Source: Leisingera daeponensis
GTDB taxonomy: Bacteria; Pseudomonadota; Alphaproteobacteria; Rhodobacterales; Rhodobacteraceae
Direction of reading: 5' to 3'
Length of the DNA stretch: 64,000 nucleotides
NCBI RefSeq assembly: GCF_019801465.1
Contig: NZ_JAHVJA010000001.1
Coordinates: 558,001 to 622,000 of the forward strand
Numbering within the stretch: position 1 is the stretch's first letter; every line of letters starts with the position of its first letter. The notes beneath the pieces were generated by a model that was given only the letters and a program-made list of their open reading frames with translations, ran no database searches and was not told the origin of the DNA. The translations under genes and the position numbers were made by a program. Positions 1 to 64,000 of this stretch are shown here, piece after piece.

Positions 1-2
1 AG

Positions 3-812
3 GCGGAGGCAAATCTGGAACTGGCCTCCCTGGAACTGGCCCGAAAGCAGGAGCTGTTTGAGCGCGGATCGGTCCCGGAAACGGATCGCGACACCGCCCG
101 GGCCAATGAACTGGTGGCTGAGGCGCAGGTGCGGGCTGCCCGGGCCGCCATCCAGCAGGCCGAACTGGATCTGAGCTACACTGAGGTTCACGCGCCGTTT
201 TCCGGCCGTGTCGGGCGGGTTGCAGTCAGCCTCGGCGATGTGGTCAGCCCCAATGGATCGCCCTTGGTCAACATCGTGCGCGAGGCGCCGGTCTATGTGT
301 CTTTTTCGTTGAATGAAAAGCAGTTTGTGGAAATCCTCCAAAGTTTGGAGGCTGAGGGCATCGACCGTTCCGATACCGGGACTGCGCCGGAAGTTTTTGT
401 GGTGCTGCCCAATGGTTCAGAGCTGGAAGAGAAGGGCCGGATTGCCTTTGCCGGCAATAGGGTAGACCCCGCGACCGGTGCCGTCACGGTGCGCGCAGAA
501 TTCGAAAACAGCGGTCGGCTGATCCTGGACGGCGCTTTCCTGACCGTGGGCCTTCAGTCTCAGGAAGCGGTGGACCGCGTCATCATTAGCCAGGCGGCGA
601 TCCAGCGAGATCAGCAGGGTCCGTTTGTTCTGGTCGTGGATGAGAACAATCAGGTGCAGCAGCGTTACATCGTGACTGGCGACGCGCAAGGCACCGGGAT
701 CATTGTGCTCGACGGATTGATCAAAGGCGAGACCGTGGTGGTCGAAGGCCTGCAGAAAATCCGCCCAGGCGTCGAGGTGGACCCGGTCATGGCCGTGCAG
801 GCTGGAGAATAA
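3..812 (+). CDS. RND efflux periplasmic adaptor (MFP/HlyD family), 5' truncated by window edge
   Basis: Periplasmic adaptor that bridges an inner-membrane RND pump to an outer-membrane channel. The reading frame is already open at base 3 and continues unbroken to the TAA at 810-812, so 269 residues are visible and the N-terminus (lipid or signal anchor, first lipoyl half, first coiled-coil helix) lies outside. Visible parts are the end of the alpha-hairpin (about residues 1-55), the second lipoyl half with the family motif YTEVHAPFSGRVGR (about 59-72), the beta-barrel domain and the membrane-proximal domain. An in-frame GTG at 114 is not a real start because homology-like sequence continues upstream. 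The pump gene starts 3 bases after the stop, so the two are one operon. Substrate cannot be told from sequence. Confidence 0.93.
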   Translation, partial: AEANLELASLELARKQELFERGSVPETDRDTARANELVAEAQVRAARAAIQQAELDLSYTEVHAPFSGRVGRVAVSLGDVVSPNGSPLVNIVREAPVYVSFSLNEKQFVEILQSLEAEGIDRSDTGTAPEVFVVLPNGSELEEKGRIAFAGNRVDPATGAVTVRAEFENSGRLILDGAFLTVGLQSQEAVDRVIISQAAIQRDQQGPFVLVVDENNQVQQRYIVTGDAQGTGIIVLDGLIKGETVVVEGLQKIRPGVEVDPVMAVQAGE

Positions 813-815
813 GCA

Positions 816-3800
816 ATGTTTTCTTCCACCTTCATCAACCGGCCGAAGTTCGCAATCGTCATCTCCCTGGTGCTGACGGTAATGGGAGTGATCGGTTATT
901 TCGCATTGCCGGTTGCGCAATTTCCGGAAATCACGCCCCCAGTGGTGAACGTCACCGCGAGTTACCCTGGCGCCAATGCCGAAACCGTCGAAAAGAGCGT
1001 CGCCGCACCGATCGAGGCGCAGGTCAACGGCGTGGACGGGATGCTCTACATGTCCTCGACCTCCGCTGACAACGGCAGCTATTCTCTCGCGGTTACATTC
1101 GAGGTCGGAACCGACCCGGATATCGCTTCGGTCAATGTGCAGAACCGCGTGGCGCAGGCGGTGGCTGCATTGCCCGCGGAGGTAACTGCCAACGGCGTCG
1201 TGACCCAGAAAAGCTCCACCAACATGCTGCTGGTGGCAGCCCTGACTTCGCCCAATGGCTCCTACGACAGCGTGTTCCTGTCTAACTATGCCGCGATCAA
1301 CATCAAGGATGCACTGGCGCGTGTCGGCGGAGTAGGCAAGGCAGATATCCTGACCAATTTCGAATACGCGATGCGGGTCTGGCTGGATCCAAACAAGATG
1401 GCAGGACTGGGTATTTCCCCCGGCGACGTGATAAGTGCCGTGCGGGAGCAAAACATCGAGGTATCGGCCGGGCAGGTGGGGGCTCCGCCGGTACCGGGTG
1501 ATCAGGTGTTTCAGTATACAATCAAATCCAAGGGCCGCCTGACCGAGGTCAGCGAGTTCAAGAATATCGTGATCCGAACCGGTGAAGGCGGCAGCACCGT
1601 TAGGCTTTCTGATATTGCCACGGTTGAGCTTGGAGCCTCGAACTATAGCGCATCAGGGTTTTATGACGGCGTGCCGTCCACCATTCTGGCAGTTTATCAG
1701 GCTCCCGGGGCCAATGCGCTGGCGGTGTCAGAGGCGGTTCTGGCGGAACTGGACCGGCTGTCAAATGATTTTCCGGAAGACGTCGCTTATTCGGTGCCGT
1801 TCAACACCACTGACTTCGTCGAGCAATCTCTGAACGATGTGATCTCCACTTTGATGATGACCTTTGTGCTGGTGATCTCGGTGGTGTTCATCTTTCTGGG
1901 ATCATTCCGCGCGACGATTATTCCGGCCGTGGCAATTCCGGTCTCGCTGATCGGCACCTTCGCCTTCCTGCTGGCGCTTGGCATGTCGCTCAACACCATC
2001 TCGCTGTTTGCGCTGGTGCTGGCCATCGGCATCGTGGTGGACGACGCCATTGTGGTGGTTGAAAACGTCGAGCGCATCATCGCCGAGGAAGGGTTGCCTC
2101 CGGCAGAGGCAACCCGCAAGGCGATGGGGCAGATCACCGGCCCGGTGATTGCCACAACGCTGGTGCTGCTGGCGGTGTTTGTGCCTGTCACCTTCATGCC
2201 GGGGATTACCGGGCGGCTTTATTCGCAATTCGCGGTGACCATTTCGGTCGCGGTGGTCATCTCTTCGGTCAACGCTTTGACACTGTCTCCAGCGCTTTGC
2301 GCGATCGTTCTCAAACCCCGTTCGGGTCCGCCAAGGGGGCTGCTGGCGGTGTTCGAGAACATGATCGGCGGTGTGCGGACCGGTTATCTGAGCATCGTCA
2401 CGCGCCTGCTGCGGTTGCCGGTGATCGGTCTCGCCATAATTGCCGCAGTGGCCTTCGGAACTGGAACAGTCTTCAGCACCACGTCAAAAGGGTTCCTGCC
2501 GCTGGAGGACAACGGCTATCTGTTTGTCGATGTTCAGCTGCCTGATGCGGCGGCTCTGGGGCGGACCGAGACCGTGACGGGGCGGATTGACGAGCAGATC
2601 CGTCAGATCCCCGGTGTCAAAGGCACTGTTCTCGTCAACGGGTTCAGCCTGCTGAACGGCGCCAGCGCCAATGGCGCGATGATCATTGCGAACCTCGATC
2701 CCTGGGATGAACGCAATGACGACAGCCTGCGGCCTGATGCGATCCTTGACCAGATTTACAGTATTGCCAATGGCGAGGCTGCGGCCAGCATCGTTGCCTT
2801 CAACCCGCCGCCGATCTCCGGCCTGGGCATGTCGGCCGGTGTTGAAATGGAGGTGCAGCAGACCGCCGGGGGCACCCCGCAAGACCTGGCGCAGTCAGTC
2901 GGCTCGCTGGTCTATTCTGCCAACCAGCGGCCCGAGATTGCCCAGTCCTACACCACGTTCCGGGCCAATGTACCCCAGGTGTTCGTTGATCTGGACCGGG
3001 AAAAGGCCAAAACGCTGAACGTACCGATTGCCGAAGTCTTCCAGACTATGCAGGCCCATCTGGGGTCTTACTATGTGAATGATTTCAACCTGTTCGGGCG
3101 TGTCTACAAGGTGCTTTTGCAGGCGGAGGGGTCTTACCGCGACAAAATCGAGGATATCGGAGGCTTGTATGTTCGGGCGCAATCCGGGGAGATGGTGCCA
3201 CTGTCGACCCTGATCGACGTGGAGAACGTGCTGGGGCCGGTGCTTCTGAAACGGCACAACATTTTCCGTTCTGCAACCGTCACTGCTGTTCCTGCACCTG
3301 GCCTGTCCACGGGGGACGCGATCCGGGTGATGCAGGAGGAAGCCGCGACAGCGCTGCCGCCGGGCTATTCATTTGAATGGACTGGAACCGCACAGCAGCA
3401 GCTGGACTCTGCCGGTCTGGTCACCGTGATCCTGGGGATGGCCGTGCTGTTCGGCTATCTGTTCCTGGTCGGACAGTACGAAAGCTGGACCATGCCGGTT
3501 GCGATCCTGCTGTCGGTGATCGTGGCGCTTTTCGGTGCCGTGGCTGCGGTGGCGCTGGCGGGGAATGATATCAACCTCTACACCCAGATCGGGATGATCA
3601 TGCTGATCGGCCTGGCGTCAAAAAACGCAATTCTGATTGTGGAGTTCGCGATGGAGCAACGGGCAGCTGGCCTGTCCATCCGTGAGGCTGCACAGGAAGC
3701 TGCCAAACAGCGTTTCCGGGCGGTGATGATGACCGCGCTGTCCTTCCTGCTGGGAGTGGTGCCGCTCATGATCGCGTCCGGTGCAGGGGCTGCCAGCCAG

Positions 3801-3941
3801 CGCGCGATCGGTATCGCGGTTTTCGGAGGCATGCTGGCAGCGACCGTGGTCGGCGTCATCGTCGTGCCGGTGTTATATGCGATGATGCAGGGCATGCGCG
3901 AGCGGATCAAAGGTCAGCTCAAAGGCAGCCCAACCGCATGA
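816..3941 (+). CDS. RND family efflux pump, HAE-1 (AcrB/MexF-like) inner-membrane transporter
   Basis: Proton-driven exporter of hydrophobic or amphiphilic compounds, 1041 residues, the normal length for the AcrB family. The two-fold repeat is visible: TM1 followed by a large periplasmic loop ([18 protein letters not shown] near the N-terminus, typical of pore subdomains), TM2-6, then TM7, a second periplasmic loop and TM8-12. TM4 carries the proton-relay pair in [15 protein letters not shown] (Asp-Asp near residues 409-410) and TM10 carries the matching lysine in [13 protein letters not shown]. It is encoded directly after the adaptor gene; no outer-membrane channel gene follows, so the pump probably uses a TolC-like protein encoded elsewhere. 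A regulator, if present, must lie upstream of the window. Confidence 0.95.
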
Positions 3942-3948
3942 TCGAAGC

Positions 3949-3977
3949 ATCTCCGGCGGGCGTAGTTCGCCGGAGAT
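3949..3977 (+). terminator. Hairpin after RND operon
   Basis: Ten-base perfect inverted repeat (3949-3958 with 3968-3977, 9-base loop) starting 7 bases after the pump stop codon. It is placed as a terminator but lacks a T tract, so it may instead protect the mRNA 3' end. Confidence 0.5.
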
Positions 3978-4010
3978 TCGCCTTGAGAGTGTGCTTTCCT
4001 GAGCCGGAAA

Positions 4011-4226
4011 TCAGGCAGCCTGCCGCGCCCTCAGGCCGCGCTCATGGGCCTCCGCCAGGATCAGTTCCCACTTTCGCGGCGTGCATCGGAATTCCGGCTC
4101 AACGTCACACGTCAGGGGCGCACAGATTTCCTTTGGAATTCTGCGGGCTTGGGCGGAGACACACCGTTCCAATGCCCAGAAATCCGTCAGGGACGGATTG
4201 TCACAAATTACTTGGCTCAGCAGCAT
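4011..4226 (-). CDS. Small conserved-looking hypothetical protein, 71 aa
   Basis: Unrecognised short protein, convergent with the RND pump gene. The start is taken at the ATG 4224-4226 because the sequence AGGGAG lies 9 bases upstream on the minus strand; a longer frame to 4286 exists but has no such site. The product has three cysteines, is soluble, and ends in a basic helix (ILAEAHERGLRARQAA). There are no membrane segments or signal peptide. Evidence for being real is the ribosome binding site and the absence of any competing gene; no domain is recognised. Confidence 0.45.
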   Translation of the reverse strand: MLLSQVICDNPSLTDFWALERCVSAQARRIPKEICAPLTCDVEPEFRCTPRKWELILAEAHERGLRARQAA

Positions 4227-4734
4227 TGCTGCAGGCTCCCTGTCTATTGTTGGTAATTGCCTCAGCTCTTTTGAACCGCGGCTCAAGTTTTTTAATTATG
4301 GCGGCTTGATATCCTTGTTGAAGCCGTTTGTCACCGGTTCGTTTTCTTTCATGGACTATGCCGCGGGAATTTTAGCGGAGGCAGGAAACAGGGCTGGGGC
4401 GGTCAGGAACGAGGGGCGCGGAGAATCGCGCCTAAGGCGGCTGCACGTGCAAGCGAAAAACATAGTGCAAGTTCAGTGGAAACAGGGTGGCGTTTGCGGG
4501 GAAAAATCTCTAACTGGCGTCAATACCGGGAAAAACGCGTCCAATGAGGGTGCGTCAATAAATAGCACCCTTGACTTGAGGAGGGGGCGGTGGAACCCTT
4601 CTGCGCGTGCAAAATAATCCGCACGCAGCTTGTCTGGCAGCCTGCAACTGACAGCCGCGCTTCGGCTTCAGAGCTGTGTTCCCGGCGGTGCTGGCCAAGC
4701 TGCAAATCATAAGACAAGTGGGAGAGACTTGATC
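4227..4734 (+). promoter_or_regulatory. 508-bp intergenic region upstream of the TAXI operon with two inverted repeats
   Basis: No convincing gene. It must hold the divergent promoters of the small minus-strand gene and of the TAXI transporter operon. Two inverted repeats stand out: AGGGTGC-N11-GCACCCT (4547-4553 / 4565-4571) and GCGTGC-N10-GCACGC (4605-4610 / 4621-4626). Between them is a TTGACT (4571-4576) that could act as a -35 element, though no good -10 follows at 17 bases. The second repeat has the spacing of a dimeric repressor or LysR-type site. Short plus-strand frames here lack codon bias and binding sites and were not called. Confidence 0.4.
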
Positions 4735-5700
4735 ATGAAACACACCAAACTGGCTATCGGTGCATTGGTGGCAGCGTCCTTTTCGGCGCCCGCAGCATTC
4801 GCTCAGGAATACATCACCATCGGCACCGGCGGCGTGACCGGCGTGTATTATCCGACCGGCGGTGCCATCTGCCGTCTGGTGAACAAGGGCCGCAAGGAGC
4901 ACGGCTTCAAATGCGCCGTGGAATCCACTGGCGGCTCGGTCTACAACATCAACACCATCCGTGAAGGCGAACTGCAGTTCGGCGTGGCCCAGTCCGACTG
5001 GCAGTACCACGCCTACAACGGCTCCTCCAAGTTCGAGGAAGCAGGGCCGTTCGAGGGTCTGCGCGCCGTCTTCTCAGTCCACCCGGAACCTTTCACCGTT
5101 GTGGCACGTGCCGACTCCGGCATTTCCACCTTTGACGATCTCAAGGGTAAGCGCGTGAACATCGGCAACCCGGGTTCCGGCCAGCGCGGCACCATGGAGG
5201 TGCTGATGGAAGCCAAGGGCTGGGGCATGGAAGATTTCGCCCTGGCAACTGAGCTGAAGGCGGCAGAACAGTCCGCGGCACTGTGCGACAACCAGATTGA
5301 TGCGATGATCTACACCGTCGGCCACCCGTCGGGTTCCATCCAGGAAGCCACCACCGCCTGTGACTCAGTCCTGGTGACTGTGGACGGCGAAGCGGTGGAG
5401 AAGCTGGTTGCAGACAATTCCTTCTACCGCACCGCCACCATTCCGGGCGGCATGTACCGGGGTACCGATGAAGACGTGCAGACCTTTGGGGTAGGCGCCA
5501 CCTTCGTGACCTCGGCGGACGTTTCCGAAGACGCGGTTTATGCGGTTGTCAGCTCTGTCTTTGAAAACTTCGAGGCCTTCCAGAAGCTGCACCCGGCCTT
5601 CACCAACCTGAAACCGGAAGAGATGATCGCGGATGGCCTGTCGGCGCCTCTGCATCCGGGTGCAGAGAAATATTACAAGGAAAAGGGCTGGATCGAATAA
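4735..5700 (+). CDS. TAXI family TRAP transporter substrate-binding protein
   Basis: Periplasmic ligand receptor of a TRAP transporter, 321 residues. The start ATG 4735 follows GGGAGAG and gives a textbook signal peptide (basic MKHTK, hydrophobic core, cleavage after AFA at residue 23). The mature protein begins YITIGTGGVTGVYYPTGGA, the hallmark of the TAXI (TRAP-associated extracytoplasmic immunogenic, NMT1-like) family; one frame extends further upstream but without a signal sequence. Ligand is not predictable; characterised TAXI proteins bind small organic acids such as glutamate. The gene is followed by a strong hairpin and then by the fused permease, the usual arrangement giving excess binding protein over permease. 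Confidence 0.93.
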   Translation: MKHTKLAIGALVAASFSAPAAFAQEYITIGTGGVTGVYYPTGGAICRLVNKGRKEHGFKCAVESTGGSVYNINTIREGELQFGVAQSDWQYHAYNGSSKFEEAGPFEGLRAVFSVHPEPFTVVARADSGISTFDDLKGKRVNIGNPGSGQRGTMEVLMEAKGWGMEDFALATELKAAEQSAALCDNQIDAMIYTVGHPSGSIQEATTACDSVLVTVDGEAVEKLVADNSFYRTATIPGGMYRGTDEDVQTFGVGATFVTSADVSEDAVYAVVSSVFENFEAFQKLHPAFTNLKPEEMIADGLSAPLHPGAEKYYKEKGWIE

Positions 5701-5719
5701 TCCGCCAGACAATGAGGGG

Positions 5720-5744
5720 CGGGGCGCATCAGGCGCCCCGTTTT
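5720..5744 (+). terminator. Intercistronic hairpin between binding protein and permease
   Basis: Eight-base perfect stem (5720-5727 with 5733-5740, loop ATCAG) followed by TTTT. It sits between the TAXI binding protein stop and the permease start and probably terminates part of transcription or stabilises the 5' message, so that more binding protein than permease is made. Confidence 0.7.
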
Positions 5745-5814
5745 CGCCTGAGGCCAAGGGCCCGGGCATGACTATTCCGGCCCCGGGAAACGGCGGCCGC
5801 AGGGGAGATTATCC

Positions 5815-8424
5815 ATGACATCCGATGCTCAGGGAAATCGGCCGCTTAGCGAAGAAGAGCTTCAGGAACTGGTCGCGTCTTCCGACGCCGGCGCCCGCAA
5901 CCCGGTAGGGAGCGTGGGGCTGTTCCTGGCAATCGTTGCCGTCATCTGGTCCGTGTTCCAAGTCATCCTGGCCTCACCGCTGGCCAACCAGCTGCTGCCT
6001 GGCAGCGTGATCAACAATTCGCGCCAAATCCATTTGGCTTTCGCCATTTTTCTGGCCTTTGCGGCATATCCCGCATTGAAGTCCAGCCCCCGCGGCTACA
6101 TCCCGGTTCAGGATTGGGTCTTTGCCATCGCTGGCACTGTCATCGCGCTCTACGGCTATATTTTCTATCAGAAAATTGTCGATTCAGGAGGGCTTGCAGA
6201 TGACGTGGACAAATGGTTCGCCCTCGCCGGTCTGATCCTGCTGTTCGAGGCTGCCCGCCGCGCTTTGGGTCCGGCAATGGCAATCATTGCGACGATCTTT
6301 CTGGCCTATGTGTTCTTCGGCTCCTCCGAATGGGTGCCTGAGGTTATCCGCTGGAAGGGCGCCAGCCTGAAAAAGGCTATGAGCCACATGTGGATCACTT
6401 CCGAAGGCGTGTTCGGCATTGCCCTTGGGGTCTCCACCAAGTTTGTCTTTCTCTTCGTGCTGTTCGGTGCGCTGCTCGATAAGGCAGGCGCCGGCAATTA
6501 CTTCATCAAAATGGCCTTCGGCGCCCTCGGCCACCTGCGCGGCGGTCCGGCCAAGGCGGCCGTGGTCGGCTCCGCTGCAACCGGCCTGATTTCCGGGTCC
6601 TCCATCGCGAACGTGGTCACCACCGGCACATTCACCATCCCGCTGATGAAGCGTGTGGGCTTTACTTCCGAACAGGCAGGCTCGGTCGAGGTTGCTTCCT
6701 CGGTGAACGGCCAGATCATGCCGCCGGTGATGGGCGCTGCCGCCTTCCTGATGGTGGAATACGTCGGCATTTCCTACGTCGAGGTGATCACCCATGCTTT
6801 CCTGCCGGCCGCGATTTCCTATATCGCGCTGGTTTACATCGTGCATCTGGAGGCAGTGAAACGGAACATGCCGACGCTGGGCAACCGGGTCGTCTCCATG
6901 GGCCGGACCATCGGCGGAATGGCACTGTTCTTTGCCGGATTCGCGGCCCTTTGCTACGGTGTCCAATACCCGGTGAAATGGATCGTTGCCGCGATGCCTG
7001 ATGCTTCGGGCCTGACTTTGTCGGCACTGGTTGTGCTGGCCTATGTCGCGCTGCTTTGGCTGGCTTCCGGCGTCGATGACCTGGTGCCCGACGACCCGAA
7101 CGCCAAGGAAGTTGAGCTTCCAGTTGTTGCTGAAATCTATAAGGCTGGCCTGCATTACCTGCTGCCGATCATCGTTCTGGTCTATTTCCTGATGATCGAA
7201 CAGAAGTCTCCCGGCCTTTCCGCCTTCTGGGCGACGGCACTGCTGTTCGTAATCTTGCTGACCCAAAAACCGCTCAAGGCGATTTTCCGTGGTCAAAGCA
7301 ACATGGCAAATGCCTTCATGGCAGGTGTCAATGACCTGTGGCACGGGTTGATCGACGGCGCCCGCAACATGATCGGCATCGCACTGGCAACAGCCACCGC
7401 GGGCGTGATCGTGGGCACGGTAACGCTGACCGGTGTCGGGCAGGTGATGGCGGACCTGGTTGAATTCGTTTCGGGCGGTAACTTGATCCTGATGCTGGTG
7501 ATGGTTGGCCTGTTGTCACTGGTACTGGGCATGGGCCTTCCGACCACAGCCAACTACATCGTCGTCAGCTCCCTGATGGCGGGGGTGGTGGTGGAGCTTG
7601 GCGCCCAGTCGGGCCTCATCGTGCCGCTGATCGCCGTGCACCTGTTCGTATTCTACTTCGGGATCATGGCCGACGTGACGCCGCCAGTGGGTCTTGCTAG
7701 TTTTGCGGCGGCGGCGGTTTCGGGCGGCGATGCGATCCGCACCGGCTTCACTGCTTTCTTCTACAGCTTGCGGACTGTGGCGCTGCCGTTTGTGTTCATC
7801 TTCAACACCGATCTGCTGCTGATCGATGTGAACTGGATGCAGGGCATACTGGTTGCTGTATCGGCCACGATCGCGATCCTGGTCTTCACCGCCGGCACCA
7901 TGGGCTATTTCGTCAGCCGCAACCGGATCTACGAGAGCATCCTGCTGATCTTTGCAGCCTTTGCACTGTTCCGGCCGGACTTCTTCATGGACCGGGTGAT
8001 GCCGCCTTTTGCTCAGGTACCGCCGGCCCAATTGGCACAGGCGCTGGAAGATGCGGAGCCAGGGGCGGAGCTGCGGATCACCGTGGAAGGTCCTGATTTC
8101 GACACTTCCGAAATCAAGAGCACCACGATGATCATGACCGCCGACGGCACCGATGGCCAGGCGGCGGTTGATGCCTACGGGCTGCTGCTGCTGGAGGAAG
8201 ATGGTGCGGTCAAGCTGGAAGAGCCGATGTTCGGAACCCCGGCAGCACCGAACCTGGAAAGCTTTGATTTCTACGCCGACGAGCCGGTGCAGATCATCGC
8301 AATTCAGGCGCCCGCCAGCCAGCTTCCGAAGGAACTGATGTTCCTGCCTGCGCTCCTGCTGGTCGCGCTGGTGGCCCTGATGCAGCGCGGCCGCGATCGG
8401 GAAGAAGAAGGAGTAACAGCATGA
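5815..8424 (+). CDS. TRAP transporter fused permease (DctQ-DctM type, TAXI)
   Basis: Inner-membrane part of the TAXI TRAP transporter, 869 residues, with small (4TM) and large (12TM) subunits fused, which is the rule for TAXI systems. After a short acidic N-terminus come the small-subunit helices (about residues 28-175), then the large-subunit core with GSAATGLISGSSIANVVTTGTFTIPLM and the second repeat GMGLPTTANYIVVSSLM. The C-terminal 170 residues add further helices around an acidic extracytoplasmic segment, matching the DUF3394 extension seen in this subfamily. The start ATG 5815 follows GGGGAG. The last four bases overlap the UspA gene (ATGA), so the two are translationally coupled. Confidence 0.94.
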   Translation: MTSDAQGNRPLSEEELQELVASSDAGARNPVGSVGLFLAIVAVIWSVFQVILASPLANQLLPGSVINNSRQIHLAFAIFLAFAAYPALKSSPRGYIPVQDWVFAIAGTVIALYGYIFYQKIVDSGGLADDVDKWFALAGLILLFEAARRALGPAMAIIATIFLAYVFFGSSEWVPEVIRWKGASLKKAMSHMWITSEGVFGIALGVSTKFVFLFVLFGALLDKAGAGNYFIKMAFGALGHLRGGPAKAAVVGSAATGLISGSSIANVVTTGTFTIPLMKRVGFTSEQAGSVEVASSVNGQIMPPVMGAAAFLMVEYVGISYVEVITHAFLPAAISYIALVYIVHLEAVKRNMPTLGNRVVSMGRTIGGMALFFAGFAALCYGVQYPVKWIVAAMPDASGLTLSALVVLAYVALLWLASGVDDLVPDDPNAKEVELPVVAEIYKAGLHYLLPIIVLVYFLMIEQKSPGLSAFWATALLFVILLTQKPLKAIFRGQSNMANAFMAGVNDLWHGLIDGARNMIGIALATATAGVIVGTVTLTGVGQVMADLVEFVSGGNLILMLVMVGLLSLVLGMGLPTTANYIVVSSLMAGVVVELGAQSGLIVPLIAVHLFVFYFGIMADVTPPVGLASFAAAAVSGGDAIRTGFTAFFYSLRTVALPFVFIFNTDLLLIDVNWMQGILVAVSATIAILVFTAGTMGYFVSRNRIYESILLIFAAFALFRPDFFMDRVMPPFAQVPPAQLAQALEDAEPGAELRITVEGPDFDTSEIKSTTMIMTADGTDGQAAVDAYGLLLLEEDGAVKLEEPMFGTPAAPNLESFDFYADEPVQIIAIQAPASQLPKELMFLPALLLVALVALMQRGRDREEEGVTA

Positions 8425-8852
8425 GCAAACCGGTTCTTTGCGCATTGGAGCTGAATGATGAAGCTCTGGACGAAAAGGTTCTGGCTCAGGCCGCCCGGCT
8501 GGCGGCCCTGGACGGCGCCCAGCTTGACGTGGTGAATGTTTTACCCGACTTCGGTGAAAGCTGGGTCTCCGGGTTCTTCGAGGAGCATCACCACGAAAAA
8601 GCCGTGAAGGATACGACGCAGCGGCTTACCGGGCTTTGCGCCAAGGTGCTCGGGGACGAACGCAACGCCAAGGTGCGCCATCTGGTGGCAACCGGCACTG
8701 CCTATCAGGAGATACTGAAGGTTGCCGAAACAACCGGTTGCGGTCTGATCGTGATAGGGGCGCATAAACCCGACCTCAAGGACTACCTGCTGGGCCCGAA
8801 CGCAGCCCGGGTCATCCGGCATTCCGACTGCTCGGTCTTTGTGGTTCGCTGA
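8421..8852 (+). CDS. Universal stress protein (UspA family) coupled to TRAP permease
   Basis: Nucleotide-binding alpha/beta protein, 143 residues, the size of a single Usp domain. The C-terminal ATP-binding signature is clear: LIVIGAHKPDLKDYLLGPNAARVIRHSDCSVFVVR, here shown as G-x2-(9 residues)-G-P-N-A spacing near residues 113-129. It starts inside the permease stop codon. The TRAP-linked Usp protein TeaD of Halomonas binds ATP and modulates uptake by its TRAP transporter; a similar role here is inference from context. The gene ends just before a bidirectional terminator. Confidence 0.9.
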   Translation: MSKPVLCALELNDEALDEKVLAQAARLAALDGAQLDVVNVLPDFGESWVSGFFEEHHHEKAVKDTTQRLTGLCAKVLGDERNAKVRHLVATGTAYQEILKVAETTGCGLIVIGAHKPDLKDYLLGPNAARVIRHSDCSVFVVR

Positions 8853-8859
8853 AACTGAC

Positions 8860-8884
8860 AAGGGCGCTTTCGGGCGCCCTTATT
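8860..8884. terminator. Bidirectional terminator between UspA and AttH-like gene
   Basis: Eight-base perfect stem (8860-8867 with 8874-8881) with A residues on the left and T residues on the right, so it can end transcription from both converging genes. The stop codon of the minus-strand gene lies in the right arm. Confidence 0.75.
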
Positions 8885-9929
8885 CATAGCCGGTCATCTC
8901 CAGGTAGCCTGTGCCGCTGTGGCTGCCGGTGACCGTGACCGGGCCTTCCCAATAGGAAAATGTGGTTCCCATCCAGCTTTGCGGGTTAAGGGCTTGAATC
9001 TCGATGGAAACGCCCTTGGATGGCAGGTTGGCACGCCAGCGTGTAGGGACCGTGCGGCCTGCCACATTGGTGGTTTCCAAAGGTGCTGCCTGAAACGCTC
9101 CCGCTTCCAGAGGCTCGGCTGGGCCTTCCGCAGGTATCCAGGTTCCCGATGTGAAATCGCCGCTGTCGCCGCGCAGCAAAAATCCCATCAGCTTGTCACC
9201 GCTGTCAAAGCTGAGAGAAAACCAGTCCCAGCCCTTCTGATCCGGCGCCAGGGGCTGCGACGACCATTCCCGGTCAAGCCAGCCGTGGCCGGAGACGTCA
9301 ACTGGCCCGTCCGGCAGCGTCAGAGTTCCAGTGACTTGGTAGTGCGGCTGGGAATAATAGTAGCTCGCCTGACCTTTGGCGGATTTTACCGAATATCCGT
9401 TGTCTCCGTGCAGCACAAGTGGGCCGCCCGAGGTTAATTCCAGGTCGTATGAAAAACGGCCGCCGTCAATGGATAGCTCTATGTTTTCAATGCTTTCCCT
9501 GTCTGAGTGGAACCTCCAGTCGTCGATCCAAGCAATAAAAGGATTGAGCCGGACGCCAGCCTGCCCGATCCCGCCACGGGCAATGCGTTCAGAAAAGACA
9601 TGCTGCTTTTTGGAGGTCACGGCAGCATGCGCCATCCAAATTTGCGGGCTTTGCCATCCGTCCGTGTCTCCGGGGGCCAGCGCAGAGCGGAAAAGCGTCC
9701 ACTGAATGCCGTAGGCCTTGCCATCCGGCCCCTCAAGATTGGCCGTCAAATACCACCATTCAATACGAAAATCAGGATGCGGGCCATGATCTCGAGGAAA
9801 TATCAGCTGCGTTCCGGGTTTCGGGATGGCGAAGCCTTCAGCATCCGAACCCAGCCCTGCGTAGCCCTGCGGCTGAGCAGCGGTTGTCCAGCCGGCCGCA
9901 ACGGCACAAAGCAAAAACCTAACGTTCAT
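8880..9929 (-). CDS. AttH / CrtC-like lipocalin-fold secreted protein of an ABC exporter
   Basis: Probable periplasmic or surface partner of the ABC system encoded upstream, 349 residues. The start is taken at ATG 9927-9929, preceded by AGGTG at 7 bases; a TTG two codons earlier is possible. A short signal peptide covers about residues 1-18. Family marks are RIEWWYLTANL near the N-terminus and HGWLDREWSSQPL in the second half, shared by AttH and the carotenoid 1,2-hydratase (CrtC) superfamily of tandem lipocalin domains. A carotenoid role is unlikely since no carotenoid genes are nearby; the gene order ATPase-permease-AttH matches AttEFGH-type systems. The 11-base overlap with the permease gene indicates translational coupling. 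Confidence 0.85.
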   Translation of the reverse strand: MNVRFLLCAVAAGWTTAAQPQGYAGLGSDAEGFAIPKPGTQLIFPRDHGPHPDFRIEWWYLTANLEGPDGKAYGIQWTLFRSALAPGDTDGWQSPQIWMAHAAVTSKKQHVFSERIARGGIGQAGVRLNPFIAWIDDWRFHSDRESIENIELSIDGGRFSYDLELTSGGPLVLHGDNGYSVKSAKGQASYYYSQPHYQVTGTLTLPDGPVDVSGHGWLDREWSSQPLAPDQKGWDWFSLSFDSGDKLMGFLLRGDSGDFTSGTWIPAEGPAEPLEAGAFQAAPLETTNVAGRTVPTRWRANLPSKGVSIEIQALNPQSWMGTTFSYWEGPVTVTGSHSGTGYLEMTGYE

Positions 9930-12336
9930 TTGCAAACACCTTTAACAGGTCCGCCGGGTCAATGCGGCTGAGACGCCGCGCCGGAAGGGCGGCGGCAATA
10001 ACTGCTGCCAAGAGCGCCAGCAGGAACAGCCGCAGCCAGTCGCCGGGAAAGAGGAACATAGGCAGCTTCCAGCCAAAGGCCTCCACATTGATCACAGACA
10101 GCAGCGCCCAGGCCAGAACCAGGCCCAGCGGCAGCGCAAGCAGCGCAGTGAAGGCTGCAAGAAGCAGGCTGCGCAGCAGTTCCGTGGCGGCCAGCTGGCG
10201 GCGGGTCAGGCCCATGGCCCAAACCGGCGCCAGCTGCGGCAGGCGCTGGGTCCACAAGGTTAGCAGGCTGGTCAGCAGCGCAAATCCGGCCACGCCGAGC
10301 GTCAGCAGGTTGAGAGCGGCGGTAATGACAAATGTTCTCTCGAATACAGCCAGGGAGCGGGCCTTGGCCGTGGCTTGGTCAGTAATGTTTTGCCTTGGTA
10401 TATCAATGTCCTGCCGGATTTTTCTAATCACCCCTGGAACCTCCTCAGGGGAAGTCCGCAGGCCAAACTGGCGGTTTGGTATGTCAGGTGCGCGGGCCAA
10501 AAGCGCCTGCATGGCAACCATCGCCTGGCCGCTGGGATTGCCGTAGTCGGAGTAGATCCCGGCGACCGGCAACCGCCATCCCGGTTCGAGTTCCACGAGA
10601 CTGCCCGGGGCCAGATCGTACCGGCGCGCAAGCTGTTCATTGATCAGCACGCCGCCGCCGCTGGAAATCCGGTCCCAGACATCCGGAAGCGCGTCCAGCA
10701 ACGGCCAGTTCTCCCGGTAGGCATCGTTGTCTTCATAGCCATAGATCCGCAGGGAAGTCCCCTTGAACCGGGTATCATAGTAGCGGCGCGGCAGAACCGT
10801 AATGCCCTGCTTGTCCGCCCATTGCTCCAGTTCGGCGCCCTGGGCGTCACTGATCGCGGTGACGTAGATCTCGGCAAACAGCCGCTGGTCCAGCCAGCCG
10901 GTAAAGGTCTGGCGGAAGCTGGACACCATGGTGCCGACGCCGACATTCGCCGCAAGCGCCAGCAAAAGCGCCATAAGGGCAAGCGACATACCTGGCAGCT
11001 GTGCTTTCGTATCCGCCCAAAGCCACTCAGCAAAAGCGCCCTCGGCCAGCCGCCCTCCCAGCGACAGCCCGGCGGAAATCAAAAGTGGAAGCATCAGCGC
11101 GGCTCCGAGCATGAGCGCGCCAAGGAATGCAAACCCAGCAATAAGACCTTGAAAAATTTGAAGTACAAGCACTCCGCCGGCGATTATGACAAAACCGGTC
11201 AAGGCTCCGGCCAAATGCGATCGTGTGGCTTGCTGGCCCCGGGCGCGGGTTGCCGGAGCGGCCAGCAACGGCATCCGGCAGAGCGAATAGAAAGCCTTCG
11301 CGCCGGCTAGGAAGGCTCCGACCAAAGTCATGGCCAGACCGGACAGCACCCAGCTTGGGCGCAGGGACAAGCTGCCATCCACTGGTACCCCATAAAGGCC
11401 GGCCAAGGTGGCACTGACCCCCGGTAGCAGCGCCGCCGCAACCGCATAGCCCCCGGCGAGCCCCACAGCACTGGAGATGAGTGCAATCACAGCCATCTCA
11501 GCAGCAAAAAGAGCTGTCAGAAGCCGCATCGGCACCCCAAGGCTGCGCAAGGTCCTGATCATCCCGCGCCGCTGCTCAAGGCTGAGGGCGATGGTACCTT
11601 GAACGATGAACAGGCCGACGGCAAAGGAAAGAAGGCCGAAAGCGGTCAGGTTCAGATGGAAGCTATCCGTCAGCCGCGCTGCGTCGGACCCGTCGGCTCT
11701 TGCAGGGACGAAGGTCAGTTCCGGCGCCAGTTCCTTAAGCGGTGCCAGACCCGGCCGCTGATCCGGCAGCACCAGCAGATAACTCAGGCTGTCGGGCCGC
11801 CGCAGCAGGCGGCTGGCAAGGCTGAGATCCGCCAACGCCACGCCGCGTGGCAAGGCAGCCGTGGGCGTCACTGGGTGAACGGTTTGCGCCGCCTGCAATT
11901 GCACCGCCGTTTCCGGATGTGCAAAAAGCCTGCCAGGCGGCAGCAGCGCCTCCAAAGGACGCGCGGTGCCGTGCTCCGCGGCCGCCTGCAGTGCCGCTGC
12001 GCGGGGGTGCTGGAGTAGGTCCACCCCCATTAAATCAAACGTTTGCAGTTCGAACCTGACCACCCCCGTCAGCACCGGCGCCAGTTTCCAACCGGCGCGC
12101 CGCAGATCCGCATACCGGCCAAGCGGGATGGTTCCGGATTCGGGGTTAAGACGTGCGGAGTCCGCTGTGCCTAGTTGTTCTGCTGCCTGAGCATAACTAG
12201 CGCGCGCCTCTGCATTGATGGCCTGAACCGCTGACCACAATCCGGCTGCCAGTGCCAGTCCGGCAATCAGGGTCGCCAGTTGCAGCGGGTGGCGCCGCCA
12301 ATGCGACAGGATCGCCTGCAATGCTGCGGGGGTCAT
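9919..12336 (-). CDS. ABC transporter permease, FtsX family (AttF/AttG-like, fused)
   Basis: Inner-membrane permease of 805 residues with an N-terminal helix (about 16-35), a large extracytoplasmic domain, a first FtsX block of three helices (about 225-345), several central helices, a second extracytoplasmic domain and a C-terminal FtsX block (about 680-800). The duplicated FtsX arrangement is typical of exporters of the MacB/LolCE and Att type, here as a single polypeptide rather than separate AttF and AttG subunits. The start codon overlaps the end of the ATPase gene by 4 bases. The mechanism is likely mechanotransmission to, or release of, a lipid-associated or secreted product; the substrate is unknown. 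Confidence 0.9.
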   Translation of the reverse strand: MTPAALQAILSHWRRHPLQLATLIAGLALAAGLWSAVQAINAEARASYAQAAEQLGTADSARLNPESGTIPLGRYADLRRAGWKLAPVLTGVVRFELQTFDLMGVDLLQHPRAAALQAAAEHGTARPLEALLPPGRLFAHPETAVQLQAAQTVHPVTPTAALPRGVALADLSLASRLLRRPDSLSYLLVLPDQRPGLAPLKELAPELTFVPARADGSDAARLTDSFHLNLTAFGLLSFAVGLFIVQGTIALSLEQRRGMIRTLRSLGVPMRLLTALFAAEMAVIALISSAVGLAGGYAVAAALLPGVSATLAGLYGVPVDGSLSLRPSWVLSGLAMTLVGAFLAGAKAFYSLCRMPLLAAPATRARGQQATRSHLAGALTGFVIIAGGVLVLQIFQGLIAGFAFLGALMLGAALMLPLLISAGLSLGGRLAEGAFAEWLWADTKAQLPGMSLALMALLLALAANVGVGTMVSSFRQTFTGWLDQRLFAEIYVTAISDAQGAELEQWADKQGITVLPRRYYDTRFKGTSLRIYGYEDNDAYRENWPLLDALPDVWDRISSGGGVLINEQLARRYDLAPGSLVELEPGWRLPVAGIYSDYGNPSGQAMVAMQALLARAPDIPNRQFGLRTSPEEVPGVIRKIRQDIDIPRQNITDQATAKARSLAVFERTFVITAALNLLTLGVAGFALLTSLLTLWTQRLPQLAPVWAMGLTRRQLAATELLRSLLLAAFTALLALPLGLVLAWALLSVINVEAFGWKLPMFLFPGDWLRLFLLALLAAVIAAALPARRLSRIDPADLLKVFANER

Positions 12337-12989
12337 GAAACTGTACCGTGCCGCAGATGCAGACGCCGGTCCAGCATTTGCGCAATGGCGTTTGAGTGGG
12401 TTACCAGAAACAGCGCCGTACCGCTTTCCCGGACGAGTTCCAGCATGAGCTCCATCACTGCCGTGCTGGCGGCTTCATCCAGGTTGCCGGTTGGTTCATC
12501 CGCCAGCAAAAGTTTGGGCCGCACGGCCAGAGCGCGTGCAATGGCGGCGCGCTGCTGCTGGCCGCCGGACAGCTGCTCTGGATAACGGCCCAACAGGCCG
12601 GACAAGCCGAGGCGGTCCGCCAGCCTTTGCCCCCAAGCCGCATCCCATGTGCCCCCGAGCCTGGCATGCAGCGCAATATTCTTCTCAATGTTAAGTGAAG
12701 GTATCAGGTTAAATTGCTGAAAAACCAGTGAAACGTGACGACGTCGCAGGGCGGCTTTCTGTCCGTCCCCAAGCTCCGACAGGCGGACACCATCAATCCC
12801 GATCTCTCCGCTGTCGAAATGATCCAGTGCCGCCGCCAGGTGCAGCAAGGTGCTCTTGCCGGAGCCGCTATCGCCTGTCAATGCCAGGCTGGTGCCTGCT
12901 GACAGGTCCAGCGAGACCCCGCGCAGCACAGCTGTCTCCACTGTTTGGCCCGGGTACGACTTGGTGACATCGCGGATCGTCAGAACCAT
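12333..12989 (-). CDS. ABC transporter ATP-binding protein (LolD/AttE-like)
   Basis: Cytoplasmic ATPase of 218 residues that powers the adjacent FtsX permease. All motifs are present: Walker A GDSGSGKST at residues 39-47, Q-loop in LVFQQFNLIP, signature LSGGQQQRAAIARAL near 139, Walker B LLLADEPTGNLD near 160 and the switch histidine in LVTHSN. It is the first gene of the three-gene minus-strand operon ATPase-permease-AttH. Its promoter must lie in the 195-bp divergent region shared with the ion-channel gene (12990-13184), where no clear elements were identified. Confidence 0.93.
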   Translation of the reverse strand: MVLTIRDVTKSYPGQTVETAVLRGVSLDLSAGTSLALTGDSGSGKSTLLHLAAALDHFDSGEIGIDGVRLSELGDGQKAALRRRHVSLVFQQFNLIPSLNIEKNIALHARLGGTWDAAWGQRLADRLGLSGLLGRYPEQLSGGQQQRAAIARALAVRPKLLLADEPTGNLDEAASTAVMELMLELVRESGTALFLVTHSNAIAQMLDRRLHLRHGTVS

Positions 12990-13184
12990 TTACGGCAACC
13001 TTCCGGCCTTTGGTCTTGATGTGCTGCAAGGTAGTCAATACCGATGGCTGCAGGATGTCCAGCCGGACACATCCAGGACGCTGGTTCATTGGCGCAGCGG
13101 ATTGCTGAAATCCCAGCCAGCTGGCATGATTTCCGAGGTGAAGCCGGGGGCGCCTAGGGTCGAAAAAAGAACAGGAGGTCCGGC

Positions 13185-13634
13185 ATGACGCTGTGGAACC
13201 AGCTGCTGTGGGGATCCATAAATCTCAGTGCTTGCCTGATCCTGGAGATCACGATCCTCGTCTGGTGTGCGTCCGTCTTGAACAGGCTGTCAGAACGGTT
13301 CGGGAAACCCTACCGACGCTGGCAGCTGGCCCTGATGCTGGTGGTGGCCATCTTCATTATCCTTGGCAGCCATACGGCGCAGGTCTGGATCTGGTCCGCG
13401 GCATTTGTCCTGGTCGGGGCGATCGCGGACTGGAATACTTCGGTCTATTTTTCGCTGGCAACCTATACCACACTGGGCTACGGCGACGTCGTGCTAGGGC
13501 CCGCCTTGAGGATTTTCGCTGCCTTTGCAGCGGTAACGGGACTGTTCGGATTTGGAATCAGCACTGCCTTCCTTGTCAGCGCCATGAGCCGCCTTTTTTC
13601 ATTGGACGGTCAGCACTCTGACAGCAGAAATTAA
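13185..13634 (+). CDS. Two-TM potassium channel family protein (Ion_trans_2)
   Basis: Small inner-membrane cation channel subunit, 149 residues. There are hydrophobic segments near residues 8-27, 45-82 and 110-135 and a pore loop with the selectivity filter TLGYGD at residues 96-101, which is the K+-channel signature. No cytoplasmic RCK/TrkA-N domain is present, so gating regulation is not evident. The start ATG 13185 follows AGGAGG at good spacing. The stop overlaps the converging cardiolipin synthase stop by four bases. Confidence 0.85.
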   Translation: MTLWNQLLWGSINLSACLILEITILVWCASVLNRLSERFGKPYRRWQLALMLVVAIFIILGSHTAQVWIWSAAFVLVGAIADWNTSVYFSLATYTTLGYGDVVLGPALRIFAAFAAVTGLFGFGISTAFLVSAMSRLFSLDGQHSDSRN

Positions 13635-15046
13635 AGCACCGGAGCCAGCAGGCGGGCGGCCGGGGCCAACAGGCGGACCCTGAGTTTCTGCTGGACCAGC
13701 CCTTCCGTCAGGTCCCGGGCGTTTTGAAAATCCTTGGCGAGCATTTCAGCAATTTCGGCCGCCGGGCGCTCATCAAAAAACAAGGCCATGGTTTCAAAAT
13801 TCAGCCGGAAAGAGCGGTTGTCCAAATTCGCTGTTCCAATCCCTGCGATTGTGTCGTCCGCTACAAAGCATTTCTGGTGCATAAAGCCGCCCTGATAGCG
13901 CAGGATGCGTACCCCGGCGTCGCGCAGTTCATCAAAAAATGCAAAGCTGGCGAGCCACGGCAGGTAGTGGTCGACCGTCTCCGGCAGCAGCAGCCTGACG
14001 TCGACGCCGCGCAGCCCGGCGTGTTTCAATGCCGCAAAAACATCCTGGTCAGGAACAAAGTAGGGGGACGCCAGCCAAATCCTGTGTTGGGCGGCGGTGA
14101 TTGCAGAAAAGAAAAGCATCGAGCCGTTGCCGGTTGTGTCGCCGGGGCCGGTCGAGGCAATCAGGGCAGGCAGGTCTTGCGGCGAGGGTTCAGGCTCCCA
14201 GTTCAGAAGGTCCAGGACCGGTTCTTGGGTGCGCCAGTGCCAGTCCTCGGCAAAAGACAGCTGCAGCTGCTGGACAATTGGCCCGTTCAGGCGGACATGG
14301 GTATCTCTCCAGGGGCCGAAATGAGGATTCAGCCCCATGTACTCGTCCCCGACGTTGAGGCCACCTGTGAAGCCAGTGCGGCCATCGATGACCACGGTTT
14401 TCCTGTGGTTCCGGAAATTGATCCGCAAACGGTGCCAGGGGCCGCGCTGCACAGCCGGGTCAATCATGTTGACACCCGCTTCCTCAAGCGTCTGCTTGAA
14501 ATCCCGGGACAGCTTGCGGCTGCCTACACTGTCGGTCACGAACCAAACCGTGACGCCGCGCTGTGCCGCGGCGATCAGCCGGGAATGGAACTGCCTACCC
14601 AGGCCGTCATCCCGCAGAATGTAATACTGGACTAGAATATAATCTTGCGCATTTTCAATGGCTTCAAATATTGAATTAAAAGTTTCCTCTCCGTTGACAA
14701 GAAGCTTCATGCCGTTGCCGCGGCATACTTTCAGGCCCGCGATCATTTCAAACGGGGCTGTGTTGATCCCCTTGGCCGCGGGCGCCTCCGTTTGAGAACT
14801 TGTATAGTTGCGTTTGGCAATGACCGCCTGCTCCGCCGCCCGGCGCGCTTTCCAGTAGCCTTTGAACCGGTGGTGGCCAAAGATCAGGTAGGCGGGCAGG
14901 GCAAGGAGAGGGGCCGCAAGCAGAAATACCACCCATCCTATAGCGCCTTGCGGCGTTCGTGCGGTCCGGGCGGCACTCAGCGCCGCCAGGCCGGCAGCCG
15001 TCCAGGTTGCAGCCAGGGCGGCCGTGCTGAAAACAATCCAGAACAT
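13631..15046 (-). CDS. cls: Cardiolipin synthase (phospholipase D superfamily)
   Basis: Makes cardiolipin from two phosphatidylglycerols at the inner membrane; 471 residues, normal for ClsA-type enzymes. Two N-terminal membrane helices (about 1-25 and 37-57) precede two PLD domains, each with an HKD motif: HRKTVVIDGRTGFTGG near residue 214 and HQKCFVADDTIAGIGTANLD near residue 392. Intact His-Lys-Asp residues in both indicate an active enzyme. Stands alone; upstream lies the divergent YihY gene about 100 bases away. Confidence 0.93.
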   Translation of the reverse strand: MFWIVFSTAALAATWTAAGLAALSAARTARTPQGAIGWVVFLLAAPLLALPAYLIFGHHRFKGYWKARRAAEQAVIAKRNYTSSQTEAPAAKGINTAPFEMIAGLKVCRGNGMKLLVNGEETFNSIFEAIENAQDYILVQYYILRDDGLGRQFHSRLIAAAQRGVTVWFVTDSVGSRKLSRDFKQTLEEAGVNMIDPAVQRGPWHRLRINFRNHRKTVVIDGRTGFTGGLNVGDEYMGLNPHFGPWRDTHVRLNGPIVQQLQLSFAEDWHWRTQEPVLDLLNWEPEPSPQDLPALIASTGPGDTTGNGSMLFFSAITAAQHRIWLASPYFVPDQDVFAALKHAGLRGVDVRLLLPETVDHYLPWLASFAFFDELRDAGVRILRYQGGFMHQKCFVADDTIAGIGTANLDNRSFRLNFETMALFFDERPAAEIAEMLAKDFQNARDLTEGLVQQKLRVRLLAPAARLLAPVL

Positions 15047-15148
15047 CTAGGGCTCCAAAATCTGCCTTTGACTCAACCTAATGCGGAAAGGGGCAGCCCG
15101 CCATGCCAACTGCCGCTGCGTCCTTTCAGCTTTGATGGAGGAGGTGTT

Positions 15149-16057
15149 TTGGCGCTGGTATTTTCCCTGCAGTTGTGGGACCTTGCCGGTATGCCGATCC
15201 TGCCGCCCTTCCGAATGTGGCCTGCCGCATTGTTAACCGCCGCAAGCCGTTTTAACCGGAAGAACGGCTGGGTGATGAGCAGCCATATCGCGATGTCGAT
15301 GATGCTGGCACTGTTTCCTTTTGTGCTGTTCACCGTGGCGCTGGCAGGCACTGTCGCCGGGTTCTTGTCCCAGGAGGTTGAGGTTGAGGCCATGACGGAG
15401 CAGGTGTTCAGCGTCTGGCCGGACGCGGTGGCACGGCCGATTCTGACAGAGCTGAAAGCGGTTCTGCGGACATCCAATACCCAGTTGGTGACGCTCGGCG
15501 GCTTGTTTGCGCTTTATTTCGCGTCAAACGGAGTCGACGCCGTGCGCACAGCCATGGTTCAAGCCTACCATGATACGGACAGCCGGCCTTTTTGGCGGTC
15601 GCGGGCGCTGTGCATTGCCCTGGTTATCCTCGGCGGGGCAGGCATTCTGGCCGCTGCGGTGTTCGAGGTGATCATGCCGCTGTATGTGCGCCATATCGCC
15701 AAACTCCTTCCGTTCGCCACCGTGCCGCATGGCTGGGAGCAGGGGTTGAGAGGCATCCTGGCGCTGGCGCTTCCGACCGGTGCGGTTCTGGCGTTCCATG
15801 TGTTGCTTCCGGGCCGCGTTCATCGTTTCCGGCGGATCCTTCCGGGCGCAGTGCTGACTCTGCTGCTTTGGCTTATCTGCGGCAGCGGTTTCGCCATCTA
15901 TGTCGGGTCCTTTGCCCAGTATTCAGCCACCTATGCGGGCCTTGCCGGGGCCATGGCGGCGATGATCTTCCTTTACCTGAACTCCGCCATTCTGATCTTG
16001 GGCGCGGAATTTAACGGCGCTCTGATCGATATGGCAAACAGCATGGGCCGCACGTAG
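15149..16057 (+). CDS. YihY/BrkB family inner-membrane protein
   Basis: Polytopic membrane protein of the YihY (formerly 'ribonuclease BN') family, 302 residues, with about six helices and the family features GWVMSSHIAMSMMLALFPF and FAIYVGSFAQYSATYAGLAGAMA near the C-terminus. Function of the family is not firmly established; it is not an RNase. The start is uncertain: TTG 15149 is preceded by GGAGGAGG at a good distance, while the ATG 15191 has only a weak site. The frame stays open into the antisense of the cls gene but that part is a shadow. Confidence 0.85.
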   Translation: MALVFSLQLWDLAGMPILPPFRMWPAALLTAASRFNRKNGWVMSSHIAMSMMLALFPFVLFTVALAGTVAGFLSQEVEVEAMTEQVFSVWPDAVARPILTELKAVLRTSNTQLVTLGGLFALYFASNGVDAVRTAMVQAYHDTDSRPFWRSRALCIALVILGGAGILAAAVFEVIMPLYVRHIAKLLPFATVPHGWEQGLRGILALALPTGAVLAFHVLLPGRVHRFRRILPGAVLTLLLWLICGSGFAIYVGSFAQYSATYAGLAGAMAAMIFLYLNSAILILGAEFNGALIDMANSMGRT

Positions 16058-16186
16058 CACCTGCGGAACTGCCGCAACTGTTTCCGTTTGTTCAACAATT
16101 AGGCAGCTTTGCCACAATTGCGCCCAAGTTTCATCCCGGTCGCCCATTAGGACTGCAGCAAGGCAGCGGATCCAGAAGGGGCCATC

Positions 16187-16375
16187 ATGACAGAACTGCA
16201 AACCAAACTGCGCCACATACGGCTGTTTGAGCTGATGCGGCAGCGCGGGATGGCCTGTCATACCGGCCGCAATCTGCGGGTCTCCCGGCTTTCAGATGAA
16301 GACGGAGAGGACGCAGCCCTGCTGCGCACCCTGGCAGCCCGGTCGCTGACAACGCCCCACAGCCGCCGGATCTGA
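16187..16375 (+). CDS. Short hypothetical protein, 62 aa
   Basis: Small basic protein of no recognised family lying between YihY and the converging rlmE. The ATG has AAGGGG six bases upstream. The product is rich in Arg and Leu with no membrane segment or cysteine motif. It ends 6 bases before the rlmE stop. The binding site supports it, but the length is short enough that chance cannot be excluded. Confidence 0.4.
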   Translation: MTELQTKLRHIRLFELMRQRGMACHTGRNLRVSRLSDEDGEDAALLRTLAARSLTTPHSRRI

Positions 16376-16381
16376 TCGGGA

Positions 16382-17098
16382 TCAGCCGCGGAAACCCGTG
16401 GCTACCACAAATTTCTCAGAGCTGTCCGACCGCGAGGAGGGCGGCTTGATATTCATCACTTTGGTGAATTTCTGTTTCAGCAGTTTCTGCAGTTCACCCT
16501 CGGCACCTCCAGCGAGCACCTTGGCAACAAAGGTGCCGCCGTCCTCCAGCACGTCAAAGGCAAAATAGGCGGCGGTTTCGCACAGCGAGATAATGCGCAA
16601 ATGGTCGGTCTGCTTATGGCCGGAGCTAGCTGCCGCCATATCAGACATAACAACATCCGCCTTGCCGCCCAGCCATTCCTTGACCTTGTCGTCGGCGCCG
16701 TCGTCCATGAAGTCCAGCTGGTGGAATTCCGCACCCGCCAGCGGTTCGACTTCTTGCAGGTCAACGCCAATGATACGGCCCACGGCCTTGCCCTGTTTTT
16801 CACCAAGTGCATTGATGCGCTTGACCGCGACCTGCGCCCAGCCGCCGGGCGCGCAGCCAAGGTCGACGACGCGGGCGCCGTTCACCAGAAAGCGGAATTT
16901 ATCGTCCAGCTCCATGATCTTATACGCGGCGCGACCGCGGTAGCCTTCGGCCTGGGCGCGTTTGACATAAGGATCGTTCAGCTGCCGCTGCAGCCAGCGG
17001 GTCGAGCTGAGCTTGCGCCCGCGGGCGGTTTTCACATTGACCTTCAGATCCCGCTGCCCGCGGCCGGATGTGTTTTTACCAGTGGGGGTCTTTGCCAT
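16382..17098 (-). CDS. rlmE: 23S rRNA (uridine-2'-O)-methyltransferase RlmE
   Basis: SAM-dependent enzyme that 2'-O-methylates U2552 of 23S rRNA in the 50S A-loop; 238 residues, slightly longer than the E. coli enzyme because of a basic N-terminal extension. The SAM-binding motif [15 protein letters not shown] and the K-D-K-E catalytic tetrad are visible in [21 protein letters not shown] and SSEKFVVA. The start is ATG 17098 with CGGAGA upstream; a longer frame to 17209 has no support. Gene order ppx-like, DUF2007-like, rlmE on the same strand suggests one transcript, as seen in related genomes. Confidence 0.95.
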
Positions 17099-17150
17099 AA
17101 GCGTTTTCTCCGAAAGTGCCGGCTGCAGATAACCTCTTGCTCCTGCCGGA

Positions 17151-17531
17151 TCAAGGCGATGCTTTTTTCCCCGGCAGCGCAAGATCAGGCCAGGGAGCGG
17201 AAATGCCAAGCACCAGATACCCTAGAAGGTTTGCAGCCTTGTCCCAAGGGCCATTCTTATCCTCTGCAGCGGGAGGGGCCTCGCCCCAAAAATCTTCAGT
17301 GGCCACTGGTCTCAGATGCCCTCTGTGAATAGCGCGAAGGTACTCAGAAGCCTCCGCTGCCTCTTCGGCCGGAACCCGGATCGGAACCCCGCCAAATGCC
17401 AGGCTGTGATGTGGCAGAAGCGTGATTGTGTTGATCCCCGGGCAGAATACCTGGAACCCGGCAGCCTCCAGGGCTGAAACCGTTACTGAGACTGTGCTGA
17501 GCCGGTAAGCTATGGCAATGGTCGAATACAT
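17151..17531 (-). CDS. DUF2007-like small protein with C-terminal hydrophobic segment
   Basis: Protein of 126 residues. Residues about 15-70 fit the DUF2007 pattern: an [10 protein letters not shown] stretch followed by a [20 protein letters not shown] stretch, as in small alpha/beta proteins annotated 'putative signal transducing protein'. The C-terminal part has one moderately hydrophobic helix (about 102-118). The start is ATG 17531 because AAGGTG lies six bases upstream; a GTG three codons earlier has no site. It lies between the Ppx/GppA gene (30 bp) and rlmE (52 bp), all on the minus strand. Function unknown. Confidence 0.65.
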
Positions 17532-17561
17532 GCATGGCACCTTGCAAATTCTGTAGAGCAG

Positions 17562-18674
17562 TCAGTACAGGCCGTCTTCCAGAACGCCATCCGCACTCAT
17601 CTGCGCGTACAGCAGGCCTTCGCGCAAGCCGCGGTCCGCGACCGACAGCCGGTCGGTGGGCCAGCAGCGCAGCAGTGCCTGCAGGATCGCGGACCCGGAC
17701 ATGATCAGCGCCTGCCGGTCCTCTCCGATGCGGGGGTCGCGCCGGCGGCCTTGAGGGCCGAGTTCCAGGTAGCCGCGGATCACCTTGTCAATCTGGTCAC
17801 TGGTCATCCGCAGGCCGTCGACCTTGGTCCGGTCATAGCGTTTGAGCCCCAGATGCGATGCCGCCACGGTTGTGACGGTGCCGGATGTGCCAACGATCTG
17901 GAACCCTTCCCGGGCTTGCTCATCTTTGTAGGGAGCAAAATCAGCAAGGTTCTCCTCAAAGAACCAACTCATCAGGGCGAAACGCGCGGCATCATCTTCC
18001 ACATCGTTGAACTGGTCGCGCAGCGTAGCAACCCCCAGCGGCACGGAGATCCAGTCCACCACCCTGGCCGCGGGGAAGGGGCTTTCGGTCGGGTGAAACC
18101 CATTGTGCAGCCGCATGATTGCCGCCGGACGGTCCCGCCGCGGTACTGAGGAGATGTCGATCCACACCAGTTCAGTCGAGCCGCCGCCAATATCAACCAC
18201 CAGAAGCTGCTCTGTCTTGGTGGACACCAGCGGCGCGCAGGAGATCACCGCCAGCCGGGCCTCTTCCTCCGGCTGGATTATCTCCAGCGTCAGCCCGGTT
18301 TCCCGTTTCACCTGGCGAATGAAGTCGCGCGCGTTCTTGGCCCGGCGGCAGGCTTCGGTTGCCACCAGACGCATCCGCTTGACCTTGTTGCGCTTGAGTT
18401 TTTGCTGGCAGATGCGCAGCGCCTGAATGGTGCGCGCCATCGAGGACCGCGACAGCCGCCCGGTCCGCTCCAGTCCGGCGCCCAATTGCACCGACTTGGA
18501 GAAGCTGTCGACCACATGGATACCGCTGCCCTTGGGCTGGGCGATCAGCATGCGGCAGCTATTTGTTCCCAAATCCAGCGCCGCATAGAGCGCATCAGGA
18601 TCGGGACGGGCCGGTGCAGGGGTCTCAACCGCTTTGGGAAACGCGCCCGCACCTTTCGAGCGCCTGGGCGCCAT
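17562..18674 (-). CDS. ppx: Ppx/GppA family phosphatase (exopolyphosphatase / pppGpp phosphohydrolase)
   Basis: Member of the ASKHA sugar-kinase/actin-like phosphatases that hydrolyse polyphosphate or pppGpp; 370 residues. The N-terminal ATPase fold shows ALDLGTNSCRMLIAQ (about residues 31-45), a second phosphate loop VVDIGGGSTELVWI (about 163-176) and the following adenosine motif region IVGTSGTVTTVAA. The C-terminal HD-like extension of long Ppx proteins is absent, so this is the short form typical of alphaproteobacteria. Polyphosphate versus pppGpp preference cannot be read from sequence. It heads a minus-strand group with the DUF2007-like protein and rlmE. Confidence 0.88.
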   Translation of the reverse strand: MAPRRSKGAGAFPKAVETPAPARPDPDALYAALDLGTNSCRMLIAQPKGSGIHVVDSFSKSVQLGAGLERTGRLSRSSMARTIQALRICQQKLKRNKVKRMRLVATEACRRAKNARDFIRQVKRETGLTLEIIQPEEEARLAVISCAPLVSTKTEQLLVVDIGGGSTELVWIDISSVPRRDRPAAIMRLHNGFHPTESPFPAARVVDWISVPLGVATLRDQFNDVEDDAARFALMSWFFEENLADFAPYKDEQAREGFQIVGTSGTVTTVAASHLGLKRYDRTKVDGLRMTSDQIDKVIRGYLELGPQGRRRDPRIGEDRQALIMSGSAILQALLRCWPTDRLSVADRGLREGLLYAQMSADGVLEDGLY

Positions 18675-18885
18675 GATTCACGCCCTCCGATTATCGTGTT
18701 AAGAATGACAATAGGTGCGCATGTGCGGCGGCGCAAGCGCCCCGGCAGGAGAAGTGAAGCAATTTCCGCCGCTTCCCGGAAATCTCATAATCCACATGAA
18801 TATTTTGGCGGTTTTGCCCGGTGGCATTCGAAAGAGCACAAAGCTAGTGTCGCGGCAGCAAAACGTCGCTCAATCCCATCGTGTT

Positions 18886-18898
18886 GTCGAAATTCGAC
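18886..18898. promoter_or_regulatory. 13-bp perfect palindrome upstream of the one-carbon operon
   Basis: GTCGAA-A-TTCGAC lies 62 bp upstream of the first gene of the folate/corrinoid operon, in the 285-bp region divergent from the Ppx gene. Its position suits an operator for a dimeric regulator; identity of the regulator is unknown. Confidence 0.35.
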
Positions 18899-18959
18899 CA
18901 ACCTGCGGCGCTCCACCGCACTAGAACGTGGTCTATCCAGGCTAGGAGGAAGACAAGCC

Positions 18960-19256
18960 ATGCCCGACGTAACGATCGTTTACTGGCGCGATATCCCCGC
19001 GCAGGTCATCGTTGGCAAAGGCCGCCGTGGCGCCAAGCGTCAACTCGAAGAACGGTTCGAGCAGGCAATTGACCGCGCAGCCATGAAGGTGAACGCTAAG
19101 GATGCCGACGCCTACCTGGCTGAATGGCGCAAGGCACAGCCGTTTTCCGCTGACGGCGAGGCGGCTGACATTGCCGAGGCCGAAGCCAAGCGCCTGGAAG
19201 CTGAGTATGATCAGGACCGCCTGAAGGCGCTGATCGCGAATGACGGATGGGCATGA
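18960..19256 (+). CDS. Virulence-factor-domain protein (Pfam Virulence_fact type), 98 aa
   Basis: Small soluble protein beginning MPDVTIVYWRDIPAQVIVGKG, matching a family named 'virulence factor' only historically. It is preceded by AGGAGG. It is the first gene of an operon with the MetF-like reductase and the corrinoid methyltransferase, and in related bacteria it co-occurs with these genes, so a role in B12- or folate-linked methyl transfer is a better guess than virulence. No enzymatic motif is visible. Confidence 0.85.
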   Translation: MPDVTIVYWRDIPAQVIVGKGRRGAKRQLEERFEQAIDRAAMKVNAKDADAYLAEWRKAQPFSADGEAADIAEAEAKRLEAEYDQDRLKALIANDGWA

Positions 19257-19282
19257 CCCGTAGACCACTTTGGGAGGCCGTG

Positions 19283-20209
19283 ATGGCTTTGCTGAACTTT
19301 AAAAAACGTGACTCTGGTGCGGCACAGACCGTCAATCCTCAGGTTGAAGCCTTTCTGCAGGGCTATTCGATCGAAGTCATGCCGCGCACCGCAGAAAAGG
19401 TCGAGGACTTCCGCGACCTGCTCCCGGCCGGCACCCGCGTCTACATCGCGCACATCGAAGGCACCCCGATCGAGGACATGGTTGCCACCGCCAAACGCCT
19501 GAACGACGAAGGCTTCCCGGTGATGCCGCACTTCCCGGCGCGTATCATCAAGGACGAGGCAACCCTGGCGGACTGGATTGCCCGCTACCAGGGGGAGGCC
19601 GACGTCAAACAGGCGCTGATGCTGGCCGGCGGCGTTGCCAAGCCGCACGGCGAATTCCACAGCTCGATGCAGCTGCTGGAAACAGGCCTGTTCGACAAGG
19701 CTGGCTTCACCAACCTGCACGTTGCCGGCCACCCGGAAGGCAACAAGGACATCGACCCGGACGGCTCTTCAAAGAACGTGTCCGAGGCACTGCAGTGGAA
19801 ACAGAAATTTTCCGAGCGCACCGACGCCAGCATGGCGCTGGCCACCCAGTTCGCATTTGAGGCCAAGCCGATCATCGCCTGGGCGAACGGCCTGAAGGAC
19901 GCGGGCGTGGATCTGCCGATCCATATCGGCATTGCCGGCCCGGCCAAGCTGCAGACCCTGATCAAATTCGCAATTGCTTGCGGTGTCGGCCCGTCGCTGA
20001 AAGTCCTGCAGAAGCGCGCGATGGATGTGTCCAAGCTGCTGCTGCCCTACGAACCGACCGACGTTGTCGCCGAACTGGCCGCATACAAGGCGGAAAATCC
20101 GGACTTCAACATCACCAACGTCCATTTCTTCCCGCTGGGCGGCATCAAGACCAATGCCACCTGGGCCATCAACAACGGCGGCGCCTCGGCAAAGCCGGTC
20201 AACTCCTAA
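19283..20209 (+). CDS. metF: Methylenetetrahydrofolate reductase (MetF-like)
   Basis: Reduces 5,10-methylene-THF to 5-methyl-THF, the methyl donor for methionine synthesis; 308 residues in a single TIM-barrel domain. Features include a first strand with IEVMPRTAEKVEDF, the PHFPARII segment, and VAGHPEGN with the conserved HPE-type sequence of the family. The sequence is distant from E. coli MetF and belongs to the form that in Roseobacter-type genomes sits beside a separate methyltetrahydrofolate methyltransferase. The start ATG 19283 follows GGGAGG; an upstream ATG at 19247 lies inside the previous gene and has no site. Flavin dependence is family knowledge, not visible here. Confidence 0.88.
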   Translation: MALLNFKKRDSGAAQTVNPQVEAFLQGYSIEVMPRTAEKVEDFRDLLPAGTRVYIAHIEGTPIEDMVATAKRLNDEGFPVMPHFPARIIKDEATLADWIARYQGEADVKQALMLAGGVAKPHGEFHSSMQLLETGLFDKAGFTNLHVAGHPEGNKDIDPDGSSKNVSEALQWKQKFSERTDASMALATQFAFEAKPIIAWANGLKDAGVDLPIHIGIAGPAKLQTLIKFAIACGVGPSLKVLQKRAMDVSKLLLPYEPTDVVAELAAYKAENPDFNITNVHFFPLGGIKTNATWAINNGGASAKPVNS

Positions 20210-20226
20210 GACCCTAAGGATCACCA

Positions 20227-21288
20227 ATGACCCGTACAGTCGTAGAATCAAAAACCAAAACCGCGATCCTGGGCTTTGACCAGCCGTTCTGCGTTATCGG
20301 CGAGCGCATCAACCCGACCGGCCGCAAGAAACTGGCGGCCGAGCTGGAAGCCGGCGATTTCACCACCGTCGAGAAAGATGCCCTGGCGCAGGTCATGGCC
20401 GGCGCAAACATCCTCGATATCAACGCGGGCGTGGTCTACAACTCCAACCCGAACCCGAACGAGACCGAGCCGCCGCTGATGACCAAGATCGTCGAGCTGG
20501 TGCAGGGGCTGACCGATGTGCCGCTGTGCATCGACTCCTCGGTGCCCGGCGCACTGGAAGCCGGCCTGCAGGCAGCCGAAGGCCGTCCGCTGCTGAACTC
20601 CGTCACCGGCGAAGAAGAGCGCCTGGAGCACGTGCTGCCGCTGGTCAAGAAGTACAACGTTCCGGTTGTGGCGATCTCCAACGACGACACCGGCATCTCG
20701 GAAGATCCCGATGTCCGTTTCGCCGTGGCCAAGAAGATCGTCGAGCGCGCAGCTGATTTCGGCATTCCGGCGCATGACATCGTGGTTGACCCGCTGGTGA
20801 TGCCAATCGGCGCAATGGCAACTGCCGGCCAGCAAGTGTTTGCCCTGGTGCGCCGCCTGCGCGAAGAACTGGGCGTGAACACCACCTGCGGCGCGTCCAA
20901 CATCTCCTTCGGGCTGCCGAACCGCCACGGCATCAACAATGCCTTCCTGCCGATGGCCATGGGCGCGGGCATGACCTCTGCGATCATGAACCCGGTGGCG
21001 CTGCCGGTGACCCAGAAAGCCATTGCCGAGAAAAAGGCCATGGTAGAAGCCGCCGGCATCATCCTGCCGGACGGCATGGACGACGAAGCCTTCGTGACCA
21101 TGTTCGGCCTGGGTTCCACCCAACCGCGCGCCGGCAAGGAAATGGAAGCCATCCGCGCCGCCAACCTGCTGACCAACAACGACCCGCACGGCGGCGACTG
21201 GATCAAGTTCAACAAGCCGCCGGCTGCCGAGGGCGAAGAGACCCGCGGCCGTGGCGGCCGGGCAGGCGGACGCCGCCGCCGCGCCTGA
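20227..21288 (+). CDS. Methyltetrahydrofolate:corrinoid methyltransferase (pterin-binding domain protein)
   Basis: Transfers the methyl group of 5-methyl-THF to a corrinoid protein; 353 residues with a DHPS-like TIM barrel. Visible motifs are GERINPTGRKKL near the N-terminus, ANILDINAGV, CIDSSVPGALEAGL and TCGASNISFGLPNRHGINNAF, all pterin-barrel features shared with the central domain of MetH. The C-terminus ends in an Arg/Gly-rich tail. Phaeobacter-type bacteria are reported to have methionine synthase split into separate polypeptides; this gene plausibly supplies the folate module, with homocysteine/B12 modules encoded elsewhere. It lies 17 bp after metF and is closed by a terminator. Confidence 0.9.
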   Translation: MTRTVVESKTKTAILGFDQPFCVIGERINPTGRKKLAAELEAGDFTTVEKDALAQVMAGANILDINAGVVYNSNPNPNETEPPLMTKIVELVQGLTDVPLCIDSSVPGALEAGLQAAEGRPLLNSVTGEEERLEHVLPLVKKYNVPVVAISNDDTGISEDPDVRFAVAKKIVERAADFGIPAHDIVVDPLVMPIGAMATAGQQVFALVRRLREELGVNTTCGASNISFGLPNRHGINNAFLPMAMGAGMTSAIMNPVALPVTQKAIAEKKAMVEAAGIILPDGMDDEAFVTMFGLGSTQPRAGKEMEAIRAANLLTNNDPHGGDWIKFNKPPAAEGEETRGRGGRAGGRRRRA

Positions 21289-21312
21289 TCCAGACGGAAA
21301 AATGCAGACAGG

Positions 21313-21340
21313 GGCCGGGCAGCAATGTCCGGCCTTTTTT
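21313..21340 (+). terminator. Rho-independent terminator of one-carbon operon
   Basis: GGCCGG stem (21313-21318 / 21329-21334), 10-base loop, followed by six T residues. It lies 25 bases after the methyltransferase stop codon. Confidence 0.85.
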
Positions 21341-21468
21341 GTTCAGGTCGTTTGCAGAATTCGGGAGGCTACGGAGTGCTGCGGAATGCGGGCTTATCTT
21401 CGAACCGGAGTATTTGAACGTCCCGGCGCTGCGCTAAGCGCATGATTTTAAGGCGGCCTGCGGGGGGA

Positions 21469-21532
21469 AGTGGCGGAGAGAAAGGGATTTGAACCCTGGG
21501 TGGGCTTGCACCCACAACGGATTTCGAGACCG
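21469..21532 (-). pseudogene. tRNA-Ser 3' fragment (left attachment repeat)
   Basis: Copy of the acceptor, T-arm, variable arm and anticodon loop of tRNA-Ser, differing from the intact gene at 21482, 21490 and 21521. Homology stops at 21532 inside the anticodon arm, so the D-arm and 5' acceptor strand are missing and no functional tRNA can form. A 30-base stretch (21491-21520) is identical to 24945-24974 and is the likely crossover core. Confidence 0.8.
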
Positions 21533-21993
21533 TTTTCGGCTCAAGACGCTTGCTTGCGAGGCCTTATTTTATTGGCTTCTTAGCGAAGCAATACGCGGCT
21601 CCGGCGGCTTGAACGGGGCAGGGCGGCATAGTCGGACGGCATAGCTCCAGTGCTTCTGCCATCGTTCAAGGAAGTCCGGAGCGCCTGGTTGAAAACGGCA
21701 AAAAGTCTGAGGTTCGTTTGACCTCCTACGAGGCAGGTCAATTAGGCTTCGAAACTGGGCCGACAGCGGCATGTCAGATCGGGCAGGTGCATGCAGGGAC
21801 CTCTGGCTCGTCGGCCTGGTCCTGAGCCGCCATTCACGAACTGTTCGGCAAGGGGCCGCTGGTCTCAAGAGTATTACTCATTGCCGGATTGCCGTTTCAA
21901 GATCGGTACTGAAACTTACATTCGTAAGTTGTTTTGGCGATGAGAAACGAATAGCCTTGGCAAGACCTCCAATGCGTATCGTGAAATTTTCCA
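21533..21993. other. Left end of the element, non-coding
   Basis: 461 bp without a supported gene. It contains two GGCATAG copies 14 bp apart (21625-21631 and 21639-21645); the first extends to an 11-mer, GGCATAGTCGG, that recurs at 24803-24813 near the other end of the element. These may be integrase or accessory-factor binding sites. The promoter of the cargo gene must lie in its right part. A 99-codon minus-strand frame (21569-21868) has no binding site or recognisable content and was not called. Confidence 0.4.
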
Positions 21994-23604
21994 ATGAATA
22001 CAGCCTTCTCCGAAGCCTTCACCAAAATATCCACACGCATACCGCACGCTGTGCGCGATTTCGAAATCCTGCGTGTGACAGCCCAGCTTGAAGGTGAAGA
22101 CTACGCTGCCTCAGCTGAGGCTTCGCGGAAAGAAGCTCTGAAATGGGCAAAGAAGCGGGCGGGGCGAGCGCTACCTAAGGCCGCGTGGGAATTGCAGGAC
22201 TTCGACCTCCTGGTGGGGGGGCGCAGCAGTACGGCGGTGCGTATCGAGAATGACGCGCTCGACCTCTGGGCGCTGCGGGCGGAAGACCCCGATAAGGACA
22301 TAGCGGGGCGTATCTGGTCCACCGAAATCGTTATCGGCGGCGAAGTTGGTAGCCGTCCCCATGTCAGCCTTCGTTTGATCGTCAGCACGACCGAACCGGA
22401 TTTCGCTGTCGAACCCCATGTACCTGGGCCTGTCTTACAAATGATCGAGACGCCAGGACTAATCAGGGGTGCTCGACGGCTCACCTCGAAGCCGGTCACG
22501 ATCCAGACAGAAAACGATGCGGAAGACCTTTGCGACCATCTGGAAGATCCGGAGCGCCGTTTGCCGATCTTCGTCGCGGCCTTGCCGGATGGTGGCGGCA
22601 AACTCCAGTTCAATGCTGCGGTTTTGGCTAAGGCAGTCGCGGGCCTTGCCCGTATTGTACTGGTGCCCGCCGAGTTGACTTGGGTATTGACCGAGCGCTT
22701 CGGGAAATACCGCTCGGTGTTCAATGGTGGTGTGCGGGCCTATCTGCGTGGCTTCTCCGCGACCGATGACCCATTTCGGCACCGCCTATTTCTGGAAGCG
22801 GATTTGCGCAAAGTTGGTGGTGGGGCCACCTGTGTTCGAAGTCTACGTGCGCTGGCCGCCGAGGTCAGTATTTCCGAAACGCGGCTGGGCAAAGATGTGC
22901 TTGATTTCGCGTCGGTCCGTACTGCGAGCAGAAAACTTCGGAAGACTGATCTTTCGAACCAAGCCGCGCCAGACGACGAAGTTCTGAAGACTGCGGAAGA
23001 GTTGGTTGAAAGCTTGGAAAAGCAGATCGAAGAAAAAGACAAGGAGATCGACGGCTACATCGCGGAAGTTGAAGCTGTAGAGGATCGCGCTCAAGCTGCC
23101 GAGCAGGAAAACCGGTCTTTGTTGTTCCGCGTCAGACAGTTGCAGGCCGCGTTGGCCGAGGGAGGAGAGGTCCCAACAGAGGAGCCACCTTTACCGCAAG
23201 TCTGGTCAGAGTTCACCGATTGGCTCGACCAGACATATCCCGACAAAGTCTTGTTGACTCCTGCTGCGCGGAGAATGGCACGTTCCCCCGAGTTCGAAGA
23301 TGTGACACTGGTGGCACGAGCAATCGCATGGCTGGCAACCGTTCAACATGACAGGCGTATCAATGGCGGTGGTAGCCTCCGGGATGTACCGGTCGAGAAC
23401 GGTATTCTGAATTCGCCGTGTGGTGGGGATACCTATTCGACTGACTGGAAAGGTAGGCGCTATGAGGTTGATTGGCATGTTAAGAATGGCGGTAACGTAC
23501 GCGATCCCAAAAGGTGCCTACGAATTTACTACTTCTGGGAGCCTGAAACCCAACAAACCGTCATTGACCATCTACCCGCACATCGCCGGACAAGTGCAAC
23601 GTAA
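21994..23604 (+). CDS. Unrecognised 536-aa protein, sole cargo of the element
   Basis: I do not recognise this protein. It is soluble, without signal or membrane segments. Residues about 1-290 form a long alpha/beta region with a conserved-looking stretch around 225-275 (PAELTWVLTERFGKYRSVFN, then YLRGF and DPFRHRLF). Residues about 332-388 are a strongly charged coiled coil. The last ~120 residues form a small separate domain ending in CLRIYYFWEPETQQTVIDHL, which by pattern could be a beta-rich RelE/ParE-like or similar cap; that is a weak guess. The ATG at 21994 has no clear ribosome binding site. Being the only cargo of a tRNA-integrated element in a lower-GC setting suggests a selfish or anti-phage role, but nothing in the sequence proves it. 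Confidence 0.75.
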   Translation: MNTAFSEAFTKISTRIPHAVRDFEILRVTAQLEGEDYAASAEASRKEALKWAKKRAGRALPKAAWELQDFDLLVGGRSSTAVRIENDALDLWALRAEDPDKDIAGRIWSTEIVIGGEVGSRPHVSLRLIVSTTEPDFAVEPHVPGPVLQMIETPGLIRGARRLTSKPVTIQTENDAEDLCDHLEDPERRLPIFVAALPDGGGKLQFNAAVLAKAVAGLARIVLVPAELTWVLTERFGKYRSVFNGGVRAYLRGFSATDDPFRHRLFLEADLRKVGGGATCVRSLRALAAEVSISETRLGKDVLDFASVRTASRKLRKTDLSNQAAPDDEVLKTAEELVESLEKQIEEKDKEIDGYIAEVEAVEDRAQAAEQENRSLLFRVRQLQAALAEGGEVPTEEPPLPQVWSEFTDWLDQTYPDKVLLTPAARRMARSPEFEDVTLVARAIAWLATVQHDRRINGGGSLRDVPVENGILNSPCGGDTYSTDWKGRRYEVDWHVKNGGNVRDPKRCLRIYYFWEPETQQTVIDHLPAHRRTSAT

Positions 23605-23649
23605 GCGGTGCCGGGACCATGGATTTCCCACTGGCATCCCGGCACTTAC
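23601..23649 (+). terminator. Hairpin overlapping the stop codon of the cargo gene
   Basis: TGCCGGGA (23609-23616) pairs with TCCCGGCA (23637-23644) and is flanked by GTAAG / CTTAC, giving a 13-bp interrupted stem with a 20-base loop. No T tract follows. It may terminate transcription or mark a recombination-related structure. Confidence 0.45.
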
Positions 23650-23846
23650 GAGTGAACGTGATCTTCAAGGCCCGGTAGCTCGGGTCCAGTCCCTACGGGT
23701 TATCAATTCTCTCTTCTTCAGACAAAAAAGGTGCCATCGTAGACGACCCCGACCGAAGGGCAGGGCGGCCGCGGAAAAAGGCGTCCTGGTGACCACTTCG
23801 AACAGTCCGTCACGACCTTTATGACAGCATAGATGATGCGGCTGGT

Positions 23847-24698
23847 ATGCATGGTTGGAGCGCCTCGACCTGCAAGCGCTACCGCACCAGCCTCCTTCAG
23901 ATCGGCCGGACGTTGGCGGATATCTTTGCTGAGCGGGATGAAGAAATTGAGGAAGTCGCCGCATGGGAAATCGGCTTGGCCGAGGTCACCGAGTTCGTCG
24001 AGCTGCGCAAGGATGCCGGTGTGTCCGTGGCGACCATCAACCGTGATTTGACAGCGTTCAACCATCTGATGTCCCACATCAAGAACAAGGGTTGGATCGA
24101 AATCAATCCGGTTCAGCTTTTCGAGAAGCAGGGCATGCGCGAAAAGCTTCCTCCGATTGTCCTGCCAACCGAACAGGCGATTACCCGGCTCTCGGAGCGC
24201 GCGCCAGGGACGCTCACGTTCTTGCCGGAGTTCTTGCATGAGACCGGGGGCCGGATCACCGAAACCACGATGATCAAGTGGAGCGACCTGGTTGGCATGG
24301 ACCAGCCACTCGAAGGTCATGTGACACTTACATTGGAAAACACAAAAGGCGGAAAAGTCCGCACGATCGCTCTGCGCCAGCAAGCCATCGACATCCTGTT
24401 GAAGATTCCGCGTTCGAACCGGTCTCCCTATGTCTTCTGGAACAAGACCGACGAAGGATACTACCGGACCGCGGCCAACCTCTTCTGGGACTACGCGCAG
24501 GAAGTCGACTTCGGAGCCCGAATGCACGACCTGCGGCACAAGTTCGCGATCGAGCGGCTGAAGGAAGGCTGGTCGGTCTATCGCGTGCAGCGATACATTG
24601 GACACGGGTCAGTGAAGACCACCGAGCGCTACTATTTCCGCTATCTCACCCAGGAGCAGCAGGAGGTCGCCAACTCCGACGGCAACGTCGGCCTCTGA
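23847..24698 (+). CDS. Tyrosine recombinase / integrase, N-terminal part interrupted
   Basis: Site-specific recombinase expected to integrate and excise the element at tRNA-Ser. The 283-residue frame holds the SAM-like core-binding domain (about 5-95) and a complete catalytic domain with R136 (ETGGRITE), K170 (GGKVR), H227 and R230 (HDLRH), H253 (GHGS) and Y262. The same frame is also open upstream from 23679 to a TGA at 23790-23792, encoding a plausible N-terminal arm (DDPDRRAGRPRKK) and continuing after the stop with RTVRHDLYDSIDDAAG. This suggests that a longer integrase has acquired a nonsense mutation; translation could restart at ATG 23847, which has no good binding site. Activity is therefore uncertain. 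Confidence 0.75.
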   Translation: MHGWSASTCKRYRTSLLQIGRTLADIFAERDEEIEEVAAWEIGLAEVTEFVELRKDAGVSVATINRDLTAFNHLMSHIKNKGWIEINPVQLFEKQGMREKLPPIVLPTEQAITRLSERAPGTLTFLPEFLHETGGRITETTMIKWSDLVGMDQPLEGHVTLTLENTKGGKVRTIALRQQAIDILLKIPRSNRSPYVFWNKTDEGYYRTAANLFWDYAQEVDFGARMHDLRHKFAIERLKEGWSVYRVQRYIGHGSVKTTERYYFRYLTQEQQEVANSDGNVGL

Positions 24699-24802
24699 TA
24701 CTGAAAGCCATCAACGGCTACGAGCCATGCCCAGCCCGGCGGGGCTTCGTCATTTTGGGACATCCGAATGATCGGCTCCGACGGCATGGGCGAGGGCATC
24801 CT

Positions 24803-24849
24803 GGCATAGTCGGCACAGCTGACAGGGCAAAAAGTCGTCAAACTATGCC
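24803..24849. repeat. Inverted GGCATAGT / ACTATGCC repeat at right end of element
   Basis: GGCATAGT (24803-24810) and its complement (24842-24849) flank 31 bases in the non-coding 226 bp between integrase and tRNA-Ser. The left arm is part of an 11-mer also found at 21625-21635. Candidate recombination arm sites. Confidence 0.4.
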
Positions 24850-24924
24850 GAGATTGGCCAATAGCCTCGAGACCAGCCCATCCGGGCGGGGGCAGATGAA
24901 TATCTATCGATATCAGGGGAATAG

Positions 24925-25014
24925 TGGCGGAGAGACAGGGATTCGAACCCTGGGTGGGCTTGCACCCACAACGGTTTTCGAGACCGCCCCGTTCGACCAC
25001 TCCGGCACCTCTCC
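24925..25014 (-). tRNA. tRNA-Ser(CGA)
   Basis: 90 bases including encoded CCA. The 7-bp acceptor stem (GGAGAGG with TCTCTCC), anticodon stem-loop with loop CTCGAAA (anticodon CGA, codon UCG), a long variable arm (GTGGG / CCCAC) typical of class II tRNAs, and T-arm with TTCGAAT are all present. It is the attachment site of the mobile element, whose right end supplies the 3' part. Confidence 0.95.
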
Positions 25015-25133
25015 GCGGGGGGTGAGGCGCGGTTTAATGTTGATTCCGGACCGGCGCAAGGGGCGAATTGCAGCTTTGGCAAAAAAAGCCGGATTTCCGT
25101 TGCCCGACAAAGGTTTTTGCCTAGATTTGCACT

Positions 25134-25985
25134 ATGCAGATGATCCTCCCAATCGCCGCACTCGTGATGCGTTCTCTGGCTTTGCTCTGCCTGGCCTGCT
25201 GGAGCATGTCCCAACCCGCCGCGGCGGCGGACCGTGAGCGGGTGGTGGCTTTCCTGGAAGTGACCGGCTTCGATGTTGCGCTCGACAGTATTGCCCTGTC
25301 TGCCTCCAGCGCACCGGATATGCTGGGTGTTGATGCGGGCGCCTTTGGCAGCCAATGGACGCGGCTGGCGGAAGACGTCTTTGACACGGACCGGATGCGA
25401 AGCCTTGCTCTGGATATCCTGGAAAACACGCTGGATGACGAGGCGCTGGAGCACGCCGCCGGTTTCTATGCCAGTGATCTTGGGAAACGGCTGGTGCGCG
25501 CCGAAAACGCTTCGCATCTGGTTGAGGATGATGAGGTGAAGCAACTGGCGGGCAACCGCATCATTTCCGATCTGGTCAAGGCGGGAAGCAAGCGTGTCGC
25601 GATGTATCAGCGGATGGGAAATGCCATCGACGCGGCGGGAACCGGGGTCAGGGCCCTGCAGCAGATCCAGTTCCGTTTTCTCATGGCGGCCTCCGCCGCA
25701 GGCGTAATCGAGATGGACCTGGACGCGGACGAACTGCGCGCGCTGATGAAGGAGCAGGAGGGGGAGCTGCGCCTCAGCCTGCAGGCCTCCAGTCTTGCAG
25801 CCTCCGCCTACACCTATCAGGAATTCTCGGACGCGGAGGTGCAGGCCTACGTCGAGGCCCTGGAGGAGGAGGCGATGCAGCGGGTCTATGAGCTTTTGAA
25901 TGCGGTGCAATATGAAATCACCGCCAACAGGTTCGAAGAACTGGCGCACCGCATGGCGGAGCTGACGCCGGGGCAGGATATTTAA
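25134..25985 (+). CDS. DUF2059 domain secreted protein
   Basis: Exported helical protein of 283 residues. An N-terminal signal peptide ends around residue 32 (SQPAAAADRE). The remainder is almost entirely alpha-helical and contains a DUF2059-type region with LEHAAGFYASDLGKRLVRAE near residues 102-121, where such proteins share the 'F-Y-x-S-x-x-G' pattern. Function of the family is unknown. The annotated ATG is the first of three close candidates (25134, 25140, 25167), and none has a strong ribosome binding site. The neighbours (tRNA-Ser and rplU) give no functional clue. Confidence 0.8.
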   Translation: MQMILPIAALVMRSLALLCLACWSMSQPAAAADRERVVAFLEVTGFDVALDSIALSASSAPDMLGVDAGAFGSQWTRLAEDVFDTDRMRSLALDILENTLDDEALEHAAGFYASDLGKRLVRAENASHLVEDDEVKQLAGNRIISDLVKAGSKRVAMYQRMGNAIDAAGTGVRALQQIQFRFLMAASAAGVIEMDLDADELRALMKEQEGELRLSLQASSLAASAYTYQEFSDAEVQAYVEALEEEAMQRVYELLNAVQYEITANRFEELAHRMAELTPGQDI

Positions 25986-26036
25986 GTCTCCGGCGGCCCT
26001 TCCGGTGGCCGGCCGGGGAAAGCCTGTGGAAAACGG

Positions 26037-26065
26037 TTGACACACCGCTTGTTCCGAACCATAAG
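26037..26065 (+). promoter_or_regulatory. Sigma-70-type promoter of rplU-rpmA
   Basis: TTGACA (26037-26042), 17-base spacer, CATAAG (26060-26065). It lies about 130 bp upstream of rplU, leaving a leader of that length in which L21 autoregulation could act. Confidence 0.6.
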
Positions 26066-26201
26066 CCCGCATCCCGGCCCGGAATCCGTGCGCCGGGGTT
26101 TATTTGTCATACGCCCATCCAAGGGCGCGCTGTTCGAGGCGGCATCTGCCGAAACGCCCGCAAGGGGGCCGTAGGACGCGGTTAGAAAAGGAAAGACGCA
26201 T

Positions 26202-26765
26202 ATGTTTGCGGTCCTCAAGACTGGCGGCAAGCAGTACAAGGTTCAGGCGGGCGACGTGCTCCGCGTTGAGAAACTTGCTGCAGATGCCGGCGACACTATC
26301 CAATTCGACGAAGTTCTGATGCTGGGCGGCGACGCTCCGGTTGTCGGTGCTCCGCTGGTTGACGGCGCTGCCGTCAAGGCAGAAGTGATCGAGCAGATCA
26401 AAGGCGAGAAGCTGATCCACTTCGTGAAGCGCCGCCGGAAGCACTCCTCCAAGCGCACCAAAGGCCACCGTCAGAAACTGACCCTGGTCCGGATCACCGA
26501 GATTCTGGCTTCGGGCGCAACCAAAGCCGCTCCGAAAGCTGCTGCCAAAGCCAAAGCCGCTCCGGCTGCTGAAGCCGCTGCAGGTTCGGACGACCTGACC
26601 CAGCTGACCGGCGTCGGCCCCGCAGCTGCCAAGAAACTGGCGGAAGCAGGCCTCACCAGCTTTGCCCAGATCGCAGCCTTGTCCGAAGACGACATTGCTG
26701 GTATCGAGGCAATCAAAGTGAAGCCCGAGTGGGTTGAGCAGGCCAAAGAACTGGCTAAAGGCTAA
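26202..26765 (+). CDS. rplU: 50S ribosomal protein L21 with C-terminal helix-hairpin-helix extension
   Basis: Primary 23S rRNA-binding protein of the large subunit. The first ~103 residues are canonical L21 ([19 protein letters not shown] at the start, [18 protein letters not shown] with the family RNA-binding signature). Bacterial L21 normally ends there; this one has 187 residues, adding an Ala/Lys-rich linker (about 105-130) and a helix-hairpin-helix-like domain ([20 protein letters not shown]) to the end. Similar extensions are known in alphaproteobacterial L21. The gene is 11 bp upstream of rpmA, the usual operon. Confidence 0.97.
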
Positions 26766-26776
26766 GGAGAGACAGA

Positions 26777-27046
26777 ATGGCACATAAAAAAGCTGGCGGT
26801 TCCTCCCGTAACGGCCGCGACTCCGCAGGTCGCCGCCTTGGCGTGAAACTCTACGGCGGCCAAGCGGCCATCGCAGGCAACATCATCGTGCGTCAGCGCG
26901 GCACCAAGTTCTGGCCGGGCGAAGGCGTGGGCATTGGCAAAGACCACACTCTCTTTGCGACTGCAGACGGTGCTGTGAGCTTCCGCAAAGGCCTGAAAGG
27001 CCGCACCTTTGTATCGGTTCTCCCAGTGGCGGAGGCCGCTGAGTAA
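26777..27046 (+). CDS. rpmA: 50S ribosomal protein L27
   Basis: Large-subunit protein whose N-terminus reaches the peptidyl-transferase centre; 89 residues. It starts [20 protein letters not shown], the invariant family signature, without the cleavable N-terminal extension found in Firmicutes. It follows rplU and is followed by a strong terminator. Confidence 0.98.
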
Positions 27047-27075
27047 GCCGACCCGAAGGGCAAAGATATCTTTTA

Positions 27076-27108
27076 GGGGGATCGGCTTCAGGGCCGGTCC
27101 CCCTTTTT
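27076..27108 (+). terminator. Rho-independent terminator of rplU-rpmA
   Basis: Eleven-base stem (27076-27086 / 27093-27103, one G-U pair), 6-base loop and five T residues. Confidence 0.88.
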
Positions 27109-27298
27109 CTGTTTTAGCCTGTGAGAATGTGATGAGTATTGCCGAAGGCATCTGTGCCGGAACGTGTGCAGCAGGCATTGATGCCGGTCAAACGGGAAAT
27201 TTTGCACAATTTGAACACCGTAACTATTGCCGTTGCGGCAGCTCAGGCACATTTCAGGCTTGCAGCCGCATAAATACCGGCTGAGGAGGAGCAGAGAC

Positions 27299-27835
27299 AT
27301 GAACTTGGAGCAGATCGTATGCCAGCAGGTTATCGAAACCGAGCGTTTTGTCCTGCGGCCGCTGAGGAAGTCTGACGCCGGCCTGATTGAGCACTATGTC
27401 AGCGACGCCCGTGTCGCCCGCATGACCCGCTCAGTGCCGCATCCGTTGCCGCCCGGTGCGGCCGAGGCCTTTGTCGCCCGCGCCATGGCAGAGGAGCGGG
27501 ATGAGGACGTCTGGGTTATCGATGGTACCATAGAGGGCGATTCCGAGTTGAAAGGCGTGATCGGGCTGAAGCGGATGGACCGCAACCAGTCGGAAGTCTC
27601 CTATTGGACTGCGCCTCCGTTTTGGAACACCGGGCTGGCGTCCGCGGCGCTGAAGGCGCTGGTTGACGCCAACCCGCAGAAGAACGATGCGATGTTTGCT
27701 TCCGTCTTTCAGGACAACCCGGCTTCGGCACGGGTTTTGATCCACTGCGGCTTTGATTACCTCGGCGATGCCGAAAGCTACTCGGTGGCGCGCGGCGCCT
27801 CCGTTCCAACCTGGACCTACAGCCGAAAACTGTGA
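27299..27835 (+). CDS. GNAT family N-acetyltransferase (RimJ/RimL type)
   Basis: Acetyl-CoA-dependent acetyltransferase of 178 residues. Typical features are the opening IETERFVLRPLRKSDAGLI, the SYWTAPPFWNTGLASAALKAL region with the acetyl-CoA loop (here G-L-A-S-A), and the closing CGFDYLGDAESYSVARG. The target may be a ribosomal protein N-terminus or a small molecule; sequence does not decide. ATG 27299 has GAGGAGGAG upstream; the frame is open further back without a site. It lies between rpmA and obg on the same strand, each with its own spacing, so it may be transcribed alone. Confidence 0.88.
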   Translation: MNLEQIVCQQVIETERFVLRPLRKSDAGLIEHYVSDARVARMTRSVPHPLPPGAAEAFVARAMAEERDEDVWVIDGTIEGDSELKGVIGLKRMDRNQSEVSYWTAPPFWNTGLASAALKALVDANPQKNDAMFASVFQDNPASARVLIHCGFDYLGDAESYSVARGASVPTWTYSRKL

Positions 27836-27946
27836 TTGGCGCGGCCTGCGCTTTGCGGTAAGGCAATCGAAACAGTCCCGCTAAGGCTTCGGGCCTTGGC
27901 GGGACACGTGTACTGCGCGGGCAGGAAATGTGTCCTGCCGCATTAA

Positions 27947-30084
<2,138 letters not shown>

Positions 30085-30159
30085 CTGAACATTCTGATAG
30101 ATTATCCCAGCCGGAACGGCATTCAATGCCGCACAGAGACCGGCAAGGGCGCGAGACAT

Positions 30160-31425
30160 ATGAGAGACAATGAAAACATTCCCGCCGTGATGGCGGAGCT
30201 TGGCAAACGTGCAAAGCAAGCGGCGCAAGTCCTGGCAACAGCCAGTGCGGAACGCAAACATGCAGCCTTGATCGGCACTGCGGAAGCGGTCTGGAGCCGC
30301 AGGGCAGAGATCATCGCAGCCAATGCGAAAGATTTGGAGTTCGGTCGCACCAAGGGCCTGTCGGACGCGATGATGGACCGGCTGATGCTGGATGAACCCC
30401 GTATCCAGGGCATCGTCGATGGACTGCGTGCAGTGGCGGAGCAGCGCGATCCGGTCGGCGAAGTGATGGAAGAGTGGGAACAGCCCACCGGGTTGAAAAT
30501 CCAGCGTGTGCGCACCCCGCTGGGGGTGATCGGCGTGATCTATGAAAGCCGCCCCAACGTCACCGCCGATGCCGGCGCGCTGTGCCTGAAATCGGGCAAT
30601 GCTGTGATCCTGCGCGGCGGCTCGGAAAGCTTCCACTCCAGCCAAGCAATCCATGCCTGTTTGGCGGAGGGGCTGAAATCCGCAGGCTTGCCGGAAGATG
30701 CTGTTCAACTGGTACCGACCCGCGACCGCGCCGCGGTGCAGGAACTTCTGACCATGACCGAATACGTCGACGTCATCGTGCCCCGCGGCGGCAAGGGGCT
30801 GGTCGGCCTGGTCCAGCGCGAGGCGCGGGTGCCTGTCTTTGCCCATCTTGAGGGCATCGTGCATATCTACCTCGACAAGGCTGCCGACCCGCAGAAGGCG
30901 CTGGATGTGGTGCTGAACGCCAAGACCCGCCGCACCGGTATCTGCGGCGCCGCCGAATGCCTGCTGATCCACCAGGATATTGCGCCGACGCTCGGCAAGG
31001 CGGTTCTGGAATCTCTTGCCGCTGCCGGCGTTGAAATCCGCGCCGAGGCAGGCCTGCCGGGCCCTGGCGGCATGACCGCCGCCACGGCTGAGGACTGGGG
31101 CAAGGAATATCTGGATTCCATCATCGCTGCCAAACAGGTAGCGGGCATAGATGAGGCGATCCAGCACATCCGCACGCATCATTCCCAGCACACCGACTGC
31201 ATCGTCACTGAGGATGAGGATGCGGTTCAGAAATTCTTTGCCGAGCTCGACAGCGCCATCCTGATGCACAATGCCTCCACTCAGTTTGCCGACGGTGGCG
31301 AATTCGGCATGGGGGCGGAAATCGGCATCGCGACCGGCAAGATGCATGCGCGCGGTCCGGTGGGGGCTACCCAGCTCACCAGCTTCAAATACCTGGTGCG
31401 CGGCAATGGAACCACCCGCGCCTGA
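30160..31425 (+). CDS. proA: Gamma-glutamyl phosphate reductase
   Basis: Second enzyme of proline synthesis, NADPH-dependent, 421 residues of the aldehyde-dehydrogenase superfamily. The catalytic cysteine is in [14 protein letters not shown] (Cys near residue 266), with IPRGGK-type nucleotide and FEGIVHIY-type segments before it ([20 protein letters not shown]). The gene follows proB and ends in a terminator shared with the converging chpT. Confidence 0.97.
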
Positions 31426-31439
31426 TCCTCAGCAACGAA

Positions 31440-31470
31440 AAACGCCGGGCAGCCAGCCCGGCGTTTCCTT
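31440..31470. terminator. Bidirectional terminator between proA and chpT
   Basis: Ten-base perfect stem (31440-31449 / 31457-31466) with A-rich left and TTTCCTT right flanks. It serves both converging transcripts. Confidence 0.8.
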
Positions 31471-31484
31471 GAGCATGCCAGCGA

Positions 31485-32081
31485 TCAGAACTGCAGTGTT
31501 ATCTTTTCCAGATTCAGTTCCAACCGGACGGTGCGGCCAGCCTCTTTGGCAGCTTCCGGCAGCAACGCGAACTGAACCAGCGCCGGGGTGATCTCCGCGT
31601 TCGACCTGCCGCCGCTGATCCGCGCCCACAGCTCATCATCGACGGTCACCTTGCGGCCTTCGCCCATGACCGTCCATTTTCCGTCGGCAGAGAAGATCTT
31701 GACGGCGCCGCCATAGGGCAGGGCCGACTCCAGGCACAGCGCCGAAAGCAGTGCCAGCCGGGCCTCACTGCGGGTGCAGCCTTCGAGCGGCGACCATTGG
31801 TACTTGATGCGTCCGCCTTTGCTGATGTCCTCCAGCACCGATACGATCTCCGCCCGGGGAGTCTGCTGGTCGCCGGCTGCGCCGAAGGCGATGCGGAAGA
31901 AGCGGATGCGGGCATTTGCATTGGCGACGCTGTCGGAAATCAGTTCCAGTTCCGGACCGGACATGCTGCCGGCCATGCCCAGCAATTCAAGGCCGTTATT
32001 GATGGCGCCGACCGGGCTGATCAGATCATGACAGATCCGGGACCCTACCAATGCGGCCAGATTGGCGTTATCTACACCCAT
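31485..32081 (-). CDS. chpT: Histidine phosphotransferase ChpT
   Basis: Phosphotransfer protein linking the hybrid kinase CckA to CtrA and CpdR in the alphaproteobacterial cell-cycle/flagellar pathway; 198 residues. The DHp-like helix contains the phosphorylated histidine in GSRICHDLISPVGAINNGLE (His near residue 21), and the rest forms a degenerate ATPase-like domain with no N- or G-box. The start is ATG 32081 with GGAGGAAG nine bases upstream; the frame is open further upstream to 32150 but overlaps the divergent gene. In Rhodobacteraceae this pathway governs motility and gene-transfer-agent genes rather than viability. Confidence 0.9.
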   Translation of the reverse strand: MGVDNANLAALVGSRICHDLISPVGAINNGLELLGMAGSMSGPELELISDSVANANARIRFFRIAFGAAGDQQTPRAEIVSVLEDISKGGRIKYQWSPLEGCTRSEARLALLSALCLESALPYGGAVKIFSADGKWTVMGEGRKVTVDDELWARISGGRSNAEITPALVQFALLPEAAKEAGRTVRLELNLEKITLQF

Positions 32082-32115
32082 AACAAATACTTCCTCCAAA
32101 CTGGGCCATCCGCAA

Positions 32116-32298
32116 ATGAATGACCTCAACGCTATTTTAGCCCCCGGCATGTTTGTCCGGCACCCGGATCACCCTGAGTGGGGCGTGGGACAGGTCCAGT
32201 CAAACGCGGGCGGCAAGATCACTGTCAATTTTCCCGATCAGGGAAAGCTTGTGATTGACGGAGCGCGCGTCTCCCTTATTCCCGTCTTTGATCCATAA
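32116..32298 (+). CDS. DUF3553 small protein
   Basis: 60-residue protein with the family pattern APGMFVRHPDHPEWGVGQVQS and GGKITVNFPDQGKLVID, a small beta-barrel fold related to the CarD/SH3-like 'GxGxVQS' domains. It is divergent from chpT by 34 bp, an arrangement kept in many alphaproteobacteria, so the two promoters overlap. Function unknown; an RNA-polymerase or DNA-associated role is inferred from similarity to the UvrD C-terminal domain. Confidence 0.9.
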   Translation: MNDLNAILAPGMFVRHPDHPEWGVGQVQSNAGGKITVNFPDQGKLVIDGARVSLIPVFDP

Positions 32299-32301
32299 CG
32301 G

Positions 32302-32317
32302 TTTATGAAGGGTTAAC
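32302..32317. promoter_or_regulatory. CtrA-like site (one mismatch) upstream of olsB
   Basis: TTTA-N7-TTAAC differs from the CtrA consensus TTAA-N7-TTAAC at one base. It lies 88 bp upstream of olsB, just after the DUF3553 stop codon. Confidence 0.3.
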
Positions 32318-32404
32318 GAAGTCCCTCAAATTTTTACCAACTGCTGCGCGCTCTTTGCCTGAATGGCGAAAAGCGCTCAAGCCTGAACTATGCAAGGTGA
32401 CCGA

Positions 32405-33166
32405 ATGCCAGACATGTCCTCGCAGTTTTCCGTGAAAATTGCCGAAACGGAGGAAGACCTGCAGGCTGCCCAGGCGTTGCGCTATGATGTCTTCGTCCGC
32501 GAGCTGGGAGGCGGCGGCGAGATGGTGGATCACGATGCCGGCTTGGAACGGGACCGGTTCGACCCCTTTTTTGACCACATGCTGGTGACAGATGAAGCCA
32601 AAGGCATGGTGGTCGGTGTGTACCGGCTGCTGCGCGATGATCAGGCGGCCAGAGCAGGACAGTTTTATTCCGAGGACGAATACGATCTGAGCGTTCTAAA
32701 AACCTCCGGCCGCCGGCTGCTGGAACTGGGGCGTTCGTGCCTGCACGCCGACTACCGCGGCGGCATGGCGATGTTCCACCTCTGGTCTGGACTGGCGCAA
32801 TATGTCGAGCGGCACGGGATAGAGATTCTTTTCGGCGTGGCCAGCTTCCACGGAACCGACCCGCATGCGCTGGCCAATCCTCTGGCGATGCTGCACCAAA
32901 ACCATCTGGCGCCGCCGGACCTGCGGGTACGGTCGAAAATCCTTCAGTCCATGGACTTGGTGAGCGCGGATAGACTGGACCGCAAGCGGGCGATGGTGGA
33001 AACACCTGCGCTGATCAAGGCATATCTGCGGCTCGGCGGGTTTGTCGGAGAGGGCGCTTATATTGATCACGCGTTCAACACCACTGATGTCTGCTTGCTC
33101 CTGGACACCGAGCGGATGAACGAACGGCAGCGGAAGATCTACGCAGGAGGCCGGGGCAGGGAATGA
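32405..33166 (+). CDS. olsB: Ornithine-acyl[ACP] N-acyltransferase (ornithine lipid synthesis)
   Basis: First enzyme of ornithine-lipid synthesis, transferring a 3-hydroxyacyl group from ACP to the alpha-amino group of ornithine; 253 residues in a GNAT-like fold. Family features are QALRYDVFVRELGGGGE near the N-terminus, LELGRSCLHADYRGG in the middle and FGVASFHGTDP. The start is ATG 32405 with AAGGTG five bases upstream; an ATG at 32390 overlaps that site. The gene overlaps olsA by four bases. In other bacteria ols genes respond to phosphate starvation, but no clear Pho box was seen here. Confidence 0.9.
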   Translation: MPDMSSQFSVKIAETEEDLQAAQALRYDVFVRELGGGGEMVDHDAGLERDRFDPFFDHMLVTDEAKGMVVGVYRLLRDDQAARAGQFYSEDEYDLSVLKTSGRRLLELGRSCLHADYRGGMAMFHLWSGLAQYVERHGIEILFGVASFHGTDPHALANPLAMLHQNHLAPPDLRVRSKILQSMDLVSADRLDRKRAMVETPALIKAYLRLGGFVGEGAYIDHAFNTTDVCLLLDTERMNERQRKIYAGGRGRE

Positions 33167-33993
33167 ACATCAGCTGGCAAAGTAAGGAGGCGCCCGATCC
33201 GGTCCGCATTGGCGCCCTGGGGTGGTGCCTGGCGCTGCTGCGCGGGATCCCGCTGGCGTTGCTGGTGTTTGGCGGGCTGCTGCTCCTGCTGACCCTGCGG
33301 GTGGTTGAGCGGCCGCTGTTCGGGCTCAAGCGGCCAGTCACGCCGTTCATCACTCAGTTCGTCTGCCGCAATGCCTTCCGGCTTATGGGAATCCGCTACA
33401 AAACCCGCGGCTCCCTCATGCAGCAGCGCGGGCCGGTTGTGGCGAACCACTCCTCCTGGCTGGACATTTTCGCCCTGAATGCGCGCAAGCGGATCTATTT
33501 CGTGTCAAAGGCTGAGGTCGCCGAATGGCCGGGCATCGGCTGGCTGGCGCGGGCCACCGGTACTGTGTTCATCGAACGCGACCCCAGAAAAGCGAGGGAG
33601 CAGGCGGACCTGTTCGAGCAGCGGCTGCGCGCCGGGCATAAACTGCTGTTTTTCCCGGAAGGCACGTCAACCGACGGGCTGCGGGTTTTGCGTTTTAAAA
33701 CAACACTCTTCGCCGCATTTTTCACAGATCATCTACGGAACGGCCTGCACGTTCAGCCAGTGTCCGTGGTGTATCATGCACCAGACGGCGCGCCCGCCCG
33801 GTTCTATGGCTGGTGGGGGGACATGGATTTTGGCCCGCACCTTCTCAAGGTTCTGGCCGCCCCGCGCCAGGGAACGGTGGAGCTGGTCTATCATCCGCCT
33901 CTGAAAGTGGCGGATTTTCCGGACCGGAAGGCGCTGGCCGCCAGGGCGGAGCAATTAGTGCGCCGCGGGCATCAGGACGCACTGCAAGCCTGA
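33163..33993 (+). CDS. olsA: Lyso-ornithine lipid O-acyltransferase (PlsC family)
   Basis: Second enzyme of ornithine-lipid synthesis, adding a fatty acyl group to the 3-hydroxyl of lyso-ornithine lipid; 276 residues. There is an N-terminal membrane helix (about 23-45), the PlsC catalytic NHSSWLDIF (H-x4-D) and the acyl-acceptor motif FFPEGTSTDG. PlsC phosphatidate synthesis is an alternative, but the 4-base overlap with olsB supports OlsA. Confidence 0.88.
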   Translation: MNISWQSKEAPDPVRIGALGWCLALLRGIPLALLVFGGLLLLLTLRVVERPLFGLKRPVTPFITQFVCRNAFRLMGIRYKTRGSLMQQRGPVVANHSSWLDIFALNARKRIYFVSKAEVAEWPGIGWLARATGTVFIERDPRKAREQADLFEQRLRAGHKLLFFPEGTSTDGLRVLRFKTTLFAAFFTDHLRNGLHVQPVSVVYHAPDGAPARFYGWWGDMDFGPHLLKVLAAPRQGTVELVYHPPLKVADFPDRKALAARAEQLVRRGHQDALQA

Positions 33994-34030
33994 AATCCGG
34001 GGCAGGGTGGCGTTTTCTGCGGGACGGGCC

Positions 34031-34059
34031 TTGCCAGCTGGCAATAACTGCTCTATAGG
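34031..34059 (+). promoter_or_regulatory. rpsB: rpsB promoter with palindrome over the -35 element
   Basis: TTGCCA (34031-34036), 17-base spacer, TATAGG (34054-34059), giving a leader of about 115 bases before rpsB. The -35 is the left half of a perfect 14-bp palindrome TTGCCAGCTGGCAA (34031-34044). The leader contains an inverted repeat (CAGGG / CCCTG near 34096-34112) that may serve S2 autoregulation. Confidence 0.65.
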
Positions 34060-34181
34060 CGCGCATACGAACCCGCAGGCGGGGTTTGGCCTGATCAGGG
34101 GAGACATCCCTGACGGACCCCCGGTTGGAGCATCTGCTCTGAACCCCCGCCGAGGATAGAAACCGGAAAGGAAAGAATAGC

Positions 34182-34952
34182 ATGGCTCTTCCCGAGTTCA
34201 CCATGCGTCAGCTGCTGGAAGCTGGCGTTCACTTCGGCCACCAGACTCAGCGCTGGAACCCGCGCATGTCGCCCTTCATCTACGGCGCGCGCAACGGCAT
34301 CCATATCATGGACCTCACCCAGACTGTTCCGATGCTGGACCAGGCGCTGCAGGTTGTCCGTGACACCGTTGCCAAGGGCGGCCGTATCTTGTTCGTCGGC
34401 ACCAAACGCCAGGCCGCAGGCCCGATCGCCGAAGCTGCCGAGAAATCCGCTCAGTACTACATGAACCACCGCTGGCTGGGCGGCACTCTGACCAACTGGA
34501 AAACCGTTTCCCAGTCGATCAACCGCCTGAAGGAAATCGACGAGAAGATGTCCACCGGCGCTGAAGGCCTGACCAAGAAAGAGCGTCTGGGCATGGAACG
34601 CGACCAGGAGAAGCTGCAGGCCTCCCTGGGCGGCATCCGCGAAATGGGCGGCGTGCCGGACCTGCTGTTCGTCATCGACGTGAAAAAAGAAGCACTGGCC
34701 ATCGCTGAAGCCAAGAAACTGGGCATCCCGGTTGTGGCTGTTGTCGACACCAACTGCTCCCCCGATGGCGTGGACTACATCATCCCGGGCAACGACGACG
34801 CATCGCGCGCCATCTCGCTGTACTGCGATCTGGTTGCCCGCGCGGCTCTGGACGGCATGTCGGCTCAGCTGGGCGCAGCAGGCGTTGACCTGGGCGCGCT
34901 GGAAGAGGCACCGGCAGAAGAAGCCGTGGCTGAAGAAGCCGCCGAAGCCTGA
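34182..34952 (+). CDS. rpsB: 30S ribosomal protein S2
   Basis: Small-subunit protein needed with S1 for translation initiation; 256 residues. It begins [29 protein letters not shown], of which [11 protein letters not shown] is the S2 signature, and includes [12 protein letters not shown] and the second signature near residue 190 ([20 protein letters not shown]). The C-terminus is an acidic Ala/Glu tail. Co-transcribed with tsf, the usual pair. Confidence 0.98.
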
Positions 34953-34978
34953 TCCGTCCTGTCACGGAACTGACATGC

Positions 34979-35012
34979 GGGGCAGGGTATCACCTGCCCC
35001 AAATCTGTTTTT
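34979..35012 (+). terminator. Partial terminator/attenuator between rpsB and tsf
   Basis: Eight-base GC-rich perfect stem (34979-34986 / 34993-35000), 6-base loop, then AAATCTGTTTTT. As in E. coli, it probably allows partial read-through so that S2 and EF-Ts levels can differ. Confidence 0.7.
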
Positions 35013-35031
35013 GAATTGAGGAGAGCCTAAG

Positions 35032-35907
35032 ATGGCAATCACTGCAGCAATGGTGAAAGAACTGCGCGAATCCACCGGCGCAGGCATGATGGACGCGAAA
35101 AAAGCACTGGTCGAAAACAACGGCGACATGGAAGCCGCGGTTGACTGGCTGCGCACCAAGGGCCTGGCGAAAGCCGCCAAGAAATCCGGCCGCACCGCCG
35201 CAGAAGGACTGGTGGCCGTTGTCGTCGAAGGCGGCAAAGGCGTTGCTGTCGAGGTGAACTCCGAAACCGACTTCGTTGCCAAGAACGGCGAATTCCAGTC
35301 CATGGTGGCTGGCATCGCCAAGGCGGCCCTGAACGCCGACGACGTCGAAGCGCTGAAGGCGGCCGACCTGGGCGGCAAATCCGTTGCCGATACCCTGACC
35401 GACAAGATCGCCACCATCGGCGAGAACATGTCGCTGCGCCGCATGGAGAAGCTGGAAGGCGAGACCGTCATCTCCTACGTCCACAACGCCGCGGCCGAAG
35501 GCATGGGCAAGATCGGCGTTCTGGTCGCCATGACCGGCGGCGACGAAGCCATCGGCAAGCAGGTTGCAATGCACATTGCAGCCGTGAACCCGGCCGCGCT
35601 GTCTGCAGCTGACCTGGACGCCTCCGTGGTTGAAAAGGAAAAGCAGGTCCAGATGGACATCGCCCGCGAGTCCGGCAAGCCGGAGCAGGTGATCGAAAAG
35701 ATGATCGAAGGCCGCATGAAGAAATTCGTGGCTGAATCGACCCTGCTGAACCAGCAGTTCGTGGTGAACCCGGACCTGACCGTGGAAGCCGCTGCCAAAG
35801 AAGCTGGCGCCACCATCACCGGCTTTGTCCGCGTTGAAGTTGGCGAAGGCATCGAAGTCGAGAAAGAAGACTTCGCAGCTGAAGTGGCCAAGGCTGCTCA
35901 GGGCTGA
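35032..35907 (+). CDS. tsf: Elongation factor Ts
   Basis: Guanine-nucleotide exchange factor for EF-Tu; 291 residues. The N-terminal UBA-like domain starts [20 protein letters not shown] with the EF-Ts signature 1 ([16 protein letters not shown]), and signature 2 is [13 protein letters not shown] near residues 74-86. Two dimerisation-type core subdomains follow. It ends before a strong terminator. Confidence 0.98.
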
Positions 35908-35938
35908 TCGGCTCTTCTTACAGCTTGGAAATTTGAAG

Positions 35939-35970
35939 CCGGCGGGATCACCTCCTGCCGGTTTTCTTTT
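35939..35970 (+). terminator. Rho-independent terminator of rpsB-tsf
   Basis: Eight-base stem (35939-35946 / 35954-35961, one G-U pair) with a 7-base loop and TTTTCTTTT. Confidence 0.85.
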
Positions 35971-36383
35971 GCGCTGGGGGCGGTGGTTCAGTGCCCGGTC
36001 AGTGCGCTGCGGGCCTGGAGAAAACGACTGTCCGAAAATGCCCGGAGGCCTGCAAGGAAAGGTCGAGGGGCCCCGCTGATGGGGATGGGCAGGACCCCTC
36101 ATGTATCGGGGCAGGACACGGATCTATACGTGCCTGCCCCCGATCAGGTAGGAGAGCCCTGTAATCGCAGGGGTCGATACCCAAAGTTCCTTGGCTAAAG
36201 CCACCACTCACGGAACATGTGCAAACTGCAATGAAATAACCTTTAACGGTAGTAGTGAAAACCATACTTTTGACGCCGTTTGGCGTCTGTGCGCGGTGGT
36301 TTGAAACGGAAACGGAGCCGGGATAAAATATGAGGCTGATTCAAATGTTTGCGGCGCTAAATTGAGGGGCAGGGCGGCGCCGG
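35971..36383. other. Non-coding stretch between tsf and luxR
   Basis: 413 bp between converging genes with no supported gene; a 71-codon plus frame (35983-36198) lacks a binding site and has irregular composition. A short hairpin (CCCTG / CAGGG near 36155-36170) is visible. The right part is AT-richer than the surroundings. Nothing else identified. Confidence 0.5.
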
Positions 36384-37139
36384 TCAGGCATCCATGACAT
36401 ACATCTGATTGTGCAGTGCCGCCTTCAGGACAGCCTGTGCAGTGGTCTCGACAGACAAGGTTTCCCGGGCCAGCCGGAGGTGCTTTTCAATCGTCGCGGG
36501 TGTCAGGCCCATCAGCAAGGCAATGTCCTGCGTGGTCTTGCCGTCTCCGACCCATTGCAGGACCTCCCGCTGCCGTTTGGTCAGGTTCCGTTTCCGGGCG
36601 GCGTAAGGCAGGGTTTGGATCTTCAGGTGCGCGACATTGTTCATCAGAACGATATCGTCTCCGGATTTCTCCCACAGCGCGTCCACAGCATCCTGGCTCA
36701 GGCCGCGCCGGGCTCCCAATGATATCGCGCCCTTGTAGCGCGGAGAGGCGGAGTAAAAGCTGACGGTGTAGCCGGCCGTTATGTCCAGGGCTTGGTTGAA
36801 TTCAAGCACCTTGCGGGCCTCAGGCCCGAGGTCTCCGTTGGCTTCCATCTCCTGGACAATCCGCCAACTGCCGGCGCCTTCATTTTCCAGCGCCCAGCGA
36901 AGCATCGGCGCATGGAAATAGAGCCCCTTGTTCAGAAAGCCCTCAAGATAAGTTTCGTCATGGTTTGACAGAACAACAAAGTCTTCCGGGTCGCCCAAAG
37001 ACGTCTCCGTCTTGTAGCGGGTGTAGCCATAGATCAGCCGGTCAAAACCAAACTCGCCCATTTGCTGGACATGGCCGTGCCACAACTCTTCGAGGCTCCG
37101 CGCGCCGCAGACGAAGTTCAGGTATTTCTTTATTTTCAT
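36384..37139 (-). CDS. LuxR family regulator with autoinducer-binding domain (LuxR solo)
   Basis: Transcription factor of 251 residues: N-terminal Autoind_bind domain (about 15-165) and a C-terminal LuxR helix-turn-helix (about 180-245, with [22 protein letters not shown] and [15 protein letters not shown]). No luxI is present in the window. In TraR/LuxR the ligand-contact motif is Y..(D)P....W; here the equivalent stretch reads [11 protein letters not shown], so the usual aspartate is replaced, which suggests an altered or absent acyl-homoserine-lactone response. It overlaps the end of aroQ by four bases, so expression is coupled to shikimate-pathway aroQ. Confidence 0.87.
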
Positions 37140-37585
37140 GCCGCGCCGGCCTCACGCAGATGCGTGGCGAGTGCATCCAGTGCAAGCAAGTAGCCTTGGG
37201 CGCCAAAACCGCAGATCTGTCCCAGCGCCGCCTTGGAAATGTAAGAGGTGTGTCGAAAAGGCTCGCGTGCGTGAATATTGGAAAGATGCACTTCAACTGA
37301 CGGGATTTCCACGGAAATCAGTGCGTCCATCAAGGCAATTGAAGTGTGGGTGTAAGCACCGGCGTTCAGGATAATTCCATCGTGCCGCCCTTTGGCGTCG
37401 TGGATGGCGTCAATCAGGGCGCCTTCGTGGTTTGACTGAAGGCAGGTCACGTCCAGGCCAAGCTTCTTGGCGTGGTCAGCACAGGCGTCTTCTACCATTG
37501 CCAGAGTAACTGATCCGTAGACTTCTGGCTGGCGGGTGCCCAGCAGGTTCAGATTTGGTCCGTTCAATACCAGAATACTCGCCAT
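37136..37585 (-). CDS. aroQ: 3-Dehydroquinate dehydratase, type II
   Basis: Third step of the shikimate pathway (3-dehydroquinate to 3-dehydroshikimate); 149 residues, standard for the dodecameric type II enzyme. The N-terminal signature [21 protein letters not shown] contains the catalytic loop Arg and Tyr, given here as [14 protein letters not shown] near residues 5-18, and the later segment [17 protein letters not shown] carries the catalytic His. First gene of the aroQ-luxR pair. Confidence 0.96.
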
Positions 37586-37858
37586 CAGATGTATGTCCTT
37601 GCCGTCTTTCCCATTGAACTACTAAGACAAATTTACTTCGAAAGCGAACAAACAAACGCATAAAGCTGAAAAAAAAGCCGCATAACCTGCTCTGGTTGAA
37701 GCCTTGAAATGCGGCGTTTCCGGCAATTTTGCCCGAAGAGAAAATCCGGGTCAGAGCCTCCTGGAAACACGAAAGCCGCTCGACCTCGCCGGTCATGCAA
37801 CGCATTATTCCTGAAATTGCCGGTTATGAAAATAGCCGGGTACTGGCGGGAGGCGGCA

Positions 37859-39070
37859 ATGGATACCGGACGGCTGGAAAGGATCAAATCCTGGCAGCAA
37901 CGTTATGTGAATGAACAAAAATATCCAGGAAGCGCTGTGCTGGTCTGGCGCGGCGGTAAGGAGGTGTGCTTTCACGCCGCGGGACTGCGCAACATCGAGG
38001 AAGACCTGCCATTCACCCGCGACACGCTGGTGCGTCTCTACTCGATGACAAAGCCGGTCACCTCGGTGGCCATCATGATTTTGCTGGAGCGCGGGCTGTT
38101 TCATCTGGATGCGCCTGTCAGCGACTTTCTTCCGGAATTCAGCTGCATGGAGGCATTGGTACCAGGCGCAAGCGCCATTGATCAGACAGAGCCATGCCCG
38201 CCGCCGACACTGCATCAGCTACTGACCCATACCAGCGGTCTGAGCTATCCGTTCAATCCCGGTGTCCTGCCGGAAGCGATGGCGTCTAAGGATTTGATGT
38301 TCAAACCGGACCAGGGATCGCTGGACCGCATGGTTGAACGCCTGTCCCGGCTGCCGCTGGCCTTCCAGCCGGGAAACCGCTGGGAATATTCCGTGGCAGC
38401 CGACGTGCTGGGCCGTGTCATCGAAGTGGTGTCCGGCCGGCCGTTTGGCGATTTTTTGGCCGATGAGATCTTCGCACCACTCGGCATGACACAGACCGGA
38501 TTTCGCGTGCCGGATGGGGCAGGGAACCGCTTTGCGTCTCTCTATACGCCTTTGGCCGGTGATGCGATGGCGTTGAATTCAGCAGTGACCAGCGGTGAGA
38601 GCCTGCGGCTGACGGACAGCTACGGGCGCTCTCCGTTTGAACATGCTGACATGCAATCCGGCGGCGGCGGTCTGGTTGGAAACATTGATGATTACATGAA
38701 ATTCGCCGAAATGCTCCGGTGCCGCGGCAGGTTTGGAGATAGCTTTATTATCGGACCGCAAACTGCTGATTTCATGATGCAAAACCATCTTTCAGGCGAA
38801 ATTGCCTCGATGGGGCCGCTCAGCTTCGCTGAACAGCCGATGCAGGGCATGGGGTTTGGTCTCGGCGGCGCCGTGGTGCTGAACCCGGTGCGTGCGCGCT
38901 GTCCGGGATCCATTGGGGATTTCTGCTGGGGCGGCATTGCCTCAACCTTCTTCTGGGTGGACCGCCAGCTGGATTTGTCGGTGGTGTTCCTCACGCAGCT
39001 TGCGCCGTCCAGCTCGTATCCGTCACGTCCTGAACTCAAGGCACTGGTGCATGCGGCAATCACGGATTAA
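37859..39070 (+). CDS. Class C beta-lactamase-like serine hydrolase
   Basis: Member of the penicillin-binding-protein/beta-lactamase fold, 403 residues, without signal peptide, so probably a cytoplasmic esterase rather than a resistance enzyme. The nucleophile motif SxxK is SMTK near residue 66; the Tyr motif appears as WEYSVAADVLGRVIEVVSG, typical of EstB-type esterases where YxN is replaced. The start is ATG 37859 with GGGAGG six bases upstream; ATG 37826 is an alternative. Substrate unknown. Divergent from aroQ. Confidence 0.85.
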   Translation: MDTGRLERIKSWQQRYVNEQKYPGSAVLVWRGGKEVCFHAAGLRNIEEDLPFTRDTLVRLYSMTKPVTSVAIMILLERGLFHLDAPVSDFLPEFSCMEALVPGASAIDQTEPCPPPTLHQLLTHTSGLSYPFNPGVLPEAMASKDLMFKPDQGSLDRMVERLSRLPLAFQPGNRWEYSVAADVLGRVIEVVSGRPFGDFLADEIFAPLGMTQTGFRVPDGAGNRFASLYTPLAGDAMALNSAVTSGESLRLTDSYGRSPFEHADMQSGGGGLVGNIDDYMKFAEMLRCRGRFGDSFIIGPQTADFMMQNHLSGEIASMGPLSFAEQPMQGMGFGLGGAVVLNPVRARCPGSIGDFCWGGIASTFFWVDRQLDLSVVFLTQLAPSSSYPSRPELKALVHAAITD

Positions 39071-39124
39071 CGTCCAACCGATTGAAACCGCTAGGTTGCT
39101 CCCGGTAAAAGGAACACGTTGCAC

Positions 39125-39988
39125 ATGACTGATACCGCCAGAACCTTGCTGGATCTTCTGGACCTCGAAGAGCTGGATACCAATCTATTCCGGGGGTCCG
39201 GATCCGGCGGAGAAACTCCGACACGGATTTATGGAGGCCAGGTGATCGCGCAGGCGTTGACGGCGGCATATTCAACTGTTTCCAGCCGTTTGTGCCATTC
39301 TCTTCATGCCTATTTCATCCGGCCCGGAGACCCGTCACGCCCTGTGATCTACGAGGTCGATCCGGCCCGCGACGGCCGCAGTTTCACCACGCGCCGGGTG
39401 GTTGCGATGCAGAACGGCAAGCAGATCCTGAACCTGGCGGCATCCTTTCATGCACAGGAAGATGGCTTGGACCACCAGCACGGCATGCCTCGGGTTCCGG
39501 CGCCGGAAAGCCTGGAACCGCGCCACGAAATCCTGAAGCGCAACGCCAGCCGCTTTGCACCGGAAAAGCAGCCGGAACTGCTGCGCCCGCGGCCATTTGA
39601 AATCCGGGAAGTGGAACCGCGCGATCCCTTGGAGCCGGAAAAGACCAGTGATGCCAACCAGATGTGGATCCGAATGGAGGCGGCCAAGGACGCTGGCCCC
39701 GAACTGCAGCATGTTCTGCTGGCATACGTTTCCGATTTCGGGCTGCTGGGGTCCTCGATGCGACCGCACGGGCTGACATTTCACAAACCTGGCGCCATGA
39801 CCGCCAGCCTGGATCACGCCATGTGGTTTCATTCACCGATACAATTGCAGAACTGGCACTTGTATTCCATGGACGCGCCGTTCACAGGCAACGGCCGCGG
39901 TTTCAATCGCGGATCTATCTATACTGAGGACGGGAAATTGGTCGCTAGCGTGGCCCAGGAAGGTTTGCTTCGCCCGTTAAGATTTTGA
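39125..39988 (+). CDS. tesB: Acyl-CoA thioesterase II (TesB family)
   Basis: Hydrolyses acyl-CoA to free fatty acid and CoA; 287 residues forming a double hot-dog fold. Features are TRIYGGQVIAQALTAA near the N-terminus, FIRPGDPSRPVIYEVDPARDGRSF and, near the end, LDHAMWFH with the catalytic-site Asp, plus the GRGFNRGSIYTEDGKLVASVAQEG C-terminal signature (positions about 259-282). Start ATG 39125 is used; a TTG two codons upstream is possible because AAAAGGA sits closer to it. Confidence 0.93.
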   Translation: MTDTARTLLDLLDLEELDTNLFRGSGSGGETPTRIYGGQVIAQALTAAYSTVSSRLCHSLHAYFIRPGDPSRPVIYEVDPARDGRSFTTRRVVAMQNGKQILNLAASFHAQEDGLDHQHGMPRVPAPESLEPRHEILKRNASRFAPEKQPELLRPRPFEIREVEPRDPLEPEKTSDANQMWIRMEAAKDAGPELQHVLLAYVSDFGLLGSSMRPHGLTFHKPGAMTASLDHAMWFHSPIQLQNWHLYSMDAPFTGNGRGFNRGSIYTEDGKLVASVAQEGLLRPLRF

Positions 39989-40100
39989 TTTTTCGGAAAA
40001 TAAACACTTTTTGGAGTGGCCTTGCACGCTTTCATTTAACATAATTCTGATTATAAGATATCTGTATGCACCTGAGCGATCAGCGTTCCGGAAAAGAAAA

Positions 40101-40132
40101 TGGCTCCCTCTGATCCAGAGGAAGCCAGTTTT
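40101..40132 (+). terminator. Hairpin downstream of tesB in a 316-bp gene-free stretch
   Basis: Twelve-base stem with one mismatch (40101-40112 / 40116-40127), 3-base loop, followed by GTTTTC. It lies 113 bp beyond the tesB stop. The rest of 39989-40304 holds only a second GC-rich hairpin (40261-40270 / 40284-40293) beside the nrdJ stop, probably its 3' end signal; no gene is supported there. Confidence 0.6.
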
Positions 40133-40304
40133 CACCGGTCAGGCTCCTTCATTGACTGCCCGAAAGTTTTTTCTTACCTGGGCCATCCCGGTGTTCAGAA
40201 CGGGCGCACCCGTCCCTGATTTCGCTTGAAGCAGGTTCAGCCCCGCTTCCGGTGTTTGTTTGCGGCGCCGCCGGGGGTAATGCCGGCGCCGCAGGCAGAG
40301 GCCC

Positions 40305-43300
40305 TCAGCTGCAGCCAGAGGTTCCCCCGCAGGTGTTGCACTTCATGCAGGTGCCGTTTCGCACCAGCGTGTAATTACCGCATTCGCCGCAGGCTTCACC
40401 TTCGTATCCTTGCATTTTCGCCTTGGTACGCGCGTCCATGCCGCCTGTGGATTGCGCTGGTGCTTCGGTGGTTTCCGGCACCAGGGTTTGCAGCGCCGCC
40501 ACCGGATCGGTGCCGGTGCCCAGCACGCCTGCGTCCATCTGGCCGCCCTGCAGCACAACCAGGTCCTGCGGCAGGCGTTTGCGCAGATAGCCCGTCGAGG
40601 AGATTTGCTTCAGCACTTCCAGTGACCGGGTTGCTGCGCTTTCGCTCAGCTCGGAGAGGTTCGAAACACCTTCTTCCTCGCCGCGGCCCAGATCGTCAAA
40701 GGTGGCGCCTTCCGGCTTCACATGCGCCAGGTCGGTGCGGTCCAAGTAGCTGACAGCAAGCTCACGGAAAACGTAGTCGAGGATCGAAGTCGCGTTTTTG
40801 ATCGAGTCGTTGCCCTGGACCATGCCCGCGGGTTCGAATTTGGTGAAAGTGAAGGCGTCGACAAACTCCTCCAGCGGCACACCGTATTGCAAGCCGACCG
40901 ACACCGCGATGGCGAAGTTGTTCATCATCGCCCGGAAGCCTGCGCCTTCCTTGTGCATGTCGATGAAGATCTCGCCGAGGTTGCCGTCCTCGTATTCGCC
41001 AGTGCGCAGATACACCTTGTGACCACCGACAACCGCCTTCTGTGTGTAGCCTTTACGCCGTTGCGGCATCTTGGTGCGGTGCGATTTAAGCACCTCCTTG
41101 ATGACCACTTTCTCGACGATCTTCTCGGCCAGAACAGCTGCCTTTTCCTGGCTGGAACCGCTTTCCAGCACTTCCGCCGCATCGTCGTCGTCCTCGACCA
41201 GCGCCGCCGCCAGCGGCTGGCTCAGCTTGGAGCCGTCGCGGTAGAGCGCATTGGCCTTGATTCCCAGGCTCCAGCTCAGCTCATAGGCTTTCTGGCAGTC
41301 CTCGATGGTGGCCGAGTTCGGCATGTTGATGGTCTTGGAGATCGCGCCGGAGATGAAACTTTGCGCCGCCGCCATCATGTGGATGTGGCTGTCAACGTTC
41401 AGGAAACGCTTGCCTTTCTTGCCGCACGGGTTGGCGCAGTCAAAGATCGCGTAGTGCTCTTCCTGCAGATGCGGTGCGCCTTCCAGGGTCATGGTGCCGC
41501 AGACGTGGTCGTTGGCCGCCTCGATATCCGCCTTGGTGAAGCCCAGATGGCGAAGCAGGTCGAAGGTCGGGTCGTTCAGCTTGGTCGCTGGAATGCCCAG
41601 CACGCCGGTGCAGAAATCCTCGCCCAGGGTCCACTGGTTGAACACGAAGCGGATGTCGAAGGCGGATTCCAGTGCCGCATCGACCTTGGCCAGTTCATTG
41701 GGGCCGAAGCCGTGTCCCGCCAGCGAAGTGTGATTGATGCCCGGCGCATTGCCGATGGAACCGTGGCCGACCGCGTAGGACACGATTTCCTCGATCTGGG
41801 AAGAGCTGTAGCCCAGCCCCTCCAGCGCCGAAGGCACAGAGCGGTTGATGATCTTGAAGTAGCCGCCGCCTGCAAGTTTCTTGAACTTCACCAGGGCAAA
41901 ATCCGGCTCGATGCCCGTGGTGTCGCAGTCCATCACCAAGCCGATGGTGCCGGTCGGCGCAATCACCGTGGTCTGGGCGTTGCGGTAGCCGTGCTTTTCC
42001 CCCAGTTCCAGCGCCTCGTCCCAAGCGCTCGCCGAGAGATCGGCCAGCAGCGCATCCGGGCAGTTGGCGATGTCCAGCGGCACCGGCTTCACAGACAGCG
42101 CCTCATAGCCGTCAGCATTGCCCTTTGCAGCATTGCGGTGGTTGCGGATAACACGCAGCATGTGATCTGCGTTCTTCGCGTACCCCGGGAAGGCACCCAG
42201 TTCTGAGGCAATCTCGGCCGAGGTGGCATAGGCCACACCAGTCATCAGTGCGGTCAGCGCACCGCAAAGCGCCCTGCCCTCATCCGAGTCGTAGCTGTAG
42301 CCCATGTTCATCAAGAGGCCGCCGATGTTGGCATAGCCCAGACCCAGGGTGCGGAAGTCGTAGGAGCGCTGCGCGATTTCCTTGGAAGGGAACTGCGCCA
42401 TCATCACCGAGATTTCCAGCGTCAAAGTCCACAGGCGGCAGGAATGCATGAAGTCGTCCGCCTGAAACAGCCCGTCCTTGAGGAAGCTCAGCAGATTGAG
42501 CGAGGCCAGGTTGCAGGCAGTGTCGTCCAGGAACATGTATTCCGAGCAAGGGTTTGAACCGCGGATTTCACCGTCTTCCGGGCAGGTGTGCCACTCGTTC
42601 ACGGTGTCGTGGAACTGGATTCCGGGATCGGCGCAGGCCCAGGCCGCATGGCCGACCTTCTCCCACAGGTCGCGGGCTTTCACCACCTTGGCAACTTTGC
42701 CGTCGGTGCGGTTGAACAGTTCCCAGTCGGCGTCCTTCTCGACCGCATGCAGGAAGGCGTTGGTCACCCGGATCGAATTGTTTGAGTTCTGCCCGGAAAC
42801 AGAGCTGTAGGCCTCCGAATCCCAGTCGGTGTCATAGGTCGGGAACTCGATCGAGGTGTGTCCCTGCTTTGCGTAATCCAGAACCCGCTTGATGTAGGTT
42901 TCCGGGATCGCGACCTTCTTGGCTTCGCGGATCGCCTTCTTCAGCCCGTCGTTGACGGCCGGGTCATAGGCATCGGACTCCGCGCCGTCCCAGCTGCGGA
43001 TCGCCTCGAAGATACCATTCAGCATCTTCTCGTGCATCTTGGAGCCCGCGACGATGGACGCGACCTTCTGCTCCTCGATAACTTTCCATTCGATGAACTG
43101 TTCGATATCCGGGTGATCGGCGTCCACGATCACCATTTTTGCTGCCCGACGGGTTGTGCCGCCTGATTTGATGGCGCCCGCCGCGCGGTCGCCGATTTTG
43201 AGGAACCCCATCAGGCCGGAGGATTTGCCGCCGCCGGACAGCGGCTCGCCCTCGGCGCGCAGATGGGAGAAGTTGGTGCCGGTGCCGGAGCCGTATTTGA

Positions 43301-43949
43301 ACAGCCGCGCCTCGCGCACCCACAGGTCCATGATGCCGCCGTCCTTGACCAGGTCGTCAGAGACCGACTGGATGAAGCAGGCGTGCGGCTGGGGGTGCTC
43401 GTAAGCGCTGTCCGACTTGGTCAGCTTGCCGGTCTTGTAGTCGACATAGTGGTGGCCCTGCGCCGGGCCGTCGATGCCATAGGCCCAGTGCAGGCCGGTG
43501 TTGAACCACTGGGGAGAGTTCGGCGCAGAGCGCTGCGTCGCCAGCATGAAGCGCATCTCGTCGTAGTAGGCACGCGCGTCCTCCTCGGAGGAGAAATAGC
43601 CGCCTTTCCAGCCCCAGTAGGCCCAGGCGCCCGCCAAGCGGTCGAACACCTGCTTGGAGGATGTTTCACCGCCCAGGGCGGCGCCTTCTTCAGGGACAGA
43701 GCGCCACAGGAACTCGGGCACGCCCTTTTCGCGGACCTTCTTCAGCCGGGACGGCACGCCCGCCTTGCGAAAATACTTCTGGGCGATGACATCGCTGGCC
43801 ACCTGGCTCCAGGAGGCGGGGATTTCAATATTGTCGAGACGGAAAACGATGGTCCCGTCCGGGTTGCGGATTTCCGAGGTGGCCGAGACAAAGGCCAGAT
43901 CGGCATAGGCATCCTGTCCGGGTTTGGTGAATTTCCGTTCGATCTTCAT
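40305..43949 (-). CDS. nrdJ: Vitamin B12-dependent (class II) ribonucleoside-diphosphate reductase
   Basis: Reduces ribonucleotides to deoxyribonucleotides with an adenosylcobalamin radical, independent of oxygen; 1214 residues, normal for the long NrdJ form. The catalytic domain shows [20 protein letters not shown] with the N-x-C-x-E active-site residues, and [20 protein letters not shown]. The C-terminus has the redox/zinc part with paired CxxC motifs ([17 protein letters not shown]) and a final cysteine. The start is ATG 43949 with AAGGGG upstream; a frame open to 44165 has no site. No nrdA/nrdB genes are in the window. No cobalamin riboswitch or NrdR box was recognised upstream. Confidence 0.96.
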
Positions 43950-44672
43950 GCTCTGCCCCTTCTCAAGCACACATCGGTCAAGTGTCACGGTGCCCCCGCA
44001 CCAGCCAGCCCGGCCGCGCAACACGCAGATACCCGGCGCACGCCGCAGATGGCATGCTTGCGGCCCTCGCCGGCCTTTCTTCACTGGGCTGTCTGCTGTT
44101 TTCAGCGTTGTTGCTGCGGCCCTGTCACCCACCAGATTTAGTGCCATCGCAACCGGTGTCCACAATTTGGCGTATTAAGACACAAAGGGTCAATGTTAAA
44201 TTTACCCCTTGGCAACGATCTTTGCTGTTGACGCTTTCCGTGGTTTGCAGGGTCGCCTTCCGGGCATTGATTCATCCACAGGCAATGGCGGGTATTGCCG
44301 TTCCGGCGCCCTTCGCGGGCAATCCCGATTTCTTATTCCCGGTGAGTAACTTGCCGCTTCGCAGAAAAACCGGCCAACCAGCCGGTTCCTGCAGTGATGC
44401 ACAGCTTACGGGACTGGCAGCGTCTCCTGGCTACCTAAACAACTTTTCGGTGATCTGTCGCAGCCATCACGCATCTTCAGCCCTTAAACATGCAACAGGC
44501 TTAACAAATTGATGCGGGTCAGAAGCAGAAGGTTAAGAGTGTGTTAACAAGGTGTTAAGAGAGCGTTAATGCTTTGGGTTGTGCAGGCCGCCATTCAGAC
44601 TCCACAAGGGAGACTGGAACTCCAAAGCTGTTTCAAGCTGGCTTAGATTCGCTGAACCTTAATGGAAAGAAG
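43950..44672. other. 723-bp non-coding region between tRNA-Pro and nrdJ
   Basis: No supported gene. The left part holds the nrdJ promoter region. TTAA tetramers recur at 44175, 44196, 44484 and 44501 and as a phased array at 44533-44569. A 66-codon minus frame (44202-44402) and a 25-codon plus frame beginning at ATG 44569 lack good evidence. The plus strand after the array (about 44580-44665) could start a small RNA; nothing proves it. Confidence 0.5.
44533..44569. promoter_or_regulatory. Phased array of four TTAA half sites (three overlapping CtrA-type boxes)
   Basis: TTAA occurs at 44533, 44544, 44555 and 44566, exactly 11 bp apart, so that three overlapping TTAA-N7-TTAA boxes are formed; the first is a full match to the CtrA consensus (TTAA-N7-TTAAC). 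The spacing puts all sites on one face of the helix. Target gene is unclear: nrdJ starts 584 bp to the left and tRNA-Pro ends 104 bp to the right. Confidence 0.55.
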
Positions 44673-44749
44673 TGGTCGGGGCGGCGAGATTCGAACTCAC
44701 GACCCCCTGTACCCAAAACAGGTGCGCTACCAGACTGCGCCACGCCCCG
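44673..44749 (-). tRNA. tRNA-Pro(TGG)
   Basis: 77 bases including CCA. Acceptor CGGGGCG pairs with CGCCCCG; the anticodon loop TTTGGGT between CCTGT and ACAGG stems gives anticodon TGG; T-arm GAGTTCGAATCTC is intact. The C1-G72 pair is typical of bacterial tRNA-Pro. Confidence 0.95.
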
Positions 44750-44793
44750 GACCGTGCGCCTTCCTATCCCCGGCAGATTGATTTGAAAACCCC

Positions 44794-45270
44794 CTAACAG
44801 GGCCAAACTGCGCCGACAGCAGAAAAAATTTCGTGCCGCATCTGTGACCCGGCAGTAATACCGTATCGACCAGCAAGGCCGCCGTTGATTTCAAGCACTG
44901 CGTACACATGGTCGCCGCCCGGGATCGGTGTCAGGTCCCCCGGCTTGGCGTTCTGATGGACGGAAGTCACCTGGCCCAGCTCGTCCACAAAGATGATGTC
45001 CAATGGGATCAGCGTGTTCTTCATCCAGAAGGCGGCAGGCTGCGGGTGTTCATAGACAAAGAGCATTCCTGCCCCGCTGGGCATGCTGTCGCGGAACATC
45101 AGCCCGCGGGCGCGCTCCTGCTCGTCATCGGCGATTTCAACGGTGAAACCGGCCTGCCCCCAACTGCCGCGAAGATCTACCCGGTCCGGCTTGCAGTCTG
45201 CGGCCAACGCTGTTCCGCAAGCAGCAATCAGTGCAGCTGCAGCTCCTCTGAAAAGCAGGCGCCGCAGCAT
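44794..45270 (-). CDS. DUF192 family secreted protein
   Basis: Exported protein of 158 residues with a signal peptide ending near ALAA (residue 24). The DUF192 core has the family patterns ERARGLMFRDSMPSGAGMLFV, FWMKNTLIPLDIIFVDELG and VYAVLEINGGLAGRYGI, shown here separately. Function of the family is unknown. It lies 4 bp after the cold-shock gene on the same strand and probably shares its transcript. Confidence 0.9.
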   Translation of the reverse strand: MLRRLLFRGAAAALIAACGTALAADCKPDRVDLRGSWGQAGFTVEIADDEQERARGLMFRDSMPSGAGMLFVYEHPQPAAFWMKNTLIPLDIIFVDELGQVTSVHQNAKPGDLTPIPGGDHVYAVLEINGGLAGRYGITAGSQMRHEIFSAVGAVWPC

Positions 45271-45274
45271 CTGG

Positions 45275-45814
45275 TTAGGCCTGTACAGCCGGCATCAGCG
45301 CGGCTTCCCAAGCCAGTACTTCAACCGCCATGCGGCCGCGCTTGCCATCAATCACCCGCATCGCCAAAGCCTCGCCCGGCTGCAGGTCCGCAAGGCCGGA
45401 CTGGCGCAGCACCTCGACATGCAGGAACACATCCTCGCTGCGGCCGAAGACATTGGCAAAGCCGAAGCCCTTGCCCTTGTCGAACCACTTCACCCGCGCA
45501 GGCTCCAGCGGTTCGTTCTGCAGGCTGTCCATGTCCAGCTCAGCAAAATCGCTGAGCACGGGGGTATCTTCGCGTTCCGGCGGCTGGATCGAAATCACCT
45601 CGACCGCCTGAACGCCGCGGCCAGTCTGATGCGTCACGATCTCAATGCGTGCGCCGTCTGCGACAGAGCTTTGACCGAAATTCCGTAAGACATTCACATG
45701 CAGCAGAATGTCCGGGCCGCCAGTGTCGGAAACGACAAACCCGTAGCCTTTTGCCGGGTCAAACCATTTCACCAGCCCATGAACCTGCTGCAAGCTGCTG
45801 AGATCTTCTGCCAC
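45275..45814 (-). CDS. Tandem cold-shock-domain protein
   Basis: 179 residues with two cold-shock (OB-fold) domains. The first (about 11-75) has GLVKWFDPAKGYGFV with RNP1 KGYGFV and RNP2 DILLHVNV; the second (about 108-172) has RVKWFDKGKGFGFAN and DVFLHVEV. An acidic linker joins them. Binds single-stranded RNA or DNA, likely as an RNA chaperone; two-domain versions are usual in alphaproteobacteria. Upstream, 45815-45946 is a 132-bp leader/promoter region in which a cold-responsive 5' UTR would lie, not verified. Confidence 0.92.
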   Translation of the reverse strand: MAEDLSSLQQVHGLVKWFDPAKGYGFVVSDTGGPDILLHVNVLRNFGQSSVADGARIEIVTHQTGRGVQAVEVISIQPPEREDTPVLSDFAELDMDSLQNEPLEPARVKWFDKGKGFGFANVFGRSEDVFLHVEVLRQSGLADLQPGEALAMRVIDGKRGRMAVEVLAWEAALMPAVQA

Positions 45815-45946
45815 TGGATATTCCCTACCGCGTTTCTTGTTTTTTGATTGTGCTCTGATGCGCCAAATTGACCTTGGAATTCAAGCTAAAAAGTCTTGAA
45901 ATCGTCATGAAAGGCTTCTTGACCCTAGGTAAGATGACGATTTTCG

Positions 45947-46552
45947 TCAGGGATTGAGGCGGTTGATCCGCCATGCCCCATTTGCGTCATCCCGGCGCCA
46001 GCGGAACCGGTCATGCAACCTGAAGGCGCCATCAGCCCAGAACTCGATCTCGACCGGCACCAGCCGGTAACCGCCCCAGAACGGGGGGCGGTCCGGGTTC
46101 GGCCCTTTCATGGCCGTGACCTTGGCAACTTCCGCCATCAGGGTGCCGCGGCTGTCCAGCGGCTGCGATTGCTTCGATGCCCAGGCGCCCAGCCGGCTCT
46201 TGAGCGAACGGGACCTGTAGTATTCGTCGGCCTTTGCCCCGTCCTCGCGGGTGACGGCGCCGCGCACCCGGATCTGGCGCCGCAGCGATTTCCAGTGCAT
46301 CACAAACGCTGCCTTGCCCGCATGGTCCAGTTCCCGGGCCTTGGCGCTTTCGTAATTGGTGTAGAACACAAAGGCGTCGTCCTCGATCTCCTTCAGCAGC
46401 ACCATGCGGCTGTTCGGAAGGCCGGTTTCATCTACCGTTGCCAGCGCAATTGCGTTGGGATCGTTGGGTTCGGATGCTTCCGCTTCCGTCAGCCAGGACC
46501 TGGCGATGGCAAAGGGATCGTCACCTGCAAAAATACCGGAACGGTCGGACAT
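45947..46552 (-). CDS. pdxH: Pyridoxamine 5'-phosphate oxidase
   Basis: FMN enzyme that makes pyridoxal 5'-phosphate; 201 residues. Features are [40 protein letters not shown] and the C-terminal signature in the WRINRLNP end with [15 protein letters not shown] before it. ATG 46552 is chosen because AGAGG is about five bases upstream; a GTG two codons earlier is less likely. Divergent from fabI with 131 bp between. Confidence 0.95.
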
Positions 46553-46683
46553 GGGCACCTCTTGTCGGATTTTGATGCAACCTATGCAGCTTCGTGGCCC
46601 TCGGCAAGGGCGTGAACCCTTGAAGCGCCCCGCGCAGCATATTAAACACCGCTAAATTATCAGATCACAGGCGGAGAACCTGC

Positions 46684-47487
46684 ATGTCTAGTCAACTGAT
46701 GGCCGGTAAGCGCGGCCTAATCATGGGCCTGGCCAACGACAAATCCATTGCTTGGGGCATTGCCAAGGCCTGCGCCGATGCCGGTGCCGAGCTTGCCTTT
46801 TCCTATCAGGGCGAAGCGCTGAAGAAGCGGGTCGACCCGCTGGCCGAACAGCTTGGCAGCAACATCGTCCTGCCGTGCGATGTGTCGGACGAAGCGTCCA
46901 TCGACGCGCTGTTCGCCGAGCTGGAAGCCAAATGGGGGAAGCTGGACTTTGTCGTCCACGCCATCGGCTTCTCTGACAAGAACGAGCTTCGCGGCCGTTA
47001 TGTCGACACCAGCCGCAGCAACTTCCAGATGACCATGGACATCTCGGTGTTTTCCTTCACCGCCGTCGCCAACCGCGCGGAAAAGATGATGTCCGAAGGC
47101 GGTTCCCTGCTGACCCTCACCTATTACGGCGCCGAGCAGGTGATGCCGCATTATAATGTGATGGGTGTCGCCAAGGCCGCGCTGGAGGCGTCTGTCAAAT
47201 ACCTGGCAGAGGATCTGGGCAAGGACGGCATCCGCGTCAACGCGATTTCCGCCGGTCCGATCAAGACGCTGGCTGCCTCCGGCATCGGTGATTTCCGCTA
47301 CATCATGAAGTGGAACGAATACAACTCGCCGCTGCGCCGCAATGTGACCACCGATGATGTCGGCAAATCGGCTCTCTATCTGCTGTCCGATCTCAGCTCC
47401 GGCGTGACCGGGGAGAACCTGCATGTGGATGCGGGCTATCATGTCGTCGGCATGAAGGCCGTGGACGCGCCGGACATCACCAAGTAA
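46684..47487 (+). CDS. fabI: Enoyl-[acyl-carrier-protein] reductase FabI
   Basis: NADH-dependent last step of the fatty-acid elongation cycle; 267 residues of the short-chain dehydrogenase family. The N-terminal nucleotide-binding loop is GLANDKSIAWGIAKA, and the FabI-type catalytic pair is Y-x6-K in YNVMGVAK near residue 158. It is the triclosan target in other bacteria (family knowledge). Transcribed alone or with gpt 81 bp downstream. Confidence 0.96.
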   Translation: MSSQLMAGKRGLIMGLANDKSIAWGIAKACADAGAELAFSYQGEALKKRVDPLAEQLGSNIVLPCDVSDEASIDALFAELEAKWGKLDFVVHAIGFSDKNELRGRYVDTSRSNFQMTMDISVFSFTAVANRAEKMMSEGGSLLTLTYYGAEQVMPHYNVMGVAKAALEASVKYLAEDLGKDGIRVNAISAGPIKTLAASGIGDFRYIMKWNEYNSPLRRNVTTDDVGKSALYLLSDLSSGVTGENLHVDAGYHVVGMKAVDAPDITK

Positions 47488-47568
47488 CACTGAAACAGCC
47501 ACTCCAGCCGGATCCGGGATAACCCCCGGGTCCCGCACTCTGGCGCGATCTCGCGGGGAGCAAGAACC

Positions 47569-48072
47569 ATGACCGACCGTCTGCCGCACGAAAAAGGCTT
47601 TCACATCAGCTGGGATCAGATCCACCGCGACAGCCGCGCGCTGGCCTGGCGTCTGGACGGGCAAGGCCCCGATGACGGCGCCTGGCGCGCTGTTGTGGCG
47701 ATCACGCGCGGCGGCATGGCCCCGGCCATGATTGTCAGCCGGGAGCTGGACATCCGGACCGTCGACACAATTTCGGTGCGTTCCTACCACCATCAGGCCC
47801 AGGGGGAGGCGGAAGTGCTGAAATCCCCGGACGCAGGCCTGATGGGCGACGGTGAGGGCGTACTGATCATTGACGATCTGGTCGACAGCGGCAAAACCCT
47901 TGAGCTGGTGCGCGAGATGTACCCCAAGGCGCATTTCGCCACCGTCTACGCCAAACCCAAGGGCCGCCCGATGGTGGACACCTTCATCACCGAAGTCAGC
48001 CAGGACACCTGGATCTTCTTCCCCTGGGACATGGCGCTCCAGTATGTGGAGCCCTACCGCGGCAAGGACTGA
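47569..48072 (+). CDS. gpt: Xanthine-guanine phosphoribosyltransferase
   Basis: Purine salvage enzyme that makes XMP or GMP from base and PRPP; 167 residues. The PRPP-binding signature is [18 protein letters not shown] near residues 98-115, with [20 protein letters not shown] upstream as substrate-binding region. A strong terminator follows. The exact base preference (xanthine/guanine versus hypoxanthine) is inferred from the Gpt-like length and sequence. Confidence 0.9.
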
Positions 48073-48096
48073 TCCGGTTCCGGCCGCATGACAGGA

Positions 48097-48128
48097 AAGG
48101 CGCGCCCCTTGGCGCGCCTTTTCCTTTT
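48097..48128 (+). terminator. Rho-independent terminator after gpt
   Basis: Ten-base perfect stem (48097-48106 / 48111-48120), tetraloop CCTT, then TTCCTTTT. Confidence 0.85.
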
Positions 48129-48238
48129 GCCCCGGCCCGGCAAAGCCGTTCCTGCTTGAGCCGCCGGGGATGGCATGCCAGACATGTCGCGCGCGCAATC
48201 GGACGTGCCTGAATTCACGCTGCAGCCCGGAGCCCTCC

Positions 48239-49414
48239 ATGCCCCTGCCCCGCACACAAACGACCTTCGTTTCCCCCATCGTCGAATCGCGCCGCTGGGT
48301 GGCCGGGGCGGATTTCCCGCCGGACCGCCCGCTTCTGAACGTCAGCCAGGCCGCTCCGGCCGAGGCCCCGCCGCAAGGCTTGCGGCAAGCGCTGGCCGAC
48401 GCCGCGCTGAATGACGTGAACGCGCATCTGTACGGTCCCGTTCTGGGAAACGGCCCGCTGCGCCAGGCGCTGGCCCGGCAGATGAGCCGCCACTATCAGG
48501 CTGACGTCAAACCGGAACAGGTTGGCATCACCTCCGGCTGCAACCAGGCCTTTGCTGCTGCCATTGCTGCACTTTGCGGCGAAGTCGATGAAGTGATCAT
48601 CCCTGTTCCCTGGTACTTCAATCACAAAATGTGGCTGGATATGGCGGGCGTCGCCGCAGTGCCGTTGCATGTGGGCGAAGGCATGCTGCCGGATCCGGCC
48701 GAGGCCGAGGCGCTGATCACCGAGCGCACCCGTGCCATTGTGCTGGTGACCCCCAACAACCCCTGCGGCGTGGAGTACCCGGCCGGGCTGGTGCAGGCCT
48801 TCTTCACCCTCGCCCGAAACCGCGGCCTTGCCCTGATCGTTGATGAAACCTACCGCGACTTCGACAGCCGCACCGGTGCGCCTCACGGGCTGTTCCGGAT
48901 GCCGGACTGGGACGCCACCCTGATACATCTCTATTCCTTTTCCAAGGCCTACCGCCTGACCGGCCACCGGGTCGGCGCTCTTGCCGCGTCTTCGGACCGC
49001 CTGTTTGAGATGGAGAAATTTCTCGACACCGTCACGATCTGCCCCTCGCAGCTGGGACAGGCCGGTGCTCTTTGGGGCATTGAAAATCTGCAGGACTGGC
49101 TCGCGGGCGAGCGCCAGGAAATCCTCGACCGGCGCCTGGCAATCGAGGAGGGTTTCCCGGTGCTCGCCGAAATGGGCTGGAAACTGCTCGGCTGCGGCGC
49201 CTATTTCGCCTATGTTGAACATCCTTTCGACCAGACGTCCGAGGAAATCGCCCGCAGGCTGGTGGACGAGGCGTCGATCCTGATGCTGCCGGGTTCGATG
49301 TTCATGCCGGCCGGTGCGCCGGACGGCGCCCGCCAGTTCCGGATTGCCTTTGCCAATGTGGACCGTGAAGGCATCCGCACGCTGTTTGACCGTCTGGCCG
49401 CCTTTAATCCCTGA
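48239..49414 (+). CDS. PLP-dependent aminotransferase, class I/II
   Basis: Fold-type I aminotransferase of 391 residues. Visible are the cofactor-ring region GITSGCNQAFAAAIAAL, TPNNPCGV (Asn contacting PLP), the LIVDETYRDF Asp/Tyr segment and the Schiff-base lysine in LYSFSKAYRLTGHRVG near residue 240. The start ATG 48239 has GGAG eight bases upstream. Amino donor not predictable; annotations of close relatives vary between aspartate aminotransferase-like and others. Stands between gpt and the foldase gene without clear operon links. Confidence 0.9.
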   Translation: MPLPRTQTTFVSPIVESRRWVAGADFPPDRPLLNVSQAAPAEAPPQGLRQALADAALNDVNAHLYGPVLGNGPLRQALARQMSRHYQADVKPEQVGITSGCNQAFAAAIAALCGEVDEVIIPVPWYFNHKMWLDMAGVAAVPLHVGEGMLPDPAEAEALITERTRAIVLVTPNNPCGVEYPAGLVQAFFTLARNRGLALIVDETYRDFDSRTGAPHGLFRMPDWDATLIHLYSFSKAYRLTGHRVGALAASSDRLFEMEKFLDTVTICPSQLGQAGALWGIENLQDWLAGERQEILDRRLAIEEGFPVLAEMGWKLLGCGAYFAYVEHPFDQTSEEIARRLVDEASILMLPGSMFMPAGAPDGARQFRIAFANVDREGIRTLFDRLAAFNP

Positions 49415-49529
49415 ACATCCAGCAGTTTGCTCCGCAACCATCTTGCCCCTGTGCGGGCAGCCGCGTATTCAGTCAGCGGCATTTCCCGCTGCCCGTGACC
49501 CGGTGCAGCAGAACAATAAAGAGGGCATC

Positions 49530-51371
49530 ATGGCCGCAGGCATGAAACATCTATCCAAAACCTTTGTCTGGATCCTGATGGGGATGCTGATCGTCGGCCT
49601 TGCCGGGTTTGGCGCGGTGAACTTCACCAGTTCGTCCTCCTCGGTCGCAACCGTCGGCGACGAGGAAGTCAGCATCGGCAACTATGTGCGTGAGCTGCAG
49701 CGCGAACAGCGCGCCCTGCAGGCGCAGACCGGCCAGGCCATGCCGATGTCCCAGATGACTGCCTTCGGCCTTGACCGGGCGGTGCTTGGCCGCCTGATTT
49801 CGCTGGCAGCGCTGGATCACGAGGCAAAAAGCCTCGGGCTGTCGCTGGGCGATGAGAACCTGATTGATGAACTGGCTGCCATCGACGCCTTCCAGGGCGT
49901 GAACGGCCAGTTCGACCGCGAAGCCTACAGCTTTGCCCTGCGCAACGCGGGCCTTTCGGAAAAGGAGTTCGAAGAGGACCTGCGCCGCGAAGCGGCCCGC
50001 ACCATCGTGCAGAATGCAATCCTGACCGGCACCAAAATGCCTGCCACGCTGACAGAAACGCTGACCGGCTACATCGGCGCCCGCCGCAGCTTCTCGTATG
50101 TGCAGCTGAACGCCGCGGATATTGCGCTGACCGCCGAAGCGCCTTCGGATTCGGACCTGAAGGCCTTCTACGAGGCCAACCAGGAGCGGTTCATGCTGCC
50201 GGAAACCAAGGTCATCACCTACGCCGCCCTGCGCCCGTCAGCGCTGCTGGATGAGATCGAGGTGGATGAAGCCCAGCTGCAGCGGCTGTTCGAGGACCGC
50301 GCAGATCAGTATCAGGTGCCGGAGCGCCGCCTTGTGGAACGCCTTGTGTTCGCCGATGAAGAGGCCGCCGCCAGCGCCAAGGCGCAGCTGGAAACCGGCG
50401 GTGCCACCTTCGAAAGCCTGGTTGAGGCCCGCGGCCTGACGCTGCAGGACATCGACATGGGCGACGTCACCATGGGCGACCTCGGAGCCGCGGCCAGCGA
50501 CATCTTCGCTGCAGAGGTCGGCACCGTTGCAGGCCCCCTGCCCTCGGATCTCGGCCCCGCGCTCTACAGGGTAAACGGCCGTTTGGAGGCACAGATCACC
50601 GCCTTCGAAGACGCCAAGCCGGACCTGATCGAGGAACTCGCCTCCGACCGTGCCCGCCGTCTGGTGGAAACCCAGTCCGAGGACATTGACGATATGCTGG
50701 CCGGCGGCGCGACGCTGGAGGAGCTGGCAACCGAAAGCGGCCTGGAACTGGCCCAGATCAACTGGACCGAGGAAACCAGCGACGATATCGCCGCCTATGA
50801 AGGCTTTCGCGCTGCTGCGGCAGCGGTGACCGCCGATGACTTCCCGGAGGTCGCCTTCCTCGACGACGGCAGCCTCTTTGCCCTGCGTCTTGATGAGGTC
50901 CTGCCGGAACGCCCGGAACCCTTTGAAGAGGCCAAAGACAAGGTTTTGGAGGCCTGGCAGGCAGACCGGCTTGCCAACGCTCTGAAGGCGCAGGGCGAAG
51001 CGCTTCTTGCGCAGGCTGTGTCCGCAGGCGGCTTTGCCGAAGACGCGGAGGTGAGCACCGAGAGCGGCCTGACCCGCACCGCCTATATCGACACTGTGCC
51101 GGCCGATCTGGTCAGCCAGGTGTTTGAGCTGGAAGTCGGCGATTTCCGCCTGGTGCAGGACGCGGATTCCGCCGTGGTTGTCCGCCTCGACGCCATCCTG
51201 CCGCCGGAAGCAAGCGACGACATGGCCCTGCTCACCCAGGCTCTGCAGGCACAGCTGGACCAGTCGCTGGCCCAGGAACTGTTTCAGGCCTACGCGCAGG
51301 ACGTCCAGACCCGCGCCGAACCCCGTGTTGACCAGCAGGCGCTCAATGCAGCGCAGGCAAACTTCCAGTAA
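49530..51371 (+). CDS. PpiD/SurA-type membrane-anchored periplasmic foldase
   Basis: 613 residues. One N-terminal transmembrane anchor (about 12-32) is followed by a SurA_N-like chaperone domain (about 40-180), a parvulin-like PPIase region (about 240-360, degenerate) and a second helical part. The sequence matches the PpiD-like 'peptidyl-prolyl cis-trans isomerase' usually located just before trpE in Rhodobacteraceae. It should help outer-membrane and periplasmic proteins to fold after Sec export. The start ATG 49530 has GAGGG upstream; a longer frame begins in the aminotransferase gene and is not real. trpE starts 15 bp downstream, so the two are probably co-transcribed. Confidence 0.88.
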   Translation: MAAGMKHLSKTFVWILMGMLIVGLAGFGAVNFTSSSSSVATVGDEEVSIGNYVRELQREQRALQAQTGQAMPMSQMTAFGLDRAVLGRLISLAALDHEAKSLGLSLGDENLIDELAAIDAFQGVNGQFDREAYSFALRNAGLSEKEFEEDLRREAARTIVQNAILTGTKMPATLTETLTGYIGARRSFSYVQLNAADIALTAEAPSDSDLKAFYEANQERFMLPETKVITYAALRPSALLDEIEVDEAQLQRLFEDRADQYQVPERRLVERLVFADEEAAASAKAQLETGGATFESLVEARGLTLQDIDMGDVTMGDLGAAASDIFAAEVGTVAGPLPSDLGPALYRVNGRLEAQITAFEDAKPDLIEELASDRARRLVETQSEDIDDMLAGGATLEELATESGLELAQINWTEETSDDIAAYEGFRAAAAAVTADDFPEVAFLDDGSLFALRLDEVLPERPEPFEEAKDKVLEAWQADRLANALKAQGEALLAQAVSAGGFAEDAEVSTESGLTRTAYIDTVPADLVSQVFELEVGDFRLVQDADSAVVVRLDAILPPEASDDMALLTQALQAQLDQSLAQELFQAYAQDVQTRAEPRVDQQALNAAQANFQ

Positions 51372-51386
51372 TCAAGGCGCGCACTC

Positions 51387-52898
51387 ATGGCCCTGACCCC
51401 CGATTTCGACACTTTCGCCAAGGCATATGAGGCCGGCGAGAACCAGGTCGTCTACACCCGCCTTGCCGCTGACCTCGACACGCCGGTGTCGCTGATGCTC
51501 AAGCTGACCGGCGCCCAGAAGGACGCCTTCATGCTGGAGTCGGTCACCGGCGGCGAGGTGCGCGGGCGCTACTCGATCATCGGCATGAAACCGGATCTGG
51601 TCTGGCGCTGCCACGGCGAGCGGTCCGCGCTGAACCGCTCGGCGCGGTTCGACGCGGATGATTTCACGCCGCAGGACGGCAACCCGATGGACAACCTGCG
51701 GGCGCTGATTTCCGAAAGCAAAATCGACCTGCCCGACGATCTGCCCCAGGCCGCGGCCGGGCTATTCGGCTATCTCGGCTATGACATGATCCGCCTGGTG
51801 GAGCATCTGCCAGACGTAAACCCTGACCCGCTCGGGCTGCCCGACGCGCTGATGCTGCGCCCCTCCGTCATTGCCGTGCTGGACGGCGTCAAGGGCGAGG
51901 TTACCGTGGTGTCGCCGGTCTGGTCCAGCGACGGCCAGACGGCCAAGGCTGCCTATGCCCAGGCCGCCGAACGGGTGATGGATGCTGTGCGCGACCTGGA
52001 GCGCGCCATGCCCGCGGAAAGCCGCGATCTGGGCGAGGCGCACGAGGTCGCGCCGCCGGTGTCGAACTTCACCAAAGAGGGCTACATGGCCGCGGTGGAG
52101 AAGGCCAAGGAGTACATCCGCGCAGGCGACATCTTCCAGGTGGTGCCGGCACAGCGCTGGACCCAGGAATTCCGCCAGCCGCCGTTTGCGCTCTACCGCT
52201 CGCTGCGCCGCACCAACCCGTCGCCGTTCATGTTCTACTTCAACTTCGGCGGCTTCCAGGTGGTGGGCGCGAGCCCTGAAATCCTGGTGCGCGTGTTCGG
52301 GCAGGAGGTCACCATCCGCCCGATCGCCGGCACCCGCCCCCGCGGTGCCACACCCGAAGAGGACAAGGCACTGGAGGCCGACCTGCTGGCCGACAAAAAG
52401 GAACTGGCAGAGCACCTGATGCTGCTGGACCTTGGCCGCAACGACACCGGTCGGGTGGCCAAGATCGGCACCGTGCGCCCGACCGAGAAATTCATCATCG
52501 AGCGCTACAGCCACGTGATGCACATTGTCTCCAACGTCGTGGGCGAACTGGCCGAAGACAAGGACGCTCTTGATGCCTTCTTTGCCGGCATGCCCGCAGG
52601 CACTGTCTCCGGAGCGCCGAAGGTGCGCGCGATGGAGATCATTGACGAACTGGAGCCGGAGAAGCGCGGCATCTACGGCGGCGGCGTCGGCTATTTCTCT
52701 GCCGGCGGCGACATGGACATGTGCATTGCGCTGCGCACCGCCATCGTCAAGGACCAGAACCTCTACATCCAGGCCGGCGGCGGCGTTGTCTATGACAGCG
52801 ACCCGGAGGCGGAATACATGGAGACTGTCCACAAATCCAACGCCATCCGCCGCGCTGCCGCGGACGCCGCCCGCTTCACTGGAAACGGCAACAGCTGA
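51387..52898 (+). CDS. trpE: Anthranilate synthase component I
   Basis: Converts chorismate to anthranilate with TrpG; 503 residues. The N-terminal half carries the Trp feedback site (LLKLTGAQKDAFMLESVTGG with an 'L-E-S' motif), and the chorismate-binding domain has RIAGTRPRGATPEEDKALE near residue 310, HLMLLDLGRNDTGRV and GAPKVRAMEIIDELEP. The partner trpG is not adjacent but about 1.8 kb downstream beyond a converging gene. No Trp leader peptide was recognised; it lies 15 bp after the foldase gene. Confidence 0.97.
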   Translation: MALTPDFDTFAKAYEAGENQVVYTRLAADLDTPVSLMLKLTGAQKDAFMLESVTGGEVRGRYSIIGMKPDLVWRCHGERSALNRSARFDADDFTPQDGNPMDNLRALISESKIDLPDDLPQAAAGLFGYLGYDMIRLVEHLPDVNPDPLGLPDALMLRPSVIAVLDGVKGEVTVVSPVWSSDGQTAKAAYAQAAERVMDAVRDLERAMPAESRDLGEAHEVAPPVSNFTKEGYMAAVEKAKEYIRAGDIFQVVPAQRWTQEFRQPPFALYRSLRRTNPSPFMFYFNFGGFQVVGASPEILVRVFGQEVTIRPIAGTRPRGATPEEDKALEADLLADKKELAEHLMLLDLGRNDTGRVAKIGTVRPTEKFIIERYSHVMHIVSNVVGELAEDKDALDAFFAGMPAGTVSGAPKVRAMEIIDELEPEKRGIYGGGVGYFSAGGDMDMCIALRTAIVKDQNLYIQAGGGVVYDSDPEAEYMETVHKSNAIRRAAADAARFTGNGNS

Positions 52899-52944
52899 AG
52901 GTCGGCACGCAAGGCCTTATTTTCAGCATTCTCGCCCAAGTCAG

Positions 52945-52965
52945 CGGCGCCCGCACAGGGCGCCG
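52945..52965. terminator. Hairpin between trpE and the converging deacetylase gene
   Basis: Eight-base GC stem (52945-52952 / 52958-52965) with a 5-base loop between two converging stops. T tract is poor on both sides, so efficiency is uncertain. Confidence 0.5.
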
Positions 52966-52968
52966 TAT

Positions 52969-54537
52969 TCACTTGGCCGGCAGCAGCGACTCGAGGCTGG
53001 CCGAAACCGGGGCCAGCGCCACCCGCTCGGCCCTGTCCTGCAGCCCCCACAGGAGCAGCGCCGTAATCGTGTCCGGGCGCAGGCGGCCCAGCATGATCAC
53101 GGCCCCCTCCTGCCCGGCGCGGAACGCCGCCTGATCCAGGAACCGCCGGATGGCCCGCGGGTCCTGGCCGGCACCGTCGAAATCCCGGAACACCACACCG
53201 GCCGGCACGCCGTCACGCAGCGCCAGCTTCTGCACGGTGTTGAGGCCGCTGTCCTGCGTCACCAGGCCGTACCCGGCAGAGGCCGCAACCGCCGCCACCT
53301 GGTCCGCCAGCGGCCGGTTGCCCTGAACGCCGGTTTCCACGCCTTCCAGGATCGCAACCGCCTCCGGCAGCTTGCCGCGCCAGACTTCCAGTGCGGTCTC
53401 CGCGTCCTGCGGCGATGCCTGCCGCGGGAGGTCAGCCAGCATCAGCACCTCGAAACCGGCCTCCCGGCGCGCAGCCATCTTTGCCGCCGCATCCGGGTCA
53501 TCCGGGTCAATGGCAAAGCTCAACGGGTAGGGAAATTCAGCCAGCGCCTCGGCCCCGATGGCACCGGCATCATCAATCAGAACGATCGACATCAAGGGGC
53601 GGTCTTCCGGGTTGAAAAACGGCTCGGAGTTGGCGGTGAAAGGCGTCATGTCCGGCCGGCTGCCGGAGGCCGGAAAACCTGTTTCCTGCTTGTCGCGCTC
53701 GGTGAGCGGCACCACCGGCGTGCCGATTCCGGGCGTCAGGGGGGCTGGATCCGCCGCTTCGGTGCCGCCAGCGGTGTCCCCGGCAGCGGCACCGGTCTCG
53801 GCACCGTTGCCCGCAGAACCGGCCGGCACGGCAGGTGCCGCACCGATCACCGGGAGCGTGATTGCCTGCGGCGCGCTGCCGATATCCGGGGCCTGCACCG
53901 CGCTGCTGTCCGGCGCGGCAACCGTCTTGGGGGCCTGTTCCGGCTCCGGCGGCTCTGCGGCAGCGATATCCTCTCCCGCGGAGCTGTCATCGGGCTCTAG
54001 CGCGGGTTCAGTCGCGGCCACGACGGCATTTTCGTTTCCCGGTGCGGCAGGGGGCGCAGGCTGCACCGCCTGAGGCTGCCGTCCGGCGGAGATCTCCATC
54101 GCTTCCGGTGCTGCCGGCGGCGCGAGCGTCCCGGCCTCTTCCGTGGCAGGCAACAGCCCGACCGCCGGCTTTTCCGCCGGGGATGTGTCGGTTTCCGCCA
54201 GAGCGCTCAGATCATCGCCTGCGGCCCCGGCACCGGGCGCTTCAGGCTGAACCTCGGCCAGATCCGCATCCCGGACCTGATCATTTTCGGGAACGTCCGT
54301 TTCTTTGGCTGCGCCATTGGGCATTTGCGGCGCCTCACCGGGATCATGCGCAACAGGTTCAGGAAGCTCGCCGGCGGCGTCCTGCTCCGGCACTTGCGCG
54401 GCGTTTTCCTCCGCAGGTTCCGGCACCAGGTCCGGCTGAGCCGCCTGTTCCGGCAGCGGCACCGACAAAGACAGCATCGCCAGCCCGCCCGCGGCCAGCA
54501 ATGCCCCGACACTCACGCCGCCCAGAAATCCCCGCAT
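52969..54537 (-). CDS. Divergent polysaccharide deacetylase family protein (YibQ/DUF610)
   Basis: 522 residues: an N-terminal membrane or signal helix (about 7-30), a long low-complexity Pro/Ala/Glu-rich spacer (about 35-290) and a C-terminal NodB-like barrel (about 305-515) starting [19 protein letters not shown]. Divergent polysaccharide deacetylases lack most metal ligands and are often encoded near envelope-biogenesis genes (envC in E. coli). Here it sits alone, converging on trpE. The spacer suggests reach across the periplasm. The start is ATG 54537 with AGAGG upstream; the frame is open to 54672 without a site. Confidence 0.85.
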
Positions 54538-54724
54538 GCCTGTTTTGCCTCTCAATCGTTTTTCCGTGCTGCGCCGTTCCGGCTTGCCCGGCGGAGACTG
54601 TCTCCGTTCCGCCTTGCATTCGCCTATCCTGCCCTTGACGCTGCCCCGTATCCCTGAACAAGTATGTTGCAACCACTATACTGCGGTGCGCACCCCGCCC
54701 GCCACCCTTAAAAGAGCCCGCAAG

Positions 54725-55306
54725 ATGCTGCTGCTGATCGATAACTACGATTCCTTCACATACAACCTCGTCCATTACCTGGGGGAGCTTGGCGCTGAAA
54801 TGGAAGTGCACCGCAACGACGCCATCAACGTGCAGGAAGCGATGGCGATGAAGCCTTCCGGCATCCTTCTGTCCCCCGGCCCCTGCGACCCGGATCAGGC
54901 CGGCATCTGCCTGGCGCTGACCGAAGCCGCGGCTGAAACCAGGACCCCGTTGATGGGCGTGTGCCTCGGCCACCAGACCATCGGCCAGGCCTTCGGCGGC
55001 AAGGTGGTGCGCTGCCACGAGATCGTGCACGGCAAGATGGGCATGATGCACCACAAGGACACCGGTGTTTTCAAAGGCTTGCCGACACCTTTTGAAGCGA
55101 CCCGATATCATTCCCTGGTGGTTGAGCGCGAGAGCCTGCCGGATTGCCTGGAGATCACCGCCGAGCTGGAAGACGGTACAATCATGGGCCTCCAGCACAG
55201 GGAGCTGCCGATTCACGGCGTCCAGTTCCACCCGGAATCAATTGCCTCGGAACACGGCCATGCGCTGCTGAAGAACTTTCTCGACGTGATGCAGGTGCCG
55301 GCATGA
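54725..55306 (+). CDS. trpG: Anthranilate synthase component II (glutamine amidotransferase)
   Basis: Supplies ammonia from glutamine to TrpE; 193 residues. Class I amidotransferase with [30 protein letters not shown], the nucleophile Cys in [15 protein letters not shown] near residue 79 and the His-Glu pair in GVQFHPESI. No pabB-like fusion. First gene of a run of overlapping genes ending with moeA; its stop overlaps trpD by four bases. Confidence 0.97.
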
Positions 55307-56322
55307 GCGACCAGCTGAAAGCGCTGATCGGCGCTGCCGCAGAACGTTCGCTGTCCCGTGACGAGGCCGAAACCGCCTTCACCCTGCTGTTCGAGGGCGA
55401 GGCCACGCCGAGCCAGATCGGCGGCCTGCTGATGGCGATGCGCACCCGCGGTGAAAGTGTGGATGAATATGCCGCCGCCGCCGCCGTGATGCGCGCCAAA
55501 TGCAACCCGGTGAAGGCACCCGCGGGCGCCATGGATATCGTCGGCACCGGCGGTGACGGCAAGAACACCCTGAACATCTCCACCGCCACCGCCTTTGTGG
55601 TCGCGGGTGCGGATGTGGTGGTGGCCAAACACGGGAACCGCAACCTCAGCTCGAAATCCGGCACCGCTGACCTGCAGTCCCAGATGGGAATCAACGTGAT
55701 GGTCGGTCCTGGCGTGGTCGAAAGGGCGATCAATGAGGCCGGCATCGGTTTCATGATGGCGCCGATGCACCACCCGGCTGTCGCGCATGTGATGCCGACC
55801 CGCCAGGAGCTGGGCACCCGCACCATTTTCAACATCCTCGGCCCTCTCACCAACCCGGCCGGCGTGAAGCGCCAGCTGACCGGCGCCTTCAGCCGCGACC
55901 TGATCCGCCCGATGGCCGAGACGCTCAAGACGCTGGGGGCGGAGCGCGCCTGGCTGGTGCATGGCTCCGACGGCACCGATGAGCTGACCATCACCGGCGT
56001 CAGCTGGATTTCGGCGCTGGAGGAAGACGGCACCATCCGCGATATTGAATTGCACCCCGAGGACGCCGGCCTGCCGGTGCATTCCTTCGACAAGATCGTC
56101 GGCGGCACGCCTGAGGAAAACGCGATGGCCTTCCGCATGCTGCTGCAGGGAGCACCGTCGGCCTACCGTGACGCGGTGCTGCTGAACGCAGCTGCCGCGC
56201 TGGTGGTTGCCGGCAAGGCCCCGGACCTCAAGGATGGTGTGGCGCGGGCCGCGGAGTCGATCGACAGCGGTGCGGCCAAAGCCAAGGTTGAGGCACTGGC
56301 CCGGATCACCTCAGCCGCATGA
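55303..56322 (+). CDS. trpD: Anthranilate phosphoribosyltransferase
   Basis: Joins anthranilate and PRPP; 339 residues. The PRPP-binding [19 protein letters not shown] motif (near residues 84-102, GTGGDG being diagnostic), [16 protein letters not shown] and the [14 protein letters not shown] region are all present. Overlaps both neighbours by four bases (trpG before, ung after). Confidence 0.97.
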
Positions 56323-56990
56323 CCGAGTTGCCCGCAGGGCTGGGCGCCTGGTCCAGCCTGCCGTTTTTCACTGCCCATTGGCCCGACATCTCTGCGGCAA
56401 TCGCGGAAGATGCGCGTGACATTCTGCCGCCCGCCGATCAGCGGTTTGCGGCGCTGGAACTGACACAGCCGCAGGACACCCGAGTGGTGATCCTGGGCCA
56501 GGACCCCTATCCGACCCCGGGACATGCCCACGGGCTTGCCTTCTCCGCGGAGCCTCACGTGCGCCCTTTGCCCCGCTCTTTGTCTAACATTTACAAGGAG
56601 CTGTCCGATGATCTTGGTGTCATCCGGCGCGATGCAGACCTGCGCGGCTGGGCGCGCCAGGGCGTGCTCCTGCTGAATACCGCGCTCTCGGTCCCGGCGG
56701 GAGAGGCAAACGGCCATAAGTCCTTCGGCTGGCACCATCTGGTGCATCAGGTGCTGGAACTGACGTCCAAAACCCCTACGGCCTACATTCTCTGGGGAAA
56801 TGCGGCGCAAAAGCTTGAAAAACATATCAAACCGGGCGATCACCTGATCCTGAAAACCGCCCATCCTTCGCCCCTGTCGGCACGGCGCGGCTTCTTCGGG
56901 TCCCGGCCCTTTTCAAAAGTGAACAATTGGCTCGCCGCCCGCGGCGAAGATGCCATAGACTGGAACGCAGGAACGGAGGCACAGGCATGA
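56319..56990 (+). CDS. ung: Uracil-DNA glycosylase, family 1
   Basis: Removes uracil from DNA for base-excision repair; 223 residues. The water-activating Asp62 lies in [18 protein letters not shown] and the catalytic His182 in [12 protein letters not shown], matching E. coli Ung positions 64 and 187. The usual GQDPYH histidine is a proline here (GQDPYP), a tolerated variant. It is embedded between trpD and trpC with four-base overlaps on both sides, so it is co-translated with tryptophan genes; no functional link is known. Confidence 0.94.
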
Positions 56991-57799
56991 CCGAAAACGT
57001 GCTCGACAAGATCAAGGCCTACAAGCTTGAGGAAGTGGCCGCCGACAAGGCCGCCAAACCGCTGGAGGCGGTCGAGGCCGAGGCGCGCGAGGCCTCCCCG
57101 GTGCGCGGCTTTGCCGACAGCCTCATGAAGGCCAGCCGCGAAGGCTATGGCCTGATCGCGGAAATCAAGAAGGCCAGCCCCTCCAAGGGCCTGATCCGCG
57201 CCGATTTCGAGCCGGCGGAACTGGCCAAGGCCTATGAGGAAGGCGGCGCCGCTTGCCTGTCGGTACTTACCGACACCCCCAGCTTCCAGGGTGCCAAGGA
57301 CTTCCTCACCCAGGCCCGCGATGCCTGTTCCCTGCCGGCGCTCCGCAAGGATTTCATGTATGACACCTATCAGGTGGCCGAAGCCCGCGCCCTGGGGGGC
57401 GACTGCATCCTGATCATCCTGGCCTCCGTCTCCGATGCCCAGGCGCAGGAGCTTGAGGAAAGCGCCTTCGAATGGGGCATGGACGTGCTTCTGGAAGTGC
57501 ATGACGCCGACGAGCTGGAGCGTGCGTGCAACCTGAAGTCGCCGCTGATGGGCATCAACAACCGCAATCTCAAGACATTCGAAACCACGCTCGATACCAC
57601 CCGTCAGCTGTCCCGCCTGGTGCCCGCAGACCGCACCATCGTCTGCGAAAGCGGACTGTTCACCCCCGGCGACCTCAGCGACATGGCCCGTTACGGCGCC
57701 CGCTCCTTCCTGATCGGCGAAAGCCTGATGCGTCAGGACGATGTGGCATCCGCCACCCGCGCACTTCTGGCCAACCCGCTGATGCCGGGAATGATGTAA
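56987..57799 (+). CDS. trpC: Indole-3-glycerol-phosphate synthase
   Basis: Fourth tryptophan step, ring closure of CdRP; 270 residues, TIM barrel. Motifs are [15 protein letters not shown] with the catalytic lysine, [19 protein letters not shown], and [17 protein letters not shown]. No fused TrpF domain. It starts within the ung stop codon and ends 11 bp before moaC. Confidence 0.97.
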
Positions 57800-57810
57800 G
57801 GAGGAGCGCC

Positions 57811-58281
57811 ATGAGCCTCACGCATTTCGACACCAAGGGCGATGCCCATATGGTCGACGTCTCGGACAAGGCGGTGACATCGCGCATCGCCACCGCCGAG
57901 GGCCACATCGCCATGGCACAGGAAACCTTTGACATCATTGCCGAAGGCCGGGCCAAAAAGGGCGACGTGCTGTCAGTGGCCCGGCTGGCCGGCATCATGG
58001 GCGCCAAGAAGACCCCGGAGCTGATCCCGCTTTGCCATCCTCTGCCGGTGACCAAGGTTGCGGTGGAACTGACTCTGGACCCGGACCTGCCAGGCGTGCG
58101 CATCAAGGCGACGGTCAAGACCACCGGTCAGACCGGGGTCGAGATGGAGGCACTGACTGCGGTCTCCACCGCTGCACTGACCGTCTATGACATGGCCAAG
58201 GCCGTCGACAAGGCGATGCAGATCGGCGGCATCCGCGTAACGCTTAAAGACGGCGGAAAATCAGGCAGGTACGAGGCGTAA
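57811..58281 (+). CDS. moaC: Cyclic pyranopterin monophosphate synthase
   Basis: Molybdenum-cofactor step converting the MoaA product to cyclic pyranopterin; 156 residues. Features are [18 protein letters not shown], the active-site [13 protein letters not shown] and [21 protein letters not shown], with the catalytic lysines in [10 protein letters not shown]. It follows trpC by 11 bp with AAGGAGG before its ATG, and moeA begins directly at its stop. The trp-moa order is common in Rhodobacteraceae. Confidence 0.97.
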
Positions 58282-59454
58282 ATGATCCCCGTCAGCGAAG
58301 CCCGCGCGCATTTACTGGATCTGGTTGTCAAGCTGGAAGCCGAAGAAGCCCCGTTGGCAGAGGCCGCGGGCCGGGTGCTAGCCCGGGATATGCAAGCGCG
58401 CCGCGACCAGCCGCCGTTCTCCGCCTCCGCGATGGACGGCTATGCGGTCAACGCTGCCGAGGTTGAACTGCACGCCATGTTCAAGGTGATTGGAGAGGCG
58501 GCCGCCGGCCACGCCTTCGTTGGCCGCGTCGGCGCTGGCCAGGCGGTGCGGATCTTCACAGGCGCCCCGGTGCCCGAAGGCGCAAGTTTCGTTGTCATCC
58601 AAGAAGATGTGACCCGCAGCGGCGATCTCATCACCATCACAGATGAGCCAGGCGGCAACCACAACATCCGCCCCCGCGGCGGCGACTTCACCGATGGCCA
58701 GACCGTCAGTGCGCCGCGGCTGCTGGCCCCGGCCGACATTGCGCTGCTGGCGGCTATGAACATCCCGACCGTCCCCGTCATCCGCCGCCCGGACGTCGCA
58801 TTGATCTCCACCGGCGACGAGCTGGTGATGCCTGGCGGCACGCCCGGTCCGGACCAGATCATCGCCTCCAACACCTTCGGCCTCAAGGCGATGCTCGAAG
58901 GGTTCGGCGCCCGCGCCCGTATCCTGCCCATTGCCCGCGATACCGAGGGCTCGCTCCGCACGGCGTTCGAACTGGCAGAGGGCGCCGATCTTGTCGTTAC
59001 CATCGGCGGCGCGTCTGTCGGCGACCATGATCTGGTCGGCAAGGTGGCGCAGGACCTCGGGTTGGAGCGCAGCTTCTACAAGGTCGCCATGCGCCCCGGC
59101 AAGCCGCTGATGGCGGGCCGAATGGGCGCCGCCGCGATGGTCGGCCTGCCTGGAAACCCCGTGTCTGCAATGGTGTGCGGCCATGTCTTTCTGGCGCCGA
59201 TGATCCGCGCGATGCTGGGCCTTCCGGCGGAAACAGCGCAACTGCGGACAGCCGAATTGGCGGCTGCCCTTCCGGAAAACGGCCCGCGCGAGCACTACAT
59301 GCGTGCACAGGCCGAAAGCGGCCGGCTGACCGCCTTTGACAATCAGGACAGCTCGCTGCTCACCGTCCTGGCAGAGGCCAACGCGCTGCTGGTCCGCCCG
59401 CCCCGGGACCGCGCCCGCGCCGCAGGCGAAAACGTGCAATACCTGCCGATCTGA
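58282..59454 (+). CDS. moeA: Molybdopterin molybdenumtransferase MoeA
   Basis: Inserts molybdate into adenylated molybdopterin; 390 residues in the four-domain MoeA fold. Visible are FSASAMDGYAVNA near residue 48, GAPVPEGASFVVIQED, the phosphate loop and active-site STGDELVMPGG near 175, TIGGASVGDHDLV and GLPGNPVSAMV. Starts immediately after the moaC stop. Last gene of the trpG-moeA run. Confidence 0.96.
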   Translation: MIPVSEARAHLLDLVVKLEAEEAPLAEAAGRVLARDMQARRDQPPFSASAMDGYAVNAAEVELHAMFKVIGEAAAGHAFVGRVGAGQAVRIFTGAPVPEGASFVVIQEDVTRSGDLITITDEPGGNHNIRPRGGDFTDGQTVSAPRLLAPADIALLAAMNIPTVPVIRRPDVALISTGDELVMPGGTPGPDQIIASNTFGLKAMLEGFGARARILPIARDTEGSLRTAFELAEGADLVVTIGGASVGDHDLVGKVAQDLGLERSFYKVAMRPGKPLMAGRMGAAAMVGLPGNPVSAMVCGHVFLAPMIRAMLGLPAETAQLRTAELAAALPENGPREHYMRAQAESGRLTAFDNQDSSLLTVLAEANALLVRPPRDRARAAGENVQYLPI

Positions 59455-59537
59455 AACTGCGCTCTTTTTGCACAATCACTCAAGGCCGCGGCGCGCGCCT
59501 ATGGCAGCTTCCTTGCCTCCGTTCAAATACAGCCATG

Positions 59538-59566
59538 TTGACACAAAACGTGAACATGCGTAGAAC
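59538..59566 (+). promoter_or_regulatory. lexA: lexA promoter with LexA (SOS) operator over the -10
   Basis: TTGACA (59538-59543), 17-base spacer, TAGAAC (59561-59566). GAAC-N7-GAAC (59552-59566), the alphaproteobacterial LexA box on the opposite reading, covers the spacer end and the whole -10, so bound LexA must block RNA polymerase. This is direct evidence of autoregulation. Confidence 0.85.
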
Positions 59567-59598
59567 AAAAGAAAACACGAGGCACGGAGGGAGCGGCG

Positions 59599-60306
59599 AT
59601 GCTCACTAAGAAGCAACTTCAACTGCTGGAATTCATTCACAAACGCCTGCAGCGCGACGGCGTGCCCCCCAGTTTCGATGAAATGAAGGTTCATCTGGAC
59701 CTCAGGTCGAAATCGGGCATCCACCGGCTGATCACGGCGCTGGAAGAACGCGGCTTCATCCGCCGCCTGCCGCACCGCGCCCGCGCCATTGAAATCACCC
59801 GCCTGCCCGAAAGCCTTGGCGGCACCGGCGAACCGCAGGGCTTCGCACCGAAGGTGATCGAGGGCGGCCAGGCAAGAACCACGGCTCCTGCCCCAGCGGC
59901 CGCGGACCCGCTGCGCCAGGCCGCTGTCGAACTGCCAGTGATGGGCCGCATCGCCGCTGGTGTCCCGATCGAAGCGATCAGCCAGGTCTCGCACCAGGTC
60001 GCGGTTCCGGGCGGCATGATCGCACCCACCGGCCAGCACTATGCGCTGGAGGTCAAGGGCGACTCGATGATCGAGGCGGGCATCAACGACGGCGACATCG
60101 TGGTGATCCGGGAAACCACCGCGGCGGACAACGGCGACATCGTGGTGGCGCTGGTCGAAGGCCAGGAAGCCACCCTGAAGCGCTACTACCGCGAGGGGTC
60201 GACGATCGCGCTGGAGGCTGCCAACCCGGCCTATGAAACCCGCCGGTATCCTGAGGACAAGGTCCAGGTTCAGGGCCGCCTGGTCGGTCTGATCCGCACC
60301 TACTGA
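59599..60306 (+). CDS. lexA: LexA repressor
   Basis: SOS repressor, 235 residues. N-terminal winged helix-turn-helix (about 1-65, with [18 protein letters not shown]) and C-terminal S24 self-cleaving protease. The cleavage site Ala120-Gly121 (RIAAGVPIE), nucleophile Ser156 (KGDSMIEAG) and Lys194 give spacings equal to E. coli LexA. A Pro/Ala-rich linker (about 82-110) is longer than in E. coli. Start ATG 59599 follows GGAGGGAG. The stop overlaps that of converging comEC by 7 bp. Confidence 0.97.
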
Positions 60307-62363
60307 CTCTTCCCGCCGTTCAGCAGCAGCCGCAGGCGGCGGATTTCCGACCCTTCGGGCTGCCAGCCCGTCCAGGGGCGGTCGCCGGCTGCCTGCCGCG
60401 CTGTCAGCAGCTTGCCGTCCCGGGTCAGGGCGAGGCTTCCGGTCTGCCGCATCACCTCCGGCGTCAGCACCAGGCAGCCGTCTCCGCCGGGCACCGTGGA
60501 AATGACGATGTCTCCGCCGCTGCAGCCGTTTACTGCCGAAAGCTTACGTGCTCCCGGCGCATGGATCAGGCGGAAGTGCCCCCCATGCCAGACCGGCAGG
60601 GCCCCCCGGACTTCTGTCCAGCGGGAGGCCGCAACCGGCTGGGACGCGGCGTCGCCGTCGTTCTCCAGCCAGATCTCCGCGGTGAACGCCTGCCCCTTGG
60701 CGCGCGACAGCGCGCGGCCCCTGTCCTCCATCACTCCGACCAGCCCGCCGGAGTCGGCGATCAGAATGCCCGGACGCTCCGCCACGGCCCAGATCCCCAG
60801 CGCCGCTGCGGCAGGCAGCAGTCCCGCCAGCCGCAGCCGCCCGCGCCAGATCACCGCAAAGATCATGCCGCCGGCAAGCAGCGGCAGCACCCACGGGCCC
60901 GGCGCCGCCACATGCGACACCGCACCGTCAAAGCCGGAAACACCGCGCGCCACCCACAGGATCCAGTCCATGCCCCATTTCATCACCGACAGCCCGATCC
61001 ATTCCAGCCCGAACGGCGCAAGGCACAGCGCCAGCACCGCGGCGGGGATCACGACCGATCCCATCACCGGCACCGACAGCAGGTTCGCAAGCAGCCCGTA
61101 GTGCGGAATGGTGTTGAAATGCGCCGCCGCAAAGGGGGCCGTGGCGGCCCCGGCCACGGCAGAGGATACCACCAGTGCCGCAACGGGCCGCAGCCAGCGC
61201 GGCCCCAGCGGCACCTCTCGGTCCCTGAGCGCGGCAAAAACGGCCACCAGCGCCGCGGTGGCGGCAAAGCTCATCTGGAAACCGGGGCTCAGCAGGCTTT
61301 CGGGCCGCCGCAGCAGCACGATCACCGCGGCAACGGCAACCGCGCGCAGAGTGATTGCGCGCCGGTCCAGAAGCACCGCGCCGAACATCACTGCCACCAT
61401 GATAAATGCCCGTTCCGTCGCCACGCTGCCGCCAGACAGCAGCAGATAACCGGCTCCGGCTGACAGTGCTGCGACGGCGGCCAGCTTCTTGACCGGCCAG
61501 TGCAGCGCGATCCAGGGCACCAGGCACATCAGGCTGCGCAGCGCGGCAAAGACGAATCCGGTCAGCAACCCCATGTGCAGGCCGGAAATCGCCAGAAGAT
61601 GCGCAAGGTTGCTTTGCCGCAGCGCTTCCAAAGTTTCCTGCGAAACGCCGCTGCGGTCGCCGGCAGTGACCGCAGCCGCAAAACCGCCGGTCTCTCCGGG
61701 AAGGCGCTGCTGCAGGTAACGGGCCAGCCCGCGGCGCAGCTGCTCGACCGGAACCGCAGCCCCGGGCGCCTCAGCAAGCAGAACGGGAACCCGGGTGTAC
61801 CCCAGCCCGCCCAGCTGCTTGAACCAGGCGTGGCGGCGGAAGTCGAAGCCGCCGGGTTCGGCGGGCCCCTGCGGCGGCAGCAGATGCGCGGTGGTCATCA
61901 CCCGCGCGCCGGGCGGCGGAATAACCGCCTGCCCCTTCAATGAAATCCGCACCCGCGCAGGTGTATCTTCCTGGGCCACCCGGCCCAGCCGCACTTGATC
62001 GAGGGTCAGCCGCAGCGCATCGGTAGGTGACCGGTCCAGCGCAATCACCCGGCCCTCGACCGGACCGTAAAAGCGGAAGTCCAGGACCGGGGCAGACACC
62101 GAATGCGTCCGTGCATAGGACAGGCAAAGGCCCGCAGCCACCAGCGCCGGCGCCCAGCACAAAAACGCCAGCGGCCGCCGCAGCACCGCGCAGGCGCCAG
62201 ACAGCAGCGACAGGGCCGCCAGTCCGGCAATCACCGCGCCGGACGGTTCCGATTTGAGGCTGAAGTAGCCGCCGATCCCGGCCCCCAGCAACACCGGCAC
62301 CCAGGGAAACAGGCTGCCGCGCTGTGCGTGCAGAATATCGCTGATCGCAGTCCCAAGGCGCAT
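60300..62363 (-). CDS. comEC: ComEC/Rec2 family DNA uptake channel protein
   Basis: Polytopic membrane protein, 687 residues, with an N-terminal DUF4131 domain (about 20-190) and a central Competence domain of many helices (about 215-510, with [14 protein letters not shown] carrying the family HxxGL pattern). The C-terminal part is short; the metallo-beta-lactamase-like domain of many ComEC proteins seems reduced. In transformable bacteria it carries single-stranded DNA across the inner membrane; natural competence of this organism is not shown by this alone. The start is ATG 62363; it is divergent from gltX. Confidence 0.88.
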
Positions 62364-62442
62364 GCTTGCCCCCCGCCTTCTGGCCCGGTAGACAGGCGGA
62401 AACACTACGCCTCACATGGTTTCCAAAAGGTAAATCCTGCAC

Positions 62443-63843
62443 ATGACCCAACCGGTTGTCACCCGTTTCGCGCCTTCTCCCACCGGCTATCTGCACATCG
62501 GCGGCGCCCGCACCGCGCTGTTCAACTGGCTGTACGCCCGCGGCCGCGGCGGCAAATTCCTGCTGCGGATCGAGGATACCGACCGCGAACGCTCGACCCC
62601 GGAGGCCACTGCCGCCATCCTGCAGGGCATGGAATGGCTAGGCCTGGATCATGACGGCGAGGTGATCAGCCAGTTCGAGCGCGCGGACCGCCACGCCGAG
62701 GTGGCAAGGCAGTTGCTCGCCGAGGGCAAGGCCTACAAGTGCTTTGCCACCCAGGAGGAAATCGCCGCCTTCCGCGAACAGGCCAAGGCCGAGGGCAAAT
62801 CCACCCTTTACCGATCCCCCTGGCGCGACGCGGCAGAGGCCAGTCATCCGGACGCGCCTTACGTGATCCGCATCAAGGCGCCGCAGGACGGAGCGACCGT
62901 GATCAAGGATGAGGTGCAGGGCGACGTCACCATCCGCAACGATCAGCTGGATGACATGATCCTGCTGCGCTCCGACGGCACCCCGGTCTACATGCTGGCG
63001 GTGGTGGTCGACGACCACGACATGGGGGTGACCCATGTGATCCGCGGCGACGACCACCTGAACAACGCTGCCCGTCAGATGATGATCTATCAGGCGATGG
63101 GCTGGGAGGTTCCGGTCTGGGCGCATATCCCGCTGATCCATGGCGCCGACGGCAAGAAGCTCAGCAAGCGCCACGGCGCCCTCGGCGCCCAGGAATACCA
63201 GGCGATGGGCTACCCGGCTGCGGGCATGCGAAACTATCTGGCGCGCCTCGGCTGGTCACATGGCGATGACGAGTTTTTTACGGACAGCCAGGCCAAAGAG
63301 TGGTTTAATCTCGCAGGCATCGGCAAAAGCCCCGCGCGGTTCGACACCAAGAAGCTGGAGAATCTCTGCGGCCAGCACATTGCCGTCAGCGACGATGCCG
63401 CGCTGCGGCAGGAAATCTGCGCCTATCTGGCGGCCGCCGGGGAACCGGCCCTGACTGACGCGCAGTCACAGGGGCTGGAGCGTGCGATGTATTGCCTCAA
63501 GGATCGGGCGCGCACGTTCCCTGAACTGCTTGAAAAGGCGCATTTTATCCTTGCCTCGCGGCCCCTGGAGCGGGATGCGAAGGCGGAAAAAGCCCTGTCT
63601 TCTGTATCCGATGGTATACTGGAGGAATTGACGCCGCAGCTGCAAAATGCTAGCTGGGTCCGTGACGATCTGGAGGCGCTTCTGAACGCATTTGCAGAAG
63701 CACATGATACCAAGTTCGGCAAGCTGGCCGGCCCGTTGCGGGCAGTTCTGGCGGGCCGGGCGGTAACGCCTTCGGTGTTCGACATGATGCTGATTCTGGG
63801 CCGCGAGGAAACTCTCGCCCGGCTTAAGGACGCAACAGGCTGA
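62443..63843 (+). CDS. gltX: Glutamyl-tRNA synthetase
   Basis: Class I synthetase charging tRNA-Glu, 466 residues. HIGH motif in [20 protein letters not shown] (HIG at about residues 18-20) and KMSKS motif as KKLSKRHG near residue 240. C-terminal helical anticodon-binding domain (about 325-466). A second gltX paralogue (non-discriminating forms) is common in alphaproteobacteria; whether this one also charges tRNA-Gln cannot be decided here. Confidence 0.97.
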
Positions 63844-63875
63844 CTTCGGTCCTCACCCGGGCAGGCCTGTTTTTT
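63834..63875 (+). terminator. Terminator of gltX
   Basis: AACAGGC (63834-63840) pairs with GCCTGTT (63865-63871), followed by T residues to 63875. The long 24-base loop can hold a smaller GGGC/CCGG element. The left arm overlaps the last gltX codons. Confidence 0.55.
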
Positions 63876-63970
63876 AGACGACGACACCTGCGCGGAAACG
63901 CGCAGGCGCTGCCCCGCATGAAGACGCCCGGACGGGGCCGCTTTCGTGCCTGCAACAGGAAGGGACATCT

Positions 63971-64000
63971 ATGACCGAGACACAGAAATCTGCCACGCTC
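63971..64000 (+). CDS. gltA: Probable citrate synthase, first ten codons (3' truncated by window)
   Basis: ATG 63971 is preceded by AGGAAGGGA and encodes MTETQKSATL before the window ends. This matches the usual N-terminus of Rhodobacteraceae GltA, and gltX-gltA adjacency is common there. Only ten residues are seen, so the call rests mostly on context. Confidence 0.55.
   Translation, partial: MTETQKSATL

Follow-up and report, generated by a model that had tools for sequence, protein, structure and literature searches.

The DNA analyzed here is a 64,000-nt window of the Leisingera daeponensis genome (NCBI RefSeq GCF_019801465.1, contig NZ_JAHVJA010000001.1, positions 558,001-622,000 of the forward strand), and all coordinates of the element are positions within this 64-kb window. 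A segment of 3,454 bp with two substantial genes (536 and 283 aa) is bounded by direct repeats at 21469-21532 and 24923-24986, both on the minus strand, which are identical at 61 of 64 positions; a longer alignment gives 92% identity over 71 nt with a spacing of 3454. The proximal attachment site (24923-24986) lies within an intact tRNA-Ser(CGA), the integration target, called by ARAGORN and Rfam at 24925-25014 (minus strand), and this tRNA is the sole Rfam match at gathering thresholds between 20000 and 26500. The distal site (21469-21532) reproduces only a portion of the tRNA's 3' part, with three substitutions, and receives no tRNA call from ARAGORN; the attachment repeat ends in the anticodon arm. 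The original prediction of a 61/64 tRNA-Ser repeat around a 3454-bp segment, with the tRNA intact on the integrase side, is thus borne out by the repeat alignment and the ARAGORN call. A promoter scan gave no sigma-70-like site. Terminator-like sites number 11 vs 3.9 in shuffled sequences, an observation that is not used in the argument below.

The same site was compared in 20 congeners (21 genus genomes with the window's own). An empty tRNA-Ser(CGA) site, which was expected in relatives if the segment had been inserted, was found in 11 of the 20, and the distal copy joined to the remaining part of the tRNA can be aligned with these empty sites. All 20 congeners have both flanks but lack the element at this site, and the 536-aa cargo gene is missing from their genomes altogether; the contrary case, in which all relatives share the 3.4 kb, is not what was observed. 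Taken with an integrase family that uses the same tRNA (see below), the direct repeat of the 3' part, the intact tRNA at the integrase end and the empty sites identify a tRNA island, and support an integrated element in tRNA-Ser(CGA) that is foreign to the genus sample. Third-position G+C is 59.5% in the cargo gene and 76.7% in the integrase gene; two flanking genes have 82.7% and 75.3%. The integrase value lies between these two, so composition marks only the cargo gene as foreign.

The 536-aa protein (21994-23604, plus strand) was listed as unrecognised in the original prediction. It turned out to match the PADLOC model PDLC04161 (HEC-07) over residues 1-536 (E 6.1e-186, 617.6 bits) and is a candidate anti-phage gene; Pfam, NCBIfam and PHROGs gave weak matches only. 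The model comes from PADLOC-DB 2.0.0, in which HEC stands for Hma-embedded candidate. Pairwise dN/dS against three relatives (85-86% identical) is 0.06-0.10, with dS of 0.8-1.4. We examined 80 related HEC-07 loci with up to 8 kb on each side. A weak match to the integrase type of the window is found only in five (L096, L097, L105, L107, and L134), and a tRNA is present at 16 of the 80; exact repeats of a tRNA 3' part occur at L073 (17 nt, tRNA-Asn) and L107 (45 nt, tRNA-Pro), L091 has a 13-nt tRNA match (E 0.011), and the remaining tRNA loci are at chance level. When viral contigs were scanned with the HEC-07 alignment pattern, the 60 stretches obtained contained no HEC-07 relative. A search of the available literature on HEC-07 returned no paper on this family, the sole name match being unrelated.

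Judged from these sequence comparisons, HEC-07 probably helps the cell resist viruses. The alternative that it is not a defence gene, and confers some other benefit on the host or acts as a selfish toxin-like gene, is unlikely. It draws on the status of the family as a candidate system only and on two loci (L049 and L050) where HEC-07 appears by eye to stand alone between apparent core genes. Against it, besides the PADLOC assignment itself, the gene order HsdS, HEC-07, Fic recurs at L095 and L099 and the order HEC-07, Fic at L093 and L123, and 6 of 71 neighbour proteins of HEC-07 elsewhere match Type I R-M specificity models; the association with defence genes is seen in relatives and not within the window itself.

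For the C-terminal domain (residues 398-536 of HEC-07; 23185-23601, plus strand), AlphaFold gave a model with a pLDDT of 92.8. In a Foldseek search of the PDB its matches at ranks 1-14 are all RelE, HigB, YoeB or ParE proteins, with a best E of 0.058, probabilities of at most 0.72 and none at E<=0.001. The agreement of these 14 best matches, none of them significant alone, suggests that the predicted domain resembles RelE/HigB/YoeB toxins. Searches by other routes were less telling: the BFVD structure search was uninformative for the RelE fold, the whole HEC-07 model gave weak Foldseek matches of mixed folds with thioredoxin first, and a sequence-profile search of the PDB gave 24 sequences at E up to 1, mostly coiled-coil, with no RelE toxin. 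The likeness to the RelE/HigB/ParE superfamily lies in the predicted fold and in invariant basic residues and a Tyr; the differences are that the fold scores are weak, that the domain sits in a 536-aa protein and that the element has no separate antitoxin gene. We tentatively propose that the N-terminal region of HEC-07 would be a sensor joined by a long coiled coil to a RelE-like C-terminal RNase, which infection would switch on, so that translation stops and the infection is aborted.

The second gene (23847-24698, plus strand) encodes a tyrosine recombinase (PF00589, 7e-17) of 283 aa. As a correction to the original prediction, the integrase is incomplete: about 80 N-terminal residues present in members of its family are missing. 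Other near-full-length integrases of the family have 359-365 aa and a small HTH gene alongside. Against the C-terminal 282 residues of the integrases in three genomes (G096, G342, and G074), the window copy shows 74-75% identity; against those of four others (G299, G073, G013, and G089) the value is 60-63%. Homology starts at about 23800, downstream of an in-frame TGA at 23790-23792 (plus strand). The idea that a mere frameshift, or an error in sequencing, had cut off the start of the integrase was rejected because no N-terminal similarity above chance is found upstream in any frame (seven queries against window positions 21533-23900 gave no match at E<0.2 to residues before 67). The HTH (Xis/AlpA-like) gene adjoins the integrase in G299, the source of the query, and in 7 of 7 others, being partial in G074; the same query has no match in the window element. 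Among 142 integrase positions that are otherwise invariant, 11 are changed in the window copy vs 0-7 in the other copies. The window copy thus lacks both the complete integrase and the neighbouring HTH gene expected of a self-mobile element, and its own genome contains no close second integrase (two other matches are 33-34% identical). The reading frame is uninterrupted across the catalytic domain, which may still be active.

With a cut-off of E<=1e-25, this integrase family was found in 8 of 394 genomes of the host family (that of the window and seven more) and in G299 among the 21 genus genomes. Each of the nine other copies faces tRNA-Ser(CGA) or, in the case of the second copy in G013, a partial tRNA copy, and the distance from integrase to tRNA is 222-245 bp in eight of them and about 265 bp in G392. 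Both island ends could be located for two relatives, G299 (23.0 kb) and G073 (20.0 kb); in G299 the distal site matches the tRNA without a difference across 62 bases. The cargo of G299 includes a DRT UG20 reverse transcriptase (E 4e-205), and that of G073 MTase_II, Vsr, MzaB-like and SNF2-helicase proteins. Defence-type proteins lie beside the integrase in 4 of 5 relatives scanned, with R-M, DRT or TIR-type genes as neighbours. The G013 cargo is ambiguous (1 of 7 scanned proteins has a PADLOC match, to the DrmD model, and by eye resembles a transposition helper), so a clear defence island cannot be claimed for each of the relatives. The contig begins close upstream of the integrase in G089, G096, and G392, which puts their cargo out of view; a short arrangement like that of the window occurs in 0 of the 7 other integrase-bearing family genomes, these three cut ones included.

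Candidate arm-type sites for the integrase were found in both arms. The left arm (21625-21644, plus strand) carries GGCATAGTCGG at 21625-21635 and GGCATAG at 21638-21644, and the right arm has a conserved block (24803-24850, plus strand) of GGCATAGTCGG, an A-tract and CGTCAAACTATGCCG. GGCATAGTCGG occurs exactly twice in the 64 kb, once in each arm, with a mean of 0.04 by chance; GGCATAG is less telling, with 12 occurrences in the window vs 5.2 expected. Between integrase and tRNA, GGCATAG is aligned in 10 of 10 elements or scars and the full GGCATAGTCGG in 8 of 10.

We consider it likely that the segment belongs, in a reduced form that probably can no longer move by itself, to a Rhodobacterales tRNA-Ser(CGA) island family with a dedicated tyrosine recombinase. 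Since the window copy is without about 80 integrase N-terminal residues, has no Xis/AlpA-like gene and shows more changes at otherwise invariant positions, it is probably a decayed island, with a broken mobility module and one intact defence-candidate gene, rather than a satellite or an element designed with two genes. Deletion, in one or several events, of DNA from cargo gene to integrase core would have removed the N-terminus together with the Xis/AlpA-like gene and fixed the island in place. HEC-07, the single cargo gene, would have been kept for the protection against phages that it would give the host. In none of the relatives did this integrase occur together with HEC-07, and for this reason we infer the larger ancestral island and do not see it.

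Three other readings were weighed against a decayed island. Rescue in trans is conceivable because both arms survive: a minimal cis-mobilizable element that has kept its arms and attachment sites could be excised by the integrase of an entering full-length relative, which fits GGCATAGTCGG in both arms, an arm block common to relatives and a distal site still at 61/64. We regard this as rather improbable, given the missing close integrase in the same genome, three substitutions in the distal site where that of G299 has none over 62 bases, and the lack of a second such short arrangement among the seven other integrase-bearing family genomes, three of which are cut by contig ends. Far less probable is a genuine autonomous two-gene element for which the short integrase suffices; its 283-aa frame is open and matches tyrosine recombinases, but intact members are longer and keep the HTH gene, and the excess of changes at invariant positions also speaks against it. 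A phage satellite packaged in capsids borrowed from a helper would likewise suit the short length, the integrase, the tRNA site and the cargo of defence type, and we give this the least weight of all. As the original prediction stated, no replication or phage gene is present (there are two genes only, neither of them for packaging, capsid or replication), and the neighbours of related integrases are R-M, DRT or TIR-type genes. The satellite was rejected on the lack of helper-type genes and of HEC-07 relatives in viral contigs, and the small size is better explained by deletion since the full-length integrase and HTH gene are gone; mobilisation in trans stays conceivable. The other option offered there, a compact carrier of defence-type cargo, stands in part: the cargo is of defence type (HEC-07, and 4 of 5 relatives scanned), but relatives of 20 and 23 kb argue against a purpose-built compactness.

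Going further, we put forward with some reserve that HEC-07 is a one-protein abortive-infection system (sensor, coiled coil, and RelE-like RNase), that such single genes outlive their islands as the mobility module decays to a fixed scar, and that the tRNA-Ser(CGA) sites of this group show how islands arrive, shrink and are lost (23 kb, 20 kb, 3.4 kb, a 0.2-kb scar, and empty). The visible series at one tRNA site, in which a full island, a one-gene remnant and a scar can be lined up, helps account for lone defence genes in genomes, and a testable idea of HEC-07 action is offered for a family on which the literature search found no paper.

Compared with known systems, the cargo is like HEC-07 of PADLOC in its full-length profile match and differs in its setting, a tRNA-bounded remnant whose integrase is truncated. 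Phage satellites (PICI, P4-like) carry helper-exploitation or packaging genes, which are absent from the two genes of the window element. Cis-mobilizable elements (CIMEs) have att sites and defective recombination genes, and so does the window element, for which mobilisation in trans is hypothetical. A search for islands at tRNA-Ser in this group found nothing on this element in the parts of the literature available; tRNA hot spots in Sinorhizobium (PMC11476347) and further sources, likewise available in part (PMC9252829, PMC8565338, PMC10855318, PMC12255303), provide background. GInts, too, are islands that carry cargo and encode tyrosine recombinases along with a small protein of HLH type. 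Their description, in the available part, defines them by a ginABCD operon that includes three integrases, and its main text does not use the term tRNA (PMC5385486); on this definition a GInt was ruled out, the window having one truncated recombinase only. The integrase-only defence islands of E. coli, in the available part of their survey, combine an integrase and defence genes with no other known mobility genes, were required to have at least 10 genes each, and are suggested by their authors to be unknown transposons or satellites (PMC10121019). The window element likewise pairs an integrase with a defence gene, at 3.4 kb and with the integrase truncated.

The element is bounded on one side by the intact tRNA-Ser(CGA) gene (24925-25014, minus strand) and on the other by a copy of the 3' part of this tRNA at 21469-21532, which lies in the same orientation at a spacing of 3,454 bp and is identical at 61 of 64 bases. 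Two substantial genes are found within the tRNA repeats: the cargo gene HEC-07 (21994-23604, 536 aa) and the integrase gene (23847-24698, 283 aa). The G+C content of the segment is 56.8%, with flanks of 61.1% and 62.1%. At third codon positions, the cargo gene has 59.5% G+C and the integrase gene 76.7%, while two genes of the flanks have 82.7% and 75.3%; composition thus marks the cargo gene as foreign but not the integrase.

The same site was compared in 20 congeners. It is empty in 11 of them (L012, L014, L015, L016, L018-L024); in these loci the aligned methyltransferase stretch stops about 120-150 bp short of the tRNA, and the left flank of the window joined to the distal tRNA copy aligns with all 11 empty sites. 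Other inserts occupy the site in seven congeners (G296, G298, G299, G301, G302, G313, and G238), among which G299 alone carries the window integrase type, and G309 (L013) has about 0.8 kb there. The window element was found at the site in none of the 20 congeners, and HEC-07 was found nowhere in the genomes of the 20 other genus members. In one congener, G295, a 213-bp stretch (L048:1092-1303) adjoining tRNA-Ser(CGA) is 85% identical to the right arm of the element (24703-24915); it is a scar left by a near relative of the window element, with the integrase gone. The variable arm of tRNA-Ser(CGA) differs (9 differences) in G296 (L041:18181-18270), G299 (L042:17932-18021), and G295 (L048:993-1082); the deviant arm was possibly delivered by an integrated element.

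When the full-length G299 relative (365 aa) was used as query against 394 family genomes, the integrase was found in eight, the window's own included, at a cut-off of E<=1e-25. The seven matches outside the window, G299, and a second, shortened copy in G013 give nine other copies, and all nine are directed at tRNA-Ser(CGA) (at a partial tRNA copy for the second G013 integrase). The distance from integrase to tRNA is 226 bp in the window, 222-245 bp in eight other copies, and about 265 bp in G392. The block that links them consists of GGCATAG, an A-rich stretch, and then a CATAGTATG-like palindrome. GGCATAG is present in 10/10 aligned sequences (the G295 scar counted) and GGCATAGTCGG in 8/10; the latter occurs twice in the entire window, once per arm, against a chance mean of 0.04. 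The shared motifs are probably arm-type integrase sites. In G013, the second copy (L166:9678-10367) lies 48 kb away from the first one and is accompanied by a separate partial tRNA site, and the two probably represent tandem islands.

Intact integrases elsewhere have 359-365 residues; among the non-intact ones, the G074 copy is interrupted by an internal stop, that of G392 is broken into two frames, and one of the G013 copies is shortened. Homology of the window integrase begins near G299 residue 70, downstream of an in-frame TGA at 23790-23792, and seven N-terminal queries against 21533-23900 found no remnant of the residues ahead of position 67 at E<0.2. The 128-aa HTH protein adjoining the G299 integrase has relatives in 7/7 others searched (partial only in G074), and none was found in the window element. 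The window integrase also deviates at 11 of 142 positions invariant in the other seven, which themselves deviate at 0-7. This excess fits relaxed constraint, to which a long branch alone could contribute.

Defense-type genes adjoin the integrase in four of the five relatives scanned (G299, G073, G342, G074, and G013, with G089, G096, and G392 left out), and the window copy has one candidate. The G299 island (1659892-1682956, 23.0 kb) carries a DRT UG20 reverse transcriptase and the G073 island (2148164-2168218, 20.0 kb) MTase_II, Vsr, MzaB-like, and SNF2-helicase proteins; these are matches of individual proteins and do not prove whole systems. HsdM, HsdS, and HsdR matches lie near the integrase in G342 and a ThsB TIR-like match in G074; the far ends of these two islands were not found. 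Of the seven proteins scanned in G013, one matched a DrmD model, and on visual inspection this protein resembles a transposition helper. G299 also has two large adjacent genes (L042:11152-14522), the first integrase-like with a PF00589 match below cut-off. G013 has counterparts of both (L165:15046-17771); G073 (L163:5835-7769) and G342 (L168:6080-8059) have a weak counterpart of the first gene only.

The PADLOC HEC-07 match spans the entire 536-aa protein, while Pfam, NCBIfam, and PHROGs matches are weak and mostly to the coiled-coil part. According to PMC12988326, HECs are Hma-embedded candidates discovered by guilt-by-embedding, and HEC-06 is listed among those that have antiviral activity. 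A literature search for HEC-07 found no paper on the family, the name occurring in unrelated work. HEC-07 matches were obtained in 7 of 295 family genomes, the window's own counted, two of them weak and partial. The genome-contig scan supplied the best 80 of 89 related loci, and the closest three relatives among the loci listed are 85-86% identical, with dN/dS of 0.06-0.10 and dS of 0.8-1.4. Among these 80, the gene order is HsdS, HEC-07, and a Fic-domain gene in L095 and L099, and L093 and L123 likewise have a Fic-domain gene directly after HEC-07; HEC-07 and Fic possibly form a pair adjoining type I R-M genes. A SLFN_AlbA_2 (Schlafen AlbA_2-domain) gene follows HEC-07 in L073 (8001-11137) and L074 (8001-11146), possibly a two-gene version. 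In L091, L106, and L144 a distance of 103-172 bp separates the end of HEC-07 from a tRNA-Ser gene, measured to the 3' end of the tRNA; no relative of the window integrase was found in the fetched DNA of these loci, and a tRNA repeat is present in L091 alone, where it is short (13 nt). In L107, about 10.4 kb (3333-13735) separate a tRNA-Pro gene from a perfect 45-nt copy of its 3' part; this segment contains HEC-07 as well as a distant integrase-like match.

To judge from the repeats, a family integrase would have recombined in tRNA-Ser(CGA) with the tRNA restored; the comparison with relatives suggests that the HTH gene and the integrase N-terminus were subsequently deleted, and HEC-07 may have been kept by selection. 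The AlphaFold model of full-length HEC-07 (pLDDT 86.4, pTM 0.63) has a long helix at 327-389, probably a coiled coil. The C-terminal domain was modelled separately (pLDDT 92.8), and RelE/HigB/YoeB/ParE entries take ranks 1-14 against the PDB, none individually significant (best E 0.058). Invariant residues across 69 HEC-07 sequences include H495, K497, R507, C508, R510, Y512, Y513, and P528. Given these ranks and the invariant basic and Tyr residues, we tentatively propose, at rather less than even odds, that HEC-07 is an RNase activated by infection; basic residues and Tyr are likewise used by RelE-type RNases.
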